Shown: piece by piece, positions 1-64,000 of the stretch | Position numbering within the stretch: position 1 is the stretch's first letter | Layout of the letters: each line of letters starts with the position of its first letter | DNA from: Arthrobacter sp. fls2-241-R2A-200 | GTDB lineage: Bacteria > Actinomycetota > Actinomycetes > Actinomycetales > Micrococcaceae | Assembly (NCBI RefSeq): GCF_030209745.1 | Contig: NZ_JARVRJ010000007.1 | Coordinates: 1-64,000, forward strand | Length of the DNA: 64,000 bases | Direction: 5' to 3' | Position numbers and translations under genes: made by a program | The notes under the pieces: model-generated | Told to the model about the DNA's origin: nothing | Seen by the model: only the letters and a program-made list of their open reading frames with translations | Database searches by the model: none

Positions 1-79
1 GAACCTGGCCTTCGAGCTGGCGTTTCTCATTCTGGTCAAGAGTGCTTACTCGGACGTACCCGATCCGTTGTCCTGCCAC
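1..79 (-). CDS. Serine recombinase (resolvase), N-terminal end, cut by window edge
   Basis: Read on the minus strand from a GTG at 79, the 26 visible codons give GQRIGYVRVSTLDQNEKRQL, the hallmark start of Tn3-type resolvases and DNA invertases. The Ser of RVST is the expected catalytic serine that attacks DNA. A GGAGG box lies 5 nt before the GTG, which supports the start. The rest of the gene lies left of the window. The N-terminus resembles the broken copy at 11.2 kb more than the intact one at 32.5 kb. Resolvases recombine short res sites, and the palindrome GGACA-N3-TGTCC at 140-152, just upstream, could be part of one. Confidence 0.75.
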   Translation of the reverse strand, partial: MAGQRIGYVRVSTLDQNEKRQLEGQV

Positions 80-564
80 CGCCGCCTCCAACCGTCGTCC
101 TGTCAGGTTGAGTCCTAAGCTCCTCTCAAAAGAAGGCCAGGACAAAGTGTCCCGGTCGTCAGGTTGGGGTGTGCCCTTGTTGAACAGACAATGTTGCAGC
201 TGGACCGGTAGGCACCTTGATGCAAGACAGAGATTATCGAAAAACTTGGGGACTCCCTGGATGCCTTTGGTAGAAACTCTCCAACGGCTCAGTGCTAACG
301 TCTCATCGAATCCGTCGTCGTTGGTGCTTCACCTCGAGGACGCGGTTGTGCGGTAACGCGTGGACCCGATCAATGCCGACAATAAGATTGTGGCGGATAA
401 CGCGCGAGGAACCTGTTTGCCTTTCGTGGTCTTACTGGACCGCTCCCGGGTGTAGCAGAGAATTACGTCCGAATGGTGCGCCCAACCGAGCCCTGACATA
501 CCCTGTCATCGGTTGGTATCGGTGCTGGCGGCCCTTCGGCGAGGAGGTGCGGGCATGGATAATC
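80..564. other. No intact gene; possible res region then decayed sequence
   Basis: No reading frame here has a convincing start, ribosome site or recognisable motif. The first 100 bases sit directly upstream of the recombinase gene and contain the palindrome GGACA-N3-TGTCC (140-152), the kind of dyad that resolvases bind. From about 240 the sequence resembles former coding DNA in which all frames are interrupted, and I could not assign it to a family. Confidence 0.4.
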
Positions 565-1062
565 GTGACTGTGACCGCTTCTTCCCTCATCGCCTTCGTT
601 GGACTCTGCCTGATCCTGTCGCTTAGGCCCGGACCAGACACGTTCCTAGTGCTGCGCTTTGCCCTCATCCGGCCCGGGGCCGGGATCGCTGCCGGGCTGG
701 TTCGGCGGTTCCTTCCCTTGCGTGGGCGGCCCTAGTCGGCGTCGGTCTGGCGGCGATCCTGGAGCAACCCGCAGAGGTGTTCCGCTGGCTCAAGATCGCG
801 GGTGGCGTCTACCTGCTGTACTTAGGTATTTCCTCCTTCCTGAAGACGAGGAATGCGGCAAAACGCACGTTGGAAACCAGGGAGGAGGACGATGCCTCTC
901 AGCGCAGCAACGCGGCCGGTTTTGCCGCAGGGGCACTGTCCACTTTGCTCAACCCCAAGGTTGGCCTCTTTTACTTGGCGATCGTTCGCAGTTCATCCCA
1001 CAGGGAAGCGACATGTTGGTCACCTCGATGATTCTCGGTTCGATGGAAGCTGTAAACTGTCA
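565..1062 (+). pseudogene. LysE/RhtB-family amino-acid exporter, frameshifted and truncated
   Basis: Three frames in succession carry pieces of one LysE-type exporter. The first runs from about 565 with the family motif LSLRPGPDTFLVLRFALI. A shift near 700 leads to AWAALVGVGLAAILEQPAEV and LLYLGISSFLK, then AAGALSTLLNPKVGLFYLAI. A second shift near 990 gives QFIPQGSDMLVTSMILGSM. The last transmembrane part is missing. LysE-family proteins are about 200-residue inner-membrane exporters of amino acids. Two frameshifts and the lost C-terminus make this a pseudogene unless the sequence has errors. The start is uncertain; a GTG at 565 is one choice. Confidence 0.75.
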
Positions 1063-1296
1063 TCAGCATCAGGGTGTCATCCGTCATGGTCGGCGCGACA
1101 CGCCTCACAGCCTTGGCCCGGTCAGTCGAATCCATGATCTGCAACGGCGATCTTCGCGGCGGAGCCTCTGTACGGGTTCTGATTTCACTTCAAGGCCGGG
1201 CCACGATCGCTGAACTTCAGGCCGGGTATCTGAGGCTCCGTCGCTGATGGTGGCGTCTGTGCTGCTCGGCGATGGAATGACCCGTTCCGGCGAGTG

Positions 1297-1596
1297 TCAG
1301 GTTCTCACTGCATCTGCGGCAACTGCTGCCGGTAGATCCACTATGTAGGGCGTGCCGTAGGAGGCCGAGGACGCGACAGCTTCAAGCCAGGTGGTGGGCG
1401 GCGACTTCACGCCACGGGCCGCGAAGGCCGAACGCAGGCTCGCCATGATGGTCTCCAGGCTCTTACCCTGTGCGCCCTTCGCGACATCGAAGATAGCAAG
1501 CTGTAGCTGCAGCTTCGTGTCGGCTTCGGGGTCCTTGCTGGAAGGATTGTTCGCGGCTGCGTTGTTCGGGGCTGCTTTGTTCGGGTCGATGTTCAT
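1297..1596 (-). CDS. Small hypothetical protein (99 aa)
   Basis: I do not recognise this protein. An ATG at 1596 is preceded by AAAGGA at suitable spacing, a better start than the codon 18 nt upstream. The first 30 residues are rich in Asn, Ala and Pro and look disordered. The rest could form one amphipathic helix (QLQLAIFDVAKGAQGKSLE) followed by a short domain. It lies 58 nt downstream of the enolase-superfamily gene on the same strand and may be the last gene of that operon. The central part resembles small proteins encoded beside catabolic operons, but no function can be given. Confidence 0.55.
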   Translation of the reverse strand: MNIDPNKAAPNNAAANNPSSKDPEADTKLQLQLAIFDVAKGAQGKSLETIMASLRSAFAARGVKSPPTTWLEAVASSASYGTPYIVDLPAAVAADAVRT

Positions 1597-1654
1597 GGGT
1601 TTCCTTTCGGTCATTCTTCGCCGTCTGGTGCCGTTGTCTGGGGACAGCCGGCGG

Positions 1655-2776
1655 TCAGCGGACCCGGTATTTTTCGGTCTCAGCGGTACGTAGCGACAAT
1701 CCGTTGCCCGGGCCGTCCCCAGGCGTTACCGAACCGCCGTCGGGATCCAGCGTTCCGTCAAAGAAAAGATTCTCAATCCGAACGTGGTCATGGAACCATT
1801 CCAAGTGCCTGAAGTTCGGGGTCGCGGCGGCGACGGCTGTGCTCAGGTGGGGCGCACAGTGGCCGGAGATTTCGAGGCCATGGGCGGCCGCAACGGCGGC
1901 TATCCGCAACCATTCCGTGATTCCACCGCACCTGCTGACGTCCGCCTGCAGACAGTCGAGGGCATCGGCGGCGCACATGCGCTGGAAATAGGGGAGGCCT
2001 GTTCCGTATTCTCCGGCGGCGACGTCCGCGTCCACCGCGTTCCGCACGGCCCGGAGGCCGGACAGGTGGTCGCTTGAGACCGGCTCCTCGAACCATGTCA
2101 CCTCCTGCTCAGCAGCCTCACGCATAACGCGGATCGCCTGCTTTGCCGTGTAGGCACCGTTGGCATCGACGAACAGTTCAGTGCCACGCCCGACGACCGC
2201 GCGCGCCTGGCGGATGCGCTCCAGGTCGCGCTGGACGTTCGTTCCGCCGTCCTGGCCGATTTTGATCTTTACTCGCGGAATCCGCTGACGCTGGACCCAG
2301 CCCTCCAGTTGGCTCCTCAATTGCTCGTCGGTATAAGTGGTGAAACCGCCACTTCCGTAGACCGCGACGCTGTCCCGCGCAGCACCGAGCAGTTTATGCA
2401 ACGGCAAGTCCAACAGGCGGGCCTTAAGGTCCCAAAGGGCGCAGTCGATGGCCGAGACCGCGTAAGACGCGAGTCCGGTTCTTCCCATGTTGCGCACCGT
2501 CCGGGCCATCGTTGCCGCGGCGGCCGGGACGTCCATGGCATCCACGCCGCAGACGGCGGGGCCCAGTAACTCTTCCACCAAAGCGGTGGCCGCCGTCGGA
2601 CCATAAGACCACCCGAGGCCGGTCTTGCCGCCCGCAGCGACTTGGACCAGCACCATTGTCGTAGAGTCCCAGCTAAAAGTACCGTCCGCTTCCGGCCCAT
2701 CTGTGGGTACCGTGTATGCCGAAGCCTGGACAGCGGTGATAGGAGCATCGGCCGCCGCCATTTTTGGTAATACCAC
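1655..2776 (-). CDS. Enolase-superfamily (mandelate racemase/muconate lactonizing) enzyme
   Basis: This 373-residue protein has the full mandelate racemase-like signature. It has a KxK pair (K170, K172), the metal ligands D204 in DANGAY, E230 in FEEP and E256 in AAGEYG, D279, and a histidine region GHCAPH near 306-310. Such enzymes abstract a proton alpha to a carboxylate and commonly dehydrate sugar acids. The substrate cannot be read from sequence. The GTG start at 2776 follows the stop of the thiamine-diphosphate gene by one base, with AGGAG upstream, so it is translated from the same operon as a GMC dehydrogenase. A sugar-acid dehydratase or racemase is my inference. Confidence 0.85.
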   Translation of the reverse strand: MVLPKMAAADAPITAVQASAYTVPTDGPEADGTFSWDSTTMVLVQVAAGGKTGLGWSYGPTAATALVEELLGPAVCGVDAMDVPAAAATMARTVRNMGRTGLASYAVSAIDCALWDLKARLLDLPLHKLLGAARDSVAVYGSGGFTTYTDEQLRSQLEGWVQRQRIPRVKIKIGQDGGTNVQRDLERIRQARAVVGRGTELFVDANGAYTAKQAIRVMREAAEQEVTWFEEPVSSDHLSGLRAVRNAVDADVAAGEYGTGLPYFQRMCAADALDCLQADVSRCGGITEWLRIAAVAAAHGLEISGHCAPHLSTAVAAATPNFRHLEWFHDHVRIENLFFDGTLDPDGGSVTPGDGPGNGLSLRTAETEKYRVR

Positions 2777-2779
2777 TGG

Positions 2780-4570
2780 TCATCGCTCCTTATGTGGCAG
2801 GAACTCCTGGATCTTGGTCTTGACGCCTTCCTTCACCACGCCCCACGCACTGTCGTCTCCCTTGAGCATGGCCTCGGCGGTGTTCCGTGCCTGCTCCAAG
2901 GTAGCGTGCGGCGGGATGGGCGGGATGTCGGGATCGGTGCGGACGTCAAGGAGCGTTGGCCTGTCCGCGGCAAGGGCGGTCTCCCAGGCCCGCCCCACGT
3001 CGTTGGGGTTGTCCACGTGGATGCCCTGCAACCCCAGGCTTTCGGCGAAACCGGCGTAGTCGACGTCCGGTAGTTCCTGGGATTCCCTGAAGGCCGGTAC
3101 TCCACCCATGGCCCGCATTTCCCAGGTGACCTGGTTGAGGTCGTCGTTGTGCAGGACGGCCACCACCAGCCGGGGATCCGTCCACTCCCGCCAGTAGTGC
3201 TTGATGGTAATCAGTTCGGCGAGGCCGTTCATTTGCATGGCCCCATCACCGGCAAAGGCGATGGCAGGCCGGTCCGGATACGCGAACTTCGCACCGATGG
3301 CGTAGGGGACACCGGGTCCCATAGTGGCCAGGTTCCCCGACAGCGAGCCACGGACCTCGCCACGGAATTTCAACTGCCTCGCGTACCAGTTCGCCGAGGA
3401 TCCCGAGTCGGCGCTCAGCATGGCGTTATCGGGCAGCCGGGTAGAGAGCTCGGCAAACAGGCGCATGGGATTGATGGGATTGGCGCTGACCATGGCTTCG
3501 TCATGCATTGTCTCCCACCAGCGGGTGATGGAGGACTTCAGTTCCTCCTGCCACGACCGGTCCCTCTTACGGTCCAAATGGGGAATCAATGCCCGCAACG
3601 CGGCCCCGGCGTCCGCCACGATGTTGAACTCATTGGCGTAGCGCAGCCCGATCATCTTCGGATCCACGTCGATCTGCACGCCGCGGGCCTGGCCGGGTTT
3701 GGGCAGGAATTGGGTGTAAGGAAAACTGGAGCCCACGGTGAGCAGGGTGTCACAGTCACGCATCATTTCGTAGCTGGGCCGTGTGCCCAACAAACCGATG
3801 GAACCAGTGACGTAGGGAAGTTCGTCGGACAGCGAGTCCTTCCCCAAGAGTGCCTTGGCGACGCCCGCTCCCAGCAGCTCTGCCACTTCCTGCACTTCCG
3901 TGGCCGCACCGCGGGCACCCTGACCGATCAAAATGGCCACCTTGGACCCTTCGTTCAGCAGCTGCGCAGCACCCCGGATTGCTTCGGGGGCCGGTTCGAG
4001 TGCCGGCCAACGGGTTCCCACGCTGGAGGGAACCATCTTGAACTCGTGGGTGGGCGCTGCGTATTCGAGCTCCTGCACATCCGACGGGATAATGACAGCC
4101 GTGGGAGCCCGCTGCGCCTCCGCGATCCGGATGGCGCGGTCAATCACGTTGGGCAGCTGCTCCGGGACCGTGACCATCTGGACGTAGTCGGAGGCTACGT
4201 CCTTGAACAAGCTCAACAAGTCGACTTCCTGCTGATAGGAGCCGCCCATGGCGCTCCGCGCTGTCTGGCCTACGATGGCCACCACAGGGACGTGGTCCAG
4301 TTTGGCGTCGTACAGTCCATTGAGCAGATGGATTGCTCCCGGCCCGGAGGTGGCCATGCAAATAGCAGGCCGTCCCGAGAATTTGGCGTAGCCCACCGCT
4401 TCGAAGGCCGCCATCTCCTCGTGCCTGGCTTGGATGAATTTCGGCTGGTTGCCGGCCTTGCCGAAGGCGGCGAGAATCCCGTTGATGCCGTCTCCCGGAA
4501 ATCCAAACACTTTGTCCACGCCCCACTCGCCCAGCCGGGAGAGAAGGTAGTCAGCCACGGTTGTTGCCAT
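2780..4570 (-). CDS. Thiamine-diphosphate-dependent enzyme, pyruvate oxidase/acetolactate synthase type
   Basis: The 596-residue product has the three domains of the POX/AHAS family. It opens with DYLLSRLGEWGVDKVFGFPG, with the family glutamate in RHEEMAAF. The middle domain binds nucleotide or FAD, and the C-terminal GDGAMQMNGLAEL...NDDLNQ motif binds ThDP and Mg. These enzymes decarboxylate 2-keto acids. This clade resembles pyruvate dehydrogenase (quinone), but many relatives have unknown substrates. I place the start at the ATG at 4570, seven bases after AAGGAGC, rather than at the ATG at 4576, which overlaps the GMC stop too closely. It sits between the GMC and enolase-family genes, so it may cleave a product of theirs. 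Confidence 0.8.
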   Translation of the reverse strand: MATTVADYLLSRLGEWGVDKVFGFPGDGINGILAAFGKAGNQPKFIQARHEEMAAFEAVGYAKFSGRPAICMATSGPGAIHLLNGLYDAKLDHVPVVAIVGQTARSAMGGSYQQEVDLLSLFKDVASDYVQMVTVPEQLPNVIDRAIRIAEAQRAPTAVIIPSDVQELEYAAPTHEFKMVPSSVGTRWPALEPAPEAIRGAAQLLNEGSKVAILIGQGARGAATEVQEVAELLGAGVAKALLGKDSLSDELPYVTGSIGLLGTRPSYEMMRDCDTLLTVGSSFPYTQFLPKPGQARGVQIDVDPKMIGLRYANEFNIVADAGAALRALIPHLDRKRDRSWQEELKSSITRWWETMHDEAMVSANPINPMRLFAELSTRLPDNAMLSADSGSSANWYARQLKFRGEVRGSLSGNLATMGPGVPYAIGAKFAYPDRPAIAFAGDGAMQMNGLAELITIKHYWREWTDPRLVVAVLHNDDLNQVTWEMRAMGGVPAFRESQELPDVDYAGFAESLGLQGIHVDNPNDVGRAWETALAADRPTLLDVRTDPDIPPIPPHATLEQARNTAEAMLKGDDSAWGVVKEGVKTKIQEFLPHKER

Positions 4571-4572
4571 GA

Positions 4573-6228
4573 TCATGCTCCTTTCGTGCTTGTCGGCACT
4601 CCGTTGCGGGCGCCCTTGACCAGGCTGCGGGCGGCACGCGCCGCCACAGCCATGATGGTCAGTGCCGGATTGGCGCTGCCTTGTGTGGGCAGGACGCTGC
4701 CGTCAGTGACCAGAAGATTGGGTACTGCGAAAGTGCGGCAATTCCGGTCCACCACGCCGGTCTGCGCTGTGGCGGCCATGCGGGCACCGCCCACAAGATG
4801 GGCATACCTCTTAATGGTGATCACCTCTTCCGCCCCAGCGGCAGTGAGGATCTGCTCCATGACCTGCTGCGCAGCTGACATCAGGTGCCTGTCGTTCTCG
4901 CACTGGCTGTAGCTGAAGGAGGCCACGGGTATGCCGTTGTGGTCCGTTTCGTCCGCCAGCGTGACGCGGTTCCCTTCGAGGGGGAGGAACTCACACAGTG
5001 CGCCCAGGCATGCCCAGTGCGGGTAGTCGCTCATATATCGGCGAAGCGTGGCTCCCCAATGGCCTTGCGCAGCCACGTGCTCCGCCCAGGTAATGGGCAA
5101 CGGCGATACGCACTGGATGGAAAATCCGCGCTTGTACGGTTTCTCCGGATTTGTCTCATAGAAGTCTTCGGTACTGACTTCCGGGGGAGGAGCCTTCCAC
5201 ATCCGCACCTCGGCCTGGAACCTCCCGGCTGTCTGTGGTGCGCCCTGGACCATGAGGTAGCGGCCCACTTGGTCGAAGTCGTTGCATAGTCCATCCGGAA
5301 AACGCTGCGACGTCGAATTGAGCAACAGCCGCGGGGTCTCGATCGAGTAGCCTGCCACAGCCACCATGCGCGCGCGCTGAAACCTTTGGACGCCCTCGCG
5401 CAGGTATTCGACGCCCGTTGCCATGCCGGTGTGCTCATCGACCCCGATCCTGGTGACCATGGAGTCCGGGCGCACCTCGGCGCCCTGGGCCAGCGCGTCG
5501 GGGATGTGGGTTATCAGGGGCGAGGCCTTGGCATTGACTTTGCACCCTTGAAGGCAAAACCCGCGGTAGATGCAGTGCGGTCGGTTGCCGAACCGGCCGT
5601 TGGCGATGGCCACCGGCCCCACTTTGGCGGTGATCCCGCATGCCTGTGCACCCCGAAGAAAGAGCTCACCGTTGCCGGACACAGGGTGCGGACGGTGGGG
5701 GTAGCGGTGCGGGTCACCCCAGGGCCAGTGTTCCCCCGCGACTGGCAATTCGGCTTCTATCTCCTCATACAACGGCCGGAGTTCCTCGTACGTCAACGGC
5801 CAGTCGGCCCCGACTCCGTCCGTGCTGAGGGTGCGGAAGTCGCTGGGGTGGAAACGCGGCGTGTATCCGGCGTAATGGACCATCGAGCCGCCTACGCCCC
5901 GCCCTGAGTTGTTCGACCCCAACGGCACGGGATCAGCCCCCGAGATGACCCGCGGTTCCGTCCAGTACAAGTGGTGGGAGCCGGCTTCGTCACTGACCCA
6001 ATCCTGCTCGGGTTCCCAGAAGGGCCCTGCGTCCAAGGCCACCGCCCGCCAACCTGCCCGGGCCAGCCGCTGGAGCAGCGTGGCACCGCCGGCGCCGCAG
6101 CCGACGATGACGATATCCACTTCGTCCGCATCGGCGTACCGGCGCATCTTTTCCCGCAATCCGGTATTGCTGCCTGGTCCGGTGGGCAGGAGCCACGCGG
6201 ACGGGTTACGTTCCCTGAGGGAGCTCAC
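4573..6228 (-). CDS. GMC-family FAD oxidoreductase, gluconate dehydrogenase large-subunit type
   Basis: The protein has 551 residues with an N-terminal FAD-binding GCGAGG at 43-48, a GRGVGGSMVHYAG motif, and a C-terminal TQGSANPALTIMAVAARA that matches GMC oxidoreductases. The closest type is the flavin subunit of membrane-bound gluconate/2-ketogluconate dehydrogenases. These oxidise sugar or sugar-acid hydroxyls and pass electrons to a cytochrome or quinone. The gene overlaps the preceding subunit-3-like gene by 4 nt (GTGA), as expected for two subunits of one enzyme. No Tat signal is visible at the N-terminus. The substrate is unknown. Confidence 0.85.
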   Translation of the reverse strand: MSSLRERNPSAWLLPTGPGSNTGLREKMRRYADADEVDIVIVGCGAGGATLLQRLARAGWRAVALDAGPFWEPEQDWVSDEAGSHHLYWTEPRVISGADPVPLGSNNSGRGVGGSMVHYAGYTPRFHPSDFRTLSTDGVGADWPLTYEELRPLYEEIEAELPVAGEHWPWGDPHRYPHRPHPVSGNGELFLRGAQACGITAKVGPVAIANGRFGNRPHCIYRGFCLQGCKVNAKASPLITHIPDALAQGAEVRPDSMVTRIGVDEHTGMATGVEYLREGVQRFQRARMVAVAGYSIETPRLLLNSTSQRFPDGLCNDFDQVGRYLMVQGAPQTAGRFQAEVRMWKAPPPEVSTEDFYETNPEKPYKRGFSIQCVSPLPITWAEHVAAQGHWGATLRRYMSDYPHWACLGALCEFLPLEGNRVTLADETDHNGIPVASFSYSQCENDRHLMSAAQQVMEQILTAAGAEEVITIKRYAHLVGGARMAATAQTGVVDRNCRTFAVPNLLVTDGSVLPTQGSANPALTIMAVAARAARSLVKGARNGVPTSTKGA

Positions 6229-6866
6229 CGGTCAGCTCCATGGGTCGGGTCGGCATCCGCTCGCACGTCGCGGACCTCGAAGGGTTCCAATTTGTCGACT
6301 CCCAGGTTTTTGTAGCCACGAGGGTAGGCGGGTCCGGCGAAGCCGATTTCGTCCCAAGCCAGGGGATGGGAATAGAAGGCGGTGCAGGCATATCGCGTCC
6401 ACAGGCTCCATACCCGGTCCGCCGGCAGGCCGTGCCAAGGTTCCTGTCTTAGGTCACAGATGCCCTGCAACAGCCTGCCCTGCTGCTCCTTGTCGAGCAG
6501 CGCAAACGGGCAGTCCGCCAGGGACCGCGCCTCATCGTCCAAGGCAGCGAGGGAAGCACGCCAAGCCGCACCGTCCTGGGGCATGTCCGCATAATGCCAG
6601 CCGTCAGTCTCCTCCGCGGCCAGCCGGGCATCGACCATATTCAGCACGGGCACCTTTGGCTCTTCCTGCTGGTTAAGCAGCATGTCCAAAAGGGCCCTGG
6701 CTGCAGCTTCCTCGGCTGGAGTAAAGAAGCGGACATCCGGAGGCGGCCCCAAACGGGACTGTACGACGGCGGCGGTGGCCTGGTCCCAGTGTCCGGCCTG
6801 CGCGAGGCTGCTGAACCCCGGATACCGGCCGCCGCCGTCGGACGCTTCCAACGGCAGACCGCTCAC
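6225..6866 (-). CDS. Gluconate 2-dehydrogenase subunit 3-like protein
   Basis: The reading frame is open far upstream, but the real start is the GTG at 6866, which overlaps the stop of the membrane-protein gene (GTGA). The 213-residue product has FFTPAEEAAARALLDMLL followed by a helical domain rich in Trp and Tyr (HGLPADRVWSLWTRYACTAF). This matches the small subunit (subunit 3) of gluconate 2-dehydrogenase complexes. It would pair with the GMC flavoprotein encoded immediately downstream. No twin-arginine signal is seen, unlike many relatives, so the complex may be cytoplasmic or carried by a partner. Confidence 0.75.
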   Translation of the reverse strand: MSGLPLEASDGGGRYPGFSSLAQAGHWDQATAAVVQSRLGPPPDVRFFTPAEEAAARALLDMLLNQQEEPKVPVLNMVDARLAAEETDGWHYADMPQDGAAWRASLAALDDEARSLADCPFALLDKEQQGRLLQGICDLRQEPWHGLPADRVWSLWTRYACTAFYSHPLAWDEIGFAGPAYPRGYKNLGVDKLEPFEVRDVRADADPTHGADR

Positions 6867-7318
6867 GGCTCCCTCCTCAGCACCGAGGCCAAGACACCCA
6901 TACCGCCGACCATGGTGACCAGCAGCGGTGCGAACAGCGGTGGCCCCATCTCCAGGTTGTAGCGGAGGTTGGACAGGCCCCCGGGCTTTTGGCGGATCCC
7001 CTGCAGATGCAGCCACGTACCCTGTAAACCATTGGCAATGATCGCTGCGCTGGCCAAGGGAAGGGCAGTCTTGGCTGCCCGACGACTGAAGACTCCCGCG
7101 ACTCCAGCCACGGCACCCACGGGGCCGAGCACAACCGGCGCCCACATCCACTTGTTACCGAAGCTGGCCTTGTCATGTTCGAGGAAAATCTCTGCTGCTG
7201 TGACCAATGCGCCAGCCGCTGTCAGCGCGGAGAGGGCACGCTCAAAATGTCCGGTCTGCACGTTCGTAATCAGCCGGTCAATGCCGCGCACTGTGTCCCT
7301 TGGTAGTTGTGTTTTCAC
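6863..7318 (-). CDS. Membrane protein of unknown function, first gene of the GMC operon
   Basis: This 151-residue protein has about four hydrophobic segments (ALSALTAAGALVTAAEIFL, WAPVVLGPVGAVAGVAGVF, ALPLASAAIIANGL, PPLFAPLLVTMVGGMGVLAS). I chose the GTG at 7318 because AAGGAG lies four bases before it; an ATG 33 nt upstream has no such site. It is followed with a 4-nt overlap by the subunit-3-like gene, so it probably anchors or accompanies the dehydrogenase in the membrane. I do not recognise the family. Confidence 0.7.
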   Translation of the reverse strand: MKTQLPRDTVRGIDRLITNVQTGHFERALSALTAAGALVTAAEIFLEHDKASFGNKWMWAPVVLGPVGAVAGVAGVFSRRAAKTALPLASAAIIANGLQGTWLHLQGIRQKPGGLSNLRYNLEMGPPLFAPLLVTMVGGMGVLASVLRREP

Positions 7319-7401
7319 GATTCTCCTTACGTGCAGGGGAGGTGCTTTCAAATTTGTGAAGCGGCAAAGCTTTGCGGGAATGCAACTATCGGAGCAAACT
7401 G
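7319..7401. promoter_or_regulatory. Divergent promoter region with candidate MarR operators
   Basis: This 83-nt gap separates the GMC operon from the MarR gene. It contains a perfect 12-bp palindrome GCAAAGCTTTGC (7364-7375) and, just left of it, the near-palindrome TTCAAATTTGTGAA. MarR proteins bind such short inverted repeats between divergent genes, so autoregulation and control of the operon are likely. I did not find a convincing -35/-10 pair. Confidence 0.45.
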
Positions 7402-7908
7402 GTGCTCATGGATACAGGTGGGGGATCCGACCAGATCCCGGAGGTTTCGAGTCGGGAAGTCGAGGCAATGATGCGTGCCGCCGATACGCTTTTGCGCGTC
7501 GTTGCCAGCTCTGTTGCTGAGGTTGAAGATGTGGTGAACAGCCCCCAGCTCCGGGTGCTGGTCCGCATCCACACCCGCGGACCGCAAAATCTTGGCGGAG
7601 TGGCCGCCGAGCTGGGTGTACACGCCTCCAATGCGACCCGGATCTGTGATCGGCTGGTGGCAGCTGATCTGCTGGAGCGCAGGGAAGACCCCGCTGACCG
7701 GCGGTACATTTGGCTCGAGCTGACTGCAAAAGGAAGAGCACTCGTGGAATCCGTGCTGAACCACCGCCGGGAGGCCATTGCAGAGGTGATGTCGAGGATG
7801 CCGGCCGGGCGCCGGCCGGCGCTGACCGCGGCGCTCGAGGCCTTCGCAGCCGCCGCCGGGGGCCAAGGCACCACCGACGGTCGCTTTACCCTGGGGGCCA
7901 GCACGTGA
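7402..7908 (+). CDS. MarR-family transcriptional regulator
   Basis: The product is about 168 residues with a typical winged helix. The recognition region GGVAAELGVHASNATRICDR leads into the wing EREDPADRRYIWLELTAKG, both diagnostic for MarR. Helices at each end would form the dimer interface. The start may be the GTG at 7402, seven bases after GGAG, or the ATG at 7408. It is divergent from the GMC/ThDP/enolase operon and most simply regulates it in response to a substrate or intermediate. Confidence 0.85.
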   Translation: MLMDTGGGSDQIPEVSSREVEAMMRAADTLLRVVASSVAEVEDVVNSPQLRVLVRIHTRGPQNLGGVAAELGVHASNATRICDRLVAADLLERREDPADRRYIWLELTAKGRALVESVLNHRREAIAEVMSRMPAGRRPALTAALEAFAAAAGGQGTTDGRFTLGAST

Positions 7909-8063
7909 AGTAACTGGATCCTGGTGCCGCAATCCATGACTTCATTGAACTCCAGTACTTGCGCTGACGCAATAGTTGGCCCTCGACTACGTAGTTGGCG
8001 CCGGGTTCCTAGGGGGTCCGATGCCCAGACGTGGCCCCGCGCAGACCTCCAACTCGCAGACCT

Positions 8064-9026
8064 TCAGGTCGGCGTGATGCCCCACGCCGCAGTGTGGGAT
8101 TGCCCGGGCTGAAGGGTGATCAGCCCCTCGCCGGAGTTGAAGGCGTCCGGCGCGCAGGTCATGGGCTCCACGCCAAGTCCGGCGCGTCGTCTGTTCAACT
8201 GGGGGAGGGCGTCGCCCGTGAAAATCTCCAGAAACGGGTAGGACCGATCCACCCAAAGCCCGACCCCGCCGGAATGGTCAGGACGCAGCAGTTTGACCCA
8301 TGCGCGTCCGTCTGTGTCACGGATAAGGTCCGTGTAAGCGACGTCAATATGCCGGGTGCCCAGTTGCTGAAGCTCCCGCAGGTCGTACTCGGTTCCGTCC
8401 ACCCGCTCGTGTCCGGTGGGAATACCCCGTTCATCCACAGGTAAGAAGGTTGCGCCGGGCACCTGGACCAGTCCTGCGTCAATGGCGCCGCCCCGGACCA
8501 CTCCGGTGCTGAGGTACGGATGGGCGCCCGTACCGTAAGGGCACGCTGACGCGCTTCGGTTCACCACTGTGGTCCGCACGGTCAGTCCGTCAAGTCCAAG
8601 GTGGTAGTCCACCCGGGAATCAAGAACCCAGGGCCACCCTTGGCAGGCGTGCAGCGTGTAGACAAAAGAAATGGCATCCTCAGCCCGTTCGATGACGTCC
8701 CAGTTCCGCCATCGGGTCAACCCGTGAATTGCTCCACCCTTGTCAGGTTCGCTGAGGTCCAGCTGCAACGGCTGGCCCTCCCATTCATACTTTCCATTCC
8801 GGATCCGGTTGGGCCATGGGATGAGCGATTGACCGCGCGCTCCGGTGCACATTTCGTCAGGGCCGTAACCGTCCAGGACGGGAACGCCGTCGATGCGGAA
8901 GTCACGAAGGGCTCCGCCAACTTCGGTGAGCCAAGCAATTTGCTGCCCGGATCGGATCTCGTACTGCGCGCCCGAGGAAAACTTGAGGTCCCGGACATCC
9001 TCGGAGCCGGCCTCTTCCGCCGTCAT
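8064..9026 (-). CDS. Aldose 1-epimerase family protein
   Basis: The 320-residue protein matches the galactose mutarotase-like fold. It has an early WLTEVGGALRDFRIDGVPVL, then PWPNRIRNGKYEW with the conserved Asn-Arg pair, DKGGAIHGLTRW with a catalytic His, and GAHPYLS. These enzymes interconvert alpha and beta anomers of aldoses. It overlaps the glucose dehydrogenase gene by 4 nt (ATGA). That makes sense, because the dehydrogenase needs the beta anomer. Confidence 0.85.
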   Translation of the reverse strand: MTAEEAGSEDVRDLKFSSGAQYEIRSGQQIAWLTEVGGALRDFRIDGVPVLDGYGPDEMCTGARGQSLIPWPNRIRNGKYEWEGQPLQLDLSEPDKGGAIHGLTRWRNWDVIERAEDAISFVYTLHACQGWPWVLDSRVDYHLGLDGLTVRTTVVNRSASACPYGTGAHPYLSTGVVRGGAIDAGLVQVPGATFLPVDERGIPTGHERVDGTEYDLRELQQLGTRHIDVAYTDLIRDTDGRAWVKLLRPDHSGGVGLWVDRSYPFLEIFTGDALPQLNRRRAGLGVEPMTCAPDAFNSGEGLITLQPGQSHTAAWGITPT

Positions 9027-10093
9027 GGCTTAGCGCCTCCGCCGCCCTCGCTGGTGATGTCGAGGACCACCTTGACATCATCAGGCCGGCGCTGGAAAGC
9101 AGCCTCGAAGTCACCCAACGGGACGCGACGGCTGATGAGGCGCCCCAGCCACTCCTGGTCGGCCTTCGCCAAAGCGGCGGCGCCGGCGTCGTAGTGGCGC
9201 TTGTTGGCATTCACGCTGCCGAACACCACGCCGTTGCTAAGCACCTCCTCACGGTTGAGCGCCCCGACGTCCACCTTGGCAGGTTTCCCTGTGCTGGACA
9301 CGCCAGTGAGGCAGGTGATGGCATCCTGGGCGCGGCAACTGAGTGCGTCAAGGATCACCGGAGTAACACCCGTGCATTCAACAAGGATGTCAGGCCTTAG
9401 GCCGGACTCAGGCAATGGCTCGCTGTGGTACGTAGCCCCCAGCTTGCGCACCAGTTCCGGCTTGGGGCCGTCCTTGACGAGGTCGAAGACGTGCACCTCC
9501 AGGCCCTGCTGGACTCCCATCATGGCTGCGAGCAGTCCCACCGGACCTGCCCCTGTCACCACCGTGACATGCGGATCGAAAAAGGCGCGCTGTCCAATCC
9601 GTCCGATCTGCTCCCAGGCTTTGGCGACGATGGTGGTCGGTTCCAGCAGCACTCCGAGGCCCTGCAGTTGTGCGTCCAGCTTCACCATGTCCTGCGGTTG
9701 GGCCCTCCAGCGTTCCCGGGCAAAGCCGTCCAAGCCCTTGATTCCGTGTTCGGTGTACTTGCCGTTCAGACACATGTCCCACTCGCCCACGGCGCAGGCC
9801 TTGCACGGCTCCGGATCGGGGCGCCGTACGATGCCCACCACCAGATCGCCTTCTGCCAAACCGGAATCGGCGGGAGCCTCCAGCACCCGGCCCAAGTTCT
9901 CATGCCCCAACACGAGGTAGTCCTGCCCGGGCGGCGCTTCCCCGTAATCAGCCGCGATGATCTCACTATCCGTCCCGCAGAGGCCCACGGCCAATGACTC
10001 AACCAGGACATTTCCCTCGTTCTCCGCAGGGTCCCGGACATCACGCAAGTGCAGGGAATCCTTTTGTCCGGGTGTAACAGCCAGTGCACGCAT
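9023..10093 (-). CDS. Glucose 1-dehydrogenase-like zinc alcohol dehydrogenase
   Basis: Although the frame is open to about 10.4 kb, the ATG at 10093 is preceded by GGGAG and begins the conserved MRALAVTPGQ. The 356-residue protein is a medium-chain dehydrogenase with zinc ligands in GLCGTDSE and LGHE, a structural-zinc region CKACAVGEWDMC, and a nucleotide-binding VTGAGPVGLLAA. The arrangement matches archaeal/bacterial glucose dehydrogenases, which oxidise D-glucose to gluconolactone with NAD(P). It is translationally coupled to the aldose epimerase. Confidence 0.8.
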   Translation of the reverse strand: MRALAVTPGQKDSLHLRDVRDPAENEGNVLVESLAVGLCGTDSEIIAADYGEAPPGQDYLVLGHENLGRVLEAPADSGLAEGDLVVGIVRRPDPEPCKACAVGEWDMCLNGKYTEHGIKGLDGFARERWRAQPQDMVKLDAQLQGLGVLLEPTTIVAKAWEQIGRIGQRAFFDPHVTVVTGAGPVGLLAAMMGVQQGLEVHVFDLVKDGPKPELVRKLGATYHSEPLPESGLRPDILVECTGVTPVILDALSCRAQDAITCLTGVSSTGKPAKVDVGALNREEVLSNGVVFGSVNANKRHYDAGAAALAKADQEWLGRLISRRVPLGDFEAAFQRRPDDVKVVLDITSEGGGGAKP

Positions 10094-10276
10094 GGTTTCT
10101 CCCATCAGCAGCGGATATCTCTGGCAAGTGTCCCGCGTTATTTGCGCTGGCGCAACGGTGTTGTTCCTGGCCCTGTGGACGTTGACGCCCAAAGCGCGGA
10201 CGGACAGAGCCACCGTTCGACGTCGGGCGCACCGTTTAGGGAGGCCCTCCCGTGGCTGCGAGGGCATCAGCATTAG

Positions 10277-10377
10277 CATGGTCGAGAAACCAGCATGGTC
10301 AGAAGACAGGTTGGTCCAGAAGGCAGTTGGTCCAGAAAGCATCGTTGTCGAGAAAGCTCCTTGGTCCAGACGACAGG
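10277..10377. repeat. Six imperfect 16-18-bp direct repeats
   Basis: Six head-to-tail units fill this stretch at 10277, 10294, 10311, 10327, 10345 and 10361. Their shared core is TTGGTCCAGAA (or CATGGTCGAGAA), followed by a variable 4-6 nt ending near CAG. The array lies in the 416-nt gap upstream of the glucose dehydrogenase gene, which reads away from it. No gene is visible in 10094-10509 on either strand. The repeat could bind a regulator or be slippage-derived. Confidence 0.6.
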
Positions 10378-10509
10378 TGAGGGAGTCATAGCGGGGCACC
10401 GAAATTCAGGTCCGGACATGAGCGTTCGGGAGCGCGTCTTGTACGGGCGCTGTGGCCCGCTTCAGGCCAGACGAGCCGCACAGGCGAAACGAGGGTCACA
10501 GGCAGCGGC

Positions 10510-11166
10510 ATAAGTAAGTTCAGTGGCGCACGCAAGGGGAGCGCGGCCGCTTCGGCTTTCATAGTTGTTGCAGCGCTCGGTGCTGCAGCCCTCAGGGCCA
10601 CGCCTTGGCCTTCAGCCTTGCTGATCTGTTGGGTCTTCGAACGTGGGGCAAAAGCAACGGTGGAGGAGATGGCACCCTACGTGCCGAACAGGTCTCTTCG
10701 CTGCACGAGCGTGACCTACAAGAAAGGCGCCCCGTTCGACGTCTTCAGCCCGCAGGGCTCTGAAGAGCCACTCCCGACAATTGTATGGATAGATGGGGGA
10801 GCCTGGATTTCAGGTGCCCAGTCCAACGTGGAACCGTATCTTCGGATCCTGGCCGCAGAAGGCTTCACCACTATTGGCATCGGCTACCCTCTGCGCCCTG
10901 AGAGCACGTACCCCTCTGCGGTGCATCACATCAACGACGCCCTCGCTTACATCCGGGCGCACGCGGCCGATCTGCAGGTGGACGCCCAGCGCATTGTTCT
11001 GGCCGGCGACTCCGCCGGAGCCCAACTTGCGAGCCAAACGGCGACCCTGACGGTAAACGCTGCCACAATCCTGCACTGCGGTGTCTACGATCTTAAGGCG
11101 ATGGCCGATCTTGCCGGCATCACCGCATGGGCCGCTGCCTGTCTTGACCTCCCAGGTGAGGGCTGA
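10510..11166 (+). pseudogene. Alpha/beta hydrolase (lipase/esterase type), start lost and truncated
   Basis: The frame opens with SKFSGARKGSAAASAFIVVA, a membrane anchor typical of full-length relatives, but the codon where ATG is expected (10510-10512) is ATA. The catalytic domain follows: an oxyanion-hole motif reading DGGAW instead of the usual HGGAW, then the nucleophile elbow GDSAGAQLAS. About 20 residues normally found after SQTATLTV seem deleted, and the protein ends at LDLPGEG, before the acid and histidine of the triad. The next gene is a broken recombinase, so recombination may have caused the damage. Confidence 0.75.
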
Positions 11167-11200
11167 CACGCGTTCTCACAGTGCAGGACTGGAGGCAGTT

Positions 11201-11336
11201 GTGAAATGCTCAGCGCATTGGCTACGTGCGGGTGAGCGCGGTGGATCAGAATGAGCTGTGCCGCCTCGAGGGCAAGGTTATGGACAGGGTGTTCACGGAC
11301 AAAGCCTTGGGACGGCACACACCGCCCGGTCGGTAG
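11201..11336 (+). pseudogene. Serine recombinase (resolvase) remnant
   Basis: In one frame, 41 codons read QRIGYVRVSAVDQNELCRLE followed by VMDRVFTDKALGRH, the N-terminal quarter of a Tn3-type resolvase. The natural start, a GTG at 11201 with GGAGG upstream, is out of frame by one base, and a TAG follows at 11334. Only this fragment remains. It resembles the partial gene at the left window edge. Confidence 0.75.
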
Positions 11337-11353
11337 GTGACCGAGCGGGCCGC

Positions 11354-12106
11354 TCAGATCCACGACGGCGGTGCCGGGACGGTGCCGGTTGCGGCGCCGG
11401 GCCCGGACGCTGCTACCCCGTTGGCACCACGGCCTGCTGCCCATTGGACGAGGCATGGCAGCGGACCACTGATGATCGTCGGGTCCGCGGCGCCGGTGTC
11501 GCCGAAGCAAAAATCCGTGTCATTCACCCTGATCACCAGCCCTGTGTCCGTGCCGCGGGTGTGCCAAGCGCCGGTGACGTCGGTGAGGAGCCGCTCCAGT
11601 ACGGCCGCGGGTACGTCGTTGAAGGTGGCGCCATTGTTCAGGTCCACGGCGTGGATCCAGACTTCACGGGTGCGCATCCAGACGGTTTCCGCCGCGGGAA
11701 CGGTCCGACCTTGGGCGGTTTTGACCTTGTGGTGCCAGGCGTCCGCGGGGAGGTCGCGCCATTCAACGTTCAGGTGCACGGCGGAGTGGTCGAACAGATT
11801 CCGCAGGGCGATCGGGGATAGGGTCGCCCCGAACTCGATCTCGTGGTGGCGGGCCTCCGGGGATGGGTACATCGGAGTTTCGACGCCGGTGGCGGCCCAC
11901 TCGATCAACCGTGCGAGGGCACGGGCGTTGTAGCCCACATGGGCTACAACGTGGCGGCGCGTCCAGCCCGGGAGGAGGGTGCCGCCGTCGAGCCCTGAAT
12001 CGGACAGTTCGTTCAGCTTCCGCGCGAAGAAGGCCGTGCCGCGTCGCGCCTGTAGCAGTGCGTCCAGGAGCGCCACATCAGTGGTCTGATCGTGCCGGGC
12101 TACCAT
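11354..12106 (-). CDS. Mycothiol-dependent maleylpyruvate isomerase
   Basis: The 250-residue protein starts at the ATG at 12106, overlapping the stop of the fumarylpyruvate hydrolase gene (TGATG). It has the N-terminal DinB-like four-helix domain with LLPGWTRRHVVAHVGYNARA and the metal-ligand HxxE/H pattern, then the C-terminal domain usual for the actinobacterial mycothiol-dependent isomerases. It converts maleylpyruvate, the gentisate ring-cleavage product, into fumarylpyruvate. The open frame upstream of 12106 runs through the neighbouring gene and is not coding. Confidence 0.85.
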   Translation of the reverse strand: MVARHDQTTDVALLDALLQARRGTAFFARKLNELSDSGLDGGTLLPGWTRRHVVAHVGYNARALARLIEWAATGVETPMYPSPEARHHEIEFGATLSPIALRNLFDHSAVHLNVEWRDLPADAWHHKVKTAQGRTVPAAETVWMRTREVWIHAVDLNNGATFNDVPAAVLERLLTDVTGAWHTRGTDTGLVIRVNDTDFCFGDTGAADPTIISGPLPCLVQWAAGRGANGVAASGPGAATGTVPAPPSWI

Positions 12107-12942
12107 CAGGCTTCCTTGACCACGCGGTTTTTCAGTCGGCCAAGTCCTTCGATGGTGGTGACCAGGACTTGTCCCTCCTGTAGGTAGCGTTTGGGGTCCT
12201 GGGCGTGGCCCACGCCGCCGGGCGTGCCGGTGGCGATGACGTCGCCGGGGTTCAGCGTGATGATGGTGGAGATGTAGGAGACCAGGAATTCCGGGGTGAA
12301 CACCAGGTCCGAGGTGGGGGTGGACTGGTGGACTTCCCCGTCCACGGATGAGGTCATCAACGGCCCTGGCGTGAACTCGTCCTTGGTGACCAGGGCGGGC
12401 CCGAACGGGGTGGACTTCTCCCAGGTCTTGCCCTGCAGCCATTGAATGGTGCGGAACTGGTAGTCGCGCATTGAGATGTCGTTGAGGACGGAGTATCCGG
12501 CGATGTGCTCGGCAGCCTCTTCTTCGCGGATGCGGCGGCCGGTTTTGCCGATGACGACGGCGAGTTCAGCTTCCCAGTCAACGGTGTCCGATTCCTGCGG
12601 CAGGGCCAGGTCATCATTGGGGCCGATCAGGGACTCGGCGTACTTGGCGAACAGGGTGGGGTATTCCGGGACGTCCCGGCCCATCTCCTTGATGTGGTTG
12701 CGGTAGTTGTGGCCGACGCAGATGATCTTGCCGGGGAAAGGCACGACGGCGGCGAGGTCGGCGCCGTCGAGGGGGTGGGTTGCGCCGTTGGCTGCCTTCG
12801 CTGTGGCTTCCCAGGCGGGGTCCTTCAGCAGGGCACCGACGTCAGGGAAGCCCGGGATCTCGGTGAGTGTGTCGCCGTCCTGGCGGACCGCCGTCGTGCT
12901 TTCAGTGTCTCCGGAGCCGGTGCGCAGGGTGAGGAGTCTCAT
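12106..12942 (-). CDS. Fumarylacetoacetate hydrolase-family protein, probable fumarylpyruvate hydrolase
   Basis: The 278-residue protein shows the FAH fold. It has IICVGHNYRNHIKEMGRDVP, the metal-binding glutamates in DWEAELAVVIGKTGR, YSVLNDISMRDYQ, and the late GDVIATGTPGGVGHAQ. In this operon it would hydrolyse fumarylpyruvate to fumarate and pyruvate, the last step of the gentisate route. Its start abuts the gentisate dioxygenase stop and its end overlaps the isomerase start, so the three are translated together. Confidence 0.88.
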   Translation of the reverse strand: MRLLTLRTGSGDTESTTAVRQDGDTLTEIPGFPDVGALLKDPAWEATAKAANGATHPLDGADLAAVVPFPGKIICVGHNYRNHIKEMGRDVPEYPTLFAKYAESLIGPNDDLALPQESDTVDWEAELAVVIGKTGRRIREEEAAEHIAGYSVLNDISMRDYQFRTIQWLQGKTWEKSTPFGPALVTKDEFTPGPLMTSSVDGEVHQSTPTSDLVFTPEFLVSYISTIITLNPGDVIATGTPGGVGHAQDPKRYLQEGQVLVTTIEGLGRLKNRVVKEA

Positions 12943-14084
12943 TACTTGGTGCGTCCTTCGATGTAGGTGCGGTTGAAATTCAGGCGCTCAAAGATGGGGG
13001 CGTCGCTGAACCGGAACAAATCAAACTCCGTGTGTGAACCGGCGTCGGCCTGGAGGGACCATGCCGTCCAGGACGGGACAACGAAGAGGTCGCCCTTGGC
13101 CAGTTGCTTGGTTTCGCCGTTCAGGACTACGGTGCCGGTGCCTTCGAAGACCTGCCAGACGCTCGAGCACACCTCGCGAACGGTTTCCGTGGCAGCACCC
13201 GCCCGGAGGCGGTGGAACTCGGCCCGGATGGTGGGCATCACGTCGCCGCCGGTGGTGGGGTTGGTAAAGCGGATGGCTGCGTGGCCTTGCGACACGGTGG
13301 CCGGGTGGCCTTCGTCTTCCAGGAGCAGTTGCTCGGCCAGCGCCCGGTCGGTGTACTCCCACCGGTAGGCAGCAATGGGGGAGTTGGTGGTGTCATCCAG
13401 CCCGGAGAGCGGGCGGAGGCCGGGGTGGGCCCAGAGCCGTTCGGAGCGGGAGATGTCCGGGGTGGCTTCGTCGGTGACGCGCTCGGTACCGAACTCGAAG
13501 AACCCGGCGTCGGCGTAGTGCACGAACGGGATGTCCAAGCCGTCGATCCAGGCCATCGGCTCGTCGGTGTCGTTATGGTGGCCGTGGAAGTTCCAGCCCG
13601 GGGTCAGCAGGAAATCACCGCGGGACATCCGGACGGGGTCGCCGTTCACCACGGTCCACACGCCTTCGCCTTCGACGACAAAGCGGAAGGCATTCTGTGA
13701 ATGGCGGTGCTCCGGTGCCGTTTCCCGGCCGCCCAGATACTGGATGGCGGCCCAGAGCGTGGGGGTGGCGTACGGGGTGCCCGCCAGGCCCGGGTTGGCC
13801 AGGGCAATAGCCCGGCGTTCCCCGCCGCGGCCCACCGGCACCAGGTCACCGGCGCGAGCGGCCAGGGGGTACAGGTCATCCCACCGCCAGACGTGCGGCA
13901 CGGCCTTGGGCGACGGGACCATCGGCATCAAGTCAGCGATCTCGGCCCACAGCGGGATCAGGTTTTCTTTATCGAAATCCCGGTACAGCTGCTTAAGCTG
14001 GGCAGCCTCCTCCGGTGTGGGCTCGGGAACGTGGTGTTCCTGCGCTACGGATTGATGGGTTTGGTTCTCAGCACTGATCGACAC
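12942..14084 (-). CDS. Gentisate 1,2-dioxygenase
   Basis: The 380-residue bicupin cleaves gentisate between C1 and C2 to maleylpyruvate. The first cupin has EHRHSQNAFRFVVEGEGVWT, with iron ligands H126 and H128, and WNFHGHH around 165-170. The second cupin (about 270-350) contains the WQVFEGTGTVVLNG strand. Length and motifs are standard for the family. It is the first gene of the three-gene degradation operon. An IclR-type palindrome lies 77-93 nt upstream of the start. Confidence 0.9.
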   Translation of the reverse strand: MSISAENQTHQSVAQEHHVPEPTPEEAAQLKQLYRDFDKENLIPLWAEIADLMPMVPSPKAVPHVWRWDDLYPLAARAGDLVPVGRGGERRAIALANPGLAGTPYATPTLWAAIQYLGGRETAPEHRHSQNAFRFVVEGEGVWTVVNGDPVRMSRGDFLLTPGWNFHGHHNDTDEPMAWIDGLDIPFVHYADAGFFEFGTERVTDEATPDISRSERLWAHPGLRPLSGLDDTTNSPIAAYRWEYTDRALAEQLLLEDEGHPATVSQGHAAIRFTNPTTGGDVMPTIRAEFHRLRAGAATETVREVCSSVWQVFEGTGTVVLNGETKQLAKGDLFVVPSWTAWSLQADAGSHTEFDLFRFSDAPIFERLNFNRTYIEGRTK

Positions 14085-14160
14085 TGGCCTTCTCCTTGCG
14101 TGCGGACTGACTGTGGCGTGGATTCGACCATAAGGAGTGCGGCGCTGTGATATCCAAGAT

Positions 14161-14177
14161 ATTCTGACTGGCAGAAT
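14161..14177. promoter_or_regulatory. Candidate IclR operator upstream of the gentisate operon
   Basis: The inverted repeat ATTCTG-N5-CAGAAT lies between the gentisate dioxygenase gene and the 3' end of the IclR gene. The same half-sites with the same spacing occur at the start of the IclR gene (15002-15024). This identical spacing is the main evidence for a regulator site. Confidence 0.6.
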
Positions 14178-14207
14178 TTTATAGCTGGACCAGCCATAAG
14201 CGGGAGG

Positions 14208-15013
14208 TCAGCTTCCTGCCGAACCATCCACCGGGTTGGCAGCAATGTCCATCTCCAGCTGGCGCCGGGTTTCCATCATGACCCCCACCAGGCCGGCGTC
14301 GAACAGCGGCCGAAACCTCGCCACCGGGGTAGCCACGCTCAACGCGCCCACCACCACGCCCTGACCGTTATGCAAAGCCATCCCGAAGGCGCTGATGCCC
14401 TCCTCCGTGCCCTCGAAGTTCGCGGCGAAGCCGTTGGCGCGGACCGACTCAAGCTCGCGCAGGAAAGCCGGGTACTCGGCGTCGGAAACGAAGTCCCCGG
14501 CGAGCTGCGCGTTAGGGCTTCGGAACAGCTGCTCCAGCGCTGCGGGATCCAGCTCCGCCAGGATAGCTTTTCCGCCCGAAGCCTTGTGTGCCGGCAAGAG
14601 GGTGCCCTGACGGTCGCCGACACGGAGGATGTTGGTGCTTTCCACGGTGTCCAGGAAGCGCACCTTAGTGCCCACCCGGATCATGAGGTTGACCGTCTCA
14701 TTGGTGCGTGCGCACAGCAGCTCCATGTGTGGCCGGGAGATGTCCCGCAGTTGCCGCGTCCAGCTGAGGCCGGCGGGACCAGCCCCCATCGCCGGGCCCG
14801 GAACATAGCGGCGCGTCTCGTCTTGGACCGCGAAGCCCCGTACACCAGCATGGCCAGGAGCCGGTGTGCCGTGGAGGGAGCCACGCCCAGTTCCGCCGCG
14901 GCGTCCTTGAGGCGCAGGCTGCCCACGTCCCGCAGCAGCTGCAGGAGCTGCAGGGCGTTGTCCACCGCTTCAATGGAGTAGGTTGGCTTTCGACGGGCGG
15001 GAAGATTCTGCAT
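14208..15013 (-). pseudogene. IclR-family regulator with a single frameshift
   Basis: The N-terminal helix-turn-helix (SIEAVDNALQLLQLLRDVG, then LKDAAAELGVAPSTAHRLLA) is in one frame from the ATG at 15013. The effector-binding domain (GFAVQDETRRYVPGPAMGAG, then LLPAHKASGGKAILAEL) is in another. A single missing base near 14850, in the run TACGGGG, would restore one 267-residue protein. IclR proteins of gentisate clusters control the pathway genes. Either the regulator is inactivated here, or the base is a sequencing error. Everything else in the gene looks intact. Confidence 0.8.
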
Positions 15014-15024
15014 GACAGAATCTT
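15002..15024. promoter_or_regulatory. Perfect palindromic operator at the IclR start codon
   Basis: AAGATTCTG and CAGAATCTT form a perfect 9-bp inverted repeat with a 5-nt spacer, and the IclR start codon lies inside the spacer. Its core, ATTCTG-N5-CAGAAT, is the same as at 14161. Binding here would block the regulator's own gene and also affect the divergent transporter operon starting at 15062. Confidence 0.65.
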
Positions 15025-15061
15025 ATGTTCGCCGCGGTACGAGTGCCAGCAGAGTGGTGGC

Positions 15062-16354
15062 ATGAATCACACAACTTCCGCTGCAGTGCCGCAGCGAGCC
15101 GCCCCGCTGGGCGAAGGCCGTTCCACGTTTCCCCGGCGTACCGTGCTTGCCGTCCTGGTGTGCTGGCTGCTGGTCGTTTTCGACGGCTATGACCTGATCG
15201 TCTACGGCACGGTACAGGGCTCGCTCATCAGTGACACCGGGTGGGGCCTGACCAAGGCTACGGCCGGAACCATCGGCTCCATGGCCTTTGTTGGAATGAT
15301 GGTCGGCGCCGTCTTTGCCGGCCGGATAGCCGATACCTGGGGCCGCCGCCGGACCATCATCGGCTGCGCCGCGATCTTTTCCGCCTTCACCATTCTTTGT
15401 GCCTTCGCTCCGAATGCCGCGGTCTTCGGCGGCCTACGGCTGCTGGCGGGCATCGGCTTGGGCGGCCTGGTGCCCTCGGCCAACGCCCTCGTAGCCGAGC
15501 TCGTTCCGGAAAAATGGCGGTCCACCATCGCCACGCTCATGATGTCCGGTGTTCCCATCGGTGGCTCCATCGCCGCTCTCATTGGTATCCCGCTCATTCC
15601 GGCCTTCGGTTGGCCCGTGATGTTCGTAATCGCCGTCGTCGCCCTGGTGGTGGTCATCCCACTGGGTATCCGATACCTTCCGGAGACGCTGGCGCCCGGC
15701 AAGGGCGGGACGGCGGCCAAGGGCGGGACCGCGAAGGAAGATGTGGGATTCCGGTCCCTCCTTCGGGCGCCCCATCTGGGCATCAGCCTGCTGTTCGCCA
15801 TCAGCACCCTGGTGACCCTCTTCGCTTGGTACGGGCTGGGAACCTGGTTGCCCAACCTCATGCAGCTGGCCGGGTACAACCTGGGATCAGCCCTGACATT
15901 CGCGCTGGCGCTCAATTTGGGCGCAGTGGCGGGCTCAGTGCTCACCGCGTGGGCCGGTACCAGGTTCGGGCCCATCCCCACAGCCGTCGCGGCAGCGGGC
16001 GTAGCAATGATTGGACTGCTGGTGCTGGTGACCGGGCCACCGGTCGCAGTCGTCTACGTCATGTTGGTGCTCGCAGGGGTGGGCACGCACGGCACGCAGT
16101 GTCTGATCATCGCCGCCGTGGCCAGCCACTATCCGGCACACCTCCGCGGTACGGCGCTTGGCTGGGCGCTCGGTGTCGGCCGGCTTGGGGCGGTGGCCGC
16201 ACCGCAGGCCGGCGGGCTTCTGCTCGCCGCGGGTCTGGGCGTCAACTCAAACTTCCTGGCTTTTGCCGGAGCAGCCGCCGCGGCGGCAGTTCTGCTCGCA
16301 GCCGTCGGTACCAAAATCAAGAAATCAACAGCAGTAGGAGTTTCCAATGTCTAA
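15062..16354 (+). CDS. MFS aromatic acid transporter (AAHS family)
   Basis: The 430-residue protein has twelve predicted membrane segments and the AAHS signature DGYDLIVYGTVQGSL in helix 1, the DGYD motif of 4-hydroxybenzoate and gentisate permeases. The loop GRIADTWGRRRTIIGC matches the conserved MFS loop 2-3. Its start is the ATG at 15062, divergent from the IclR gene. It overlaps the hydroxylase gene by 8 nt. It most likely imports 3-hydroxybenzoate or gentisate by proton symport. Confidence 0.85.
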   Translation: MNHTTSAAVPQRAAPLGEGRSTFPRRTVLAVLVCWLLVVFDGYDLIVYGTVQGSLISDTGWGLTKATAGTIGSMAFVGMMVGAVFAGRIADTWGRRRTIIGCAAIFSAFTILCAFAPNAAVFGGLRLLAGIGLGGLVPSANALVAELVPEKWRSTIATLMMSGVPIGGSIAALIGIPLIPAFGWPVMFVIAVVALVVVIPLGIRYLPETLAPGKGGTAAKGGTAKEDVGFRSLLRAPHLGISLLFAISTLVTLFAWYGLGTWLPNLMQLAGYNLGSALTFALALNLGAVAGSVLTAWAGTRFGPIPTAVAAAGVAMIGLLVLVTGPPVAVVYVMLVLAGVGTHGTQCLIIAAVASHYPAHLRGTALGWALGVGRLGAVAAPQAGGLLLAAGLGVNSNFLAFAGAAAAAAVLLAAVGTKIKKSTAVGVSNV

Positions 16355-17594
16355 CCTCAAAGCGTCCACCGATGTCCTGGTAGTGGGCGGCGGGATGGCC
16401 GGGCTTGCCGGAGCGCTGGCGCTCCGCGAAAACGGTGCCGACGTCACGCTGGTCGAAGTTGCGCCCGCCTTCGGCGAAGTGGGTGCAGGACTGCAAATGG
16501 CCCCCAACGCCTCCCGCGTCCTCAAGCGCTGGGGCCTGCTGGAGAAGGCGTTGGAAATCGGTGTCCAGCCCAAGCACCTGGTGTTCCGTGACGCTATCAC
16601 CGGTGAGGAACTGACCCGCCAGACCTTGGGCGGTGAATTCGAGGAACGCTACGGCGCCCCCTACGTGGTCATCCACCGTAGCGACCTGCACCGAATCCTG
16701 CTTGAGGCGTGCCAGGCCGCCGGCGTCACCTTGGTGAACGACGTCCTGGTGCAGAAAGTGGAGACCGACGGCGACCGGGCCCGCGCTTACACCGCCAAGG
16801 GCGATGTGTTTGAAGCCGACGCCGTCTTGGCCGCAGACGGGCTGAAATCCACCCTTCGCGGTACCGTTTCGAATGATGGTCCGGTGAACTCGGCCTACGT
16901 GGCATACCGCGGCACCGTGCCGATCACACCGGAAACTCCCGCAGCGGACCTGGAAGACGTGATCGTCTACCTCGGCCCGAACTGCCACCTGGTCCAGTAC
17001 CCGCTGCGAAAAGGGCAACTGCTCAACACCGTGGCGGTGTTCAAGTCCCCTTCGTTTGAACGCGGCGAAGAGCAATACGGTGGCGTGGACGAGCTCCAGG
17101 CAGCCTACAAGGACTGCATCCCCGCGGTTCAGGAAGCCCTGAAGAACCTGGCCACGGGCATCCGCTGGCCCATGTACGACCGCAATCCCATCGATAGCTG
17201 GGTTTCCGGCCGGATGGCGCTCATTGGCGATGCCGCCCACCCGATGCTGCAGTACCTGGCCCAAGGTGCATGCCAAGCCCTGGAAGACGCAGCCGTTCTC
17301 CAGGACGCCACCCGCGGCCTGGTCTTTACCGACCAAGGCGTGAACCCCGACGCATGGGAGGCTGCGTTCCGGCAGTTCAACGGCACACGCGCCTCCCGCA
17401 CCGCACGGGTCCAGCGGACCGCGCGGATTTGGGGAGAGTCCTGGCACGTCGACGGCGTGGCACGCGTCCTGCGGAACATGCTGTTCAAGAGCCGTAGCGA
17501 TAACAACTTCCAGTACAACGACTGGCTCTACGGCCGCAACGAGCCCGGGGTGCCGGCCGAAGTGTCGGCCGGCACCAGCCTCGTCGAGGCCTAA
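16347..17594 (+). CDS. FAD-dependent 3-hydroxybenzoate 6-monooxygenase
   Basis: This 415-residue flavoprotein monooxygenase has the Rossmann motif VGGGMAGLAGALAL, the DG motif AVLAADGLKSTLR, and GDAAHPMLQYLAQGACQALE for FAD binding. Group A hydroxylases of this type include salicylate and 3-hydroxybenzoate hydroxylases. Because the neighbouring genes degrade gentisate, and 3-hydroxybenzoate 6-hydroxylase produces gentisate, that is the best assignment. Salicylate 5-hydroxylation uses a different enzyme class. RBS AGGAG precedes the ATG, which overlaps the transporter's end. Confidence 0.8.
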   Translation: MSNLKASTDVLVVGGGMAGLAGALALRENGADVTLVEVAPAFGEVGAGLQMAPNASRVLKRWGLLEKALEIGVQPKHLVFRDAITGEELTRQTLGGEFEERYGAPYVVIHRSDLHRILLEACQAAGVTLVNDVLVQKVETDGDRARAYTAKGDVFEADAVLAADGLKSTLRGTVSNDGPVNSAYVAYRGTVPITPETPAADLEDVIVYLGPNCHLVQYPLRKGQLLNTVAVFKSPSFERGEEQYGGVDELQAAYKDCIPAVQEALKNLATGIRWPMYDRNPIDSWVSGRMALIGDAAHPMLQYLAQGACQALEDAAVLQDATRGLVFTDQGVNPDAWEAAFRQFNGTRASRTARVQRTARIWGESWHVDGVARVLRNMLFKSRSDNNFQYNDWLYGRNEPGVPAEVSAGTSLVEA

Positions 17595-17651
17595 ACAGCG
17601 CACGACGAAGGAGACGTTCGACGGCGGGTGGCTGGGCCGGTAGCGGGCCCG

Positions 17652-19904
17652 CTACTCGGTGGGCTCGTCCATCAGCAGCAGCGCCGTCCCTTGGAAAGCA
17701 CGCAACTCGAGGAAGAAGCTGCAGAGATCGTCTACCTGGCCAACGTTTTCACCGCTGAAGAGGTCATGCACTCCGGCGCCGGGAACAAGGTGCGATGACT
17801 GGATGCTGCCGGCGATGTCCTGGTCTGAGAAGTTCAGTACCGTTACCTGCAGGGCGCCGTCGGCAAGCTGGTTGACCATCACCAGCAAGCCCCGGTTGGA
17901 AACCTCCGGCACGTCCAGGAGTGTGCTGGTTGCGATCCCGGATTCCTCCCGGACCGTGAGGATTTGCTGCAACCGCCGGGCGTAGGAGGCCGGATCCTTG
18001 AGTTGCTCGGGCAGCGGTCCGTACAAACTGCGTGCACGCGGCATTCCCGCGAGGGAGGTTTTCGCGTCCGGGCTGGTGCCCATCAGGTCATGCGCTCCAC
18101 GGTTGATCCAACGGGTATCGCCTTGGGAGATGAGTTCCTTGACGGTTTCGCGGTCAAGGGCCGTGATCCCCGTGAGGTCCCATCCTGAGAGCGCAAATAC
18201 GCCCGGTTGCAGCGCGTTGTACATGGACAGCAGCACATGGGCGTCCAGCACCTGGGTTTCCTGCTCCGGGGTGATGGCGTCCGGGTCCTTGATCCCCAAA
18301 GCCGCCATGATGAAACTGACCGTGGTGCAGGCGATGCCGTTGGTGGTGAACACCGCGTTGTACGGGCCGTTTTCACCAGTGAGGCGTTCCCGCAGTGTGT
18401 TCTGGACCTTTTCGGCCACTTCGGCGCCCGTCAGTTCCTCGCCGCCAAGCTCGAACACGTCGTCGCGGTGGCCCGCGGCAAAATGAAGGAGCTCGTAGGT
18501 GAGTTCGTCATGGTTTTGGAGCGCGTGGACCAGCGATGCCTGGTCTACGCCGATCTCCTTGGCGAGCTTCAGGGTCAGGCGCAGGAACTCGGTATCGCCG
18601 GTCACCAAGGCGTAGTGGTACGCAGGCCGGGTGATGAAATCGTAGGAGAGATCCGGACCGGATTCGGACTGCGTTTTGATGTCGTCGATGGTCAGGTTCA
18701 ACTCCTGGAAGGAGAATCCGCCAACCTTGCGGATCATGGAGCCGATGAGCTGGTTGGCTGCCTCGGACAAGGGGTGGCCTTCGGACCAGCCCGGCTCCTC
18801 TTCCGCGCTCTTCTCGACGCCGAGGAACCCGTTGGCATCGAGCCGCAAGGCACCTGTTCCCAAATCAAGCAGCGAGTGCAGTGCATCGCCAACCACCAGA
18901 CGCATCCCTGCGAAGGTTGGATCCAGCCAGTTGATGGACGGTTGGCCGGACTTGAAGTAGTGCAGGTAGACCCAGCGGCGCTTCTTGCCGGTGGTGTCCA
19001 TGATTGCCCGGGTAGCGCTCCAGTTGGTTTCCTTGACGCCGGGTTCGTAGAAGATCACCCGCTGCAACCGCCCGATAATGTAGCCCGCTTGCTGCAGGGC
19101 TTTCTCGGCAGCGGGGCTGATGTTGACTGAATCCTGTCCTTCCGGAACTTCGGGCAATAAGTGCCAGTCCTCTTCCGGGATGTCCACCATGTGGTAGATG
19201 CCGGGGTAATCGCGGAAGTTCATTTCGGCCAGGCGGAAGTCGGCGCCCTTGCCGGTGTGACCGGGAACGATGTCGTCGATGACCGTTCCGCCGTGGTCGG
19301 CGGCGACCTCGCACATCTGCCTGAATTCCTCTTCGGTGCCGAAGGCAGGGTCAATGGCCATGCTGATCCGGTCGAAGTGCCCGTCCACACTGGGCGTTTG
19401 AGCCCAGCCCCGGATGCCGCCTGCCAGCTTCACCGGCCCGGTGTGCAACCCGCGGATGCCGATTTCCCGGAACGCCTCCCAGAGTTCCGGATCGCCCAAC
19501 GCCGAGAGGAAGGACTGCCCTTGCTGGGTGATGAAGGAGAGGGGATAAGCAGTAAACCAGACGGGCGCACGCTCCACAGCGGCCCTTGGATTCGGGCGGG
19601 CGTACGAGTTCTGCCACATGCTCGCTTGCCCGGATAGCTGCCGGGCCATGGTGTTGGCGTCACCGAGCATTGACTGATTGCGGAGCCAGTCCACGTAGGT
19701 GGAGTTCAGTCCGTCAAACTCAAGTGACGGTCGAGCGGCAAAGAACTGCCGACGTCGGGCAATGGGCCTTAGCGCTTTGGGCCGGGCAGGGTAGAACTGC
19801 TCGTCGAAGGTGATCTCTGCTGGTTCGGTAGCCGTTTCCTCTGGCGCCTCTTCTGGATCCGCGCTCGTCTCTGACACGTTCTCGTTGACTACAGGCTCCC
19901 GCAC
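17652..19904 (-). CDS. GH13 enzyme resembling maltose alpha-D-glucosyltransferase (trehalose synthase)
   Basis: The 750-residue protein has the alpha-amylase barrel with conserved regions: [13 protein letters not shown], the nucleophile Asp in [10 protein letters not shown], the acid/base Glu in [10 protein letters not shown], and [12 protein letters not shown] with the third carboxylate. The order and the FLG after the nucleophile resemble trehalose-synthase-like GH13 proteins, but it is longer than usual TreS (about 570-600) and carries an acidic, disordered N-terminus ([10 protein letters not shown]-like, first 30 residues). No glycogen or maltokinase gene is nearby. GTG at 19904 follows AAAGGAG. 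The specificity is uncertain. Confidence 0.7.
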
Positions 19905-20199
19905 AGTTTTTCTCCTTTATGTGGTCGCCGCGTCAACGCCGACCGTCCGAGGGGTCGTTCAAGAGGTCACGTACCCGGGCTGGCCCGGACTATTCATGCT
20001 AGTCGGCGCGACTGCCCGTTTGTCGAACCCGCGGAGAAGAAGTAGGTCCGTCGGCAGCTTGGTACGCCCTGCTGGGCACCGAATACATCGCTCCAGAGAA
20101 AAAACGTTGCTAAGGGTGCTTGCCTTTTGTGTAGCTTCTGTGAATATGTAGGGAGCGAAGACGCATTTTCGTCAGCGCCACGATAATAAGGAGACTCAC

Positions 20200-20346
20200 A
20201 TGTTGCTTTGGATAGCCATCATCATCGCCGTTCTTTGGCTGCTCGGCCTGCTCGCCAACATTGGTGGCGGACTCATTCACATCCTCTTGGTTATCGCCGT
20301 GATCGTGCTGATCGTCCACTTTGTCCGTGGTAGGTCCCGCGTCTAG
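20200..20346 (+). CDS. Small membrane protein of the lmo0937 type (48 aa)
   Basis: An AAGGAG box seven bases before the ATG at 20200 begins a 48-residue protein with two hydrophobic helices separated by NIGGGLIHI and a basic end, RGRSRV. This matches the widespread lmo0937-family stress-associated membrane peptides, which have no assigned function. The promoter region lies in the 295-nt gap (19905-20199) shared with the divergent GH13 gene. I see no other gene in that gap. Confidence 0.75.
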   Translation: MLLWIAIIIAVLWLLGLLANIGGGLIHILLVIAVIVLIVHFVRGRSRV

Positions 20347-20440
20347 GTCTTGAGCCAATGACGGACGGGCTGGCCATTTCACTACGGGTTGGTCAGCCCG
20401 TCTCCGGCCACGCCGCCCATCCCCCGGGAGATCGCAACCC

Positions 20441-21430
20441 ATGAAAATCGTCGTGGTCGGCGGAAGCGGACACATTGGATCGTTCCTCGTCCCCCGGCTG
20501 GTACGTGCCGGTCACGAGGTCACCAACCTCAGCCGCGGTAGCACCAGCCCCTATACGGACGCTCCCGTGTGGCGGCAAGTTCGCCAAATCCCGCTCGACC
20601 GCGCCCAAGAGGACCGGGACGGCACCTTCGGCGACCGTGTCGCGGAGTTGCAGCCCGACGTCGTGGTCGACCTCGTGTGTTTTACCCTGCAATCGGCCAC
20701 CATGCTGGTCAACCGCCTCCGGGGCGAGGTGGGACACCTCCTCCACTGCGGGTCCATCTGGCGCTACGGCGCAAGCCTCAGACTGCCCATCGCAGAAGCG
20801 GCCGATTCCGCCGCTGAGCCGCACGACGAATACGGCATCCAGAAGCGCGCCATCGCGCAAATGCTTAAGCAAGAGACGGCGTCCGGCGGACTTGTCACCA
20901 CCTCGCTGCATCCTGGCCATATCGTGGGGCCGGGATGGCAACCGATCGGACCCTTGGGAAACCTGGACCCCTCAGTCTGGCTGACGATCTCCGCAGGGTC
21001 ACCGCTGCAGGTGCCCGGCAGCGGTGTGGAACTCATGCACCATGTGCACGCCGACGACGTCGCACAGGCTTTCGAGAAAGCGATCGGGAAACCGGAGGCA
21101 GCTGCCGGGGAGGACTTCAACATCGTCGCCCCCACAGCACTCACCGTTCGCGGTTACGTCGGGATCGCGGCCTCATGGTTTGGCCAAACCCCACAACTTG
21201 CGCCGGTCAGCTGGGACGAATTCCGCGAACAGACCACGCCCGAGTTCGCCGATTCCAGCTGGGCCCATCTGTCCCGCAACCATTATTTGACTATTGAGAA
21301 AGCCAAGACTCTCCTTGGCTATGAGCCCCGGTACCAGCCGGAAGAAGCAGTGCACGAATCTGTGCGTTGGCTCATCGACAACAGCAAGCTCGAGGTAGCA
21401 AACCCACTGCGTGGGTACGCCGCCCCTTAA
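20441..21430 (+). CDS. NAD-dependent epimerase/dehydratase (extended SDR)
   Basis: The 329-residue protein starts KIVVVGGSGHIGSFLVPRL, the N-terminal NAD(P)-binding motif. It has HCGSIWRYG where the active-site Ser/Tyr region is expected, and HHVHADDVAQAFEKAI late in the chain, which is typical for sugar-nucleotide-epimerase-like SDRs. The canonical YxxxK is present as EYGIQKRA. The substrate is unknown. It is followed 70 nt later by the LssY-like gene. Confidence 0.8.
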   Translation: MKIVVVGGSGHIGSFLVPRLVRAGHEVTNLSRGSTSPYTDAPVWRQVRQIPLDRAQEDRDGTFGDRVAELQPDVVVDLVCFTLQSATMLVNRLRGEVGHLLHCGSIWRYGASLRLPIAEAADSAAEPHDEYGIQKRAIAQMLKQETASGGLVTTSLHPGHIVGPGWQPIGPLGNLDPSVWLTISAGSPLQVPGSGVELMHHVHADDVAQAFEKAIGKPEAAAGEDFNIVAPTALTVRGYVGIAASWFGQTPQLAPVSWDEFREQTTPEFADSSWAHLSRNHYLTIEKAKTLLGYEPRYQPEEAVHESVRWLIDNSKLEVANPLRGYAAP

Positions 21431-21500
21431 GCCGCTCTGGGCAGCGCCATGTACAACAAACACCCAAACCCCGAAGCTTGAAGAAAGCAAAGGGGGTTTC

Positions 21501-22799
21501 ATGTACAAAGCGCCGAGCCGGGACGTTACTGACAGCTGGCTGGACCATGGATTCTTTGTCCTTGGCGGCGCGGCTTCTGTGTGGTTGGCGTTCCTCTTGG
21601 TTGGCGAGAGCTTCCACCTGGGCTGGGGCCGGTTGTGGTTTTCCTTCGTGTTCTGGGCATTCCTGGCCTACTTGCTGCTGCCACGGCTACATCGGATCCT
21701 GACCAGCATCTATGTCCCTGGCTACTTCATCGGCCGTGCGCGCACCAGCGACGGATTGTTGGGCGACCCCGTCAATGTGGCGCTCCTGGGGACCGAACCG
21801 CAAATCCACACGATCATGGACTCCGCAGGCTGGACCAAAGCCGACGACGTTACGCTGGCCAGCAGCGGGCGCATCGTCAGTTCCACCATCCTGCGTCGGA
21901 GCTACACTGAGGCACCGGTCAGCCCCCTGTACCTCTTTGACCGTCAGCAGGACTTCGCGTACCAGCAAGAAGTCAACAACACCCCGGGCAAGCGACACCA
22001 CGTGCGTTTCTGGCGCTGCCCGGACGGGTGGCTCCTGCCCGGTGGCCATAAAGTTGATTGGCTAGCCGCCGGAACGTACGACCGCAGCGTCGGCCTCTCC
22101 CTCTTCACGCTCCAGATCACGCACAAGATCGAGCAAAACACGGACGTGGAACGGGACCACATCGTCCGCACCGTCTCCCAAGCCAACCCGGACGTACTGG
22201 TTCAGGTCATTGAGGACTTCTCCACCGGCTACCACTCCCGCAACGGAGGCGGCGACTCGATCTCCACGGACGGTGACCTGCCCATCATCGACGCCCGACG
22301 CGTGCCGGTTTCCACAGAGCACGCACCAATCGCCACTGACAGCCGCGACAGGCGCCCCGCGCCCACCATGATGGGAGCCGCGCTGGTCGCCGGCAGGGCC
22401 ATAGCGGCCTTCGGACTGGTCATGGCCCTACTGACAGGGAGCGATGTCACCTTTGATAACCTCACCGACCCGGGAATGACGACGGCGGCTCTCGCCGTCG
22501 TCGTCGCTGTGGTCCTGCTCTTCGGACTAGGGGAGGTGTTCCTGGCATGGCGCGTCTTTTTGGGCAGCAACGGTGCCCGGGTCATCGCAATGACCCTTAG
22601 CTCCGCATCGATCCTGCTGCAGGCTGTTGACTACTCCACAGGTACCACGCATATCTCGCTGGAAGCGGGCCTGGCCGGCCTAGCCACGGACATCCTCGTG
22701 CTCCTGGCTCTATCCAGCCAAAGAGCCAGGATTTTCGCGAAACGCCAGCGCGTCCCGGCTGTTCCGGCGTCGGTGGTTTCCCGGCGCGTGGCGTCCTGA
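21501..22799 (+). CDS. LssY C-terminal domain membrane protein
   Basis: The ATG at 21501 follows AAAGGGGGT. Of 432 residues, the first 80 hold two or three membrane helices. The central domain, with GDPVNVALLGTEPQIHTIMD, AGWTKAD and the HHVRFWR motif, matches the LssY C-terminal domain. The last 130 residues contain four more helices. LssY-related domains occur in membrane phosphatase-like proteins; the biochemical role is unknown. Confidence 0.75.
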   Translation: MYKAPSRDVTDSWLDHGFFVLGGAASVWLAFLLVGESFHLGWGRLWFSFVFWAFLAYLLLPRLHRILTSIYVPGYFIGRARTSDGLLGDPVNVALLGTEPQIHTIMDSAGWTKADDVTLASSGRIVSSTILRRSYTEAPVSPLYLFDRQQDFAYQQEVNNTPGKRHHVRFWRCPDGWLLPGGHKVDWLAAGTYDRSVGLSLFTLQITHKIEQNTDVERDHIVRTVSQANPDVLVQVIEDFSTGYHSRNGGGDSISTDGDLPIIDARRVPVSTEHAPIATDSRDRRPAPTMMGAALVAGRAIAAFGLVMALLTGSDVTFDNLTDPGMTTAALAVVVAVVLLFGLGEVFLAWRVFLGSNGARVIAMTLSSASILLQAVDYSTGTTHISLEAGLAGLATDILVLLALSSQRARIFAKRQRVPAVPASVVSRRVAS

Positions 22800-22869
22800 C
22801 CTGCTTTTCGCAACGGCACGGCTGGACTCGGCGGGCAGAACTTCCCGATACCAACGCTTAAACCAAAAA

Positions 22870-22908
22870 GCTCCGGAGTGCGTTATTGGGGGATACGCAC
22901 TCCGGAGC
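22870..22908. terminator. Strong hairpin downstream of the LssY-like gene
   Basis: Two perfect 14-bp arms, GCTCCGGAGTGCGT and ACGCACTCCGGAGC, enclose an 11-nt loop. On the plus strand the stem is followed by only a weak T run. On the minus strand it is followed by TTTTTGG. It probably stops transcription of the plus-strand genes and may work in both directions. Confidence 0.7.
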
Positions 22909-23033
22909 AGCCTTTGAGCAGGCGCTTTCGCGGTCCTGCAGTAACCACTCTACGGGCCCCCGGACGGCATTGCCACCACCTCGAATTACTACTTTCGCTT
23001 TAGTTTCCCGTGGCGTTTCCGGCGGTGCCCGGG

Positions 23034-23176
23034 GTTGAATAATTTCCCCTGATCGTATTAAAGTCTTGCTACCGAAACGGCATGGGCCATGTAGCCCGGA
23101 GAGGAGGAGCGCATCACCGCTGACCAATCCAAGCAACACCGTCCATATCCGTCGAAAGCCCCTCCTGAGGGGCTTT
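23034..23176 (+). ncRNA. Possible short non-coding transcript or leader
   Basis: Within the 430-nt gap before the BNR-repeat gene, TTGAAT (23034) and TATTAA about 15 nt later could form a promoter. The gap ends in a hairpin, AAAGCCCC-TCCTGA-GGGGCTTT (23155-23176). The roughly 110 nt between has several short pairings and no reading frame. It matches no riboswitch that I recognise. The hairpin could instead be an attenuator in the leader of the BNR gene 54 nt later. Confidence 0.3.
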
Positions 23177-23229
23177 CCCTATGTCCGTAACCGTTGCCAG
23201 AGCCCCGCGCAGATGGTTCCATGGGGTTC

Positions 23230-24384
23230 ATGGCTACCCCTGAGAGTTATGTCCTCGCGATCGGGACCAAGAAAGGCCTGTGGCTTGCAACAAGCCCGGA
23301 CCGCAAAGACTGGTCCCTCTCCGGCCCGCACTTCCTGATGAGCGAGATTCCCAGCATCGGAATCGACACGCGGGACGGCAAAACCCGGATCATGGTGGGC
23401 GTTCGGTCCGAGCACTGGGGGCCAACCGTCGCCCATTCGGATGACCTCGGCGCCTCCTGGACTGAACCGGAGCACGGCGCCATCACCTTTCCAGAGGGCA
23501 CCGACGCCGCACTGGAACGCATATGGCAGATCTACCCCGATGCGGAGTCCCGGCCGGGCGTGGTCTGGGCAGGCTGTGAGCCAATCTCCGTGTGGAAGTC
23601 GACCGACGGCGGCGAGCACTTCGAGTTGAACCGGGGACTGTGGGACCACCCCCACCGCAGCGAGTGGGGTGCCGGCTATGGTGGTGCCGCTGCGCACTCG
23701 ATCGTGGTGAGCCCTTCCGGCGAGAACGTCCACATTGCCATGAGTACCGGTGGCGTGTACCGGTCGCTCGACGGCGGCGCCTCCTGGGAGCCGCGCAACA
23801 AAGGCATCTCGGCCTACTTCATGCCTGATCCGCAACCCGAGTTCGGCCAGTGCGTCCACAAGATCGCCGCAGATGCCGCCGTCGAGGGTCGCTTGTACGC
23901 GCAGAACCATCACGGCGTGTACCGGACCGATGACAACGGCGAGAACTGGGATTCCATCGCGGAGGGGCTGCCTGCCGATTTCGGTTTCGTCATGCTGACC
24001 CACCCGCGCAGGGAGGGCACCGCGTGGGTCATTCCGCTGAAGGCCGACGGCGAACGCATACCGCCGGGCGGAGTCCTGGCCGTCCACCGGACGGACGACG
24101 CCGGCAGCACGTGGAAAGAGCTCCGAACAGGCCTTCCCGAGCGCGAGTACAACGCGGTTCTCAGGGATGCCGCAGCCGTGGATACCGCCGAGCCTGTCGG
24201 CGTCTACTTCGGCACCCGCGGTGGGGCTGTCTATGCAAGCGCGGACGAGGGCGAGACCTTTACTGAAGTCGCAGCACACTTGCCGGACGTGCTGTGCGTC
24301 CGCGCCGCCGTCGTGGTCGGAGACCGCAGCGGTTCCGCCGTGGATGGTGCAGAAACCCGGGCCGCCGCTCCGGTAGCGGGGTAG
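23230..24384 (+). CDS. BNR/Asp-box beta-propeller protein (sialidase-like fold)
   Basis: The protein has about 384 residues. It contains repeated Asp-box-like segments such as HSDDLGASWTEPEHG, KSTDGGEHFELNRGL, RSLDGGASWEPRN, RTDDNGENWDSI and RTDDAGSTWKEL, each closing a propeller blade. No signal peptide is seen, so it is cytoplasmic, and the catalytic Arg triad of true sialidases is not evident. The ATG at 23230 begins the conserved ATPESYVLAIGTKKGLW, and an ATG 9 nt earlier is also possible. It is followed 7 nt later by a MoaD/ThiS-like gene, which suggests a shared function. That function is not known to me. Confidence 0.75.
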   Translation: MATPESYVLAIGTKKGLWLATSPDRKDWSLSGPHFLMSEIPSIGIDTRDGKTRIMVGVRSEHWGPTVAHSDDLGASWTEPEHGAITFPEGTDAALERIWQIYPDAESRPGVVWAGCEPISVWKSTDGGEHFELNRGLWDHPHRSEWGAGYGGAAAHSIVVSPSGENVHIAMSTGGVYRSLDGGASWEPRNKGISAYFMPDPQPEFGQCVHKIAADAAVEGRLYAQNHHGVYRTDDNGENWDSIAEGLPADFGFVMLTHPRREGTAWVIPLKADGERIPPGGVLAVHRTDDAGSTWKELRTGLPEREYNAVLRDAAAVDTAEPVGVYFGTRGGAVYASADEGETFTEVAAHLPDVLCVRAAVVVGDRSGSAVDGAETRAAAPVAG

Positions 24385-24391
24385 CGGGGTC

Positions 24392-24679
24392 GTGGCTGAC
24401 TTCACGGTCCTGTTGCCCGGGGTGCTGCAACCGCTCGTCGGCGGACAGTCCTACCTGACTGCGTCCGCCGATGGCGTGGTAACTGTCGGGGCGTTGCTGG
24501 ATTCGGTGACCGGGGATTACCCGGTGCTGGCCAGGCGCTTGCGTGATGAGACCGGCGCGCTACGCCGTTACGTGAATATATACGTGAACGGAGATGAAGT
24601 CCGGCGGTTGAAGGGCCTTGGTACTGAGGTGGCTCCTGGCCAAGAGATCCTGATCATGCAGTCCGTGGCCGGAGGCTGA
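24392..24679 (+). CDS. MoaD/ThiS family ubiquitin-like protein
   Basis: This 95-residue protein begins with a beta strand, ADFTVLLPGVLQPLV, has the family's YVNIYVNGDEVRRLKGL region and the PGQEILIMQSVAGG ending. The C-terminal Gly-Gly is the part activated as thiocarboxylate or adenylate in MoaD, ThiS and related proteins. No moeB/thiF-type activating enzyme or molybdopterin gene lies nearby. It lies directly after the BNR propeller gene in the same direction. GTG start at 24392. Confidence 0.85.
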   Translation: MADFTVLLPGVLQPLVGGQSYLTASADGVVTVGALLDSVTGDYPVLARRLRDETGALRRYVNIYVNGDEVRRLKGLGTEVAPGQEILIMQSVAGG

Positions 24680-24692
24680 GCTGGGGCGGGTG

Positions 24693-24941
24693 TTAGGCGG
24701 CGTTGTGGTTGACCCGCCAGACGCTGCATTCATCGGTATTGATGGCCTTCCGCATCCCGGATGCATGGTCCATAATCCAGATGACGCCGATTCCCGGGGC
24801 CGTCTCCTGGACCCGTCCGCGGCGGACCACCACGTCATCGTAGGCCGGACCCACCGATAGGCGGGCCTCGATTTCGTCGCCGCGGTGCAGTTGGCTGATA
24901 GCGCGTATGCGTGTTTTTTGGGTAGTGACTTCCTTCAGCAT
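24693..24941 (-). CDS. Small hypothetical protein (82 aa)
   Basis: The ATG at 24941 is preceded by AGGAGG at 5-nt spacing, far better than the in-frame start 42 nt upstream. The sequence is mostly beta, with GDEIEARLSVGPAYDDVVVR and GRVQETAPGIGVIWIMD, suggestive of a small barrel such as an SH3-like or PilZ-like fold. I do not recognise it. It converges on the MoaD-like gene with 13 nt between. Confidence 0.65.
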   Translation of the reverse strand: MLKEVTTQKTRIRAISQLHRGDEIEARLSVGPAYDDVVVRRGRVQETAPGIGVIWIMDHASGMRKAINTDECSVWRVNHNAA

Positions 24942-25176
24942 GAGGTCCTCCTGGCTGGAGCCGGCGCCCGTACTTGCGGGCAATTCCAGTGTGGCGCGGC
25001 ATTGTTGCCGCCGTATTTCCGCTGGGTTAGGGTCTAGTTAGCTTTCCGCGATGCCGGGATTACGACGTCGGCAGGCTGGCCCGCGCGCTTACCCGGGGAC
25101 CGGCAGCAGCGGTTGTACCCTGATCTCGGTTCTTGAGACTCACAGGAACCGCTGACTCCGTCCCAGAGGAGATCCG

Positions 25177-27954
25177 ATGGATCTTTTGCGGCGATCAACC
25201 GCGCTCTCCGCAGGCCTGGCGGTCTTTGCCGCAGGCCTTCTCTTTGTCCAGGCCCCGGCAACTGCCGTTCCTTTGCCGGGCCCGACCAATCCCAATGTTA
25301 AATTCTTCCCGGGCACCCCCCACTCCGAGCATGTCTTCGAAACCCCGCTCGGGCAGGCCCAACCGCTGCAGCAGCAGACCTCCCCCATGAAGTCTGCTCC
25401 GCTCAGCAGCGCTGCCCCCTCGGGACCAAGCGCTGCCCCCTTGGGGCAAGGCGGCGCAGCAGCCGGCCCCAACGGCGTCATCAGCATCCGCCTGGTGACT
25501 GCGAAGCTTGCGGACAACACCAACCCGGTCTCCATGCCCGATGCCGAAAAGGTGGTTGCTTCCACCAGCCGCTACTGGCAGGCCATGACGAACAACCGGC
25601 TGTCCATGACCGTCACCAGTGAAGTCCCGGAATTCCAATCCAAGGCCAGGTCCACGGACAGCTACGGGACCATCATCTCCACGATTTCCAGTGAACTTTC
25701 CTGGTCCTCCAGCCCGTATTCGGCCATGGCCATCATCATCCCCACCTCAACGCTTTCGGGTGGTGCGCTCGGCGCCGGCTACAGCAGCGGCAGCTACAGC
25801 GGGCGGGTTTTGCTGCCGCAGATCAGCAACTTCAGCAACAACGTGATGTCCCACGAATTCGGCCACGTCATTGGCCTCATGCACGCTGACGCCCTCCAGT
25901 GTGGAAGCGGAGCGCCGGACGTCGGCACGGACAGCAACGGACAGTTCACTGATCCTTCGTGCTACATCCGTGAATACGGAGACACCACCGACCTTATGGG
26001 CGCAGCACAGTACGCGCAGCCCGTGGTCAGCTCCACTTTTTGGGATTACGCCGGGCTGGGCCGGGGTGATGAAATTCGCGACGTCGGTGTGGCCACAGGC
26101 TCGCAGACCTACACCCTGACGCCGTGGGGCGGTACAGCTGCGCAGCGGGCCGTTAAGTTCACGGACCCCGTCAGCAAGGAGGCCTACTACCTGGAGCTCC
26201 GGGAGCCCGCCGGGTATGACGACTACCTCCGGTATGGCCCTTCCGGGAACATGGGTGTGAAGGTTGCCCAGCGCGGTGGTGCCACGATCGCGTCGTCGTT
26301 GATCCTGATGCCATCCACCAAGCCCTTCCCTGAACAGTGGTACGCCAAGAACCAGACGTGGCAGGCCGGGAGCACGTTCACCACTTATACGGGCACGCAG
26401 GTGACCATCAACTCGGTCAGCGCCACCTCCGCCAGCGTCACCATCAACGCCGACCCGAAACTGAAGGCCAGGATGCGGTTCTCCGCAGGCGACTTCAACG
26501 GAGACAAGCTCCCTGACGTCATCTCCCGTGAAACCGACGGGTCGCTGCTGCTCTTTGCGGGGCTCCCCGGCAACCGGCTCGCCGATCCCGTCCAAATCGG
26601 CTCCGGATGGGGCATCTTCAACACCGTGTTCGGCACGTCCGACTTCGACGGCGACGGATTCCCGGACATCCTTGCCCGCGCCAGCAACGGCGCTCTCTGG
26701 CTGTACCCGGGTGATGGCAAGGGCGGCTTCCTGGCAGCCCGCCAAGTGGGATCCGGGTGGCAAGGCTTCACCAATATCGTTGGGGTGGGCGATTTCAACG
26801 GCGATGGTCACAGCGATGTGGTCGCGTCCGCCGTCGACGGAACTCTTTGGCTGTATCCGGGCGATGGAACCGGTGGGTTCCTGGCTGCCTCGCAGATCGG
26901 TCAGGGCTGGGATGTCTTCAAGAGCCTCGCTGCGGCCGGTTCGTTCGGTGGCGGCACGGCGGGCTTGCTCGCCACGGCAACCGACGGCACCCTCTATGTC
27001 TACCCCGGCGACGGTAAGGGTGGCTTCTTGCCGCGTGCCGGCGTCGGCAGTGGTTGGGCCGGAGTGGGCGACCTCGTGAGCGGCCAGGACTTCACCGGCG
27101 ACCAGGTCACCGACGTGCTGACAGCATCCTCGACCGGAACCATGCGACTGTACCCAGGCAACGGAAGCGGTTTCGCCGACCGGCTGCCCATCGGCAGCGG
27201 GTGGAACCAGTTCGCGCAGGTCTGGGAAGCAGGCGACTTCAACGGCGACGGCGTCGCGGACGTCTTGGCCCGTGGCACCGACGGCGCCCTGTGGCTCTAT
27301 CGGGGCAACGGGTCCGGGAGCTTCCTGCCGCCGCTCAAGATCGGATCGGGTTGGGACATGTTCACGGCGGTGCTGAGCGCGGGTGACTTCGACGGCGACG
27401 GGCATCCTGACCTCGCAGCGAGGGACGCGCAGGGAAACCTGTGGCTGTACCCGAGCGACGGTAAGGGTAACTTCCTTGCCCGAAAGCAGATCGGCACTGG
27501 TTGGCAGAATTTCACGGCCTTGTTGGCTCCGGGCGACTTTTCCGGTGATGGCAAGGCCGACATCGTGGGCCGTGCCCCGGACGGGAGCCTGTGGCTCTAC
27601 CCCGGCAACGGCACGGGAGGATTCCAACCCTGGCGTCAGATCGGCACGGGCTGGAACATGTTCAACTCGGTGGTCCAGGGCGGCGACTTCAACGGCGACG
27701 GCAAGGAAGACGTCATGGCCCGCGGAACGGACGGCTCGCTCTGGTTGTACCCGGGTGATGGCAACGGCGGTTTCCTGTCCAAGGTTTCCTTGGGCTCAGG
27801 GTGGAACATGTTCACCTCCTTCACGGCCCTCGGAAACGCGTTCACTGGCACCGGAGCGCCGTCGGTGGTGGGCGTAGCCGGGGACGGTACGTTGCTCCTC
27901 TACACGGGGAACGGTTCCGGACGTTTCCAGCCGGTGGTGCTCGCGCCGCGGTAG
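25177..27954 (+). CDS. Secreted zinc metalloprotease with FG-GAP/VCBS repeats
   Basis: The 925-residue protein has a Sec signal peptide (first 33 residues, ending VQAPATAVP), a Pro-rich propeptide, and a metalloprotease domain with HEFGHVIGLMH near residue 227, the HExxHxxGxxH zinc site of metzincins. From about residue 430 the C-terminal half is a run of about nine 50-60-residue repeats. Each holds a calcium-binding DFNGDGxxD motif, then DGxLWLYPGDGxGGF and IGSGWxxF. Such repeats form a beta-propeller or lectin-like binding region. RBS GAGGAG precedes the ATG. Confidence 0.85.
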   Translation: MDLLRRSTALSAGLAVFAAGLLFVQAPATAVPLPGPTNPNVKFFPGTPHSEHVFETPLGQAQPLQQQTSPMKSAPLSSAAPSGPSAAPLGQGGAAAGPNGVISIRLVTAKLADNTNPVSMPDAEKVVASTSRYWQAMTNNRLSMTVTSEVPEFQSKARSTDSYGTIISTISSELSWSSSPYSAMAIIIPTSTLSGGALGAGYSSGSYSGRVLLPQISNFSNNVMSHEFGHVIGLMHADALQCGSGAPDVGTDSNGQFTDPSCYIREYGDTTDLMGAAQYAQPVVSSTFWDYAGLGRGDEIRDVGVATGSQTYTLTPWGGTAAQRAVKFTDPVSKEAYYLELREPAGYDDYLRYGPSGNMGVKVAQRGGATIASSLILMPSTKPFPEQWYAKNQTWQAGSTFTTYTGTQVTINSVSATSASVTINADPKLKARMRFSAGDFNGDKLPDVISRETDGSLLLFAGLPGNRLADPVQIGSGWGIFNTVFGTSDFDGDGFPDILARASNGALWLYPGDGKGGFLAARQVGSGWQGFTNIVGVGDFNGDGHSDVVASAVDGTLWLYPGDGTGGFLAASQIGQGWDVFKSLAAAGSFGGGTAGLLATATDGTLYVYPGDGKGGFLPRAGVGSGWAGVGDLVSGQDFTGDQVTDVLTASSTGTMRLYPGNGSGFADRLPIGSGWNQFAQVWEAGDFNGDGVADVLARGTDGALWLYRGNGSGSFLPPLKIGSGWDMFTAVLSAGDFDGDGHPDLAARDAQGNLWLYPSDGKGNFLARKQIGTGWQNFTALLAPGDFSGDGKADIVGRAPDGSLWLYPGNGTGGFQPWRQIGTGWNMFNSVVQGGDFNGDGKEDVMARGTDGSLWLYPGDGNGGFLSKVSLGSGWNMFTSFTALGNAFTGTGAPSVVGVAGDGTLLLYTGNGSGRFQPVVLAPR

Positions 27955-27967
27955 CTGAGCGCGCCCG

Positions 27968-28189
27968 TCATGGTGCAAGCACTCCGTGACGTGAGCATTC
28001 CGCCGCCCATCCTGTCGGTGTCACCTGGACTTTCAGGCGGCGCCGGCAGGCGGTGCAGTAGCGCGGCGGCTCCATTGCCAGGCGTTCGCCGCAGCGGCCG
28101 TGAACGTCCGACGTCGGGCCGGAGCCGCCGTCGAACGGCTCGCCGCAGTGCCCGCAAAACCCGGCGGTGGCTGTCGAAACCCTGTTCAT
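27968..28189 (-). CDS. bsaP: Biotin synthase auxiliary protein-like zinc-ribbon protein
   Basis: The 73-residue protein has four Cys pairs or near-pairs: [21 protein letters not shown] and ECSRHG. This fits the short cysteine-rich protein encoded after bioB in many actinobacteria and shown in mycobacteria to support biotin synthase (BsaP). Its ATG at 28189 overlaps the bioB stop (ATGA), so the two are translationally coupled. The frame is open much further upstream, but that part lies antisense or out of frame within bioB. Confidence 0.75.
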
Positions 28190-29220
28190 AGCGTCTTCTG
28201 GAGTTCCGTAATCGGCATGTTTAAATCCACCAGCAGGTTGAGGTCGGCGGTGGCGGGCCGGCCAAGCTTGGTGAGGTAGTTGCCGACGATAACGGCGTTG
28301 ATCCCCCCGAGGAGTCCCTCGCGAGTGCCAAGGTCGCCGAGGGTCAGTTCGCGTCCGCCGGCATAGCGCAGGACGGTTCGGGGCATGGCGAGACGGAACG
28401 CGGCGATGGCACGGAGTGCATCCTTGCCGTCCATGATGCCCTGGTTTTCGAGCGGGGTTCCGGGGCGCGGGTTGAGGAAGTTCAAGGGAACCTCGTGCGG
28501 TTCTAATGCCGCGAGCTGGGCGGCGAGTTCGGCGCGCTGCTCCAAGCTCTCGCCCATGCCGATGAGGGCTCCGCAGCACAGCTCCATGCCGGCCTCCTTG
28601 ACCATGTTGCAGGTTTCGAGGCGTTCCTCGTAGCTGTGGGTGGTGACCACTTTTGGGAAGTAGCTGCGAGCAGTTTCGAGGTTGTGGTTGTAGCGGTGGA
28701 CGCCCCAGCTGGCCAGCTGGTCCACCTGCCGCTGCGTGAGCATGCCCAGCGAGCAAGCGATATTGATGTCCACTTCCTCGTTGATCCGGTCGATTGCGAA
28801 CTTGATCTGGTTCATGAGCTTGATATCGGGACCACGGACGGCGGCAACAATGCAAAACTCGGTGGCTCCGGTGGCTGCGGTTTCCTTGGCGGCCTTGACC
28901 AGTTCGGGGATATCCAGCCAGACGCCGCGGACAGGGCTGTCGAACAAGCCGGACTGGCTGCAGAAATGACAGTCCTCGGGGCAGCCGCCGGTCTTGATGG
29001 AGATGATGCCTTCGACTTCGACATCCTCGCCGCAGTGCTTTAGACGCACCTCGTGGGCCAGTTGCAGGGCTGCGGGAAGGGCAGTGTCAGGCAGGCGGAG
29101 GACGTCCTCAAGCTGTTCTTGGGTCAGGCCGATTCCTTTTTCAAGGACCTGCTGGCGGGCGTCCACCAAGATTTTGTCGCTTGCTTCATCGCTTGTTGCA
29201 ACTGTTGCCTGAGTCGTCAT
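28186..29220 (-). CDS. bioB: Biotin synthase
   Basis: The 344-residue radical-SAM enzyme converts dethiobiotin to biotin. The cluster-binding motif CPEDCHFC uses C80, C84 and C87. [20 protein letters not shown] and [14 protein letters not shown] are BioB signatures, and the Arg/Cys ligands of the second cluster are present in the usual region. No bioA, bioD or bioF is near. The 342 nt upstream (29221-29562) hold no gene that I can support and no clear BioQ or BirA site. Confidence 0.93.
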
Positions 29221-29562
29221 TTATTGTCCTTCGCGCTTGCCGGCGGCAGAAATGCCTCGTAGCAGACGATAGTTTTTAGACAACGAGAGAATTTTGTTGG
29301 ATGCCTACAATACTGGGCGCCAGCGCCTTGGTAGGCGTTGCTCAACATGCAGGCCTGGATTCACAGGCACCAATAGCGGTGTACGCCAACCAGGTGAGCC
29401 GGGGCGTGCTTCTGATCTGCCTTTCGAACCGTCAACGATCGTCGCGGTCACCCCACACCCCGCACGCGACCTGCGCCTTTTCTTGACGGATGAAAATCTA
29501 TATCGGCCGCGTCGGGCGCAACCATTCGAGAATTCCTGCCTCGTGTTCCTGGGCGCCACTTG
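29221..29562. other. Gene-free interval upstream of bioB
   Basis: No frame shows coding character. The first 60 bases should contain the bioB promoter; they include an AT-rich stretch (GATAGTTTTTAGACAAC), but I could not define hexamers. This interval marks the change from core-like genes on the left to the accessory island on the right. Confidence 0.5.
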
Positions 29563-29748
29563 CTATATGGAGTGCGATGACCTCTTGCCGAGAGCCACCA
29601 GGATCATCCAGAGAGCCAAGGCGGCAGCGCCGACGAGTATGAGGACACCGCTCACCTCGGCCATGGCAGACGCCGGCTCGTGGCGTCTCCACGCGAACCA
29701 GGAGACGCCCATGAAGCCAAGCCAATAAATCAGGAACGAACAACCCAA
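29563..29748 (-). CDS. Small membrane protein (61 aa)
   Basis: The hydrophobic stretches SFLIYWLGFMGVSWFAW and VLILVGAAALALWMILVAL suggest two membrane helices with the short basic loop RRHEPA. The TTG start at 29748 overlaps the end of the preceding gene by 19 nt, so it would depend on coupled translation. The family is unknown, and the start is uncertain. Confidence 0.45.
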   Translation of the reverse strand: MGCSFLIYWLGFMGVSWFAWRRHEPASAMAEVSGVLILVGAAALALWMILVALGKRSSHSI

Positions 29749-30074
29749 GAGCGCTTGGCTGGTGCGGCTTCACTTAATCCCTTGAGGTCGCTGCGCCTGA
29801 AGAGATTCAGAATCTTCCCGTAGTCGGGGGCGGGAGCGGTCAGGGAGTTCACCGCGAAGATGAGACCGAGTATGACTGAAGCCCCGAGCCCGAAAGCTAG
29901 CAGCCCGAGGCGCCCTGACGGTGGAGCCATCGAGGATAGAACCGCGGAGGCGCTGCTGGATAGCACATCTGTGATGATCACACCCAGGAAGGTCAGGTTG
30001 GCCGCGGCGCAGACGCCGACGGCGACCCGCCCGATCACCGGAGTTGCCCCGACGTCTGACTCTGACTCCCCCAT
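29730..30074 (-). CDS. Hypothetical membrane protein (114 aa)
   Basis: Two or three hydrophobic segments (VGVCAAANLTFLGVIITDVL, LGLLAFGLGASVILGLIFAV) precede a basic tail. I place the start at the ATG at 30074. An upstream ATG would lie inside the SUFU remnant. The gene ends exactly where the divergent truncated SUFU copy begins, so its 5' end lies at a recombination junction and it may itself be altered. I do not recognise the family. Confidence 0.5.
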   Translation of the reverse strand: MGESESDVGATPVIGRVAVGVCAAANLTFLGVIITDVLSSSASAVLSSMAPPSGRLGLLAFGLGASVILGLIFAVNSLTAPAPDYGKILNLFRRSDLKGLSEAAPAKRSWVVRS

Positions 30075-30543
30075 GGCTCCCGGGCTCCCCGGTGTGATTG
30101 CCATCGTCTACGACGACCTTCCCGAGTGCGGGATGATCACCGGCTTCACCTACGGCATCAGCCTAGCCAACAACCCCCTCTGGCGCTTCGGCAAGCCTGA
30201 GCTCTGTATCAGCGTGAGGTCCGACGATGTCCGCTGGCCGCTTGCCCTCGGGCGCATCGGAGAGGGCCAACGGGGAAACCCGTTCCAAATCGGCGACACA
30301 ATCAACATCGGCGAGAGGATCGCCTCTGACTCCGACATGACCGCATTCGTCATCTTCGCCCCCGCCGTCCTTGACCGTGAGGACTACACCGGCATCAACA
30401 TCGGCGAGACTCTGCCAATCAACCTCAGTGGTCTCTACCCGATCCATGAGGCCGAGCGCCGCTACATCCAGGATCACGGAATCGGGGCCTTCTGGGACCT
30501 CGACTGGGACCCCTACGACGTCAGTCGGCCCTCCGTCGTCTGA
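30075..30543 (+). pseudogene. SUFU-domain gene, copy 1, 5'-truncated
   Basis: From the codons for GLPGVIAIVYDDLPE onward this is nearly identical to copy 3 (39028-39582) and close to copy 2 (35575-36129). The first 37 codons and the promoter region of those copies are absent and replaced by unrelated sequence. It keeps the whole conserved core, TGFTYGISLANNPLWRFGKP and ending WDLDWDPYDVSRPSVV. An internal GTG at 30093 is the only plausible start. Loss of the N-terminus probably makes it non-functional. Confidence 0.7.
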
Positions 30544-30554
30544 GCGGACCTCGT

Positions 30555-30580
30555 CCCGGTGAAGGATCGGCCAACGGGCA
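30555..30580 (+). repeat. GGATCC-type palindromic repeat, copy 1
   Basis: CCCGGTGAAGGATCGG followed by CCAACGGGCA lies 12 nt after the stop of SUFU copy 1. It belongs to the island-wide imperfect palindrome whose consensus is GTCCGGTGAAGGATCC then CTTTACGGGC. A separate perfect hairpin, CCGCCCG-N5-CGGGCGG, follows at about 30599-30617. No gene is visible between 30544 and 30834. Confidence 0.6.
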
Positions 30581-30787
30581 CTGTGAGGGGTCGATGGGCC
30601 GCCCGGTTTACGGGCGGTCGAACCCGTCTCCTGGTCCGACCCGATGTGTCGGACGACGCGCGCTACCAGTTGGATGCGGCGTATGCGAAAAGTTGAAAGC
30701 GCGCATTCGTTGGTGCGTCGTACAGCTCGGTCCAGAACCTAAAGCCCGCGGGGCCGATCGACGCGAGAAACTCGGGCGAACGCTGAA

Positions 30788-30822
30788 GGCCCCCGCAGTC
30801 TCATCAGCGAGGGCTTTCCTGA
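30788..30822 (-). terminator. Terminator-like hairpin downstream of the 69-aa membrane gene
   Basis: On the minus strand AAAGCCCTCGC pairs with GCGGGGGCCTT across a 10-nt loop, with one mismatch, and CCTTCAG follows. It lies just past the stop of the gene at 30835-31044. Confidence 0.5.
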
Positions 30823-30834
30823 TAACGATGACTC

Positions 30835-31044
30835 CTACGCGCCGGGAGGCGCAGCCATTGTCGCTCGTCCGGATTTCCGCCGGGCCATGACGTACCTGGC
30901 GATCAGCAACACCCCAACAGGAACAAACATGATCCCAGTAATGAGCCGCAGCGAGTCGACGGGCATCCATGAGAGGAGGATCGCGGCCCAGATGAGCAGA
31001 AAGATTCCAGCTACCAGTCCAGGAATGGACGGATTCTTATTCAT
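30835..31044 (-). CDS. Small two-helix membrane protein (69 aa)
   Basis: The ATG at 31044 has GGAAGGA upstream. The product MNKNPSIPG... has two hydrophobic helices (LVAGIFLLIWAAILLSWM, LITGIMFVPVGVLLIARYVM) and the basic tail ARRKSGRATM. Its function is unknown. The gap to the divergent gene at 31224 holds both promoters. Confidence 0.65.
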   Translation of the reverse strand: MNKNPSIPGLVAGIFLLIWAAILLSWMPVDSLRLITGIMFVPVGVLLIARYVMARRKSGRATMAAPPGA

Positions 31045-31223
31045 ACGGATTCCTTCCGATATGTTGCCGATAGTTACCAGCCTACGAGAGTGCGCCGGCC
31101 AACTACCGGCATCCGAGCCCTGAGACCAAGAACCCCAAGCCAGCTTGCCATTCCCCAACCGCAGAGTTTGGGTTCACTAGGAGGATAGTCTCAGGGTGAA
31201 TGACTCAAGATCGAGGATTGCCA

Positions 31224-31640
31224 ATGAACGTCGTGATTGTGGTCTTTGGAATATCGGCGGGACTATCCGCCGCATACTGGGGCCGCTACCGATTCCCCGT
31301 GGTCCGCCGCGGTTCTGTTCTCGACGAGCGCTTGGGACTTCTTAACTTGTACTGCGTTGCAGTCCAGGGCGTGGTCGCTATTGCTTTGGCGCTCTCAACC
31401 AACATGGCAGGATTGCCTGCGCTGGCTTTTGCGGCAAGTGGCCTGCTTCTTGCCGCGGTCCCTCTCTATTTGTCGAAAAGGAGGGACCCGCGACTGGCTG
31501 CGCCTCGCCGGGAGGGAAGCCATGTAAACGAGGAAAGTGCACTCAAGCTGACGTCGAGGTGGCCGTACACCGTTGTCTACACGGCCGGCTACGTCGCTCT
31601 CTTCTCCTATGTCCTGTCGCTCGGAATCGTAGTCAGGTAA
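31224..31640 (+). CDS. Hypothetical membrane protein (138 aa)
   Basis: ATG at 31224 follows GAGG with good spacing; an in-frame ATG at 31200 is an alternative. The protein has four hydrophobic stretches: VVIVVFGISAGLSAAYWG, CVAVQGVVAIALAL, ALAFAASGLLLAAVPLYL and VVYTAGYVALFSYVLSLGI. The family is unrecognised. Confidence 0.6.
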   Translation: MNVVIVVFGISAGLSAAYWGRYRFPVVRRGSVLDERLGLLNLYCVAVQGVVAIALALSTNMAGLPALAFAASGLLLAAVPLYLSKRRDPRLAAPRREGSHVNEESALKLTSRWPYTVVYTAGYVALFSYVLSLGIVVR

Positions 31641-32316
31641 CTGTAGTGCGCACGGGACAACCTAGTGCAAATGAGCCAATAACGATGACACCTCGAGCGG
31701 GTGCTGACGTGGGGAGACGGGCAAGGGCAGTTCGATCATCGAAATGGTTTACTCGTCGGGCGGAGGCATCGACCTCACCTCTCAATTGACACCGTCTTTC
31801 TGCCAACGCCCGATTGACCTTCCAGATTTGAGCAATCCCGCGTTGCCCGGACCGTCCTCTTTCGGGCTACCACACGTAGGCGGCAATGTGAAAGCGCCGC
31901 CACCATTGCCGACGAAGTCACAGCGTAGGTTAGTTAGTTAAGTGGTCCGACAAGATTCGGTGGTACCCATATACGCTGTCTCAATACCCCAGCTCGAACG
32001 CACGTTCCGCTTATCTTGGAGTGCGGATACGACCTGCTCCGCGCCAAGAGGCTCATGAAGTGCACCCGACAAGGCCGCACGCGGCCGCTCAGCGGTGAGC
32101 TGCCCATCGCGGACGTCAGTGGCAGCGATGAAGAAGACGAAGTCCACTATTGGAAGACTTCCCCGGCCGCTCCAAGATCGGCAAGATCGGGGCCCCCTCC
32201 TCGAGTTCAACCGCGTACTCCGGGCCGGTGGCGCGCGGGCTGACATACCGCGTTCCGAGGCTGTCGCGGCCGCAACGGCGTGTGATTCCGGACTTTTCTG
32301 GCGACCGATGGCGGAT
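31641..32316. other. Decayed sequence without an intact gene
   Basis: All frames are interrupted. On the minus strand around 31.95-32.3 kb two frames in turn give protein-like text (TGPEYAVELEEGAPILPILE, then VDFVFFIAATDVRDGQLTAE), as if a gene had been broken by a frameshift. I could not assign it. It lies just outside the left res-like site. Confidence 0.4.
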
Positions 32317-32342
32317 GCCCGTAAGCCGGTCCTCCACCGGCC
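32317..32342 (-). repeat. GGATCC-type palindromic repeat, copy beside left res-like site
   Basis: Read on the minus strand, GGCCGGTGGAGGACCGG then CTTACGGGC matches the island consensus, with one change in the central GGATCC (GGACC). It lies about 44 nt beyond the left 48-bp dyad. The right end has the same order and nearly the same spacing. Confidence 0.55.
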
Positions 32343-32386
32343 GACATGCACCACCGAAATCGAGTCATCAAAATCTTCGTCATTCT

Positions 32387-32434
32387 GTGACTTTCAGCGA
32401 TAAATGGCGGTCTTTTTGCGGCGCTATTTGGCGC
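32387..32434 (-). repeat. res-like 48-bp dyad, left copy
   Basis: Read on the minus strand this matches the right copy (47509-47556) at 44 of 48 positions, in opposite orientation on the chromosome. It contains a 28-bp imperfect dyad, AAATAGCG...CGCCATTT, the size of one resolvase-binding subsite. It lies 30 nt beyond the 3' end of the complete recombinase gene. Confidence 0.7.
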
Positions 32435-32463
32435 GTTCCCAGCAGTAGGCGCCGCGTCGGTCT

Positions 32464-33030
32464 TCAGATGGTGCGCCTTTGGAGTTCGCGGTACACCGTC
32501 GTCCGTGACACCCGGAACAGCTCGGCCAGTTCGGCCTGCGTATGCTCGCCGGCGTCATGCAGTGTCAGAAGGTGCTTCCGCTGCGTCTTGGACAATTTTG
32601 GCTGCTTGCCTTTTAGTCGCCCTTTGGCTTTTGCGACAACCATACCCTCGCGGGTGCGCATCCGGATCAGATCCGCCTCAAACTCGGCCACCATCCCCAG
32701 CACGTTGAACAGCAGACGGCCTACCGGGTCAGCTGGATCGTGGATGCTTCCACCGAGACTCAGAACAACCCCCTTGGCCGTCAGCTCATCGGCAATGTCC
32801 CTTGCATCAGATAGGGAGCGCGCCAGCCGGTCGAGCTTGGTCACCACGAGCGTATCGCCGGCCCGGCAGGCCGCCATCGCTTCACGGAGACCTGGGCGCA
32901 CACGATTCGCTCCCGTCAGTCCGTGATCGACGAAGATTTGGGTCTCCTCCACACCCAAAGCAACGAGGGCATTGCGTTGGGCGGTGAGGTCTTGGTCGTT
33001 CGTCGAGACCCGCGCATAACCGATCTTCAT
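32464..33030 (-). CDS. Serine recombinase (Tn3-type resolvase/invertase)
   Basis: The 188-residue protein has the catalytic domain MKIGYARVSTNDQDLTAQ with the active-site Ser of RVST, VVTKLDRLARS with the conserved arginines, then MVAEFEADLIRMRTREG in the long E helix. The C-terminal helix-turn-helix is KHLLTLHDAGEHTQAELAEL followed by FRVSRTTVYREL. It is complete and of normal length. The start is the ATG at 33030 (or 33039, three codons earlier). It is probably the enzyme acting on the two 48-bp dyads, but no transposase gene accompanies it. Confidence 0.9.
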   Translation of the reverse strand: MKIGYARVSTNDQDLTAQRNALVALGVEETQIFVDHGLTGANRVRPGLREAMAACRAGDTLVVTKLDRLARSLSDARDIADELTAKGVVLSLGGSIHDPADPVGRLLFNVLGMVAEFEADLIRMRTREGMVVAKAKGRLKGKQPKLSKTQRKHLLTLHDAGEHTQAELAELFRVSRTTVYRELQRRTI

Positions 33031-33151
33031 TCCAGTCATAAGGAACATGGTTGCAGTAATCCCCCCGTCACCGTGCATTTCATCGTGCGGGTCTTACGTA
33101 CATGGGCCAAGCCAGCAATCGCGTGGGACGTGGCGACAGGCTTTGGCGGCA

Positions 33152-33174
33152 CGGTGATCGACCGGCTTACGGGC
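33152..33174 (+). repeat. GGATCC-type repeat, divergent copy right of the recombinase
   Basis: ACGGTGATCGACCGG followed by CTTACGGGC matches the right half of the consensus well and the left half poorly. Together with the copy at 32317-32342 it flanks the recombinase gene in inverted orientation. The surrounding 33031-33375 contains no supported gene. Confidence 0.4.
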
Positions 33175-33375
33175 GCCCGTGATCCACGCCGGAACAGACC
33201 GATCACGTACAGGAATACTGATATCGGGAGCTCACAACCGGGGGCCACGCCATCGTTCGAGGTTTGTTCTGCCCATCGTCGCTGCATGCCCAACAGCGCT
33301 GGGCAAGAAGTCGGGACTTACTCGCAGCCGGTAGGCTTTTGCTGAAATTGCACATTGGGGAAGGGGCTTCACACG

Positions 33376-33786
33376 ATGAGTCGAACATGGCATGGATTTG
33401 ATGACCGGGTTTTTCTTGACCTAGCTGAGCACCAGACATACCTTCGCCGCCCACCCGTTCGATACTCCGCGAGGGGTCTCTCTGCGCATCTAGGAATTTG
33501 TGAAGTATGCGGCACAGCTCCGACGCAGGAAAATCCGCTTCAAACCGCCCACAGGGTGCCTTTTATCAAGGGCGTCCTAACGTTTCGATTTACGCCAGAC
33601 TGGCTTGACGGGCCAGAGAATCTGCGGTGGGCGCACCGCAATGTCTGCAACAAACAGGTTGAGCTTTCTGACGATGACATCCTCGCGCTCATTGCCCCGT
33701 TGGCAGATGGAGACAAGGTCCCGGATTGGATTAGCGCTGACCGCTCTTGGATAGGTGCGTCGGTTCTAAGGCAACGCGCTAGATAA
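33376..33786 (+). CDS. HNH-nuclease-like protein (136 aa)
   Basis: The pattern CEVCGTAP...LQTAHRVPF...GPENLRWAHRNVCNKQVELS has a CxxC, a His near the middle, an Asn and a closing H..CN. This resembles a minimal HNH/zinc-finger nuclease core. The usual DHIxP is AHRVP here. The ATG at 33376 is preferred to one 21 nt earlier. Neighbours are the recombinase and small accessory genes. Whether it cuts DNA or is a toxin-like fragment cannot be told. Confidence 0.55.
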   Translation: MSRTWHGFDDRVFLDLAEHQTYLRRPPVRYSARGLSAHLGICEVCGTAPTQENPLQTAHRVPFIKGVLTFRFTPDWLDGPENLRWAHRNVCNKQVELSDDDILALIAPLADGDKVPDWISADRSWIGASVLRQRAR

Positions 33787-33846
33787 CAGGCTGCATACAG
33801 GAAGCACAGTAACAGGCAACAACCAGTGCAAGACGTGAGGTAATTA

Positions 33847-34422
33847 GTGGATTCAGTGGCAATTTGGGCGATGCTTGCCGCTGTTGGCAGTGCTGTGGCT
33901 GCATTCGTCAGCTGGATGACTGCTCATACTGCGCTGAAAACGAATCGGAGGCAGCACTCTGCTGTGTTGCTTGCGGAGTTGACTACAGGTGAAGTAGCCT
34001 CCGCGCGCGATCGTATCGGTAGCTGGCTTTATGGAACACATGAGCAGCATTCTTCAATCAGCAACCCGGACCTGATACAGGCCTACTACGTAGTGGCATG
34101 GGCGCTCGAGCGCCTAGCAGTCGGTAGAACGGCTCTGGGCGCGATGCGCTTTGGCGATAAGCAGTCCCTGAAGGAGTTGGATGAGAGGATTCGCTGGCAC
34201 GTCCAGGAGCAAGCGCAAAACCTTCGCTTCATCGCTAACTACGTGAAGACAATCGACAATAAGGAGATGGAGGGTTCATTGCGCTCCATAGAAAAGCACG
34301 TTCGGTACCTAGAAGTTCCCGAAGATCGTCTCGTCAAACAGTGCAATGCGCCCGGCTGCTGGCGGCAGCCTGGCGTGGAGGGAGTACGCCCTTCAGACGT
34401 GATGCTTCCTGACAATCCATAA
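33847..34422 (+). CDS. Membrane-anchored hypothetical protein (191 aa)
   Basis: An N-terminal helix, AIWAMLAAVGSAVAAFVSWM, anchors a mostly helical cytoplasmic domain (ALKTNRRQHSAVLLAELTTG and on). This arrangement is like DUF4760-type proteins. GTG at 33847 has GAGG upstream. The third codon positions are less GC-rich than in the flanking catabolic operons, which suggests transfer. The function is unknown. Confidence 0.6.
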   Translation: MDSVAIWAMLAAVGSAVAAFVSWMTAHTALKTNRRQHSAVLLAELTTGEVASARDRIGSWLYGTHEQHSSISNPDLIQAYYVVAWALERLAVGRTALGAMRFGDKQSLKELDERIRWHVQEQAQNLRFIANYVKTIDNKEMEGSLRSIEKHVRYLEVPEDRLVKQCNAPGCWRQPGVEGVRPSDVMLPDNP

Positions 34423-34573
34423 ATGGAACCTTGCTACAGTCCAGAAATGACGACTGACCTCTTCGCAGCAGCTCAACGACTTACCGAGGTACACCGGGAC
34501 CGTCGCAGCGTTGACAGCGGTCGGCTTGTGGGGATGTATTCTCATTTCAAGCACACAAACTCTGGGGGACTAA

Positions 34574-35419
34574 ATGCCTGCTTTCTATTCCGTCAAGCCT
34601 TTCGGGCAAATGCCCGGTCCGAAATTGAAAACCGGCCGCGTGAACTTCCGTAAAGTCATTTTCGCAGCAGGGGTTGTAGGCGCCGTCTTCTTCACGTCAG
34701 CTTGCTCGGCTTCCGAAGCGGCGTCCCCGACTGGCACCTCAAGTCCCTCCGGTAGTGCGTCCGCAGCTGCTGCCCCGTCAGCGACCCCGTCGGCGGTTAC
34801 TTTTCCTTACACCTTGCCCAACGGCCTTGTCGCCAAGGGCGTAGCAAACGACGGCCACGGTGATTACATCCAGACGAGCATTGCCGACACTGACCCGGCG
34901 ATGAAGTACAATCCGGCCATCACCGATGACGCAGCTAAGGCTCACTTCTCGGAGGCCGACCTCGCCGAGGCCCAGAAAGTGATCGTCCGCTTCATTGCCG
35001 AGGAGGCCATCGACTCGACCCTCAATGACGGCACCGATGTTGACGCCTGGTGGGCGGCACATTTGGATCAGATCCATCCGGGAAATATGGTCATGCTCAC
35101 AGACATGAAATCCAGCAAGGATATTCTCGCTCGTGAACGCTGGATGGCAACCAAACCCGGGTTCTCTTACGCCCATGGAGACAAGCCCCGCGTCACCCGA
35201 CGGACCATCACCCCGGTCAAGCTCGGGTTTGTCGAAAACGGACCCCTGCAGGGTGTCATGCTTGGCACAACGGCGAGCTACAGCATGGCGGTAACTTCTG
35301 GACCAGATCAGAACTCGACAGCGGAACTGACTTTCACCGCCGCTAAAGACCCTGCTGACGGTAAATGGAAAATTGCCGGTTACAACACGAACTACCACAC
35401 AGCCCAATTGCTCAAATAG
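34574..35419 (+). CDS. Putative lipoprotein (281 aa)
   Basis: The ATG at 34574 follows GGGGGA. After a basic N-region the hydrophobic segment VIFAAGVVGAVFFTSAC ends in a lipobox with Cys near residue 44. A Ser/Ala/Thr/Pro-rich linker follows, then a soluble domain (DAWWAAHLDQIHPGNMVMLT, WKIAGYNTNYHTAQLLK). It should be anchored outside the membrane. The long N-region before the signal is unusual, and a GTG at 34640 (VNFRKV...) would give a more typical start. The family is unknown. Confidence 0.65.
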   Translation: MPAFYSVKPFGQMPGPKLKTGRVNFRKVIFAAGVVGAVFFTSACSASEAASPTGTSSPSGSASAAAAPSATPSAVTFPYTLPNGLVAKGVANDGHGDYIQTSIADTDPAMKYNPAITDDAAKAHFSEADLAEAQKVIVRFIAEEAIDSTLNDGTDVDAWWAAHLDQIHPGNMVMLTDMKSSKDILARERWMATKPGFSYAHGDKPRVTRRTITPVKLGFVENGPLQGVMLGTTASYSMAVTSGPDQNSTAELTFTAAKDPADGKWKIAGYNTNYHTAQLLK

Positions 35420-35459
35420 CAGCTCGGCAAAGGTACCTGGCTCGTGAAGAGGGCCACGT

Positions 35460-35574
35460 GGCTCAACCAGCTATTGCAAGGGGTAACTCTGACGGGGAGG
35501 AGGTCCGATTTACCGTCGCGGATTTCCATCCTTCCCCAGCGTCCCATTAGCCGAAGCGTTGCTAGAGTGGCGGG
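35460..35574 (+). promoter_or_regulatory. Duplicated upstream region of SUFU copy 2, leaderless start
   Basis: About 105 nt before the GTG match the region before SUFU copy 3 (38913-39027). They share GAGGAGGTCCGATT and GAAGCGTTGCTAGAGT. The TAGAGT lies six bases before the GTG start codon in both copies. That is the distance expected from a -10 box to +1, so the mRNA probably begins at the start codon. No ribosome-binding site is present. Confidence 0.5.
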
Positions 35575-36129
35575 GTGCCCACTCGCCTTGAGCAGTTCCT
35601 CTCCCATCTCGACGGTCTGAGCGGCGGGATCGAGCCACGGTTCTTCCCGGTCGAAAAGAGTCCTCCCGGGCTGCCCGGTGTGATTGCAATCGTCTACGAC
35701 GGCCTTCCCGAGCGCGGGATGATGACCGGCTTCACCTACGGCATCAGCCTCGCCAACCACCCCCTTTGGCGCTTCGGCAGACCCGAGCTCTGTATCAGCG
35801 TGAGGTCCGACGATGTTCGCTGGCCGCTTGCCCTCGCGGACATCGGAGAAGGCCAACGGGGAAACCCGTTCCACTACGGCGATACGATCAACTTCGGCGA
35901 GAGGATCGCTCCTGACTCCGACATGACCGCCTTCGTCGTCTTCGCCCCCTCCGTCCTTGACCGTGAGGACTACACCGGCATCAACATCGGCGAGACTCTG
36001 CCAATCAACCTCTGTGGTCTCTACCCGATCCATGAGGCCGAACGCCGCTACATCCAGGATCACGGATTCGACGCCTTTTGGGAGCTCGACTGGGACCCCT
36101 ACGACGTCAGACGGTCCTCCGCCGTCTGA
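35575..36129 (+). CDS. SUFU-domain protein, copy 2
   Basis: The 184-residue protein matches the bacterial suppressor-of-fused domain, with TRLEQFLSHLDGLSGG, TGFTYGISLANHPLWRFGRP, ELCISVRSDDVRWPLALA, and the late LCGLYPIHEAERRYIQDHG. In bacteria this domain is predicted from genomic context to be an immunity protein against polymorphic toxins. No toxin gene is in the window. The GTG start is supported by the leaderless promoter shared with copy 3. A palindromic repeat starts 10 nt after the stop. Confidence 0.8.
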   Translation: MPTRLEQFLSHLDGLSGGIEPRFFPVEKSPPGLPGVIAIVYDGLPERGMMTGFTYGISLANHPLWRFGRPELCISVRSDDVRWPLALADIGEGQRGNPFHYGDTINFGERIAPDSDMTAFVVFAPSVLDREDYTGINIGETLPINLCGLYPIHEAERRYIQDHGFDAFWELDWDPYDVRRSSAV

Positions 36130-36138
36130 GCGGACATC

Positions 36139-36165
36139 GTCCGCTCAGGGATCCCTATTTCGGAC
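36139..36165 (+). repeat. GGATCC-type palindromic repeat after SUFU copy 2
   Basis: GTCCGCTCAGGGATCC then CTATTTCGGAC has matching GTCCG and CGGAC ends. The run AGGGATCCCTATT and the following CGGACGCGGG are shared with the minus-strand copy at 40216-40241. It overlaps the stop codon of the small minus-strand frame at 36145. Confidence 0.7.
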
Positions 36166-36309
36166 GCGGGCCGTCCGATAGTCCACGGGCTTAGGGGGAA
36201 CATCCCCGGGGGTCCTACTGCTTGTCCGCTTCCGATTCGGCTTCGGTTTTTCCAAGATCCCGGCGAAGCGTTGCCGGTCAAGGAAGATGGTGATCCAACC
36301 GATCGCCAT
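36145..36309 (-). pseudogene. Truncated third copy of the membrane-protein family
   Basis: The 54-codon frame has a membrane helix (MAIGWITIFL) followed by LDRQRFAGILEKPK, which matches LDRQRFAEILEATK in the 36498-36935 protein. The N-terminal three-quarters of that family is absent. The frame ends within the palindromic repeat. It is probably a recombination remnant. Confidence 0.45.
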
Positions 36310-36497
36310 GAATAGAAGCGATGCGAGGGTCTCCCTTTTTCATACAAGCAAATCGGGGCCTAGTTGGCGTGGGGCCAGGTGTGGTCGCCGGCGAGGTTGA
36401 TGTGGTCTAGGCCTAGGGTTTTATCGACGCATACCGGTGTCGCCGTAGGCATGATCCCTCGAATAGGGGATGACAGTTGGTTGAGCTAACCGGCGGA

Positions 36498-36935
36498 TTA
36501 TGCGGCCTTATTCCGGTCCACGCGCTCTGGCCTCTCTGCTCGGAGGGCCGCCTCTGCCTTGGTTGCCTCCAGGATTTCAGCGAAACGCTGCCGGTCGAGG
36601 TACGGCGCACCGCCCAAGCGAATGACGCGACCCATGTAGGGGTCCAGTTGCATGAGCTTCTTCTCGCCGTAAAGAAGTGTCGTGTACCCGGCCCTTCGTT
36701 CGGCCATTTCACGGCGGGCTCGCCGAAAAAGCGCAACGCCAAATAGGGGGGAATTGAGGAGAGCAAGCCCTAAGAGAGCATGAACTACCCAGTTCTCGGG
36801 GACTCTAATCTCGTTGAGGATCCATATGACGCCGACTACAGCGATCCCTGACGCTGCGAAAAGATATTGCCAGCGCAACAAGGCGTAAGCGGTCGGGCCT
36901 TCTAGGAGAGGCCCCTTAGCCGAACTGTCTACCAC
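36498..36935 (-). CDS. Membrane protein, module A large subunit (145 aa)
   Basis: It has two membrane helices (YLFAASGIAVVGVIWIL, WVVHALLGLALLNSPLFGVALF), then a soluble part with RRAGYTTLLYGEKKLMQLDP and YLDRQRFAEILEATKAEA. The protein at 37561-37971 shares this C-terminal half (RQAGYTTLRLGDKDLLQRDP). The GTG start overlaps the TAG stop of a preceding small frame (ACGTGGTAG), exactly as in the second module. The function is unknown. Confidence 0.7.
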   Translation of the reverse strand: MVDSSAKGPLLEGPTAYALLRWQYLFAASGIAVVGVIWILNEIRVPENWVVHALLGLALLNSPLFGVALFRRARREMAERRAGYTTLLYGEKKLMQLDPYMGRVIRLGGAPYLDRQRFAEILEATKAEAALRAERPERVDRNKAA

Positions 36936-37054
36936 GTTGATGCTCCATATCCCGCATTAAGTAGATCCGCCGGAAGCGTCGAAATTCCGGCGTCCAGTTC
37001 CATTTTCATAATCGCACGTCCAAAACCGTATGACGTGTAGCCGACAACCGTCAG
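36929..37054 (-). CDS. Small coupled ORF, module A (about 41 aa)
   Basis: TVVGYTSYGFGRAIMKMELD and the ending STLPADLLNAGYGASTW align with the 55-residue ORF of module B (37965-38132), which ends QLPADLLPFGYGVGTW. Both stop inside the start of the larger membrane gene. No ATG or GTG is found at the expected N-terminus; a CTG at 37054 overlapping the previous stop is the only candidate. It may be a decayed copy. Confidence 0.45.
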   Translation of the reverse strand: MTVVGYTSYGFGRAIMKMELDAGISTLPADLLNAGYGASTW

Positions 37055-37389
37055 GGTCGCGTTAGTTGAACACTCTTTTCATACGAAGGATTATCCACGA
37101 GGGCGGACGCCACATGGACGACTGCATCGTGGCGACCCAAGGCCGCCCGGCCGGCGGAGTGAACGATTACGGGCAGCAAGCTGCAATGTGCCAATTGATC
37201 GATTCCTAACCCAGAGCCGAACGCGTCGACTATGTCCGTAAGCCGGCGGACCCCCTCACGCTCGTGCCCGGTGGGGGATTCCCTTACGTACATTGAGAAT
37301 GACAAGTCGACTGCTGCGGGACACGACGGCGCCGAGCAAAACCTGATGAAAAACGGAGCCGCGAGGACGCCAACGCCACGCAAAAACAC
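37051..37389 (-). CDS. Hypothetical secreted or lipid-anchored protein
   Basis: The frame gives a hydrophobic start (VFLRGVGVLAAPFFIRFCSA) and then GHEREGVRRLTDIVDAFGSG and VIVHSAGRAALGRHDAVVHV, which look protein-like. The GTG at 37389 is a guess; the frame is open to 37476. Its stop overlaps the beginning of the small module A ORF. The stretch coding for GVRRLTD also resembles the CCGGCTTACGGAC half of the palindromic repeat, so part of it could be non-coding. Confidence 0.35.
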   Translation of the reverse strand: MFLRGVGVLAAPFFIRFCSAPSCPAAVDLSFSMYVRESPTGHEREGVRRLTDIVDAFGSGLGIDQLAHCSLLPVIVHSAGRAALGRHDAVVHVASALVDNPSYEKSVQLTRP

Positions 37390-37560
37390 GGCTTTAGCCT
37401 GCGCGGGCTCCGCTTTCTCAAGCGATCCCTGATGAGGGTGATGATCGACGGCAGTGGTGTTTGCTTTGGAAGCCAATATCGCTTGCGTTCAGACGCCCAC
37501 CGACGGAAAGAAGTGACGGGCGGCCGCACAAGATGCTGTCATGTTAAGCGGAGTTGCTGT

Positions 37561-37971
37561 CTACTGGCGAACCTCTGTGTGGGCCGCCTTAGCCTTGGTT
37601 GCTTTCAGAATCTCAGCAAAACGTTGCGGGTCAATATAGGGTGAGCCGGCCAAGCGGATGATGTGGCCCATATAGGGATCTCGTTGTAGCAAATCTTTGT
37701 CACCGAGGCGGAGAGTCGTATAGCCAGCTTGCCGTTCCACCTTTTCGCGCTTGGGAACGCTACCGATAAGAACGATAACCGGCAGCCCAGTGACCCCGAA
37801 ACAAAACAGCAGAAAAGTCGTAAACCACGACTGTGGGACACCGGACACGCTGCAGACAAAGGTTATTGCAAGCACTATGAGGGTCGCCGTTGTACATCGG
37901 TTCCGCCACTTCTGAAGCTGGTGTGCGGTTACGCCTGGCACGAGCTGACGCTCGGGATTGTTGGTTACCAA
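37561..37971 (-). CDS. Membrane protein, module B large subunit (136 aa)
   Basis: A paralogue of the 36498-36935 protein. It has two helices (CTTATLIVLAITFVCSVSGV, WFTTFLLFCFGVTGLPVIVLI) and the shared tail with DPYMGHIIRLAGSPYIDPQR and FAEILKATKAKAA. The TTG start overlaps the stop of the 55-residue ORF (TTGGTAA), which supports this unusual start. The two proteins agree best in the soluble tail and poorly in the helices. Confidence 0.7.
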   Translation of the reverse strand: MVTNNPERQLVPGVTAHQLQKWRNRCTTATLIVLAITFVCSVSGVPQSWFTTFLLFCFGVTGLPVIVLIGSVPKREKVERQAGYTTLRLGDKDLLQRDPYMGHIIRLAGSPYIDPQRFAEILKATKAKAAHTEVRQ

Positions 37972-38132
37972 GTACCTACTCCGTATCCGAACGGGAGGAG
38001 GTCCGCTGGCAGCTGTCCCACGGGCAGCCTAGTAACCGGTTCCTCGCCGACTGACGTTTTGTCTAGCATTTTTTTCACCGCAAGGCCATAACCGAACGAA
38101 GCAAAGCCAACGCCGGTCATAACGATTCCCAT
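37965..38132 (-). CDS. Small coupled membrane ORF, module B (55 aa)
   Basis: The ATG at 38132 opens MGIVMTGVGFASFGYGLAVK, a single membrane helix, then a polar tail ending LPADLLPFGYGVGTW. It is too short for ordinary gene finders. Its homologue precedes the module A gene in the same overlapping arrangement. Conservation of both sequence and overlap in two modules is good evidence that it is translated. Confidence 0.65.
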   Translation of the reverse strand: MGIVMTGVGFASFGYGLAVKKMLDKTSVGEEPVTRLPVGQLPADLLPFGYGVGTW

Positions 38133-38158
38133 GCTGCATTGCTGGGAGCCCCAGCCCG

Positions 38159-38187
38159 AGCCCCTTCCTGAGCTTCTGGAAGGGGCT
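38159..38187. terminator. Perfect 10-bp hairpin
   Basis: AGCCCCTTCC and GGAAGGGGCT pair perfectly across a 9-nt loop. It lies 27 nt upstream of the module B small ORF and probably ends a transcript from either side. No T run follows. The rest of 38188-38440 holds no supported gene. A weak match to the palindromic repeat lies near 38305-38330. Confidence 0.55.
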
Positions 38188-38440
38188 GGAGTGAGTCATC
38201 GCGCCAGTGTGTCACGACGCTGGGATGTTGGCGGTAGTCAGTCACCAGCTGAGACTACCCAACGAACGCATCCGTGAGAGCACCTCGGTGGACAAGTACG
38301 CCTGCGTCGGAGGAGGGATCCTTCCGGGCGCTGGGGTGAAGAAGTCCAGTTCGCCATCTGTGATGAGCAGGACCCTAGAATAAGGGCGCAGCACTATGAG
38401 ACATTCGCCGACGGACGATCGTAAAGAGGAGCGATATTTG

Positions 38441-38857
38441 GTGGCAGACTCTTACGTCCCCAACACGCTGTTGTCGAGGCTGGTGGGGAACAGAATGTAC
38501 TCCATCGAGTTCGTCCTGAACGACTACGTGCAGCTCCGTTTCGACGGAGACCCTGATGCCTGCGGCCCGATCGTCCTGAACAGTTATGTATGGCCAGTTG
38601 CCGAGTCAGCCGGTCGTTCATGGCGTGAACCGGAGCTAGGCTACGCGGATGCGTTGCGTCGGCTCACTCCGGGAACGGTGATCTCCACCAGCGAGGCAAC
38701 AGGTACAGGTATCCGCATTGAGCTTGATACCGGCACGGTCCTGATTCACCCTGCTCAAGAGGAGGTCCACATCGAGATCGCAGAACTCAGAGGCTTCAGT
38801 GATCTTTCATGGATGGTTTGGCGCCCGGGTGAGGAAAGCTTTGAGGACTTGATCTAA
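38441..38857 (+). CDS. Hypothetical protein, immunity-like (138 aa)
   Basis: GAGGAG at 38426-38431 best serves the GTG at 38441 (or the TTG just before it), although the frame is open from 38396. The protein is beta-rich and acidic (MYSIEFVLNDYVQLRFDGDP, IRIELDTGTVLIHPAQEEVH, WMVWRPGEESFEDLI). Its size and composition fit the small immunity proteins of polymorphic-toxin systems, but no family motif is recognised. A palindromic repeat lies 32 nt past the stop. Confidence 0.6.
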   Translation: MADSYVPNTLLSRLVGNRMYSIEFVLNDYVQLRFDGDPDACGPIVLNSYVWPVAESAGRSWREPELGYADALRRLTPGTVISTSEATGTGIRIELDTGTVLIHPAQEEVHIEIAELRGFSDLSWMVWRPGEESFEDLI

Positions 38858-38888
38858 CTGCCCCCTAGTCAGCGGCCAGAGACTGCCT

Positions 38889-38914
38889 GTCCGGTGAAGG
38901 ATCCCTGACCGTGC
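38889..38914 (+). repeat. GGATCC-type palindromic repeat after the 138-aa gene
   Basis: GTCCGGTGAAGGATCC followed by CTGACCGTGC is close to consensus. It lies between the 138-aa gene and the duplicated upstream region of SUFU copy 3. Confidence 0.7.
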
Positions 38915-39027
38915 ATGCGTTGATAGCGCGAGGAGGTGATTCTGGCGGCGAGGAGGTCCGATTGACCGACGAGGATTCCCGTCCGTCTCCCGTGTCTCAT
39001 AAGTCGAAGCGTTGCTAGAGTAGCGGG

Positions 39028-39582
39028 GTGCCCACCCGCCTTGAGCAGTTCCTCTCCCATCTCGACGACCTCAGCGGCGGGATCGAGCCACGGTTCTTCC
39101 CGGTCGAAAAGAGTCATCCCGGGCTGCCCGGTGTGACTGCGATCGTCTACGACAACCTTCCCGAGCGCGGGATGATCACCGGCTTCACCTACGGCATCAG
39201 CCTAGCCAACAACCCCCTCTGGCGCTTCGGCAAGCCTGAGCTCTGTATCAGCGTGAAGTCCGACGACGTCCGCTGGCCGCTTGCCCTCGCGCACATCGGA
39301 GAGGGCCAACGGGGAAACCCGTTCCAAATCGGCGACACAATCAACGTCGGCGAGAGGATCGCTCCTGACTCCGACATGACCGCATTCGTCATCTTCGCCC
39401 CCGCCGTCCTTGACCGTGAGGACTACACCGGCATCAACATCGGCGAGACTCTGCCAATCAACCTCAGTGGTCTCTACCCCATCCATGAGGCCGAGCGCCG
39501 CTACATACAGGATCACGGAATCGGGGCCTTCTGGGACCTCGACTGGGACCCCTACGACGTCAGTCGGCCCTCCGTCGTCTGA
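39028..39582 (+). CDS. SUFU-domain protein, copy 3
   Basis: This 184-residue protein has the same organisation as copy 2. From residue 38 it is nearly identical to truncated copy 1 (shared ANNPLWRFGKP, NPFQIGDTIN, GAFWDLDWDPYDVSRPSVV). The GTG start follows TAGAGT by six bases, again suggesting a leaderless mRNA. As for copy 2, an immunity role is inferred from the domain. Copies 1 and 3 are the most recent duplicates. Confidence 0.8.
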   Translation: MPTRLEQFLSHLDDLSGGIEPRFFPVEKSHPGLPGVTAIVYDNLPERGMITGFTYGISLANNPLWRFGKPELCISVKSDDVRWPLALAHIGEGQRGNPFQIGDTINVGERIAPDSDMTAFVIFAPAVLDREDYTGINIGETLPINLSGLYPIHEAERRYIQDHGIGAFWDLDWDPYDVSRPSVV

Positions 39583-39591
39583 GCGGGCCTG

Positions 39592-39617
39592 GTCCGGTGG
39601 AGGATCCTTTACCGGCC
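39592..39617 (+). repeat. GGATCC-type palindromic repeat after SUFU copy 3
   Basis: GTCCGGTGGAGGATCC followed by TTTACCGGCC. As RNA the core folds completely when G-U pairs are allowed. It lies 10 nt after the stop, the same distance as for copy 2. Confidence 0.75.
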
Positions 39618-39628
39618 CCTTCGCCCGG

Positions 39629-39871
39629 TCATGACAAAGAAAATTGAATCCCGAGCACTGCGAAGAATATGCCCATGAGCATGTACATGAATCCCATGCC
39701 CTTAATCGACGAGACGTCAGCGAATGTAAAACCCCCAGGTCTGATTCCTCGGCTCTCCCTGTAGATCCTCGACCATGTACTTGCGGTTCCATTGATATCT
39801 CGAAAGACATGCAGCCCAAACAGGAACAAGAACAGACCAGCTACACTCACGCCGATGGCAACCCCGTTCAC
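39629..39871 (-). CDS. Small membrane protein (80 aa)
   Basis: There are hydrophobic helices at each end (VAIGVSVAGLFLFLFGLHVF, GFMYMLMGIFFAVLGIQFSL) with a polar middle. GTG at 39871 has no strong ribosome site. It is convergent with SUFU copy 3, with a palindromic repeat between them. The family is unknown. Confidence 0.55.
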   Translation of the reverse strand: MNGVAIGVSVAGLFLFLFGLHVFRDINGTASTWSRIYRESRGIRPGGFTFADVSSIKGMGFMYMLMGIFFAVLGIQFSLS

Positions 39872-40215
39872 TCTGGTTATGACGCCGAGAAGAAAAGTGC
39901 CCAGGAAAAGCGCGATGAAGCACCGGTGGAAGGTTCTGGCTGGTTGAGGTAATTCGGTAAATAGCCGCTTGATCCCCCGGAGAGTTTTAATGACGCACCT
40001 TCCACAGATTGGTCGTACCTAAGGAGTCTTGAGACACCTGGTCTGTCACCGACCATACATTGCACCCGTAGGCGGAGTCCGTGAAGCGTTCGCTCAAGGA
40101 TCACGGTGGCACCAGGACGAAAGCCTGACCCACAACCCCGCGTCCGGGCGAACTGCCGAAGCACCGTGCGGCCCGAGCAACGCCCGTAAGTCGGTGGTTT
40201 AGCAGAGGTCCCCGC

Positions 40216-40241
40216 GTCCGAATAGGGATCCTCAACCGGAC
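40216..40241 (-). repeat. GGATCC-type palindromic repeat, minus-strand copy
   Basis: On the minus strand: GTCCGGTTGAGGATCC then CTATTCGGAC, with perfect GTCCG/CGGAC ends. It lies in the 780-nt interval 39872-40653, where I find no gene. A partial further copy (CCGACTTACGGGCG on the minus strand) lies near 40185-40200. Confidence 0.7.
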
Positions 40242-40653
40242 TCTTGGGACGTCCGTTTAGTCACCGGGCGCAAGTTGAGAGGTGGCCACCTTCGATGACA
40301 ACGTCGGCGCGCAAAGGTTGAATGAGCGTTTGGCGCAATCGATCGGTGGGAACATTCAGCGTGTTCCCCTCAGTCGGTTCCGGCCGTCCGATTTAGGGTT
40401 CGCTCGAGGCGAGCATCACCGGACCTGGATGATCGCCCGTCACCTGGAAACTGAATGACGGCCATGCGAGACAGTTTCTGCTCGTGCGTCCGCAAAGCGG
40501 TCCGGTGACGGGAAGCTTTCAAACTGGCGTCCAGTGTGGATTCTTAGATCCGCCGCCCGGACGGGGGCGGAGATAGGCCTTGGGCTTCGTCCAGAAATGG
40601 GAGGGCCACAATCGGCATAAAGTATTCCGACAAAGACGAAGTGGAGGTGGACG

Positions 40654-41046
40654 TTGAACCTTAACCAGTGGCATGACATGCGCACTCTATCCGAGGACGT
40701 TCTCGCCAGGGCAGTTGAAGATTGGGTCACCCCTTCCGAAGTGGTCTCCGTATGTCACCGTCGAGGCCTCCTCGTACCAGGTGACATCGGGAGGTCGACG
40801 CATCGGCCGTGGGACTGCACCCCCGGGGAGGCTATCGTCCGCATTGCGACTAAATGGGCTTCCTTTCCCGATCCCTCCCGACTGAGACCCGGGGACATAG
40901 TGTGGCTCGACGCGACACCGCAGGGCGAGCGGATTGGGGAGGCGGTTCTGCTTCGTGAACGTCCCGCCTGGCTGGAGGCAACAAATGCTTCAGACCGAGA
41001 CCGCCGCAACACGGGAATGGTGCACGATGATGGGGCTTTGAACTAA
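40654..41046 (+). CDS. Hypothetical protein (130 aa)
   Basis: The TTG start has GGAGG six bases upstream. The soluble product contains RTLSEDVLARAVEDWVTPSE and LRPGDIVWLDATPQGERIGE, with a Trp-rich C-terminal region. The family is unrecognised. It stands alone between two gene-free gaps, as other island genes do. An inverted repeat, CGGCAAGGA...TCCTTGCCG, follows near 41067-41106. Confidence 0.5.
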   Translation: MNLNQWHDMRTLSEDVLARAVEDWVTPSEVVSVCHRRGLLVPGDIGRSTHRPWDCTPGEAIVRIATKWASFPDPSRLRPGDIVWLDATPQGERIGEAVLLRERPAWLEATNASDRDRRNTGMVHDDGALN

Positions 41047-41177
41047 CCCGGCCAAGGAAAGCAACGCCGGCAAGGACCTACCCGCTGCGGGGATGGAAAC
41101 CCCCACGTCGACAACACGATCCTTGCCGCGAGGGCCCCCAACCCATGGAGTATCGATCGGTGTGAGTTGATGGTCTT

Positions 41178-41783
41178 ATGTTAGAAAATTTCAGCACGCA
41201 TTTCGCTGTAACCAGCGGCACCCCTGGTGCGCCAGCTGCCGGGACAGGCGATGTGTCCGGTTTGTTTGCCCGCTACGGGGGGTGCACCTTCAATGGTGGA
41301 CTTTATAGGGTCCACTCCGAAGAGACCTCAAAGAGGGCGGCCGTGATGCTCGCCGAAGCCTACCCGGAGTTCAGGTTCCCCTTCGTCCCTTTCGGATTCG
41401 ACTGACTTGGCCGCCAGTTCATTCTTGACCTCAGAACCAAGGAGCCCGACCCCGAGATTCTGCTGCTGGAACCTGGGACAGGATATGCGTTGGAGATCCC
41501 AAGACGGTTCTCCACTTACCACGACGACGAACTTGTCCGCGACCCCGAGCCAAGCCTGCTTCCAAGTTTCTTCAACAAGTGGCGACTGGAGAATCCCGCC
41601 GACCTCGCCTTTGATGAATGCGTCGGCTATAAAGTGCCACTATTTCTAGGCGGCGATGATGAGCTTCACAACCTTGAACTCAGCGATATGGAGGTCTACT
41701 GGAGCCTGATGGGACAGCTTCGCTTAGCAACGCAGCACCTCGAGCCCGGCACTCACATCAACGCAGTCGAAATCGGGGATTAG
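41178..41783 (+). pseudogene. GAD-like/Tdi1-type immunity protein interrupted by TGA
   Basis: A single frame of 201 codons matches the T6SS immunity Tdi1/GAD-like family: FARYGGCTFNGGLYRVHSEE, GRQFILDLRTKEPDPEILLL, EPGTGYALEIPRRF, then CVGYKVPLFLGGDDELHNLE and LSDMEVYWSLMGQLR. At 41403-41405 a TGA stands where relatives have Trp in FGFDWLGRQF. The frame is otherwise intact on both sides, so the change is one base, TGG to TGA. It is a recent nonsense mutation, a sequencing error, or read through. Confidence 0.75.
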
Positions 41784-42044
41784 CTTTGGCTCAGACCTCT
41801 TACGGTTCCTCTCGTCGTTGGAGCCGTAAGCTTGTCTGCCGGCCGCGAGTAAGTACTTCACTGTCGAAGGCCCTCTAGTTGTAGGGGCCAACTGCTTGGA
41901 CTGTCGCGGCTGATCGCCAATTACGACATAAAGCAATTCTTCTCCGTCGTGACTGGGTGCGGTCGAAGCCTGTTGGTGGTTTGTAACCGTCTGGTCCTGC
42001 CGCCCGGAGTATCCCAGCCTCTTGAAACCACGGAAAATTCCTGA

Positions 42045-42074
42045 GTGTCCGGTGAAGGATCCCTCAGCGGACAC
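42045..42074 (+). repeat. GGATCC-type palindromic repeat, longest copy
   Basis: GTGTCCGGTGAAGGATCC followed by CTCAGCGGACAC. The outer arms, GTGTCCG and CGGACAC, are perfect, and the 30 bp agree with their own reverse complement at 26 positions. It lies between the Tdi1-like gene and the gene at 42156. Nothing else is seen in 41784-42155. Confidence 0.8.
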
Positions 42075-42155
42075 CCAAAACTCTTGGCAAGGAAGAAGCC
42101 TGGGCCACAATTACTTCAGGTTCACACGTACGACATTCGCGAGCGGAAGAGGCCA

Positions 42156-42968
42156 ATGAATCAGGAACGTCCGAACGAGGCCATAGCGAAGCAGGTCGTT
42201 GAGCGGGTGATGGGGATTCAGCTCGAGCACGCAGATACCCACGGCGGGGTCGATTACATGTCCACGGATGGCACTGTCGCCCTCGAAGTTACGGCTGTCA
42301 CCGACGGCGAGAAGCAGAGCGCTCGTCACGCCCTTTCCAGGTCTAAGGCGAAGGGCTCTCCGACGACGACATTGCAGGGCTGCTGGCTCGTGTTTGTCTC
42401 GGACACCCAGCCGGGGATGAAAACCTTCATGCAGCGAGTGCCGCCGGCGATTGCGGAACTGGAGTTCGTGGGCGAGACGTACTTCGACGACCAGCGCGCA
42501 GCGGCGCACGTTATCGAAAAGGGTGAACTTTCACGAATCTACCGGCCGCTACTGGACGCCGGCGTCGAGAGAGCGGTCTACCAGCCGCATCCGGACCGCC
42601 CGGAGGATCCGGATCACGTTCACCGTATCTGGACTAGCACTGGAAGTGGCGGCTCGGTCAGCGGCAGCGATGAGTCACTTGACCGACTGATGGAGGAACT
42701 CAACGAGAAGCCCGACAATCCGACGAAGCTGCTTGCATCCGGTGCCGAGCAGCGCCACTTGTTCGTGTGGCTAAACGACGACACCTGGTACAACATCGCC
42801 CGCCCACTCAGCCGTGAGTCACCCTCTTGGGCGGACGACGGATGGGGTCTCCCCACGACCAAGCCGCAGCTGGATCCCAGCATTACACACTTGTGGGTCG
42901 TGCATGACCGGTCCCGACTGGGCTGGCTGTGGGACGGCGAAAAGTGGCAGGAGCTGCGAGACCCCTAG
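42156..42968 (+). CDS. Hypothetical protein (270 aa), possible nuclease-like N-terminus
   Basis: The ATG at 42156 follows GGAAGAGG and is better than the open frame above it. The N-terminal part, HADTHGGVDYMSTDGTVALE followed by VTAVTDGEK, has a D...ExT pattern reminiscent of PD-(D/E)xK nucleases, but the Lys is not obvious. The C-terminal half has many Trp (HLFVWLNDDTWYN, GWLWDGEKWQEL). It may sense or cleave nucleic acid; this is only a structural hint. Confidence 0.55.
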   Translation: MNQERPNEAIAKQVVERVMGIQLEHADTHGGVDYMSTDGTVALEVTAVTDGEKQSARHALSRSKAKGSPTTTLQGCWLVFVSDTQPGMKTFMQRVPPAIAELEFVGETYFDDQRAAAHVIEKGELSRIYRPLLDAGVERAVYQPHPDRPEDPDHVHRIWTSTGSGGSVSGSDESLDRLMEELNEKPDNPTKLLASGAEQRHLFVWLNDDTWYNIARPLSRESPSWADDGWGLPTTKPQLDPSITHLWVVHDRSRLGWLWDGEKWQELRDP

Positions 42969-43063
42969 GCCACGCCAACGTAGATGAGTGCGTCCCTTGC
43001 GGTCACCGGCAAGTTTCCAGCGCCGACCGCGCCCAGCGGTCGGCGCTTAGCCTTCTTAAAAGG

Positions 43064-43095
43064 GTCAGACCCGGCATCAACCTGCCGGGTCTGAC
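43064..43095 (-). terminator. Terminator of the permuted tRNA-like transcript
   Basis: Two perfect 13-bp arms, GTCAGACCCGGCA and TGCCGGGTCTGAC, surround a 6-nt loop. On the minus strand the stem is followed by CCTTTTAAG. It closes the transcription unit that contains both tRNA halves. Confidence 0.75.
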
Positions 43096-43117
43096 TGCAC
43101 CTCTCAGTGCTAAAGGA

Positions 43118-43190
43118 GGCGCCCGCTCTACCAACTGAGCTATACCCCCGTGAAGTGGAGGTAGGGGGACTCGAACCCCCGACCAGACGC
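43118..43190 (-). tRNA. Circularly permuted tRNA-Ala-like locus
   Basis: On the minus strand a 3' half comes first (43190-43156). It has anticodon-stem strand GCGTC, TGGTC, a T arm GGGGG-TTCGAGT-CCCCC, acceptor strand TACCTCC and A73. After the linker CTTCAC comes a 5' half (43149-43118). It has acceptor strand GGGGGTA, a D arm TAGCTCAGTTGGTAGAGC, G26 and anticodon-stem strand GGCGC. The halves pair with each other: seven acceptor pairs, including the alanine hallmark G3-U70, and five anticodon-stem pairs with one G-U. The anticodon loop is split and its joined sequence is unknown. A promoter-like -10 and a terminator flank it. The alternative is two remnants left by tandem duplication of tRNA-Ala. 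Confidence 0.55.
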
Positions 43191-43252
43191 TTTGTGAGTA
43201 CTTCGGACGCGAACCGAATGAGGAACCTGACGTTCCTGCACCCTTCTTACCT

Positions 43253-43258
43253 ATTATA
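43253..43258 (-). promoter_or_regulatory. -10 box for the tRNA-like transcript
   Basis: A perfect TATAAT on the minus strand would start transcription near 43246, about 55 nt before the 3' half. No good -35 hexamer is visible at 16-18 nt. The leader between can form two small hairpins, GGAAC/GTTCC and TTCGG/CCGAA. Confidence 0.5.
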
Positions 43259-43391
43259 ACTCCAGCACCATAGATAACACCAGCATCGTTCGCCTCGGCG
43301 GTGTTCCACTTCCTTCGAATCGGGACGGCCCAACTACTCTTCTGAGCGTAAGGCACCCTTGGCATAGGCGCCGGACACGCGCCCGGGGAGA

Positions 43392-44507
43392 ATGACTGTT
43401 GTGTTCACAAATCCCGAAGGGCGTAATCTCACTCCAGCGCAAGCAATGGATCTTGACGACAACTATTTTGGATCGAGGCCTCTCGGTTACTTTTCCTCTC
43501 GCATTGCATCATTGATTTCGTCCGCCGGAACGCTTCAAGCTGATACCACTGAAGGGATGGGTGGTCAGGTTGCTGCCGCACTTGGGCTCTCCGGCGTCCC
43601 TGGCATTCTGATATTCACCGAATCCGACCGCGAGCTTCAAATAGCTACCGATTCGTTCGCGGTTCGCCATCATGCAGCTGAATCACTCGTGCGCCTGTAT
43701 CACGCGCTGACCGTGGTCGCCCCGAAAATGGGCGTGGAGAGATGCGTCTGGGCGGCGATCGCTGAGGGGCCAAATCGAACGACAGTCCTCGTGGATGAGG
43801 CCAAAGCCCAACTGCTAAGCACGACGGGGCTCGAGACCTTTTGGAAGACGGTCTTACCGAACGGTGCAGAGACAGCAAGTGCTGAACAGATGGAGATGAT
43901 GAACAAGGCCTTGGGGGTCATGGCGGCCTGGCTGCAGCATGCCATGTACTTACTAGTGCGAGACGACATCGATATCAATGCCGCCCATAACAAGGTCAAG
44001 CATGGGCTCGCCGTCAGATCCCGGGATGACAATCTCCTCACGTTTACCACCGATCCCCCCAACTCAGATGGCACATTCTCGCTCAGCGCTCTGACGGGCA
44101 AGAACGCCGTCGATATTTTTAGCTCTCCAACTCTCGATTACCTCGCCCGACCAAAATCCAAGGGTCGGAAGCAAGGACTGGAGGTGACCACCCTCGCACT
44201 TGCTCCATCGGTCCTCCTCGCGGAGTCGTGGATGATGTCCGTAACATACGGTGCTATGTTCCAGGTCGCAGCTTCTCGACACTTTCAGGGGCGCGACGTT
44301 CCGTTTATGGCTTATCCTTCTTTGCCTTTGGCGCCGACACCGGAACAGCTCCTAGGTGAATCGGTTGTGGGGATGCGGCACCCTGTCACAAGTCCCCCGG
44401 ATGGAGGGGCGCTTGATAGGACGGCGGGAATAGCTTTTCAGTCCACCTTCATGCCCCTCGACATCGACTTTCCCGGCAGCACATCAAGGGTCGTTGTAGA
44501 CGAATAG
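43392..44507 (+). CDS. Hypothetical protein (371 aa)
   Basis: I do not recognise this soluble protein. ATG at 43392 has GGGGAGA upstream. It contains DTTEGMGGQVAAALGLSGVP early and a helical HNKVKHGLAVRSRDDNLLTF segment in the middle. The HNKVKHG pattern is shared by some proteins carried on mobile elements, but I cannot assign a fold. Base composition is closer to neutral than in the catabolic operons, which agrees with transfer. It is divergent from the tRNA-like unit. Confidence 0.6.
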   Translation: MTVVFTNPEGRNLTPAQAMDLDDNYFGSRPLGYFSSRIASLISSAGTLQADTTEGMGGQVAAALGLSGVPGILIFTESDRELQIATDSFAVRHHAAESLVRLYHALTVVAPKMGVERCVWAAIAEGPNRTTVLVDEAKAQLLSTTGLETFWKTVLPNGAETASAEQMEMMNKALGVMAAWLQHAMYLLVRDDIDINAAHNKVKHGLAVRSRDDNLLTFTTDPPNSDGTFSLSALTGKNAVDIFSSPTLDYLARPKSKGRKQGLEVTTLALAPSVLLAESWMMSVTYGAMFQVAASRHFQGRDVPFMAYPSLPLAPTPEQLLGESVVGMRHPVTSPPDGGALDRTAGIAFQSTFMPLDIDFPGSTSRVVVDE

Positions 44508-44575
44508 GTTCCGTTGAAGGTCCAACTCTCGCCCTGGCACGGGCGTTCCATTTCCTTGGAACTGGAACCGCCTGA

Positions 44576-44710
44576 CGCGGACTATTTTCCACGCGAATCC
44601 AAATCCGCGGGGAAGGCTTTGAGATCTATGTCTATGCGTCACCTCCGGAACCGCTGCTCCTAACTCTCGAGGAACTCGGCTACCCCGTGGACTGGATCAT
44701 GCGACGATGA
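44576..44710 (+). pseudogene. Fragment of an unidentified gene
   Basis: The codons read STRIQIRGEGFEIYVYASPP and LLLTLEELGYPVDWIMRR before a TGA, a convincing C-terminal end of a protein. A stop lies just upstream in frame, and another frame there gives LELEPPDADYF, so a frameshift probably broke the gene. The family is unknown. Confidence 0.35.
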
Positions 44711-44740
44711 CAGCGCCGGAATGTGCAGGTGGGTTTGGGT

Positions 44741-44768
44741 GTCCGCTGGGGGATCGCCTTACGGGCAC
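44741..44768 (+). repeat. GGATCC-type palindromic repeat variant
   Basis: GTCCGCTGGGGGATCG followed by CCTTACGGGCAC fits the consensus ends, GTCCG and CGGGCAC, with the centre GGATCG. It follows the 44576-44710 gene fragment by 31 nt. Confidence 0.5.
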
Positions 44769-44993
44769 GCATCGGCTCAGTGTCTCGGCTTGGGGGGTGA
44801 AGCGGACTCTCGGTAGGCAGGAACCGGACAGCGACAAGGACGGAATGGCGGTGTGCTGCTTATTCGTGCCCTTGGAACTGACGCGAATTCCGAGGTGTGC
44901 ATCCCACCGATCGTCCGCGCATCGATGAAGATGTTTGCATGGCGGTTGGACCTAACAACTATGGCTGGGAAGCCGGAAGGGGGGCACGTCCCG

Positions 44994-45394
44994 GTGCGCG
45001 AAGAATTTGACGCTTGTGGGACCCGCACAGCTTGGCCGAGAACGCGGACGAGGCGGTTCGCAGGGATTGTGTTCGCGGCTGGTTTGTTGATCCCCGCGGC
45101 CGGCTGCGGCAGTTATTGGGAAGGTGATCAATGGGCGGGGGCACGGTCATTAACAACACCAATCACGCCGTGACCCTTGACCTGTATAAGGCCCGGAATC
45201 TGTCCCCGGGCGAAAAAACGCTGCTCTACGTTGACTCGAACAGCAACCCTCAGGCGCTTCGAATTCGCGGAGCTGACGGCCGCATCCTCGGGTGCCTGAC
45301 ATTTCGGTTCCATACAACATCACCTGAGGACTATTCATTCAACGTCAGCGACCTCGCGGCCTGCGACGAAAGCCTTCGTCTCAATCGGGGGTGA
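44994..45394 (+). pseudogene. Putative lipoprotein, frameshifted
   Basis: A GTG at 44994 opens a frame with a signal segment, RRFAGIVFAAGLLIPAAGC, ending in a lipobox, then GSYWEGDQWAG. The continuation is in another frame from an ATG at 45131: GGGTVINNTNHAVTLDLYKA and ending DLAACDESLRLNRG. An extra base in the G-rich run near 45135 would explain this. Alternatively the downstream ATG is used through coupled translation. The family is unknown. Confidence 0.45.
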
Positions 45395-45525
45395 TGGCCG
45401 TCGTTGAACCGTCCAGCTGCGGGGCCGATGCGGGTCCGCGAGAAAAGGCGATCGAGGTCAAGCACAAGTAGTGAGCCGCCCGCAGATGCACACCGGTCGA
45501 TGAACTGTTCAAATGCTTCGCGACG

Positions 45526-45550
45526 GTCCCGGTACGGGATCCTTCAGCGC
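45526..45550 (+). repeat. GGATCC-type palindromic repeat variant
   Basis: GTCCCGGTACGGGATCC followed by TTCAGCGC. It overlaps the stop codon of the minus-strand gene at 45544, so it forms that gene's 3' end. Confidence 0.5.
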
Positions 45551-45750
45551 CCTCGAAACCCGTCCGTGACGATCCAGACGTGGATCCAGGCGAAGACAAA
45601 GCCGGCAACCGTGGCTGTGATTACGGTGGCATAGAGAAATTTATGGTTGCCGTCGTCGAGCTTGACGCGTGGGCGCCTGGTAACGATGTAGACGAGGATT
45701 CCCATGATTAAGACAAGACAAAGAATCGTAACCCAAATATATGGTGTCAT
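45544..45750 (-). CDS. Small membrane protein (68 aa)
   Basis: Two helices (YIWVTILCLVLIMGILVYIV and FLYATVITATVAGFVFAWIH) flank a basic loop, TRRPRVKLDDG. ATG at 45750. It ends inside a palindromic repeat, and another copy lies 51 nt upstream of its start, so the gene is bracketed by two copies. Confidence 0.6.
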   Translation of the reverse strand: MTPYIWVTILCLVLIMGILVYIVTRRPRVKLDDGNHKFLYATVITATVAGFVFAWIHVWIVTDGFRGR

Positions 45751-45800
45751 GCGTATCTCTTACCGCTCCATTCCTATTTGATGATTGCGCTGGAGATCCA

Positions 45801-45820
45801 CGGTGGAGGATCCTTTACCG
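45801..45820 (+). repeat. GGATCC-type palindromic repeat
   Basis: The core CGGTGGAGGATCCTTTACCG is fully self-complementary if G-T/G-U pairs are allowed, and GACAC follows as in the longest copy. It lies in the 260-nt gap before the sigma-factor gene. Confidence 0.75.
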
Positions 45821-46011
45821 GACACTCGGCGCTTTCTCACCAACGCTGCAACAAGCTCGAATTGGAGAGAACTCTATCCGTGTTTTGTGCTGTGTGGGCG
45901 TTGGCTTTGAGGCATGACTAGTTAGCCACGGCGACAGGTTGACCGAGGAGCCTGCAATAATTTTCCGGCTACCTGCGACACACTTAGGCACGTGGCGGAC
46001 AGGTACAGGGT

Positions 46012-46581
46012 ATGAGTCATCCATCCAGGCCCCCCAATAGGGCGGACGTGTTCCGGTCTCTATACGAATCTTCATACGGCGACCTCCTGAGGTTTGTTCA
46101 GCGACGTACGGAGTCGACAAATGCCGAAGACGTCGTAGCAGAAGCCTTCCTTGTCGTCTGGAGGAGGTTTGCCGAAGCACCAGCGAGTGAAGATGACGCC
46201 CGGGCTTGGCTTTTCGGGATCACGCGCAACCTCTTGCTGAATGCACGACGAGGGGAACAACGACGCCAGTCGCTAGGCATCCGGCTTGCCGATGTATCGC
46301 CCGATCTCTCCAGCGCCTCTCACGCTGACCTGGTCGGAAGCCGTATCGATCTAAGCCGCGCCTGGGCCCTCCTCTCCGAAGTCCATCAAGAAACCCTCGG
46401 GCTCGCGGTCTTCGAGAACATGGCGGCTCCACAGGCAGCCAAAGTCCTCGGAATCTCTCCTGTCGCGTTCAGATGGAGACTTACGCGCGCCAGGCGGGCC
46501 CTCCGGCTCCTTTTCGACCACCTACCAGACCATGCCGCCGGCGTTCTTGCGGCATCACCTGAAAAGGCCTCAACTCGATGA
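46012..46581 (+). CDS. ECF-type RNA polymerase sigma factor
   Basis: The 189-residue protein has sigma region 2 (SLYESSYGDLLRFVQRRT, then AEDVVAEAFLVVWRRFAEAP and ARAWLFGITRNLLLN) and region 4 (LGLAVFENMAAPQAAKVLGI, then SPVAFRWRLTRARRAL). It directs transcription of a small regulon. It overlaps the next gene by 4 nt (ATGA), the usual arrangement for a sigma factor and its regulator. Confidence 0.88.
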   Translation: MSHPSRPPNRADVFRSLYESSYGDLLRFVQRRTESTNAEDVVAEAFLVVWRRFAEAPASEDDARAWLFGITRNLLLNARRGEQRRQSLGIRLADVSPDLSSASHADLVGSRIDLSRAWALLSEVHQETLGLAVFENMAAPQAAKVLGISPVAFRWRLTRARRALRLLFDHLPDHAAGVLAASPEKASTR

Positions 46582-47399
46582 ACAACAACCAGCATCTCGA
46601 CGTACTTCTTCGCTCGATGGACACGGCAGAGCAAAGCTCCCCGCCGAGCCGCGAGCGGGCACAAAGTGACCTCATGCGCATCCTCAACTCCGAACCGATT
46701 CCCGCTGGGCCTAACAGCAAGACGGCCACCCAGCCCTCGGCCAGAACCACGCCTAATCGCCGGCGCCGGGCAGTCGCGCTCGGTGGACTCGCAGCCGCAG
46801 CCACAGCAGGAATGCTCGTCTTTCCAGCAATATCGGGAGGCGACCCAGCCTTCGCCACGTGGACCGCAGCACCCGGGACGCTTATTGGTTCAGAACGCGA
46901 CGCCGCTGTTTCGGACTGCCTGAGTTCCAAACAGCACGTCGGCGGAGGCATGTATTCGACTGATCTTTCAGCAGCGAAGGTAGCGATCGCAGAGCGGCGG
47001 GGAGCTTGGGTGACTGTCGTCCTGAGCGGCGAAGATGGCTTTGAAGCAACCTGCACTACCGACGTCACCGCCCCCTGGTTCAACAAGGGAACGATCGGAT
47101 CAATCAGAAAGCCCAGTAACGCGCCATCGCTTCCCGCACGAGGTATTGCCGCTACTCAACTAGGAACCGGATCTATCGGTAACAAGCCCATCTCAATCGC
47201 CTCAGGGCGCGTCGGCACTGAAGTGACAGCGATGTCCTACATCAACTCCGCCAAGGAAAAAGTGGTCGTGACCGTATCGAAGGGTCAGTTCGCGTTCTGG
47301 TTGCCCGGCAACGAGCTGCAGAATGCATCTGATCAGGGAGTACCAGTCGACGTGACTTACGCCGATGGAACAACCGAAAGTCGGCGACTCAGCTTCTAG
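46578..47399 (+). CDS. Membrane-anchored sigma-factor partner, CU044_5270-like
   Basis: The 273-residue protein has a cytoplasmic N-terminus of about 65 residues, one membrane helix (AVALGGLAAAATAGMLVFPA) and an external domain with WTAAPGTLIGSERDAAVSDC. This matches the CU044_5270-type proteins encoded beside ECF sigma factors. It may act as an anti-sigma factor or as a surface sensor, though no zinc-binding anti-sigma motif is seen. Confidence 0.65.
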   Translation: MNNNQHLDVLLRSMDTAEQSSPPSRERAQSDLMRILNSEPIPAGPNSKTATQPSARTTPNRRRRAVALGGLAAAATAGMLVFPAISGGDPAFATWTAAPGTLIGSERDAAVSDCLSSKQHVGGGMYSTDLSAAKVAIAERRGAWVTVVLSGEDGFEATCTTDVTAPWFNKGTIGSIRKPSNAPSLPARGIAATQLGTGSIGNKPISIASGRVGTEVTAMSYINSAKEKVVVTVSKGQFAFWLPGNELQNASDQGVPVDVTYADGTTESRRLSF

Positions 47400-47473
47400 G
47401 CATGATCCCGCTTCGGGAGTGACTCCTTGTGCTCAGGGCCAGTGCAGCCCTACGTTTGCCGTCCGACTGCAGC

Positions 47474-47500
47474 GCGTCCGTAAGCCGATCCCCTTGCGGG
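47474..47500 (-). repeat. GGATCC-type repeat left of the right res-like site
   Basis: On the minus strand: CCCGCAAGGGGATCGG then CTTACGGACGC. It ends 9 nt before the right 48-bp dyad. Confidence 0.45.
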
Positions 47501-47508
47501 CTACCGAT

Positions 47509-47556
47509 GCGCCAAATAGCGCTGTGAAAAGACCGCCATTTACCGCTGAAAGTCAC
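47509..47556 (+). repeat. res-like 48-bp dyad, right copy
   Basis: It begins GCGCCAAATAGCGC and ends CGCTGAAAGTCAC, and differs from the left copy (32387-32434, opposite strand) at four positions. The central 28 bp, AAATAGCG...CGCCATTT, form a resolvase-type subsite. It lies 86 nt before the start of a recombinase fragment. Confidence 0.7.
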
Positions 47557-47604
47557 TCGTCATTCCGCCGAATTGGAATTCATGTAAGACCCGCCCGCAA
47601 AACT

Positions 47605-47628
47605 GCCCGGTGAAGGTACCCTAAACGC
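47605..47628 (+). repeat. GGATCC-type repeat right of the right res-like site
   Basis: GCCCGGTGAAGGTACCC then TAAACGC. The centre is GGTACC rather than GGATCC. Its position, about 48 nt from the dyad, mirrors the left end. Confidence 0.5.
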
Positions 47629-47641
47629 TCCACTCGAAGCC

Positions 47642-47675
47642 ATGCTCATCGGATATGCCCGCCTGTCTAGCGTCC
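47642..47675 (+). pseudogene. Serine recombinase, first codons only
   Basis: MLIGYARLSS matches the conserved first residues of resolvases (compare MKIGYARVST at 33030). After about ten codons the similarity ends, and the GH32 gene end follows at 47710. It marks the right edge of the island. Because it is short, the match is suggestive only. Confidence 0.45.
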
Positions 47676-47709
47676 CGTCCCCGTGGCCGCGTGGGGCAGG
47701 ACCCAGTGG

Positions 47710-49248
47710 TCAGGACAACGCCGTGATGGTCAGTTTCCGAACCAAAGCCGTCCCGCCGTCGGCCGCTCGCAGTTGGGTACCTACGCTTCCGGCCAGGGGG
47801 AACACCAGGTCAGTCAAAACTACCCGGCCGCCTTGGGCGAACACCTCCACCGAGCAGCGGTCGACGACGATCCGTAGCGTCAGCACGCCGTCGTCGAGCT
47901 TCACCGGTGCAGACTCAGCGGACGCGAACTTCGTGTGGAAGGAGGTACTTCCGGAACTCCGGCGATCCAGCGTGAGCCGGCTCGTCCCAGCGTCGAAGCT
48001 AAGGACCGTTCCGGTGCTCCCATCCGATGCGGCCAAGAGCCTGAACGCCACGGTGCCAGCCGTTCCGGGAACGATCTCCGCCTCGATCAGCTGAGCGGAG
48101 CCGGGCTCTGCGTCCGGCAGTTGGATCGGGGAGTCCCCGAGCTCCACATTTTCGACGTCGAGGGTCGGCTTCCCGGCGTTGACCGGCAGTACCGGCCGCT
48201 GGACCAAGCGCGGTAAGCCGTCCACGGCGGCGAGCTGCACCTCACGGGCAAGCGACATTCCGGACCGCCACGGAGACGTGGGCAGCGAATTAGCATAGTC
48301 CCAGTTGTTCATCCATCCGATCATGATGCGGCGGTTCCCCGGGACATTGCTGAACGAAACGGCCGCGTAGTAGTCGCGCCCCCAATCCAGCCACAGGCAG
48401 TTTTCCAGGTCCGGAGCTCCGCCTGCACCGGCTGGGACGAGTGAATCAGGATCTGCCGTGAACCGCACTCCATCGAATTCGCCGACGAAGTACTGACCTC
48501 CCGATCCGCCAGCCACCGCGCCCGGGTTGATATTGACCACCAAGACCCACTTGATACTGTCCGGGTTTCCGTCGAGCGGGAGGGGGAAGAGGTCGGGGCA
48601 TTCCCATTCACCTCCTGAGGCATTTGAGGGCCCGAAGGTGCTCAGATATTCCCAGTCTTTGAGGTTGGCCGAGCGGTACAGCACAACCTGCTGATGCTGG
48701 GCCTCCACCGCCACCATCACCCAGTAGGAACCTGCCGCCCCCTCGAAGCGGAACACCTTGGGGTCCCGGAAATGGGCCGAGCCGCGGGCAAGAACCGGGT
48801 TGCTTTGATATTTGTTCCACGTCATCCCGCCGTCCGTGGAGTACGCGAGTGACTGGGCTTGCGTGCCTTCATGCACGGAGCCCCCCTTGAACGCGCTCGT
48901 GTAGATGGCCACCAGTGCGGGGTGTTCCAAGGTGCCGAAACCGGACGTGTTGCCATGATCCACCACGATGCTGCCGGAAAAGATGTCCTCTTCCTCATCG
49001 CAAGCGATGGCCACGGGTTGTTCGGTCCAGTGCACAAGGTCGGCTGACGTGGCATGGCCCCAGGACATGTTTCCCCAGACGTTGGCAAAGGGGTTGCTTT
49101 GGTAAAAGAGGTGGTAGATGCCTTGGTGCCAGACGAGTCCGTTTGGGTCGTTTAGCCACGTCTTCTCGGCTGTGTAGTGCAGAACTGGCCTGAAATCCTG
49201 GGTCGCGGTTTCGGCAGGGCTGGCAGGGCGGGAGGTTGTGTCAGTCAT
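47710..49248 (-). CDS. GH32 beta-fructofuranosidase
   Basis: The 512-residue enzyme starts at the ATG at 49248, overlapping the kinase stop. The family motifs are WLNDPNGLVWHQG with the nucleophile Asp (D34), FRDPKVFRF, and WECPDLF with the acid/base Glu. The last 150 residues form the usual beta-sandwich. No signal peptide is present, so it acts inside the cell. In this cluster it most likely splits inulobiose, the disaccharide from DFA III, or short fructo-oligosaccharides into fructose. Confidence 0.88.
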   Translation of the reverse strand: MTDTTSRPASPAETATQDFRPVLHYTAEKTWLNDPNGLVWHQGIYHLFYQSNPFANVWGNMSWGHATSADLVHWTEQPVAIACDEEEDIFSGSIVVDHGNTSGFGTLEHPALVAIYTSAFKGGSVHEGTQAQSLAYSTDGGMTWNKYQSNPVLARGSAHFRDPKVFRFEGAAGSYWVMVAVEAQHQQVVLYRSANLKDWEYLSTFGPSNASGGEWECPDLFPLPLDGNPDSIKWVLVVNINPGAVAGGSGGQYFVGEFDGVRFTADPDSLVPAGAGGAPDLENCLWLDWGRDYYAAVSFSNVPGNRRIMIGWMNNWDYANSLPTSPWRSGMSLAREVQLAAVDGLPRLVQRPVLPVNAGKPTLDVENVELGDSPIQLPDAEPGSAQLIEAEIVPGTAGTVAFRLLAASDGSTGTVLSFDAGTSRLTLDRRSSGSTSFHTKFASAESAPVKLDDGVLTLRIVVDRCSVEVFAQGGRVVLTDLVFPLAGSVGTQLRAADGGTALVRKLTITALS

Positions 49249-50215
49249 CGGAGTTCTTTCGGGAAACCGGGGCCAGGTCCAGGGATTCGTTGAGTTCCTG
49301 CAGGGATTGATTGAGTTCCGCCCGCGTTGGCGGCTCCGCTCCATGCCGACCCACCGTGATGGCGGCAGCCAAGGACGCGGCCGTGCCCAAGCGGGAGAGC
49401 TTGTCATAACCAAAGTCCCCCGCGGGGTCTTCAAGGAGGCCCGCGATGAGCGAGGACATGTAGGCATCGCCGGCGCCGACGGTATCCTTGACCACCACTT
49501 GGGCTGCCGGAACGTCGATCTGTGCGGTTCTCGAACGCAGGTGGGATCCGGCCGCACCGTCGGTAATGACGGCCAGTTCCGCCCCGAGCTCGAGGACTCG
49601 CCGTCCGACGTCGTGACAAGACTTCTGACGGTAGAGCCACCCGGCATCTTCCGCGCTGAGCTTTACCACCGTGGACAGGGCCACTAGGCGTTCGAAGGTC
49701 TTGAGCGTTTCAGCGTGGTCCTGGAGGAGAGTGGGGCGGATGTTGGGGTCGTACGTGATCAGGCAGCGTCCCGCGAACAGTTCAAGCAAGGACCGCACGC
49801 TGCTTGCCCCGGGCTCCACGAACGAGGCCAGCGACCCGGTGTGCAGCACCTTTGGGAGGAAAGTAGGAGCGATGTGGGGGAGGCTCCACTCGAGGTCGAA
49901 TTCGTATTCTGCGGAACCGTCGCTGCCTAGGGACGCTTGTGCAGTTGATGTGCGGCGAAGGTGTTCGGATCCCGGAAGCAACTGCACACCGGCTGCCTTC
50001 AGGTGCCGCTGGATGCTCTTACTGTGTTCGTCCCTGCCCAGCGCCGTGAGAAATGCCGTGCCGACACCTAAACGGCCCAGTCCGAAGGCGACGTTCATCC
50101 CGGAACCGCCCGGAAAGCCAACCAGACCACCGGCCATGTGGATGATGTCGATGATCGATTCGCCGACGACGACGACGTCTGGTTCGGGGCACGGGAAAAC
50201 TGAGGTGCTGTGCAT
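49241..50215 (-). CDS. PfkB-family carbohydrate kinase, probable fructokinase
   Basis: The 324-residue kinase has the N-terminal VVVGESIIDIIHMAGG, then FPGGSGMNVAFGLGRLGVGT, and the C-terminal signature DTVGAGDAYMSSLIAGLLED with the catalytic Asp. It would phosphorylate the fructose released by the GH32 enzyme. Spacing to the LacI gene upstream is 50 nt, and the GH32 gene overlaps its end by 8 nt. Confidence 0.87.
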   Translation of the reverse strand: MHSTSVFPCPEPDVVVVGESIIDIIHMAGGLVGFPGGSGMNVAFGLGRLGVGTAFLTALGRDEHSKSIQRHLKAAGVQLLPGSEHLRRTSTAQASLGSDGSAEYEFDLEWSLPHIAPTFLPKVLHTGSLASFVEPGASSVRSLLELFAGRCLITYDPNIRPTLLQDHAETLKTFERLVALSTVVKLSAEDAGWLYRQKSCHDVGRRVLELGAELAVITDGAAGSHLRSRTAQIDVPAAQVVVKDTVGAGDAYMSSLIAGLLEDPAGDFGYDKLSRLGTAASLAAAITVGRHGAEPPTRAELNQSLQELNESLDLAPVSRKNSDD

Positions 50216-50265
50216 GTTGGGGTCCTTGAAAAATTGGGCGCGTTGGTTGCTGAACGGACTCGAGG

Positions 50266-51318
50266 TCAGGTGTTGGCGCGTGCCGGTGATGCTACAGAAT
50301 CACGAACAACCATGGGGCAGGGAAGAACGGTGGGATGCGCCGCGAACAATTGGAGGTCGGTCTTTCCTTCGATTGCGTCGATCAGGTTCTCGGTTGCCCA
50401 CGCGCCCATCTCGTAGTGGGGCAGGGCAACGGTTGTCAGGGCAGGGTAGAGGCTTTCGGCGATGAGCTGCTGGTTGTCGAAACCGACGATTGAAATGTCG
50501 TCCGGAATTTTCAGGCCAAGTTCCCCGGCGGCCCTGTACGCGCCCATGGCCATCCGGTCGTTGTAGCAGAACACGGCGGTGGGGCGGTCTTGTCCTTTCA
50601 GCAAGCGCAGGGCAGCCTGATACCCGCCAGATACTTCCGAGGGCTCGGACTGGACCAGTTCTTCGTGGAAAGGCAGTCCGGCGTCGGACAGCGTTTCCAT
50701 GAATGCCTTGAGCCGGGAGTGGGTTGCCGGCACGTCGTCGGTGTTGTTGACCATGCCTATCCGGGTATGACCGGCGTCGATCAGGGTTTGGACGGCCGAC
50801 CTTGCGCCGCCCAATTCGTCCGGGATAACGGATGAAACAGTCTGGCTGATGTCCTCGGAGTCCACGAGTACGGCCGGGAGTCCGGCCAGGTTCTTGGGAA
50901 CGGCCAGCTTTCGGTGGTACATGGTGGCATAAAGGATGCCGTCCACTTGCCGGTCCAGCAGGTCCGCCACCTGGCCTTCCTTGGATGCTTGGGAACCGGT
51001 GCTGGTGGAGTTGATGATCATGATGCGGTAGCCACGCCTCCGAGCCGTCTCCTCTGCTCCGAGGATGATCCTGCCCGCATGCGGGGTAGTGGCGATCTCC
51101 TCGCTGATGAACCCGATCATTCCCGAGCGCTGCGTCCGCAATGCTTGGGCGAGACGGTTGGGTCCGTAACCCAACCGTTGAGCCGCTTCGTGGACGCGCT
51201 CCCTTGTTTCTGCGCCAACGCGTGCGTAGGCGACGTCATTAAGGACGTGGGAGACGGTGGTGACAGAGACGCCGGCAGCCGCTGCCACATCCTTGATACC
51301 GACTGATCTACTGGTCAT
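50266..51318 (-). CDS. LacI-family transcriptional regulator
   Basis: The 350-residue protein has the N-terminal helix-turn-helix IKDVAAAAGVSVTTVSHVLN and hinge helix RLAQALRTQRS, then a periplasmic-binding-protein-like sensor domain. It lies within the DFA III operon, so it probably responds to a fructose compound and represses both the operon and the divergent inulin fructotransferase gene. AAAACGTTTT-type sites occur in the divergent promoter. Confidence 0.9.
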   Translation of the reverse strand: MTSRSVGIKDVAAAAGVSVTTVSHVLNDVAYARVGAETRERVHEAAQRLGYGPNRLAQALRTQRSGMIGFISEEIATTPHAGRIILGAEETARRRGYRIMIINSTSTGSQASKEGQVADLLDRQVDGILYATMYHRKLAVPKNLAGLPAVLVDSEDISQTVSSVIPDELGGARSAVQTLIDAGHTRIGMVNNTDDVPATHSRLKAFMETLSDAGLPFHEELVQSEPSEVSGGYQAALRLLKGQDRPTAVFCYNDRMAMGAYRAAGELGLKIPDDISIVGFDNQQLIAESLYPALTTVALPHYEMGAWATENLIDAIEGKTDLQLFAAHPTVLPCPMVVRDSVASPARANT

Positions 51319-51386
51319 TTCTTCTCCCGCGTCCTCATGGTGCTGATCCTATGTTCGGCTGCTTCATTTTCTTAGGCCGGAGCCGT

Positions 51387-52754
51387 TTAGCTGGTTACAG
51401 GTGCACGTGTCGCCTGGAAAGCGGGTGTTGGCAGGGCCCTGACGGCATTGACGCTTCGGTCCGCGATCACCTGTGCTTCGCTGCCCGAATCAAGGATTGT
51501 GTTGCTGGCCGATTCGGGATCGACCAGGACGGCCGTAACGGCCAAACCATCCGAGGCGTTGGTGGTCAGCAATGCATCAACTTGGGCTTCGAAAGCGGAG
51601 CCCCCCGAAGTAGCCCGGATGTCCTTCCCGACCACGTGGTTGCTGGCAACATAGTTGCCGTCCCCCGCCTTCAGCCGGATGATGACCGGCGTCGCCCCTT
51701 CCGGTCGGATGCCCTGGGAGTCGACGATCTCGGAAAAGTGGTTGCCGATCAGAGAGTTATTGCTGCCGCTGATGCACAGAAGCCCGGTGAGGTCGTCAAG
51801 GCCGTTGTCTACCCCGAAGAAGGGTGTCCAGGGCTCGTGGTCACGCAGGAAGTGGTTCGTGGCCACAAGGTTTTCAGAGCTGTCCGCTTCGAAAATGACC
51901 ATGCCGGGGTAGAACGAATGCAAACGGTTATTGGTGATGCTTGAACGCGTAACGCCTGAGAAGTGGATGCTGCTTGCGCCACGGGGGAAGAGGTTGTTCG
52001 CGGTAACAAGGAGCCCGCCGTGGTTCTCGGCGTAGATCGTGTGACCTCTAAAGCCGGCTCCGAGGAGATTGTCGGTGATCTTTGATGCCTGTCCCCAGCC
52101 CCGCAACTCGATGCAACTCCCGCATTCAGCGATGAAGTTGTCATGTATGGAAAGTGCATCCGCGTTGTAGATGGTGACAGCGTTTTCGAGGTAGACAAAC
52201 CCCATTCCGTTGACCCGGAAAGAGTCGTTGGCACTGGCGATATAGATGCCGGTCTTGCCGTTGACGTAGGTGTTTTCGGGCTCCATTGCCGAGCCGTCAG
52301 GGGCGAAATGCAGCCCGTCGATGCAGAAGTTGGAGAATTCGACCGAACTGATCCGCGGGCTACCGGTCCGCTCAACGTAGAAGGCGGCTCCCTTGGCTTC
52401 CTCCATGTCCGTGCCGAGGGGAAGGTCGACCATGATGCGGCTTCCTCCCGGCCACAACTCGTGCAAGCCGGCCCATTCGTCCTCGGGAACGTTGAAGCGG
52501 ATGCTGGATGACGTAAAGCCGTGCCCGGAGCCATGAATTTTGAGGAAGCTGACGTCGATGACCACCTGCGTGCGGAGCCGGTAGTCTCCGGGCGGAACGT
52601 AGATGACCGCACCTGGTTTTCCACCATCGTCCACATTTGTGGCAGATTGCCGGGCTTTGATGTCGGCGATGATGCTGTTCATTACCTCGCCGATGTCCTC
52701 GGACGGGTTGCCGACGGGCCACGTTGTCACGTCGTAATAGTTGTTGCTTGGCAT
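51387..52754 (-). CDS. GH91 difructose anhydride III hydrolase (cytoplasmic)
   Basis: The 455-residue protein is a right-handed beta-helix paralogue of the secreted fructotransferase at 56350. It keeps the catalytic region SIHDNFIAECGSCIELRGWG, with Asp and Glu 11 residues apart as in family members. It starts MPSNNYYDVTTWPVGNPSED with no signal peptide, so it acts inside the cell. Cytoplasmic GH91 paralogues characterised in Arthrobacter hydrolyse DFA III to inulobiose, and its place beside an ABC transporter fits that role. RBS GAGGGGAG precedes the ATG. Confidence 0.82.
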   Translation of the reverse strand: MPSNNYYDVTTWPVGNPSEDIGEVMNSIIADIKARQSATNVDDGGKPGAVIYVPPGDYRLRTQVVIDVSFLKIHGSGHGFTSSSIRFNVPEDEWAGLHELWPGGSRIMVDLPLGTDMEEAKGAAFYVERTGSPRISSVEFSNFCIDGLHFAPDGSAMEPENTYVNGKTGIYIASANDSFRVNGMGFVYLENAVTIYNADALSIHDNFIAECGSCIELRGWGQASKITDNLLGAGFRGHTIYAENHGGLLVTANNLFPRGASSIHFSGVTRSSITNNRLHSFYPGMVIFEADSSENLVATNHFLRDHEPWTPFFGVDNGLDDLTGLLCISGSNNSLIGNHFSEIVDSQGIRPEGATPVIIRLKAGDGNYVASNHVVGKDIRATSGGSAFEAQVDALLTTNASDGLAVTAVLVDPESASNTILDSGSEAQVIADRSVNAVRALPTPAFQATRAPVTS

Positions 52755-52782
52755 AGCTTCTCCCCTCTGTTTGGTTAGTTTG

Positions 52783-53712
52783 TCAGCCCTTGACGGCGCC
52801 GAGCGTCATACCCGCGACGATCTTGCGCTGCAACAGAAGCGTCAGGAGGATGACCGGGATCGAGTAGATGGCGGCCAGGGCCGTCATGGAACCCCAGTCC
52901 AGGCCGAACTGCGTCTGGAAGTTGGCAATGACGACGGGGGTGGTTTGGGATCGGACCGCGGTCATGAGCAATGCGAAGAGGAACTCGTTCCACGAGGCGA
53001 GGAAGGCGAAGATCGCCGTGACAGCGATGCCCCCGGAGACTACCGGGATGACCACGCGCCACAGGGCCCCGAGCCTGCTGCAGCCGTCCACAGTGGCTGC
53101 CTCCTCAAGATCCTTGGGCACCGACTCGAAGAAGCTGGACATCAGCCAGATGGACAGCGGCAGCGAGATGGTGGTGTGGGCGATCGAGAGCGCAATGGGT
53201 GTGTCGGAGAGACCCACCGAGGCCATCATGGACGCGAGCGGAATGCCAATTGCTACCGGTGGCACCATGCGGGTCACCAACGCGGCCATGATGAAGACCC
53301 GTCCGCTGGCGGTTTTGTAGCGGGTGATGCCGTATGCGGCCGGCACGGCCAGAACCAAGGACAACAACGTACTGATAACAGCGGTCTGGATGCTGTTGAT
53401 GAACGACGCCAGTACCCCGCCGCGCCCTAAGGCATTGGCGTAATTATCCAACGTCCATTCCTTGGGAAGAATGGTTGGGGGGACGGCAATCGTATCGATC
53501 GGCGTCTTGAATGATGTGAGGAGCAGGTACAGGAACGGGAACCCGTAAAGGATCAGGGATGCAGCGAGGAGAACCCACAAGATGGTCCTTGTGCTGCGCC
53601 TCCCGGCTTCGAGTCCTTCCCTGTTGACGCCGCGGCGTCGCCTGGTCCTCGCGGAGGCAGGTTGCTTTGTGTCTTTCAGCGCCGGGACTGCTTGGACTGG
53701 TGCGGTGCTCAT
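52783..53712 (-). CDS. Carbohydrate ABC transporter permease (MalG type)
   Basis: The 309-residue protein has six membrane helices and the permease EAA motif EEAATVDGCSRLGALWRVVIP. A basic, disordered N-terminus precedes the first helix. The ATG at 53712 overlaps the stop of the partner permease (TGATG). It forms the membrane channel with the next gene. No ATP-binding subunit is encoded here, so a shared MsiK-type ATPase elsewhere is likely. Confidence 0.88.
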   Translation of the reverse strand: MSTAPVQAVPALKDTKQPASARTRRRRGVNREGLEAGRRSTRTILWVLLAASLILYGFPFLYLLLTSFKTPIDTIAVPPTILPKEWTLDNYANALGRGGVLASFINSIQTAVISTLLSLVLAVPAAYGITRYKTASGRVFIMAALVTRMVPPVAIGIPLASMMASVGLSDTPIALSIAHTTISLPLSIWLMSSFFESVPKDLEEAATVDGCSRLGALWRVVIPVVSGGIAVTAIFAFLASWNEFLFALLMTAVRSQTTPVVIANFQTQFGLDWGSMTALAAIYSIPVILLTLLLQRKIVAGMTLGAVKG

Positions 53713-54599
53713 CAGGTGTCCTTTCCTGGGCGCCAAATCGTGGCTACGGCAACGAGGGCGATGGCAAGCATAGCCAACAGGTAGATCGTGCCCATGGCAC
53801 TTGCCAGGCCGGGGTCGCCAAAGCGGATCATGGTCCGATAAATCAGCAGGCTCATGGTTTCGGAAGCGGATTGCGGACCACCGTTGGTCTGAATGAGGAT
53901 CGTGTCAAAAGCCCTCGCGGCGTCGATGCCACGGACCACCAGCGCGACGGCGATAACGGGACGCAGGAGCGGGAGGATGATGCGGAAAAGCAGCGACGGA
54001 GCGCGGGCGCCGTCGAGCCTTGCCGCCTCGATCAGGTCTCCGGGTATGTTCTGCAGCCCCGCGAACAGCACCAGGCACATGAATGAGGTGGTTAGCCAGA
54101 TGTCCGGGATTGCAACGGAAAACAAAACGATGTCGGGGTTGGACAACCATCCGATTTGGTTCGGATTTTGCAGGATCCCCACTTGCGTCAGCATCGTTCC
54201 CAGCAAACCGAAGTTGTCGATCATGAGGAACTTCCACAGCAGACCGGCCACGATCGGGGCAATCATCAGCGGATAGAGGAACATGGTCCGCCAGACTTGG
54301 GACTTGGTGCCAAGCGTGGTGAACAGGAGGGCCATGCCCAAACCGAGCGCGAACTCGAGGGTCACTACCATCACGGTGTAGGCGAGCGTTCGCCATCCGG
54401 CACCCATGAAGGCCTCGGAAGTGAAAGCAGCGACGTAGTTGTCAAAACCGACGAAGCTGCGTGGACCCCCAACGACCGGGGAGATCTTAAAGAAGCTGTC
54501 CGTAACCAACCGGAACAGCGGGTAGGCAACGAAGACTGCGAGGAACAGGGCCGCGGGAGTCATCAGGTAGAGGGCGAAGCGGCGATCAGGAATGCGCAC
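53712..54599 (-). CDS. Carbohydrate ABC transporter permease (MalF type)
   Basis: The 295-residue protein has six helices and the EAA loop IEAARLDGARAPSLLFRIIL. It starts MRIPDRRFALYLMTPAALFL. It is partner to the MalG-type permease. Position between the binding-protein and MalG genes is standard for sugar importers. Confidence 0.88.
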   Translation of the reverse strand: MRIPDRRFALYLMTPAALFLAVFVAYPLFRLVTDSFFKISPVVGGPRSFVGFDNYVAAFTSEAFMGAGWRTLAYTVMVVTLEFALGLGMALLFTTLGTKSQVWRTMFLYPLMIAPIVAGLLWKFLMIDNFGLLGTMLTQVGILQNPNQIGWLSNPDIVLFSVAIPDIWLTTSFMCLVLFAGLQNIPGDLIEAARLDGARAPSLLFRIILPLLRPVIAVALVVRGIDAARAFDTILIQTNGGPQSASETMSLLIYRTMIRFGDPGLASAMGTIYLLAMLAIALVAVATIWRPGKDT

Positions 54600-54668
54600 G
54601 GGATTCTCTTCCGCTGGTTGGGTCCGCGGCCGGCAAAGCTTAGGCCGATGCCGGCCGCGGAGTCTTAC

Positions 54669-55949
54669 TTACTTAAGGAGGGCTTGGACCTTGGACTTCG
54701 CGTCCGCGAGCAGGGCGGAGCTGTCTCCGCCAGCCACAGCCTTCTGGAGCATCGGAACCAGCACGGTATCCACGATCTGCTGCCATTTTGCCGTTGCGGG
54801 ACGAGTGGCCGTAGCGGGGGCGTTAAGTGTTTCGATGAGCGGTTTGAAACTCTCGTAACCGGGCTGGTCTTGATACTTCTGGAAGGCGGAGATACGTGCT
54901 GCCAGGCCGAGGCTTGACTGGATGGCCAGATCGTTGTGGTCGAAGGCGCACTTGACGAACTTCTTGGCTGCATCAGCATTCTTGGTTGCCTTGGGCACCG
55001 AGAGGTACCAAGGGCCAGGAACGCCGGCCACACCAGCAGAACCACCGATCATCGGTGCTGTGCCAACCTTGCCGTAGACAGGGGAGTCCTTCGGGATCTG
55101 CCGGTACGCGTGAGCCCAGAACTGGGTCATGGCTGTCTTGCCCTGGTTGAAGAGATTCTGGGCGGCTGCCCAGTCCACCTGGGCGGCGCCGGCGGGAGCA
55201 TCTTTGACAAGGCTGGTGTAGAAATCAAGGGCCTGTTTGTGGGCCGCATTATCAATGACAACGTTGTTGTTGCTGTCCAGGACCATGGGGGAGCCGGCCT
55301 GTAGGACGTGGGCAAGGAACTCCGTTTCCACGCCACCCTTGACGTCCGTGCCGTACATCCCGTCCTTCGTGAAGAAGGCGGAGATGTCCTGGTACTGCTG
55401 CCAAGTCTTGGGTGCTGCCAAGTCATAGCCGTACTTGGCCTTGAAGTCGGCCTTGTTCTTGGGGTCCTCAAAGAGATCCTTGCGGTAGAGGACGATCTCG
55501 GCATTGGTCCACGCCGGCATCCCAATGAAGTGCCCATCAACGTTGGCTTCTTTGACCAGGGCCGGGAAGATGTCCTTTTTGGCTTCATCGGTGAAGAGCT
55601 CGTCGATGGGTTGAAGCGAATCTTTGAAGCTCGGCAGCCAGACGGAGTCCAGGGCGGCAACGTCGAACGAGACGCTGCCCGAAGAGAATTCGCTGGACAA
55701 GCGGTTGAAAAGGCCGTCGTACGGAAGCTCCACGAAGTTCACGTTGACTCCCGTGTCCTTCTTGCACTGATCGGCGATGGGCTGCAGTTCCGCATGCCCG
55801 CCTGCCTCGACGAGGACGTTGATGGAGCTGCTGCCGGAAGGCCCCGACGGGGCGGGACCACCTGCGCCGCATGCGGAGGCAGCTAAGACCACAGCAGCGG
55901 AAAGGCCGCCAACAGCGGCAAGCCTGGAGATCTTTGTTCGAGAGGACAT
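54669..55949 (-). CDS. Sugar-binding lipoprotein of the ABC transporter
   Basis: The ATG at 55949 starts a 426-residue protein with a lipoprotein signal, LSAAVVLAASACGAGG. The family 1 binding-protein fold follows (NVLVEAGGHAELQPIADQCK, GTAPMIGGSAGVAGVPGPWY). It captures the sugar outside the membrane. Given the neighbours, DFA III or a short inulin fragment is the expected ligand. It is the first gene of the seven-gene operon. Confidence 0.88.
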   Translation of the reverse strand: MSSRTKISRLAAVGGLSAAVVLAASACGAGGPAPSGPSGSSSINVLVEAGGHAELQPIADQCKKDTGVNVNFVELPYDGLFNRLSSEFSSGSVSFDVAALDSVWLPSFKDSLQPIDELFTDEAKKDIFPALVKEANVDGHFIGMPAWTNAEIVLYRKDLFEDPKNKADFKAKYGYDLAAPKTWQQYQDISAFFTKDGMYGTDVKGGVETEFLAHVLQAGSPMVLDSNNNVVIDNAAHKQALDFYTSLVKDAPAGAAQVDWAAAQNLFNQGKTAMTQFWAHAYRQIPKDSPVYGKVGTAPMIGGSAGVAGVPGPWYLSVPKATKNADAAKKFVKCAFDHNDLAIQSSLGLAARISAFQKYQDQPGYESFKPLIETLNAPATATRPATAKWQQIVDTVLVPMLQKAVAGGDSSALLADAKSKVQALLK

Positions 55950-56216
55950 CGCTGTCGACTCCCTTTCTCTGAGGGAACGGAACGGAAGAAGGGGTGATAG
56001 TGAGGGTGATGAAAAACCGGGATGAAAAACCGTTTTGCCAAAACGACTTGTCATCACAACAGGCTGGGTCCTTGGGCGGTGTCAAGAGTCACACCCGCGA
56101 TCCGCGCCCGACGTCGTCGTGCAGCTACTGGGCCTGGCCGGGGCAGCGACGGACCTCTTGGCTTGCGAGGCTGCTGGCGGCCCAACGTGCCAAAACGGGA
56201 CTCGAAGATTTTTTCG

Positions 56217-56271
56217 TTGACAGGCCACGTGAGCGGCTCCTATCGTCGTCGGTGGCCAGCTAAAACGTTTT
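56217..56271 (+). promoter_or_regulatory. Promoter and LacI-type operator of the inulin fructotransferase gene
   Basis: TTGACA (56217-56222) and TATCGT (56241-56246) are 18 nt apart. The palindrome AAAACGTTTT (56262-56271) lies just downstream, where a bound repressor would block transcription. Related CCAAAACG sequences occur near 56037 and 56190, closer to the divergent operon. This matches a central-CG LacI operator. Confidence 0.55.
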
Positions 56272-56349
56272 TTCTTTGCGACGCTTCCTGCCCGGGACCA
56301 GACCGTTCCGGATGTCTGGGGAGCGCACCCCACTAAAAAGGAGTACCTG

Positions 56350-57702
56350 ATGGTATTTGGCAAGAGTGTTGAGTCGAGCGCGCCAACCCGCCGCTCGCTG
56401 GTTGGTGCCGGCGCTGTGGGGACCTTAGCTGCCGCGCTGTCCCTTGGCGGAGCACAAGCGGCAAACGCTGCCGACAACCCGCAGGGCAAACCCTTCACTT
56501 CACCAAATACGTACGATGTGACGGCGTGGAGCGTCAAGGGCCGTCCCGATGTGACCGCCCAGTCCGACATCGGCGCAGTCATCAACGACATCATTGCTGA
56601 CATCAAAAGGCGCCAGGCCACTCCGGACGCCCGTCCCGGGGCGGCAATCATTATCCCTCCGGGCGACTACGATCTGGTGACCCAGGTGGTGGTAGACGTT
56701 AGTTATCTAACCATTGCGGGATTCGGGCATGGATTCTTTTCACGAAGCATCCTCGACAATTCGAACCCTACGGGATGGCAGAACCTTCAGCCCGGTGGCA
56801 GCCACATCCGGGTCCTTACTTCTCCGGGCGCCCCGCAAGCATTCCTCGTGAAGCGGGGAGGTGACCCGCGACTGTCCGGGATTGTGTTCCGGGACTTCTG
56901 CCTGGACGGCGTCGCGTTCACCCCCGACAAGAACAGCTATCGCAATAGCAAGACTGGAATCGAGGTTGCGTCCGACAACGATTCGTTCCACATCACGGGG
57001 ATGGGCTTTGTGTACCTCGAACATGCCCTGATCGTGCGCGGCGCCGACGCGCTCCGCGTCAACGACAATATGATCGCCGAATGTGGAAATTGCGTTGAGC
57101 TCACGGGGGCGGGGCAGGCGACAATTGTCAGCGGAAACCACATGGGAGCAGGGCCCGACGGAGTCACGCTGCTGGCCGAAAATCACGAGGGTCTTCTCGT
57201 CACGGGAAATAACCTCTTCCCCCGCGGCCGCAGCCTCATCGAATTAACGGGATGCAACCGATGCTCCGTTGCATCGAACAGGCTCCAGGGCTTCTATCCC
57301 GGGATGCTCCGGATGCTCAACGGCTGCAAAGAGAACCTCATCACGGCCAACCATCTTCGCCGGACCGCGGAAGGCTACCCACCCTTCATCGGGCGGGGGA
57401 ACGGATTGGATGATCTTTACGGCGTTATGCACGTGGTGGGAGACAACAACCTGGTCTCGGATAACCTGTTTGCCTACGATGTCCCGCCCGCCAAAATCCT
57501 TCCGATTGGTGCCCAGCCCACGCAGATACTCGTCGCCGGCGGGGACGGCAATGTGGTTGCACTGAACCATGTTGTCAGCGATGTGGCATCACAGCATGTT
57601 GTCCTTGACGGATCGACCACGCACTCCAAAGTGCTGGACAGCGGCGATGCTTCGCAGGTCACGTCGTACAGCAAGGACGCGGCAATCCGCCCGACTCCCT
57701 GA
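56350..57702 (+). CDS. Secreted inulin fructotransferase, DFA III-forming (GH91)
   Basis: The 450-residue protein has an N-terminal export signal beginning TRRSLVGAGAVGTLAAALSL, with a twin-arginine-like RR, cleaved near AANAAD. The mature beta-helix matches the DFA III-forming enzymes that I remember from Arthrobacter and Bacillus, including SYLTIAGFGHGFFSRSILDN and RVNDNMIAECGNCVELTGAG. Those residues include the catalytic Asp and Glu (D233 and E244 in the Bacillus enzyme). It cleaves terminal difructose units from inulin and releases the cyclic DFA III. It is divergent from the uptake operon. Confidence 0.9.
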   Translation: MVFGKSVESSAPTRRSLVGAGAVGTLAAALSLGGAQAANAADNPQGKPFTSPNTYDVTAWSVKGRPDVTAQSDIGAVINDIIADIKRRQATPDARPGAAIIIPPGDYDLVTQVVVDVSYLTIAGFGHGFFSRSILDNSNPTGWQNLQPGGSHIRVLTSPGAPQAFLVKRGGDPRLSGIVFRDFCLDGVAFTPDKNSYRNSKTGIEVASDNDSFHITGMGFVYLEHALIVRGADALRVNDNMIAECGNCVELTGAGQATIVSGNHMGAGPDGVTLLAENHEGLLVTGNNLFPRGRSLIELTGCNRCSVASNRLQGFYPGMLRMLNGCKENLITANHLRRTAEGYPPFIGRGNGLDDLYGVMHVVGDNNLVSDNLFAYDVPPAKILPIGAQPTQILVAGGDGNVVALNHVVSDVASQHVVLDGSTTHSKVLDSGDASQVTSYSKDAAIRPTP

Positions 57703-57762
57703 CGCCACACTCCTTCCAGTTGCCTTAACCCGCGCACTCAGAACTCGCACCACTAAGGGCAG

Positions 57763-57803
57763 CGGAAAGCCCGGTCTGCCAGGGGCATGCCGGGCTTTCC
57801 GCG
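57763..57803. terminator. Bidirectional terminator hairpin
   Basis: GCGGAAAGCCCGG and CCGGGCTTTCCGC form a perfect 13-bp stem with a 15-nt loop. It lies between the convergent fructotransferase and MHS transporter genes and should stop both transcripts. Confidence 0.8.
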
Positions 57804-57876
57804 TGCTGCGGGTCAGTAATCGGGGAGGGGTGCGGCCTCCGCTGATGGATTGCGGGTGGGCTGGCCGGCAGTGGTG

Positions 57877-59199
57877 CTAAGCCCGCAAGCCGAGTTCCGA
57901 GGTGGGGATCTTTGCCGATTCGCGGGCCGTTAAGGCGGCGACCGCGGCGATGACGCAGACGATGCCCGAGAAGACCGAGACCGCAACCCAGCCCCCAGGT
58001 TTGGTGCCGCCGACGGCAGAGACGATAGTGGGCGCGAAGCCCGCGGCCAGGAAGCCCAGTTGAGTCCCGATGGCCAAGCCCGAGAAGCGGACTTTGGTGC
58101 TGAACATCTCCCCGTAGAAGGACGGCCAGACGGCGTTTGCAGCAGCGTAGCCGAAGGAGAAGTATGCAACGGCCGCGAGGAACATCAGCGGCGTGGATCC
58201 GGAGTCGAAGGACAGGAAGAAGAAGGGCGTCAGGATGGCGCTGGAAAGAGCGCCGTAAATAAACACCGGCTTCCTGCCGATTTTGTCGGCGAGCATACCG
58301 AACAGCGGCTGCGTTCCCAGTGCGACGACGTTGGCCACCACCACCAGCCACAGGGTAATAGTGCTGTTCACGTGGGAAACGTCCTGGGCATATTTAATGG
58401 CGAGCGTTCCAAAGACCGTACTGATGGCGGCGATGAAAGCACAGCAGACAACACGGAGGACATCCCGCCAGTGGTGCTTGAGCAGGTCGGCGATAGGCAG
58501 CTTGGAGATCTGGTTGTTCTTCCGTGCCTCGGCGAATGCCGGCGGCTCGTGCAGTGTCCGGCGAATGAAGTACGCGACCACCACTACTGCGGCACTGAGC
58601 CAGAATGGGATCCGCCAGCCGATTCCGTACTTGATGTCGTCAGGAAGTGCGACCACGGGGATGAACACCAAGGCTGCCAGGATCTGGCCCCCTTGAGTTC
58701 CGGTCAGTGTCCAGGAGGTGAAGAAGGAACGACGGTTGTCCGGGGCGTGCTCCAGGGTCATCGACGACGCGCCGGCTTGCTCTCCGGCCGCCGAGAAACC
58801 TTGGCAAAGGCGGGCCAGCACCAGCAGGATCGGGGCGCCCCAGCCGATGTTCTTGAAGTCCGGCAGGCAACCAATCACGAACGTTGAGGCGCCCATCAGG
58901 ACCAGGGTGAACATGAGGACCTTTTGGCGCCCGATCCGATCCCCGAAGTGGCCCAGGAAAGCGGCGCCGATAGGCCGGGCAAGGTAGGCGAAGCCAAAGG
59001 TGGCGAAGGACATGACCGCGGCATTGGCGTCGGCGGACGGGAAAAACACGTGCGGGAAAATCAGTGCCGCGGCTGAGCCGAAGATGAAGAAGTCGTAATA
59101 CTCGACGGCGCTGCCCAGGAAGCTGGCGAGGGCTGCTTTCTTGGGCGTTCCGGTGGTTTCTGTAATGCCTGGCGTCGCTGACGGCATTGTTTGGCGCAT
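57877..59199 (-). CDS. MHS-family MFS transporter, probable shikimate/quinate importer
   Basis: The 440-residue protein has twelve helices and the metabolite:H+ symporter signature ASFLGSAVEYYDFFIFGSAA in helix 1, then ARPIGAAFLGHFGDRIGRQK. These transporters import organic acids and include ShiA for shikimate. Genes for shikimate use lie on the other side of the intergenic region, which supports that substrate. AAGGA precedes the ATG. Confidence 0.82.
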   Translation of the reverse strand: MRQTMPSATPGITETTGTPKKAALASFLGSAVEYYDFFIFGSAAALIFPHVFFPSADANAAVMSFATFGFAYLARPIGAAFLGHFGDRIGRQKVLMFTLVLMGASTFVIGCLPDFKNIGWGAPILLVLARLCQGFSAAGEQAGASSMTLEHAPDNRRSFFTSWTLTGTQGGQILAALVFIPVVALPDDIKYGIGWRIPFWLSAAVVVVAYFIRRTLHEPPAFAEARKNNQISKLPIADLLKHHWRDVLRVVCCAFIAAISTVFGTLAIKYAQDVSHVNSTITLWLVVVANVVALGTQPLFGMLADKIGRKPVFIYGALSSAILTPFFFLSFDSGSTPLMFLAAVAYFSFGYAAANAVWPSFYGEMFSTKVRFSGLAIGTQLGFLAAGFAPTIVSAVGGTKPGGWVAVSVFSGIVCVIAAVAALTARESAKIPTSELGLRA

Positions 59200-59402
59200 G
59201 GGAGGTTCCTTCTGTGACGACGATGTCGCTGATCTGTCTTCTGCGGAGTCTCACGCCGAGTGCGGCCTGTCGATCCCGGGCAAGTAACCGCATGGTGGAA
59301 GTTACTTGTGCAATACAGCAATAGTGACTGTGAGAGCGGTCACCTGTCAAGAGATGTCCCCACTATCTAGAAATAGCTCTCACTATGTGGGAGCATCGAT
59401 AC

Positions 59403-60173
59403 ATGAGTGTGAAAGACGACACAAAAACAGACATGGTTGGAAAGGCGCTGAGCCTGCTCGTACTGCTGGGGGACGAGCCCCGGGGCGCCAGCGCCGCCGA
59501 CTTGGCCAGGAGTGCGGGCCTTCCCTTCAGCACCACGTACCGCTTGCTGGGCTCCCTGACGCGCGACGGCTTTGTCGATTATGAACCCGATGGCCGCCGC
59601 TATCACTTGGGTTTGCGCGTGTTCCAACTGGGGCAGCGGGTGTCGAATCATCACGGCTTTGCCGCAACTGCATTGCCGGTCCTGCAGCGGGTCACGGAGC
59701 GCACCCAAGAGGCCACCATCCTCTCCGTGCGCGACGGGAACCATCACCTGACGGTCAACAAGGTGGACGGACCGAAGACGTTCCGGGTAACGAGCGATCC
59801 GGGGCACTTGGGCGCGCTGCATACGACGTCGGTGGGTAAGGCAATCGTGGCTTTCGAGGAAGAAATAGAACGGAAACGCTTGCTGGAGGAACTGCCCCTT
59901 GAGCCGTTAACGGAGCGCTCCATCACTGACAGGGATGCTTTCCGAGCGGAGATCGACCAGGTTCGGCGCCAAGGCTACGCGGTGATGGACGAGGAAAACG
60001 AGATCGGTATGCGGGCTGTCGCCGTCCCGGTGCTCAATGGCCAAGGCCATGCTTTCGCCTCGCTTGCCACCGCCGTCCCCGTCTTCCGCATGACCATGGA
60101 GGAGCTCCTTGCCTTCGTGCCCACCTTGCAGGAGGCTGCGGCTGAACTTTCGGCACGCCTGCCCCAGCGCTAA
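59403..60173 (+). CDS. IclR-family transcriptional regulator
   Basis: The protein has about 256 residues with an N-terminal winged helix (ASAADLARSAGLPFSTTYRL) and the IclR effector domain (LGALHTTSVGKAIVAFEEEI and GMRAVAVPVLNGQGHAFASL). ATG at 59403 begins MSVKDDTKTD; a start 18 nt earlier is possible. It lies between the transporter and the shikimate genes and likely controls both. Confidence 0.88.
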   Translation: MSVKDDTKTDMVGKALSLLVLLGDEPRGASAADLARSAGLPFSTTYRLLGSLTRDGFVDYEPDGRRYHLGLRVFQLGQRVSNHHGFAATALPVLQRVTERTQEATILSVRDGNHHLTVNKVDGPKTFRVTSDPGHLGALHTTSVGKAIVAFEEEIERKRLLEELPLEPLTERSITDRDAFRAEIDQVRRQGYAVMDEENEIGMRAVAVPVLNGQGHAFASLATAVPVFRMTMEELLAFVPTLQEAAAELSARLPQR

Positions 60174-60245
60174 CCCCTTGCGAGGCCCGCTCTGCTGGGT
60201 AATTGAACCCGGGAGCGTGTAGAGCGGGCCCCGCAACGCTACGTT

Positions 60246-60281
60246 TGTTCGCGATAAGAACATGCGTGCGGAATATGAACA
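60246..60281. promoter_or_regulatory. Candidate IclR operator before the shikimate operon
   Basis: TGTTC-N7-GAACA (60246-60262) is a perfect 5-bp inverted repeat, and a third GAACA half-site follows at 60277-60281. Three half-sites resemble operators of the PcaU/PobR-type IclR regulators. It lies in the 191-nt gap before the shikimate dehydrogenase gene. Confidence 0.5.
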
Positions 60282-60364
60282 TTTGTAGTAATCTAAACAA
60301 CACCGAAGGCGGGAGCGCCACTATCGCCTCCCATCGGCGGTGGTTAAGTTAAAGGAGCTTGAGG

Positions 60365-61279
60365 ATGAGCAACCGAGCCGAGTCCGTGCTGGTGGGCCTG
60401 ATTGGTGAAGGCGTCATGCCCTCGCTGACCCCTCCCATGCATGAACGCGAAGCCGACGTTCAGGGCCTTCGCTTGCTGTACCGCCCCATCGACCTGCTGG
60501 AACTCGCTTTGCCTGCTACCGCCGTCGGCGATCTCCTCACCGCAGCCCAGCGCATGGGCTACAACGGGTTGAACATCACCCACCCCTGCAAGCAGTTGGT
60601 GCTGGAGCACCTTGATGAAATTTCCGACGACGCCCGCCGCTTGGGTGCCGTCAATACGGTCCTGATTCAGGACGGCCGGCTCATCGGCCACAACACGGAC
60701 TTCTCCGGCTTCGGCGCGGCGCTCGCCAATGGGCTCCCGCAAGCAAAGCTCCACCGCGTGGTCCAGCTCGGCGCGGGTGGCGCCGGATCCGCCGTCGCCT
60801 ATGCGTTGCTCAAGGCCGGTGTCGCCACTTTGGATCTCGTCGACGTGGATCCGGCCCGCGCCGCAGAACGCGCTGAGGAACTAGGCGGCCTCTTTCCTGC
60901 CAGCACGGTCACGCCGCACATCCCCGGCGAATTGCCGGAGCTCATGCCGCTGGCTGATGGCCTGGTGCACTGTACCCCGATCGGCATGGCCGCACACCCG
61001 GGCCTGCCCCTGGACATGGCTCTCCTGGAGCCACGGCACTGGGTGGCGGACATCGTTTACCGCCCCATCGAAACTCAGTTGGTCCGCGAGGCTCGCGCCA
61101 TGGGCTGCGACGTCCTCGACGGCGGCCGCATGGCAGTCGGGCAGGCGGCGGACGCCTTCCGACTCATCACAGGGCGCGAAGCCAACCCTGAACGGATGCG
61201 GGCGCACTTCTTGGAACTCATCGCTTTCGAGGATGCAGCGTCTGCTGCCGACCCAACCCTCGCAAAGGCAGGCCGCTGA
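60365..61279 (+). CDS. Shikimate (quinate) dehydrogenase
   Basis: The 304-residue enzyme has the substrate motif GLNITHPCKQLV with the catalytic Lys, the NTDFSGF motif with the catalytic Asp, and VQLGAGGAGSAVAYALLKAG for NAD(P). It oxidises shikimate or quinate to the 3-dehydro compound; the catabolic neighbours suggest NAD use in degradation and not aroE biosynthesis. ATG at 60365 follows AAAGGAG. Its stop overlaps the next start by one base (TGATG). Confidence 0.88.
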   Translation: MSNRAESVLVGLIGEGVMPSLTPPMHEREADVQGLRLLYRPIDLLELALPATAVGDLLTAAQRMGYNGLNITHPCKQLVLEHLDEISDDARRLGAVNTVLIQDGRLIGHNTDFSGFGAALANGLPQAKLHRVVQLGAGGAGSAVAYALLKAGVATLDLVDVDPARAAERAEELGGLFPASTVTPHIPGELPELMPLADGLVHCTPIGMAAHPGLPLDMALLEPRHWVADIVYRPIETQLVREARAMGCDVLDGGRMAVGQAADAFRLITGREANPERMRAHFLELIAFEDAASAADPTLAKAGR

Positions 61280-63150
61280 TGCGCACCGGAATCGCCACGG
61301 TCTGCCTGTCCGGCACGCTGAAAGAGAAAATGCAGGCCTGCGCCATCGCAGGGTTTGACGGCATTGAGATCTTCGAGCAGGACCTCGTCACCACGGCGCT
61401 CAGCCCGGAGGACGTCCGGAAGATGGCCGCGGACCTCGGCTTGGGCCTGGACCTTTACCAGCCGTTCCGCGATTTCGACGGCGTCACCCCGGACCTGTTG
61501 AAGGCCAACCTCAAGCGCGCGGAGGCCAAGTTCAACCTGATGGAACGCCTGGGGATGGACACCATCCTGGTCTGTTCGAACGTCGCCACAGCAACCATCG
61601 ACGACGACGGGCTGCGGGCCGAACAGTTGGACGAACTTGCCCGGCTTGCCGGCGACCATGGGGTCAAGGTGGCCTATGAAGCCTTGGCGTGGGGCAAGTA
61701 CGTCAACGATTACGAGCACGCCTACCGCCTTGTGGAGATGGTGGACCACCCCAACCTTGGGACCTGCCTGGACTCCTTCCACATCCTGTCCCGCGACTGG
61801 GATACTGCCCCGATCGAGGACATGAACGCGGAGAAGATTTTCTTCGTGCAGGTGGCCGACGCCCCCCAACTCACCATGGACGTGCTGTCCTGGAGCCGCC
61901 ACTACCGGGTTTTCCCGGGAGAGGGCCAGTTCGAGCTCGCCAAGTTCATGGGTCACGTCGTCCGGGCAGGCTACACCGGGCCTGTTTCGCTTGAAGTCTT
62001 CAATGACGTTTTCCGGCAGTCCGATACCGAGCGGACCGCCGTCGACGCCATGCGTTCGCTCATTTGGCTGGAGGAACAGAGCGCCAAGTGGTTGTCCGGC
62101 AGCCCGGCGGAGACCGGGGCAGGAACCCAAGGGAACAACCGCCGTCGTTATCCCATGGAACTTGCCACGTTGCCCAAGGTGAACGAGCCGGCCGGCTTCA
62201 ACTTTGCAGAGGTCAAGGCGGACGACACTGCGCAGCTTGAGAAGCTCCTGGGGCAGCTCGGCTTCGAATTCAACGGCCGCCACCGCACCAAGGACGTCCA
62301 GCTCTGGACCATGGGGCAGGCCCGCGTCATCATCAACGAGCAAGCCGCATCCCACGCCGAGCCTGCCATCGCCGCGTTGGGGTTCGACGTCGATTCACCG
62401 GTGATTGCCTCCGCTCGCGCCCAGCAACTCAAGGCACCTGTGGTGGCCCGCAGGGTCCAAGCCGACGAGGAAGTCTTCCAAGGAATCGCAGCCCCGGACT
62501 CCACCGAGATCTTCTTGTGCCAGGGCAGCCCGGACGGAACCGCTGCATGGACGCAGGAGTTTGGTGAAGGGGTAGGACATCCGGAGGCGGGCCGCGCAGC
62601 GGTGATCGACCACGTCAATCTGGCCCAGCCGTGGCAGCACTTCGACGAAGCCGTCCTCTTCTACACCAGCGCCCTCGCCTTGGAACCGCAGCCCTTTGCC
62701 GAGGTGCCCAGCCCCGGCGGGCTGGTGCGCTCGCAGGTGATGCAAACCGGCAACAAAGCCGTCAGGCTGGTGCTGAACCTCGCGCCGGCGCAGCAGGCCG
62801 AAAAAGCACGCAAAACGTATCAGGAACACATCGCTTTCGCAGTAGACGACCTCGTGGCAACAGCCCGGTCCGCACGCGATCGGGGGCTCGAGTTCCTGCA
62901 GATTCCCGCCAACTATTACGAGGACCTTGACGCAAGGTTCGATCTCGAACCTGGCTTCCTGGCCACCCTCAAGGAGCTCAACCTCCTGTATGACCGGGAC
63001 GCCGACGGCGAATTCCTCCACTTCTACACGGCCACAGTTGGCAGCGTGTTCTTTGAAATGGCGGAGCGTCGAGGCAGCTATGACGGCTACGGGGCGCCCA
63101 ACGCTCCGGTGCGTCACGCCGTGCAGTACGACTCGCTCCACCGGGTGTAA
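61279..63150 (+). CDS. 3-dehydroshikimate dehydratase fused to an HPPD-like domain
   Basis: The 623-residue protein has two domains. Residues 1 to about 275 form a sugar-phosphate isomerase/AP-endonuclease-like barrel (MRTGIATVCLSGTLKEKMQA, YEALAWGKYVNDYEHAYRLV) with metal ligands. Residues from about 295 are like 4-hydroxyphenylpyruvate dioxygenase (RVIINEQAASHAEPAIAALG, VDHVNLAQPWQHFDEAVLFY). This is the architecture of QsuB/QuiC-type dehydratases that convert 3-dehydroshikimate to protocatechuate. The dioxygenase-like half is thought not to catalyse that step. Confidence 0.85.
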   Translation: MRTGIATVCLSGTLKEKMQACAIAGFDGIEIFEQDLVTTALSPEDVRKMAADLGLGLDLYQPFRDFDGVTPDLLKANLKRAEAKFNLMERLGMDTILVCSNVATATIDDDGLRAEQLDELARLAGDHGVKVAYEALAWGKYVNDYEHAYRLVEMVDHPNLGTCLDSFHILSRDWDTAPIEDMNAEKIFFVQVADAPQLTMDVLSWSRHYRVFPGEGQFELAKFMGHVVRAGYTGPVSLEVFNDVFRQSDTERTAVDAMRSLIWLEEQSAKWLSGSPAETGAGTQGNNRRRYPMELATLPKVNEPAGFNFAEVKADDTAQLEKLLGQLGFEFNGRHRTKDVQLWTMGQARVIINEQAASHAEPAIAALGFDVDSPVIASARAQQLKAPVVARRVQADEEVFQGIAAPDSTEIFLCQGSPDGTAAWTQEFGEGVGHPEAGRAAVIDHVNLAQPWQHFDEAVLFYTSALALEPQPFAEVPSPGGLVRSQVMQTGNKAVRLVLNLAPAQQAEKARKTYQEHIAFAVDDLVATARSARDRGLEFLQIPANYYEDLDARFDLEPGFLATLKELNLLYDRDADGEFLHFYTATVGSVFFEMAERRGSYDGYGAPNAPVRHAVQYDSLHRV

Positions 63151-63197
63151 GCCCACCGCCCCTGACCGTCATAAGAAGCCATAGAAAGGAGCCAGCC

Positions 63198-64000
63198 GTG
63201 CCGCAAGACCACACAGCACAAGTTACTGCCACAGAAGCGCTCGAATCCGAGGAACTCGTGCCACCCGCAGAGCCACACGCGGCCCACGAGACCAAGGATG
63301 TGGAAACACAGGCGGATCTCAGTGCAGAGATCAAGGCCATCGGAGCCCGCTACGCCGAGGCACTCAAGAATGGCAAAGCACCGGAAACCATGCCGCGGCT
63401 GGACTACGCGCCGTACCGGAGCAGCATCCTCCGCCACCCCACCAAGAGCCTGCACCACGCGGACCCGGAAACCATTGAGCTCTACTCGCCGGCGTTCGGC
63501 CACCAGGACGTGCACGCCCTGGAATCCGACCTGACCATCCAGCACAACGGCGAACCGCAGGGCGAGCGAATCATCGTTTCGGGCCGGGTGCTCGACGGCG
63601 ACGGCCGCCCGGTTGCCGGCCAGCTCGTGGAGATCTGGCAGGCCAACGCGTCCGGTCGCTACATCCACAAACGCGATCAGCACCCCGCACCGCTTGACCC
63701 GAACTTCACCGGCGTCGGACGCTGCATTACCGGCAGCGACGGCTCTTACAGCTTCACCACCATCAAGCCTGGCGCGTACCCGTGGAAGAACCACCTGAAC
63801 GCGTGGCGTCCGGCCCACATCCATTTCTCCATGTTCGGCTCGGAATTCACGCAGCGCATCGTCACCCAGATGTACTTCCCCGGCGACCAGCTCTTCCCGT
63901 TGGACCCCATCTACCAGTCGATCGTAGACCAAGACGCCCGGGATCGCCTGGTGGCCCAGTACGATCACGAGCTGACCAGCCCCGAGTGGGCCCTCGGGTA
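63198..64000 (+). CDS. pcaH: Protocatechuate 3,4-dioxygenase beta subunit, cut by window end
   Basis: The GTG at 63198 follows AAAGGAG. The visible 267 codons hold a long acidic N-terminal extension and the intradiol dioxygenase core. GAYPWKNHLNAWRPAHIHFS supplies iron ligands (Tyr, His, His), and TQMYFPGDQLFPLDPI follows. The beta subunit binds Fe(III) and, with PcaG, opens protocatechuate to beta-carboxymuconate. pcaG should follow beyond the window. It links the shikimate operon to the beta-ketoadipate pathway. Confidence 0.9.
   Translation, partial: MPQDHTAQVTATEALESEELVPPAEPHAAHETKDVETQADLSAEIKAIGARYAEALKNGKAPETMPRLDYAPYRSSILRHPTKSLHHADPETIELYSPAFGHQDVHALESDLTIQHNGEPQGERIIVSGRVLDGDGRPVAGQLVEIWQANASGRYIHKRDQHPAPLDPNFTGVGRCITGSDGSYSFTTIKPGAYPWKNHLNAWRPAHIHFSMFGSEFTQRIVTQMYFPGDQLFPLDPIYQSIVDQDARDRLVAQYDHELTSPEWALG

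Follow-up and report, generated by a model that had tools for sequence, protein, structure and literature searches.

Between two protein-coding genes of the window, by which we mean the whole stretch of 64,000 nucleotides of Arthrobacter DNA analysed here, the minus strand from about 43250 to 43060 carries the two halves of a tRNA in exchanged order, the 3′ half standing 5′ of the 5′ half (Table 1). Read along this strand from 43258 to 43060, the elements are a −10 hexamer, hairpins H1 and H2, the single strand TACTCACAAA, the 3′ strand of the anticodon stem, the T arm, the acceptor 3′ strand, the loop ACTTCAC, the acceptor 5′ strand, the D arm, the 5′ strand of the anticodon stem, CTCCTTTA, hairpin H3, and a 13-bp hairpin followed by a short T tail. 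All seven acceptor positions are paired, including G3·U70, and so are all five positions of the anticodon stem, one of them as G·U. Both the exchange of the halves around CTTCAC and their complementarity at seven acceptor positions (with G3-U70) and five anticodon-stem positions had been reported in a preliminary description of this DNA, which our reading confirms. When the T half of one tRNA was combined with the D half of a tRNA of another isotype, 7/7 plus 5/5 pairing arose in 1 of 1050 combinations, the material being the 33 tRNAs parsed from 44 Rfam tRNA matches in the same genome, with long-variable-arm tRNAs left out.

Table 1. Features of the permuted tRNA-like RNA and its two neighbouring genes (positions in the window)
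Feature	Position	Strand	Sequence or remark	Basis
−10-like hexamer	43253..43258	-	TATAAT, weak −35 region	sequence reading
Hairpin H1	43221..43237	-	AGGAAC-GTCAG-GTTCCT	sequence reading; present in MFE fold
Hairpin H2, anticodon-arm-like	43202..43218	-	5-bp stem, 7-nt loop TTCGCGT	covariation and loop pattern
Conserved single strand	43191..43200	-	TACTCACAAA (most other modules TTGCTCACNAA), ends in A37 A38	alignments
tRNA 3′ half (anticodon-stem 3′ strand, variable region, T arm, acceptor 3′ strand)	43157..43190	-		sequence reading, Rfam scan, alignment
Anticodon-stem 3′ strand	43190-43186	-	GCGTC	
Variable region	between 43186 and 43180	-	TGGTC	
T arm	43180-43164	-	GGGGG-TTCGAGT-CCCCC	
Acceptor 3′ strand	43163-43157	-	TACCTCC	
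A73	43156	-		
Linker	43155-43150	-	CTTCAC	
Loop closing the acceptor stem	43150..43156	-	ACTTCAC (A73 and linker)	
tRNA 5′ half (acceptor 5′ strand, D arm, anticodon-stem 5′ strand)	43119..43149	-		sequence reading, Rfam scan, alignment
Acceptor 5′ strand	43149-43143	-	GGGGGTA, then TA	
D arm	43140-43125	-	GCTC-AGTTGGTA-GAGC, then G26	
Anticodon-stem 5′ strand	43123-43119	-	GGCGC	
Hairpin H3	43097..43110	-	GCACT-GAGA-GGTGC	sequence reading, fold
13-bp hairpin (43095-43064) and CCTTTT	43060..43095	-	terminator-like	sequence reading
Divergent neighbour	43392..44507	+	371-aa protein, no Pfam/NCBIfam/PADLOC match; homologues on three Micrococcaceae plasmids	
Convergent neighbour	42045..42968	+	307-aa protein, no family match; homologue on one Arthrobacter plasmid	

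ARAGORN calls no tRNA in the window or at any of the 11 loci described below, and no Rfam family matches in the window at gathering scores. All 200 shuffled versions of the 196-nt stretch fold less well than the stretch itself (z −5.79). In its unconstrained optimum the T stem and the acceptor stem are formed and the D arm and H2 are absent, and imposing the tRNA-like fold gives a structure 3.8 kcal/mol weaker than this optimum. Of the seven single-module loci, four form the T stem when folded without constraint.

The signals on either side were earlier described as a perfect TATAAT and a 13-bp terminator. The hexamer and the hairpin are both present, and in the consensus scans neither a sigma-70 −35/−10 pair nor a terminator passes in the window, where the hairpin tail has four T. 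By a strict hexamer rule a sigma-70 promoter lies upstream at 5 of the 11 loci against 0.77 expected, these five being closer relatives and hence not independent, and a stem of at least 14 pairs with a T-rich tail is found at 8 of the 11 in a count made without a shuffle control; the window is in neither group. Upstream of L010, L067, and L007 a second TTGACA, seen by eye, stands 6 nt before the −10 inside the 17-nt spacer and is possibly an operator. A short peptide read from an SD-like AAGGAAG and an ATG or GTG in the H2 loop was considered and rejected, the start being missing by eye in the window, L008b, and L009b.

Distribution of the RNA Family

The same order of halves recurs in other actinobacterial genomes, as the preliminary description had proposed to look for: 15 modules were found at 11 loci, in 6 of 198 genomes of the genus, on two Arthrobacter plasmids, and in three more distant genomes. 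BLAST with a 211-nt stretch as query (E 1e-6) gave matches in 9 of the 198 genus genomes, from which G104, G050, and G074 were dropped since ARAGORN calls tRNA-Ala there, leaving G000, G021, G023, G140, G150, and G192; when one module of G150 served as the query instead (E 1e-8, 206 genus genomes), five of these six were recovered and G021 was missed. The plasmid members are pA58H3 (Arthrobacter) and NZ_CP084558 of Arthrobacter sp. FW306-05-C, the latter with two modules, and tandem pairs also occur in G150, G140, and G023. Further members come from another genus of the same family (G405), from the same family (G439), and from another family of the same order (G614, one of two matches in 396 genomes). 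G439 (62.9 bits) and G614 (69.1 bits) are the weakest; they were kept because ARAGORN finds no tRNA there and their halves pair (acceptor 6/7 and 7/7, respectively; anticodon stem by eye), and G614 is without the H2 loop pattern.

Profile searches have to be read with care, as neighbouring tandem tRNAs can score as high as about 62 bits when searched with R1, a model of the family. The family scan scored the best 10 candidates per genome and the class scan the best 9, so that neither is a census; at E 0.01 the former gave matches in 336 of 345 genomes, most of which, judged by score among those best 10 candidates, are ordinary neighbouring tRNAs. Thirty loci were fetched from the family scan: L022 and L023 were already known members, five were checked with ARAGORN, by which L024 and L025 were retained and L026, L036, and L038 rejected for the tRNAs present, and the others were dropped by score. 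L006 was likewise rejected as a real tRNA array. It belongs to a 400-kb Arthrobacter record termed a plasmid (L101, NZ_CP104273 140000-172000) that has 18 tRNAs in 5 kb together with secY, secG, clpX, and umuD, and is perhaps a phage-plasmid.

A pattern scan of viral contigs returned nine loci, namely the tRNA arrays L105-L107, the Y-RNA-like L110 and L111, and L055, L108, L109, and L112; the scan of genome contigs returned three loci. L054 proved to be G150, L053 is a tRNA region, and L052 is of another kind. L052:250-560 (minus strand), on a Flavobacteriales MAG contig, has a T half and acceptor strand before a D half with a whole anticodon arm CTGGA-CTGTTAA-TCCAG (Asn GTT); its acceptor pairs at 6/7 by eye, ARAGORN makes no tRNA call within the 8 kb, and it is a remnant or else a tRNA-Asn whose permutation lies in the variable region. 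L053:4237-4373, on a metagenome contig, is a tRNA-like gene enlarged by about 80 bases at its anticodon loop, and L055:9044-9150 (minus strand) is a permuted-looking tRNA-like stretch of a viral contig (acceptor GGCCTAG/CTAGGCT, 42.9 bits with model R2).

Covariation and Conserved Signatures

Base pairing is maintained by paired changes in three alignments. With 9 MAFFT rows, 14 of 26 pairs changed on both sides (shuffled mean 6.8), and with 14 rows, two of which are apparently off by one base in the anticodon stem, 16 of 26 did (shuffled mean 9.3). Among 15 model-fitted rows the count was 17 of 26, in 66 cells, with 94.9% of cells paired against 38-54% when slid, figures that are biased toward the structure by the way this alignment was made. 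None of 500 shuffles reached the observed value in any of the three, although kinship among the rows inflates such counts, and a weaker measure, that of further pair types, was equalled by 9, 2, and 0 of 500 shuffles with 9, 14, and 15 rows, respectively. Each of the five helices has at least one pair changed on both sides in the 15 model-fitted rows, and the H2 pairs covary as a local hairpin. The window thus holds an RNA unit that is genuine and conserved and has the topology of a permuted tRNA.

The letters of the tRNA elbow are retained (TTCRA in the T loop, GG in the D loop). U33 and A73 occur in 15/15 modules and A37 A38 in 14/15, L009a having AC at this place. A 7-nt anticodon loop is kept in none of the 15; beyond U33 the sequence opens into flanks that are unlike one another. 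G3·U70, the alanine-type mark of the acceptor, is present in 11/15 modules against 1/10 Y-type RNAs, and two modules match the acceptor of tRNA-Phe at 14/14 positions when compared with the tRNAs of G000 rather than those of their own hosts. The H2 loop pattern [CT]TC[AG].G. is found in 13/15 modules and 0/10 Y-type RNAs and the pair TACTTC/TGA[AT]CTC, conversely, in 0/15 and 8/10, both motifs having been picked after seeing the sequences and some of the ten Y-type RNAs (L110, L111) being near-copies.

These signatures divide the earlier proposal of an expressed permuted tRNA or a tRNA-derived RNA. Its second half stands, as the unit is conserved and covaries; an expressed permuted tRNA of the algal or archaeal type is unsupported, because the 7-nt anticodon loop is absent, U33 is followed by unlike flanks, and, to our knowledge, bacteria are without the BHB splicing used for permuted tRNAs. 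The permuted tRNA genes of algae and one archaeon share the order of the halves with the family. They differ from it by their BHB junctions and by a ligated tRNA with an anticodon (PMC3978253), whereas the family RNA has no anticodon loop.

Comparison with Bacterial Y RNA

The closest precedent is bacterial Y RNA, which the preliminary description does not name, and not the permuted tRNA of algae and archaea. Work on bacterial Y RNAs has dealt with them as partners of Ro60, and a crystal structure of Salmonella YrlA is known (6CU1). It has been stated that Y RNA can be superposed on tRNA once a circular permutation is allowed for (PMC11472068), that its tRNA-like domain binds PNPase and the stem formed by its two ends tethers Rsr (PMC8394870), and that Salmonella YrlA might act as a competitor against an anticodon nuclease (PMC7790460). 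Elsewhere yrlA is mentioned among the candidates for RNAs gained by horizontal transfer in some mycobacteria (PMC9569102), and mycobacteriophage Y RNAs are credited to Chen 2014 (PMC12282133).

YrlA and the family RNA have the T arm, the closed acceptor hairpin, the D arm, and an anticodon-like stem in the same permuted order. A local scan with YrlA (Rfam RF02553) gives 36.9 bits for the window (E 7.8e-7, model positions 23-85), 36.6 for L004, 26.2-38.3 for the modules of L007-L010, and no match at E 0.1 for L011, so that the gathering score of 69 is unmet at every locus scanned (the window, L004, and L007-L011); L010 and L007b align over the whole length of the model. As the tRNA array L006 scores 34.4 bits with YrlA, this score cannot tell the family RNA from tandem tRNAs. 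In the reverse search, model R2, built solely from the new family, found at least three more distant RNAs (63-67 bits) in 394 genomes of the class, none of the three with an ARAGORN tRNA. Two of these lie in L119, immediately ahead of a TROVE gene (Pfam E 5e-13). L110 and L111, both viral contigs, have two such RNAs each, at a distance of some kilobases from a VWA protein. The module is thus common to the family and to Y RNAs. On the two viral contigs the RNAs stand in tandem (L110:1484-2080, L111:3091-3688), and ARAGORN also makes tRNA calls with two-base anticodons there. The RNA of mycobacteriophage Snenia (NC_028778, L005), matched by BLAST and by both models and without an ARAGORN tRNA, has the same module; it differs in that it follows a DUF2828/DUF7788 Ro-like gene (gp54), can form an 8-bp terminal stem, and has no H2 loop.

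One may ask whether the locus encodes an ordinary Y RNA, which would redirect RNA decay by holding PNPase alone or a Ro-type protein that has escaped recognition. The shared module, the YrlA matches, the R2-found RNAs beside TROVE, and PNPase binding by a tRNA-like domain (PMC8394870) speak for it. Set against it, TROVE (Ro60) and DUF2828 (Ro-like) are each absent from the 9 host genomes and 2 plasmids, the positive controls being found in Deinobacterium and in phage Snenia, respectively; DUF7788 has no match in the genome of the window, nor has its positive control. An unrelated ring protein may still be present in the hosts. The match of the window to YrlA is limited to part of the model, and the TACTTC/TGA[AT]CTC pair typical of the Y-type RNAs compared is missing.

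The Y stem itself bears on the question from both sides. Several Y-type RNAs have flank-to-flank helices at matching distances (13 bp in L119, 10 bp in L110, 8 bp in Snenia), and the 15 modules have no such helix at a common place, H2 covarying instead as a local hairpin; the shuffle tests of flank helices are mostly non-significant in both sets, and the flanks of tandem loci include the neighbouring module. The unconstrained folds of the seven single-module loci contain 8, 6, 16, 0, 4, 0, and 4 flank-to-flank pairs (8 in the window, 16 in L010), which favours the Y RNA reading. The Y stem is not conserved in the family, rather than shown to be absent. On account of these flank pairs, together with the recount of defence genes given below, the mimic reading, its decoy step, and the counter-defence version described at the end were weighted down slightly and the reading as an ordinary Y RNA up, and the latter now has perhaps a one-in-several standing: unlikely, with a chance worth keeping in view. 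The family RNA is set apart from YrlA by the Ro gene not found in its hosts, the lack of a conserved Y stem, extra hairpins, an Ala- or Phe-type acceptor, and tandem modules.

Other Explanations

A precursor cut at the acceptor loop could yield a two-piece alanylated RNA like permuted tmRNA, or a re-ligated decoding tRNA. Permuted tmRNA has been described in a two-piece form (PMC3978253), and the family shares with it (RF04321 and cyanobacterial tmRNA) the T half placed before the D half and the Ala-type acceptor; the frequent G3·U70, the invariant A73, and a weak match of 24.8 bits would fit. This score lies well below the gathering value of 47, no tag frame is seen by eye, and a D stem and an anticodon-stem remnant are present, unlike in permuted tmRNA. 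Moreover, 4/15 modules are without G3·U70, two of them with the Phe acceptor, ACCA follows the stem in 0/15 acceptor loops, and there is no 7-nt anticodon loop, which leaves this explanation improbable.

The halves were also proposed, in the preliminary description, to be left over from tandem tRNA-Ala genes after duplication and deletion. That tandem tRNAs score up to about 62 bits with R1 and 34 with YrlA shows how the pattern alone can mislead, yet covariation across loci, the ARAGORN result at the 11 loci, and the 1 in 1050 chance combinations all oppose it. The four tandem loci are decisive in part: acceptors pair at 7/7 within a module, and across modules at 4/7 in L008 and L067, 6/7 in L009, and 7/7 in L007. 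Since L008 and L067 pair at only 4/7 across, they rule out remnants of tandem tRNAs, L009 and L007 being silent on the point, and overall we regard this origin as refuted. The alternative parsing of the tandem loci as one tRNA with a 53-nt insert (52.8 bits) was rejected on the same two loci.

Integrating elements use tRNA genes as insertion sites, and L017, L018, and L020 have serine resolvase genes at a distance of some kilobases, but that the locus is an att site, where a tRNA gene was broken up by integration of an element, is extremely improbable, as the halves adjoin in exchanged order with a 7-nt loop, occur on plasmids, and are duplicated as modules in tandem, and no integrase was seen among the neighbours scanned.

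Genomic Surroundings

The distribution of the family is scattered and partly plasmid-borne, and plasmids and genomic islands are its probable vehicles. Named plasmids account for two loci. Two others are on contigs of 4.8 and 11 kb that contain a gene of the Replicase family, and a further one is on a contig of 52.6 kb that contains a ParA-type gene. No partner protein is common to the seven loci, out of 11, that were compared, where the matches are resolvases, regulators, and common genes farther off. The two neighbours in the window match no PADLOC model, their single-sequence AlphaFold predictions have pLDDT values of 37.8 and 35.8, and the stretches fetched around their plasmid homologues (L113-L116) have no such RNA nearby. 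Elsewhere in the window, 29860-41783 contains near-duplicate ORFs (MPTRLEQFLSHLDDLSGG... at 35575-36129 and 39028-39582), a SUFU-type protein (29860-30543), and a Tdi1-type immunity protein (41490-41783), which suggests a polymorphic-toxin immunity array beside the RNA.

Several loci are accompanied by genes of defence type: a type I restriction system and an Mrr-type nuclease on the chromosomal contig of G150, a Schlafen-AlbA match slightly below the cut-off in G023, GmrSD in G192, and a PIN protein, MmeI, and DUF559 in G439; LacI- and IclR-type regulators surround the RNA in G021. For 40 ORFs around five chromosomal loci, 68 PADLOC models matched at E 1e-10, and the 25 of them listed include restriction, PDC-M11, HEC-06, Orf5, and mads, one ORF each. 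The control of 91 ORFs from 10 stretches matched five models (mads_3, AriA, PDC-S37, Hhe, and a transporter) with at most two ORFs each. Counted by protein, there are perhaps five defence genes among the 40 against at most seven among the 91, no clear excess, although the kind of gene differs. Defence genes are company at some loci, not a link to the RNA.

A Possible Role as tRNA Mimic

Taken together, the locus is probably a gene for a non-decoding permuted tRNA-mimic RNA, Ro-less and with no conserved Y stem, that is related to YrlA or resembles it, and for the identity as a tRNA mimic in itself our confidence is high. The product would be a structured small RNA of about 190 nt, presumably transcribed, whose core is a circularly permuted tRNA mimic. 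The T arm, the closed acceptor hairpin, and the D arm would form the tRNA elbow and the upper L, and the anticodon stem would open after U33 into 5′ and 3′ flanks with hairpins of their own. Given the kept elbow letters, U33, A73, and, mostly, A37-A38, together with an anticodon loop that is open and an acceptor end that is closed, such an RNA could present a tRNA body without decoding.

By analogy with Y RNA, the mimic may bind proteins that recognise the tRNA body, such as modification enzymes, tRNA nucleases, synthetases, or PNPase. With its acceptor of Ala type, or in some modules of Phe type, it might act as a decoy or competitor and lower the activity of tRNA-directed enzymes in a conflict between element and host; this is the likeliest single mechanism and is offered tentatively, being on balance doubtful. 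The Ala-type acceptor may serve recognition or may simply reflect ancestry from an ancestral tRNA. A more elaborate version would be a mobile counter-defence or addiction RNA, in which mimic cassettes copying host Ala and Phe acceptors, single or in tandem on plasmids and islands, shield tRNAs from tRNA-cleaving effectors or switch these on without Ro; we regard it as a speculation with an outside chance.

In the literature found, with the Y RNA lists of Chen 2014 and Wang 2018 outside the comparison, there is no permuted tRNA-like RNA of Arthrobacter and no plasmid tRNA-mimic small RNA of actinobacteria. What is known is the permuted tRNA-like module of Y RNA; what is new is a variant in hosts where no Ro was found. 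Such RNAs are skipped by a tRNA finder and imitated by tandem tRNAs in profile searches. If the reading as a tRNA mimic is true, the module would seem to work alone, without Ro, and the family would offer a small natural system for asking what the module binds, in which tandem Ala- and Phe-type modules make isotype-specific mimicry directly testable.
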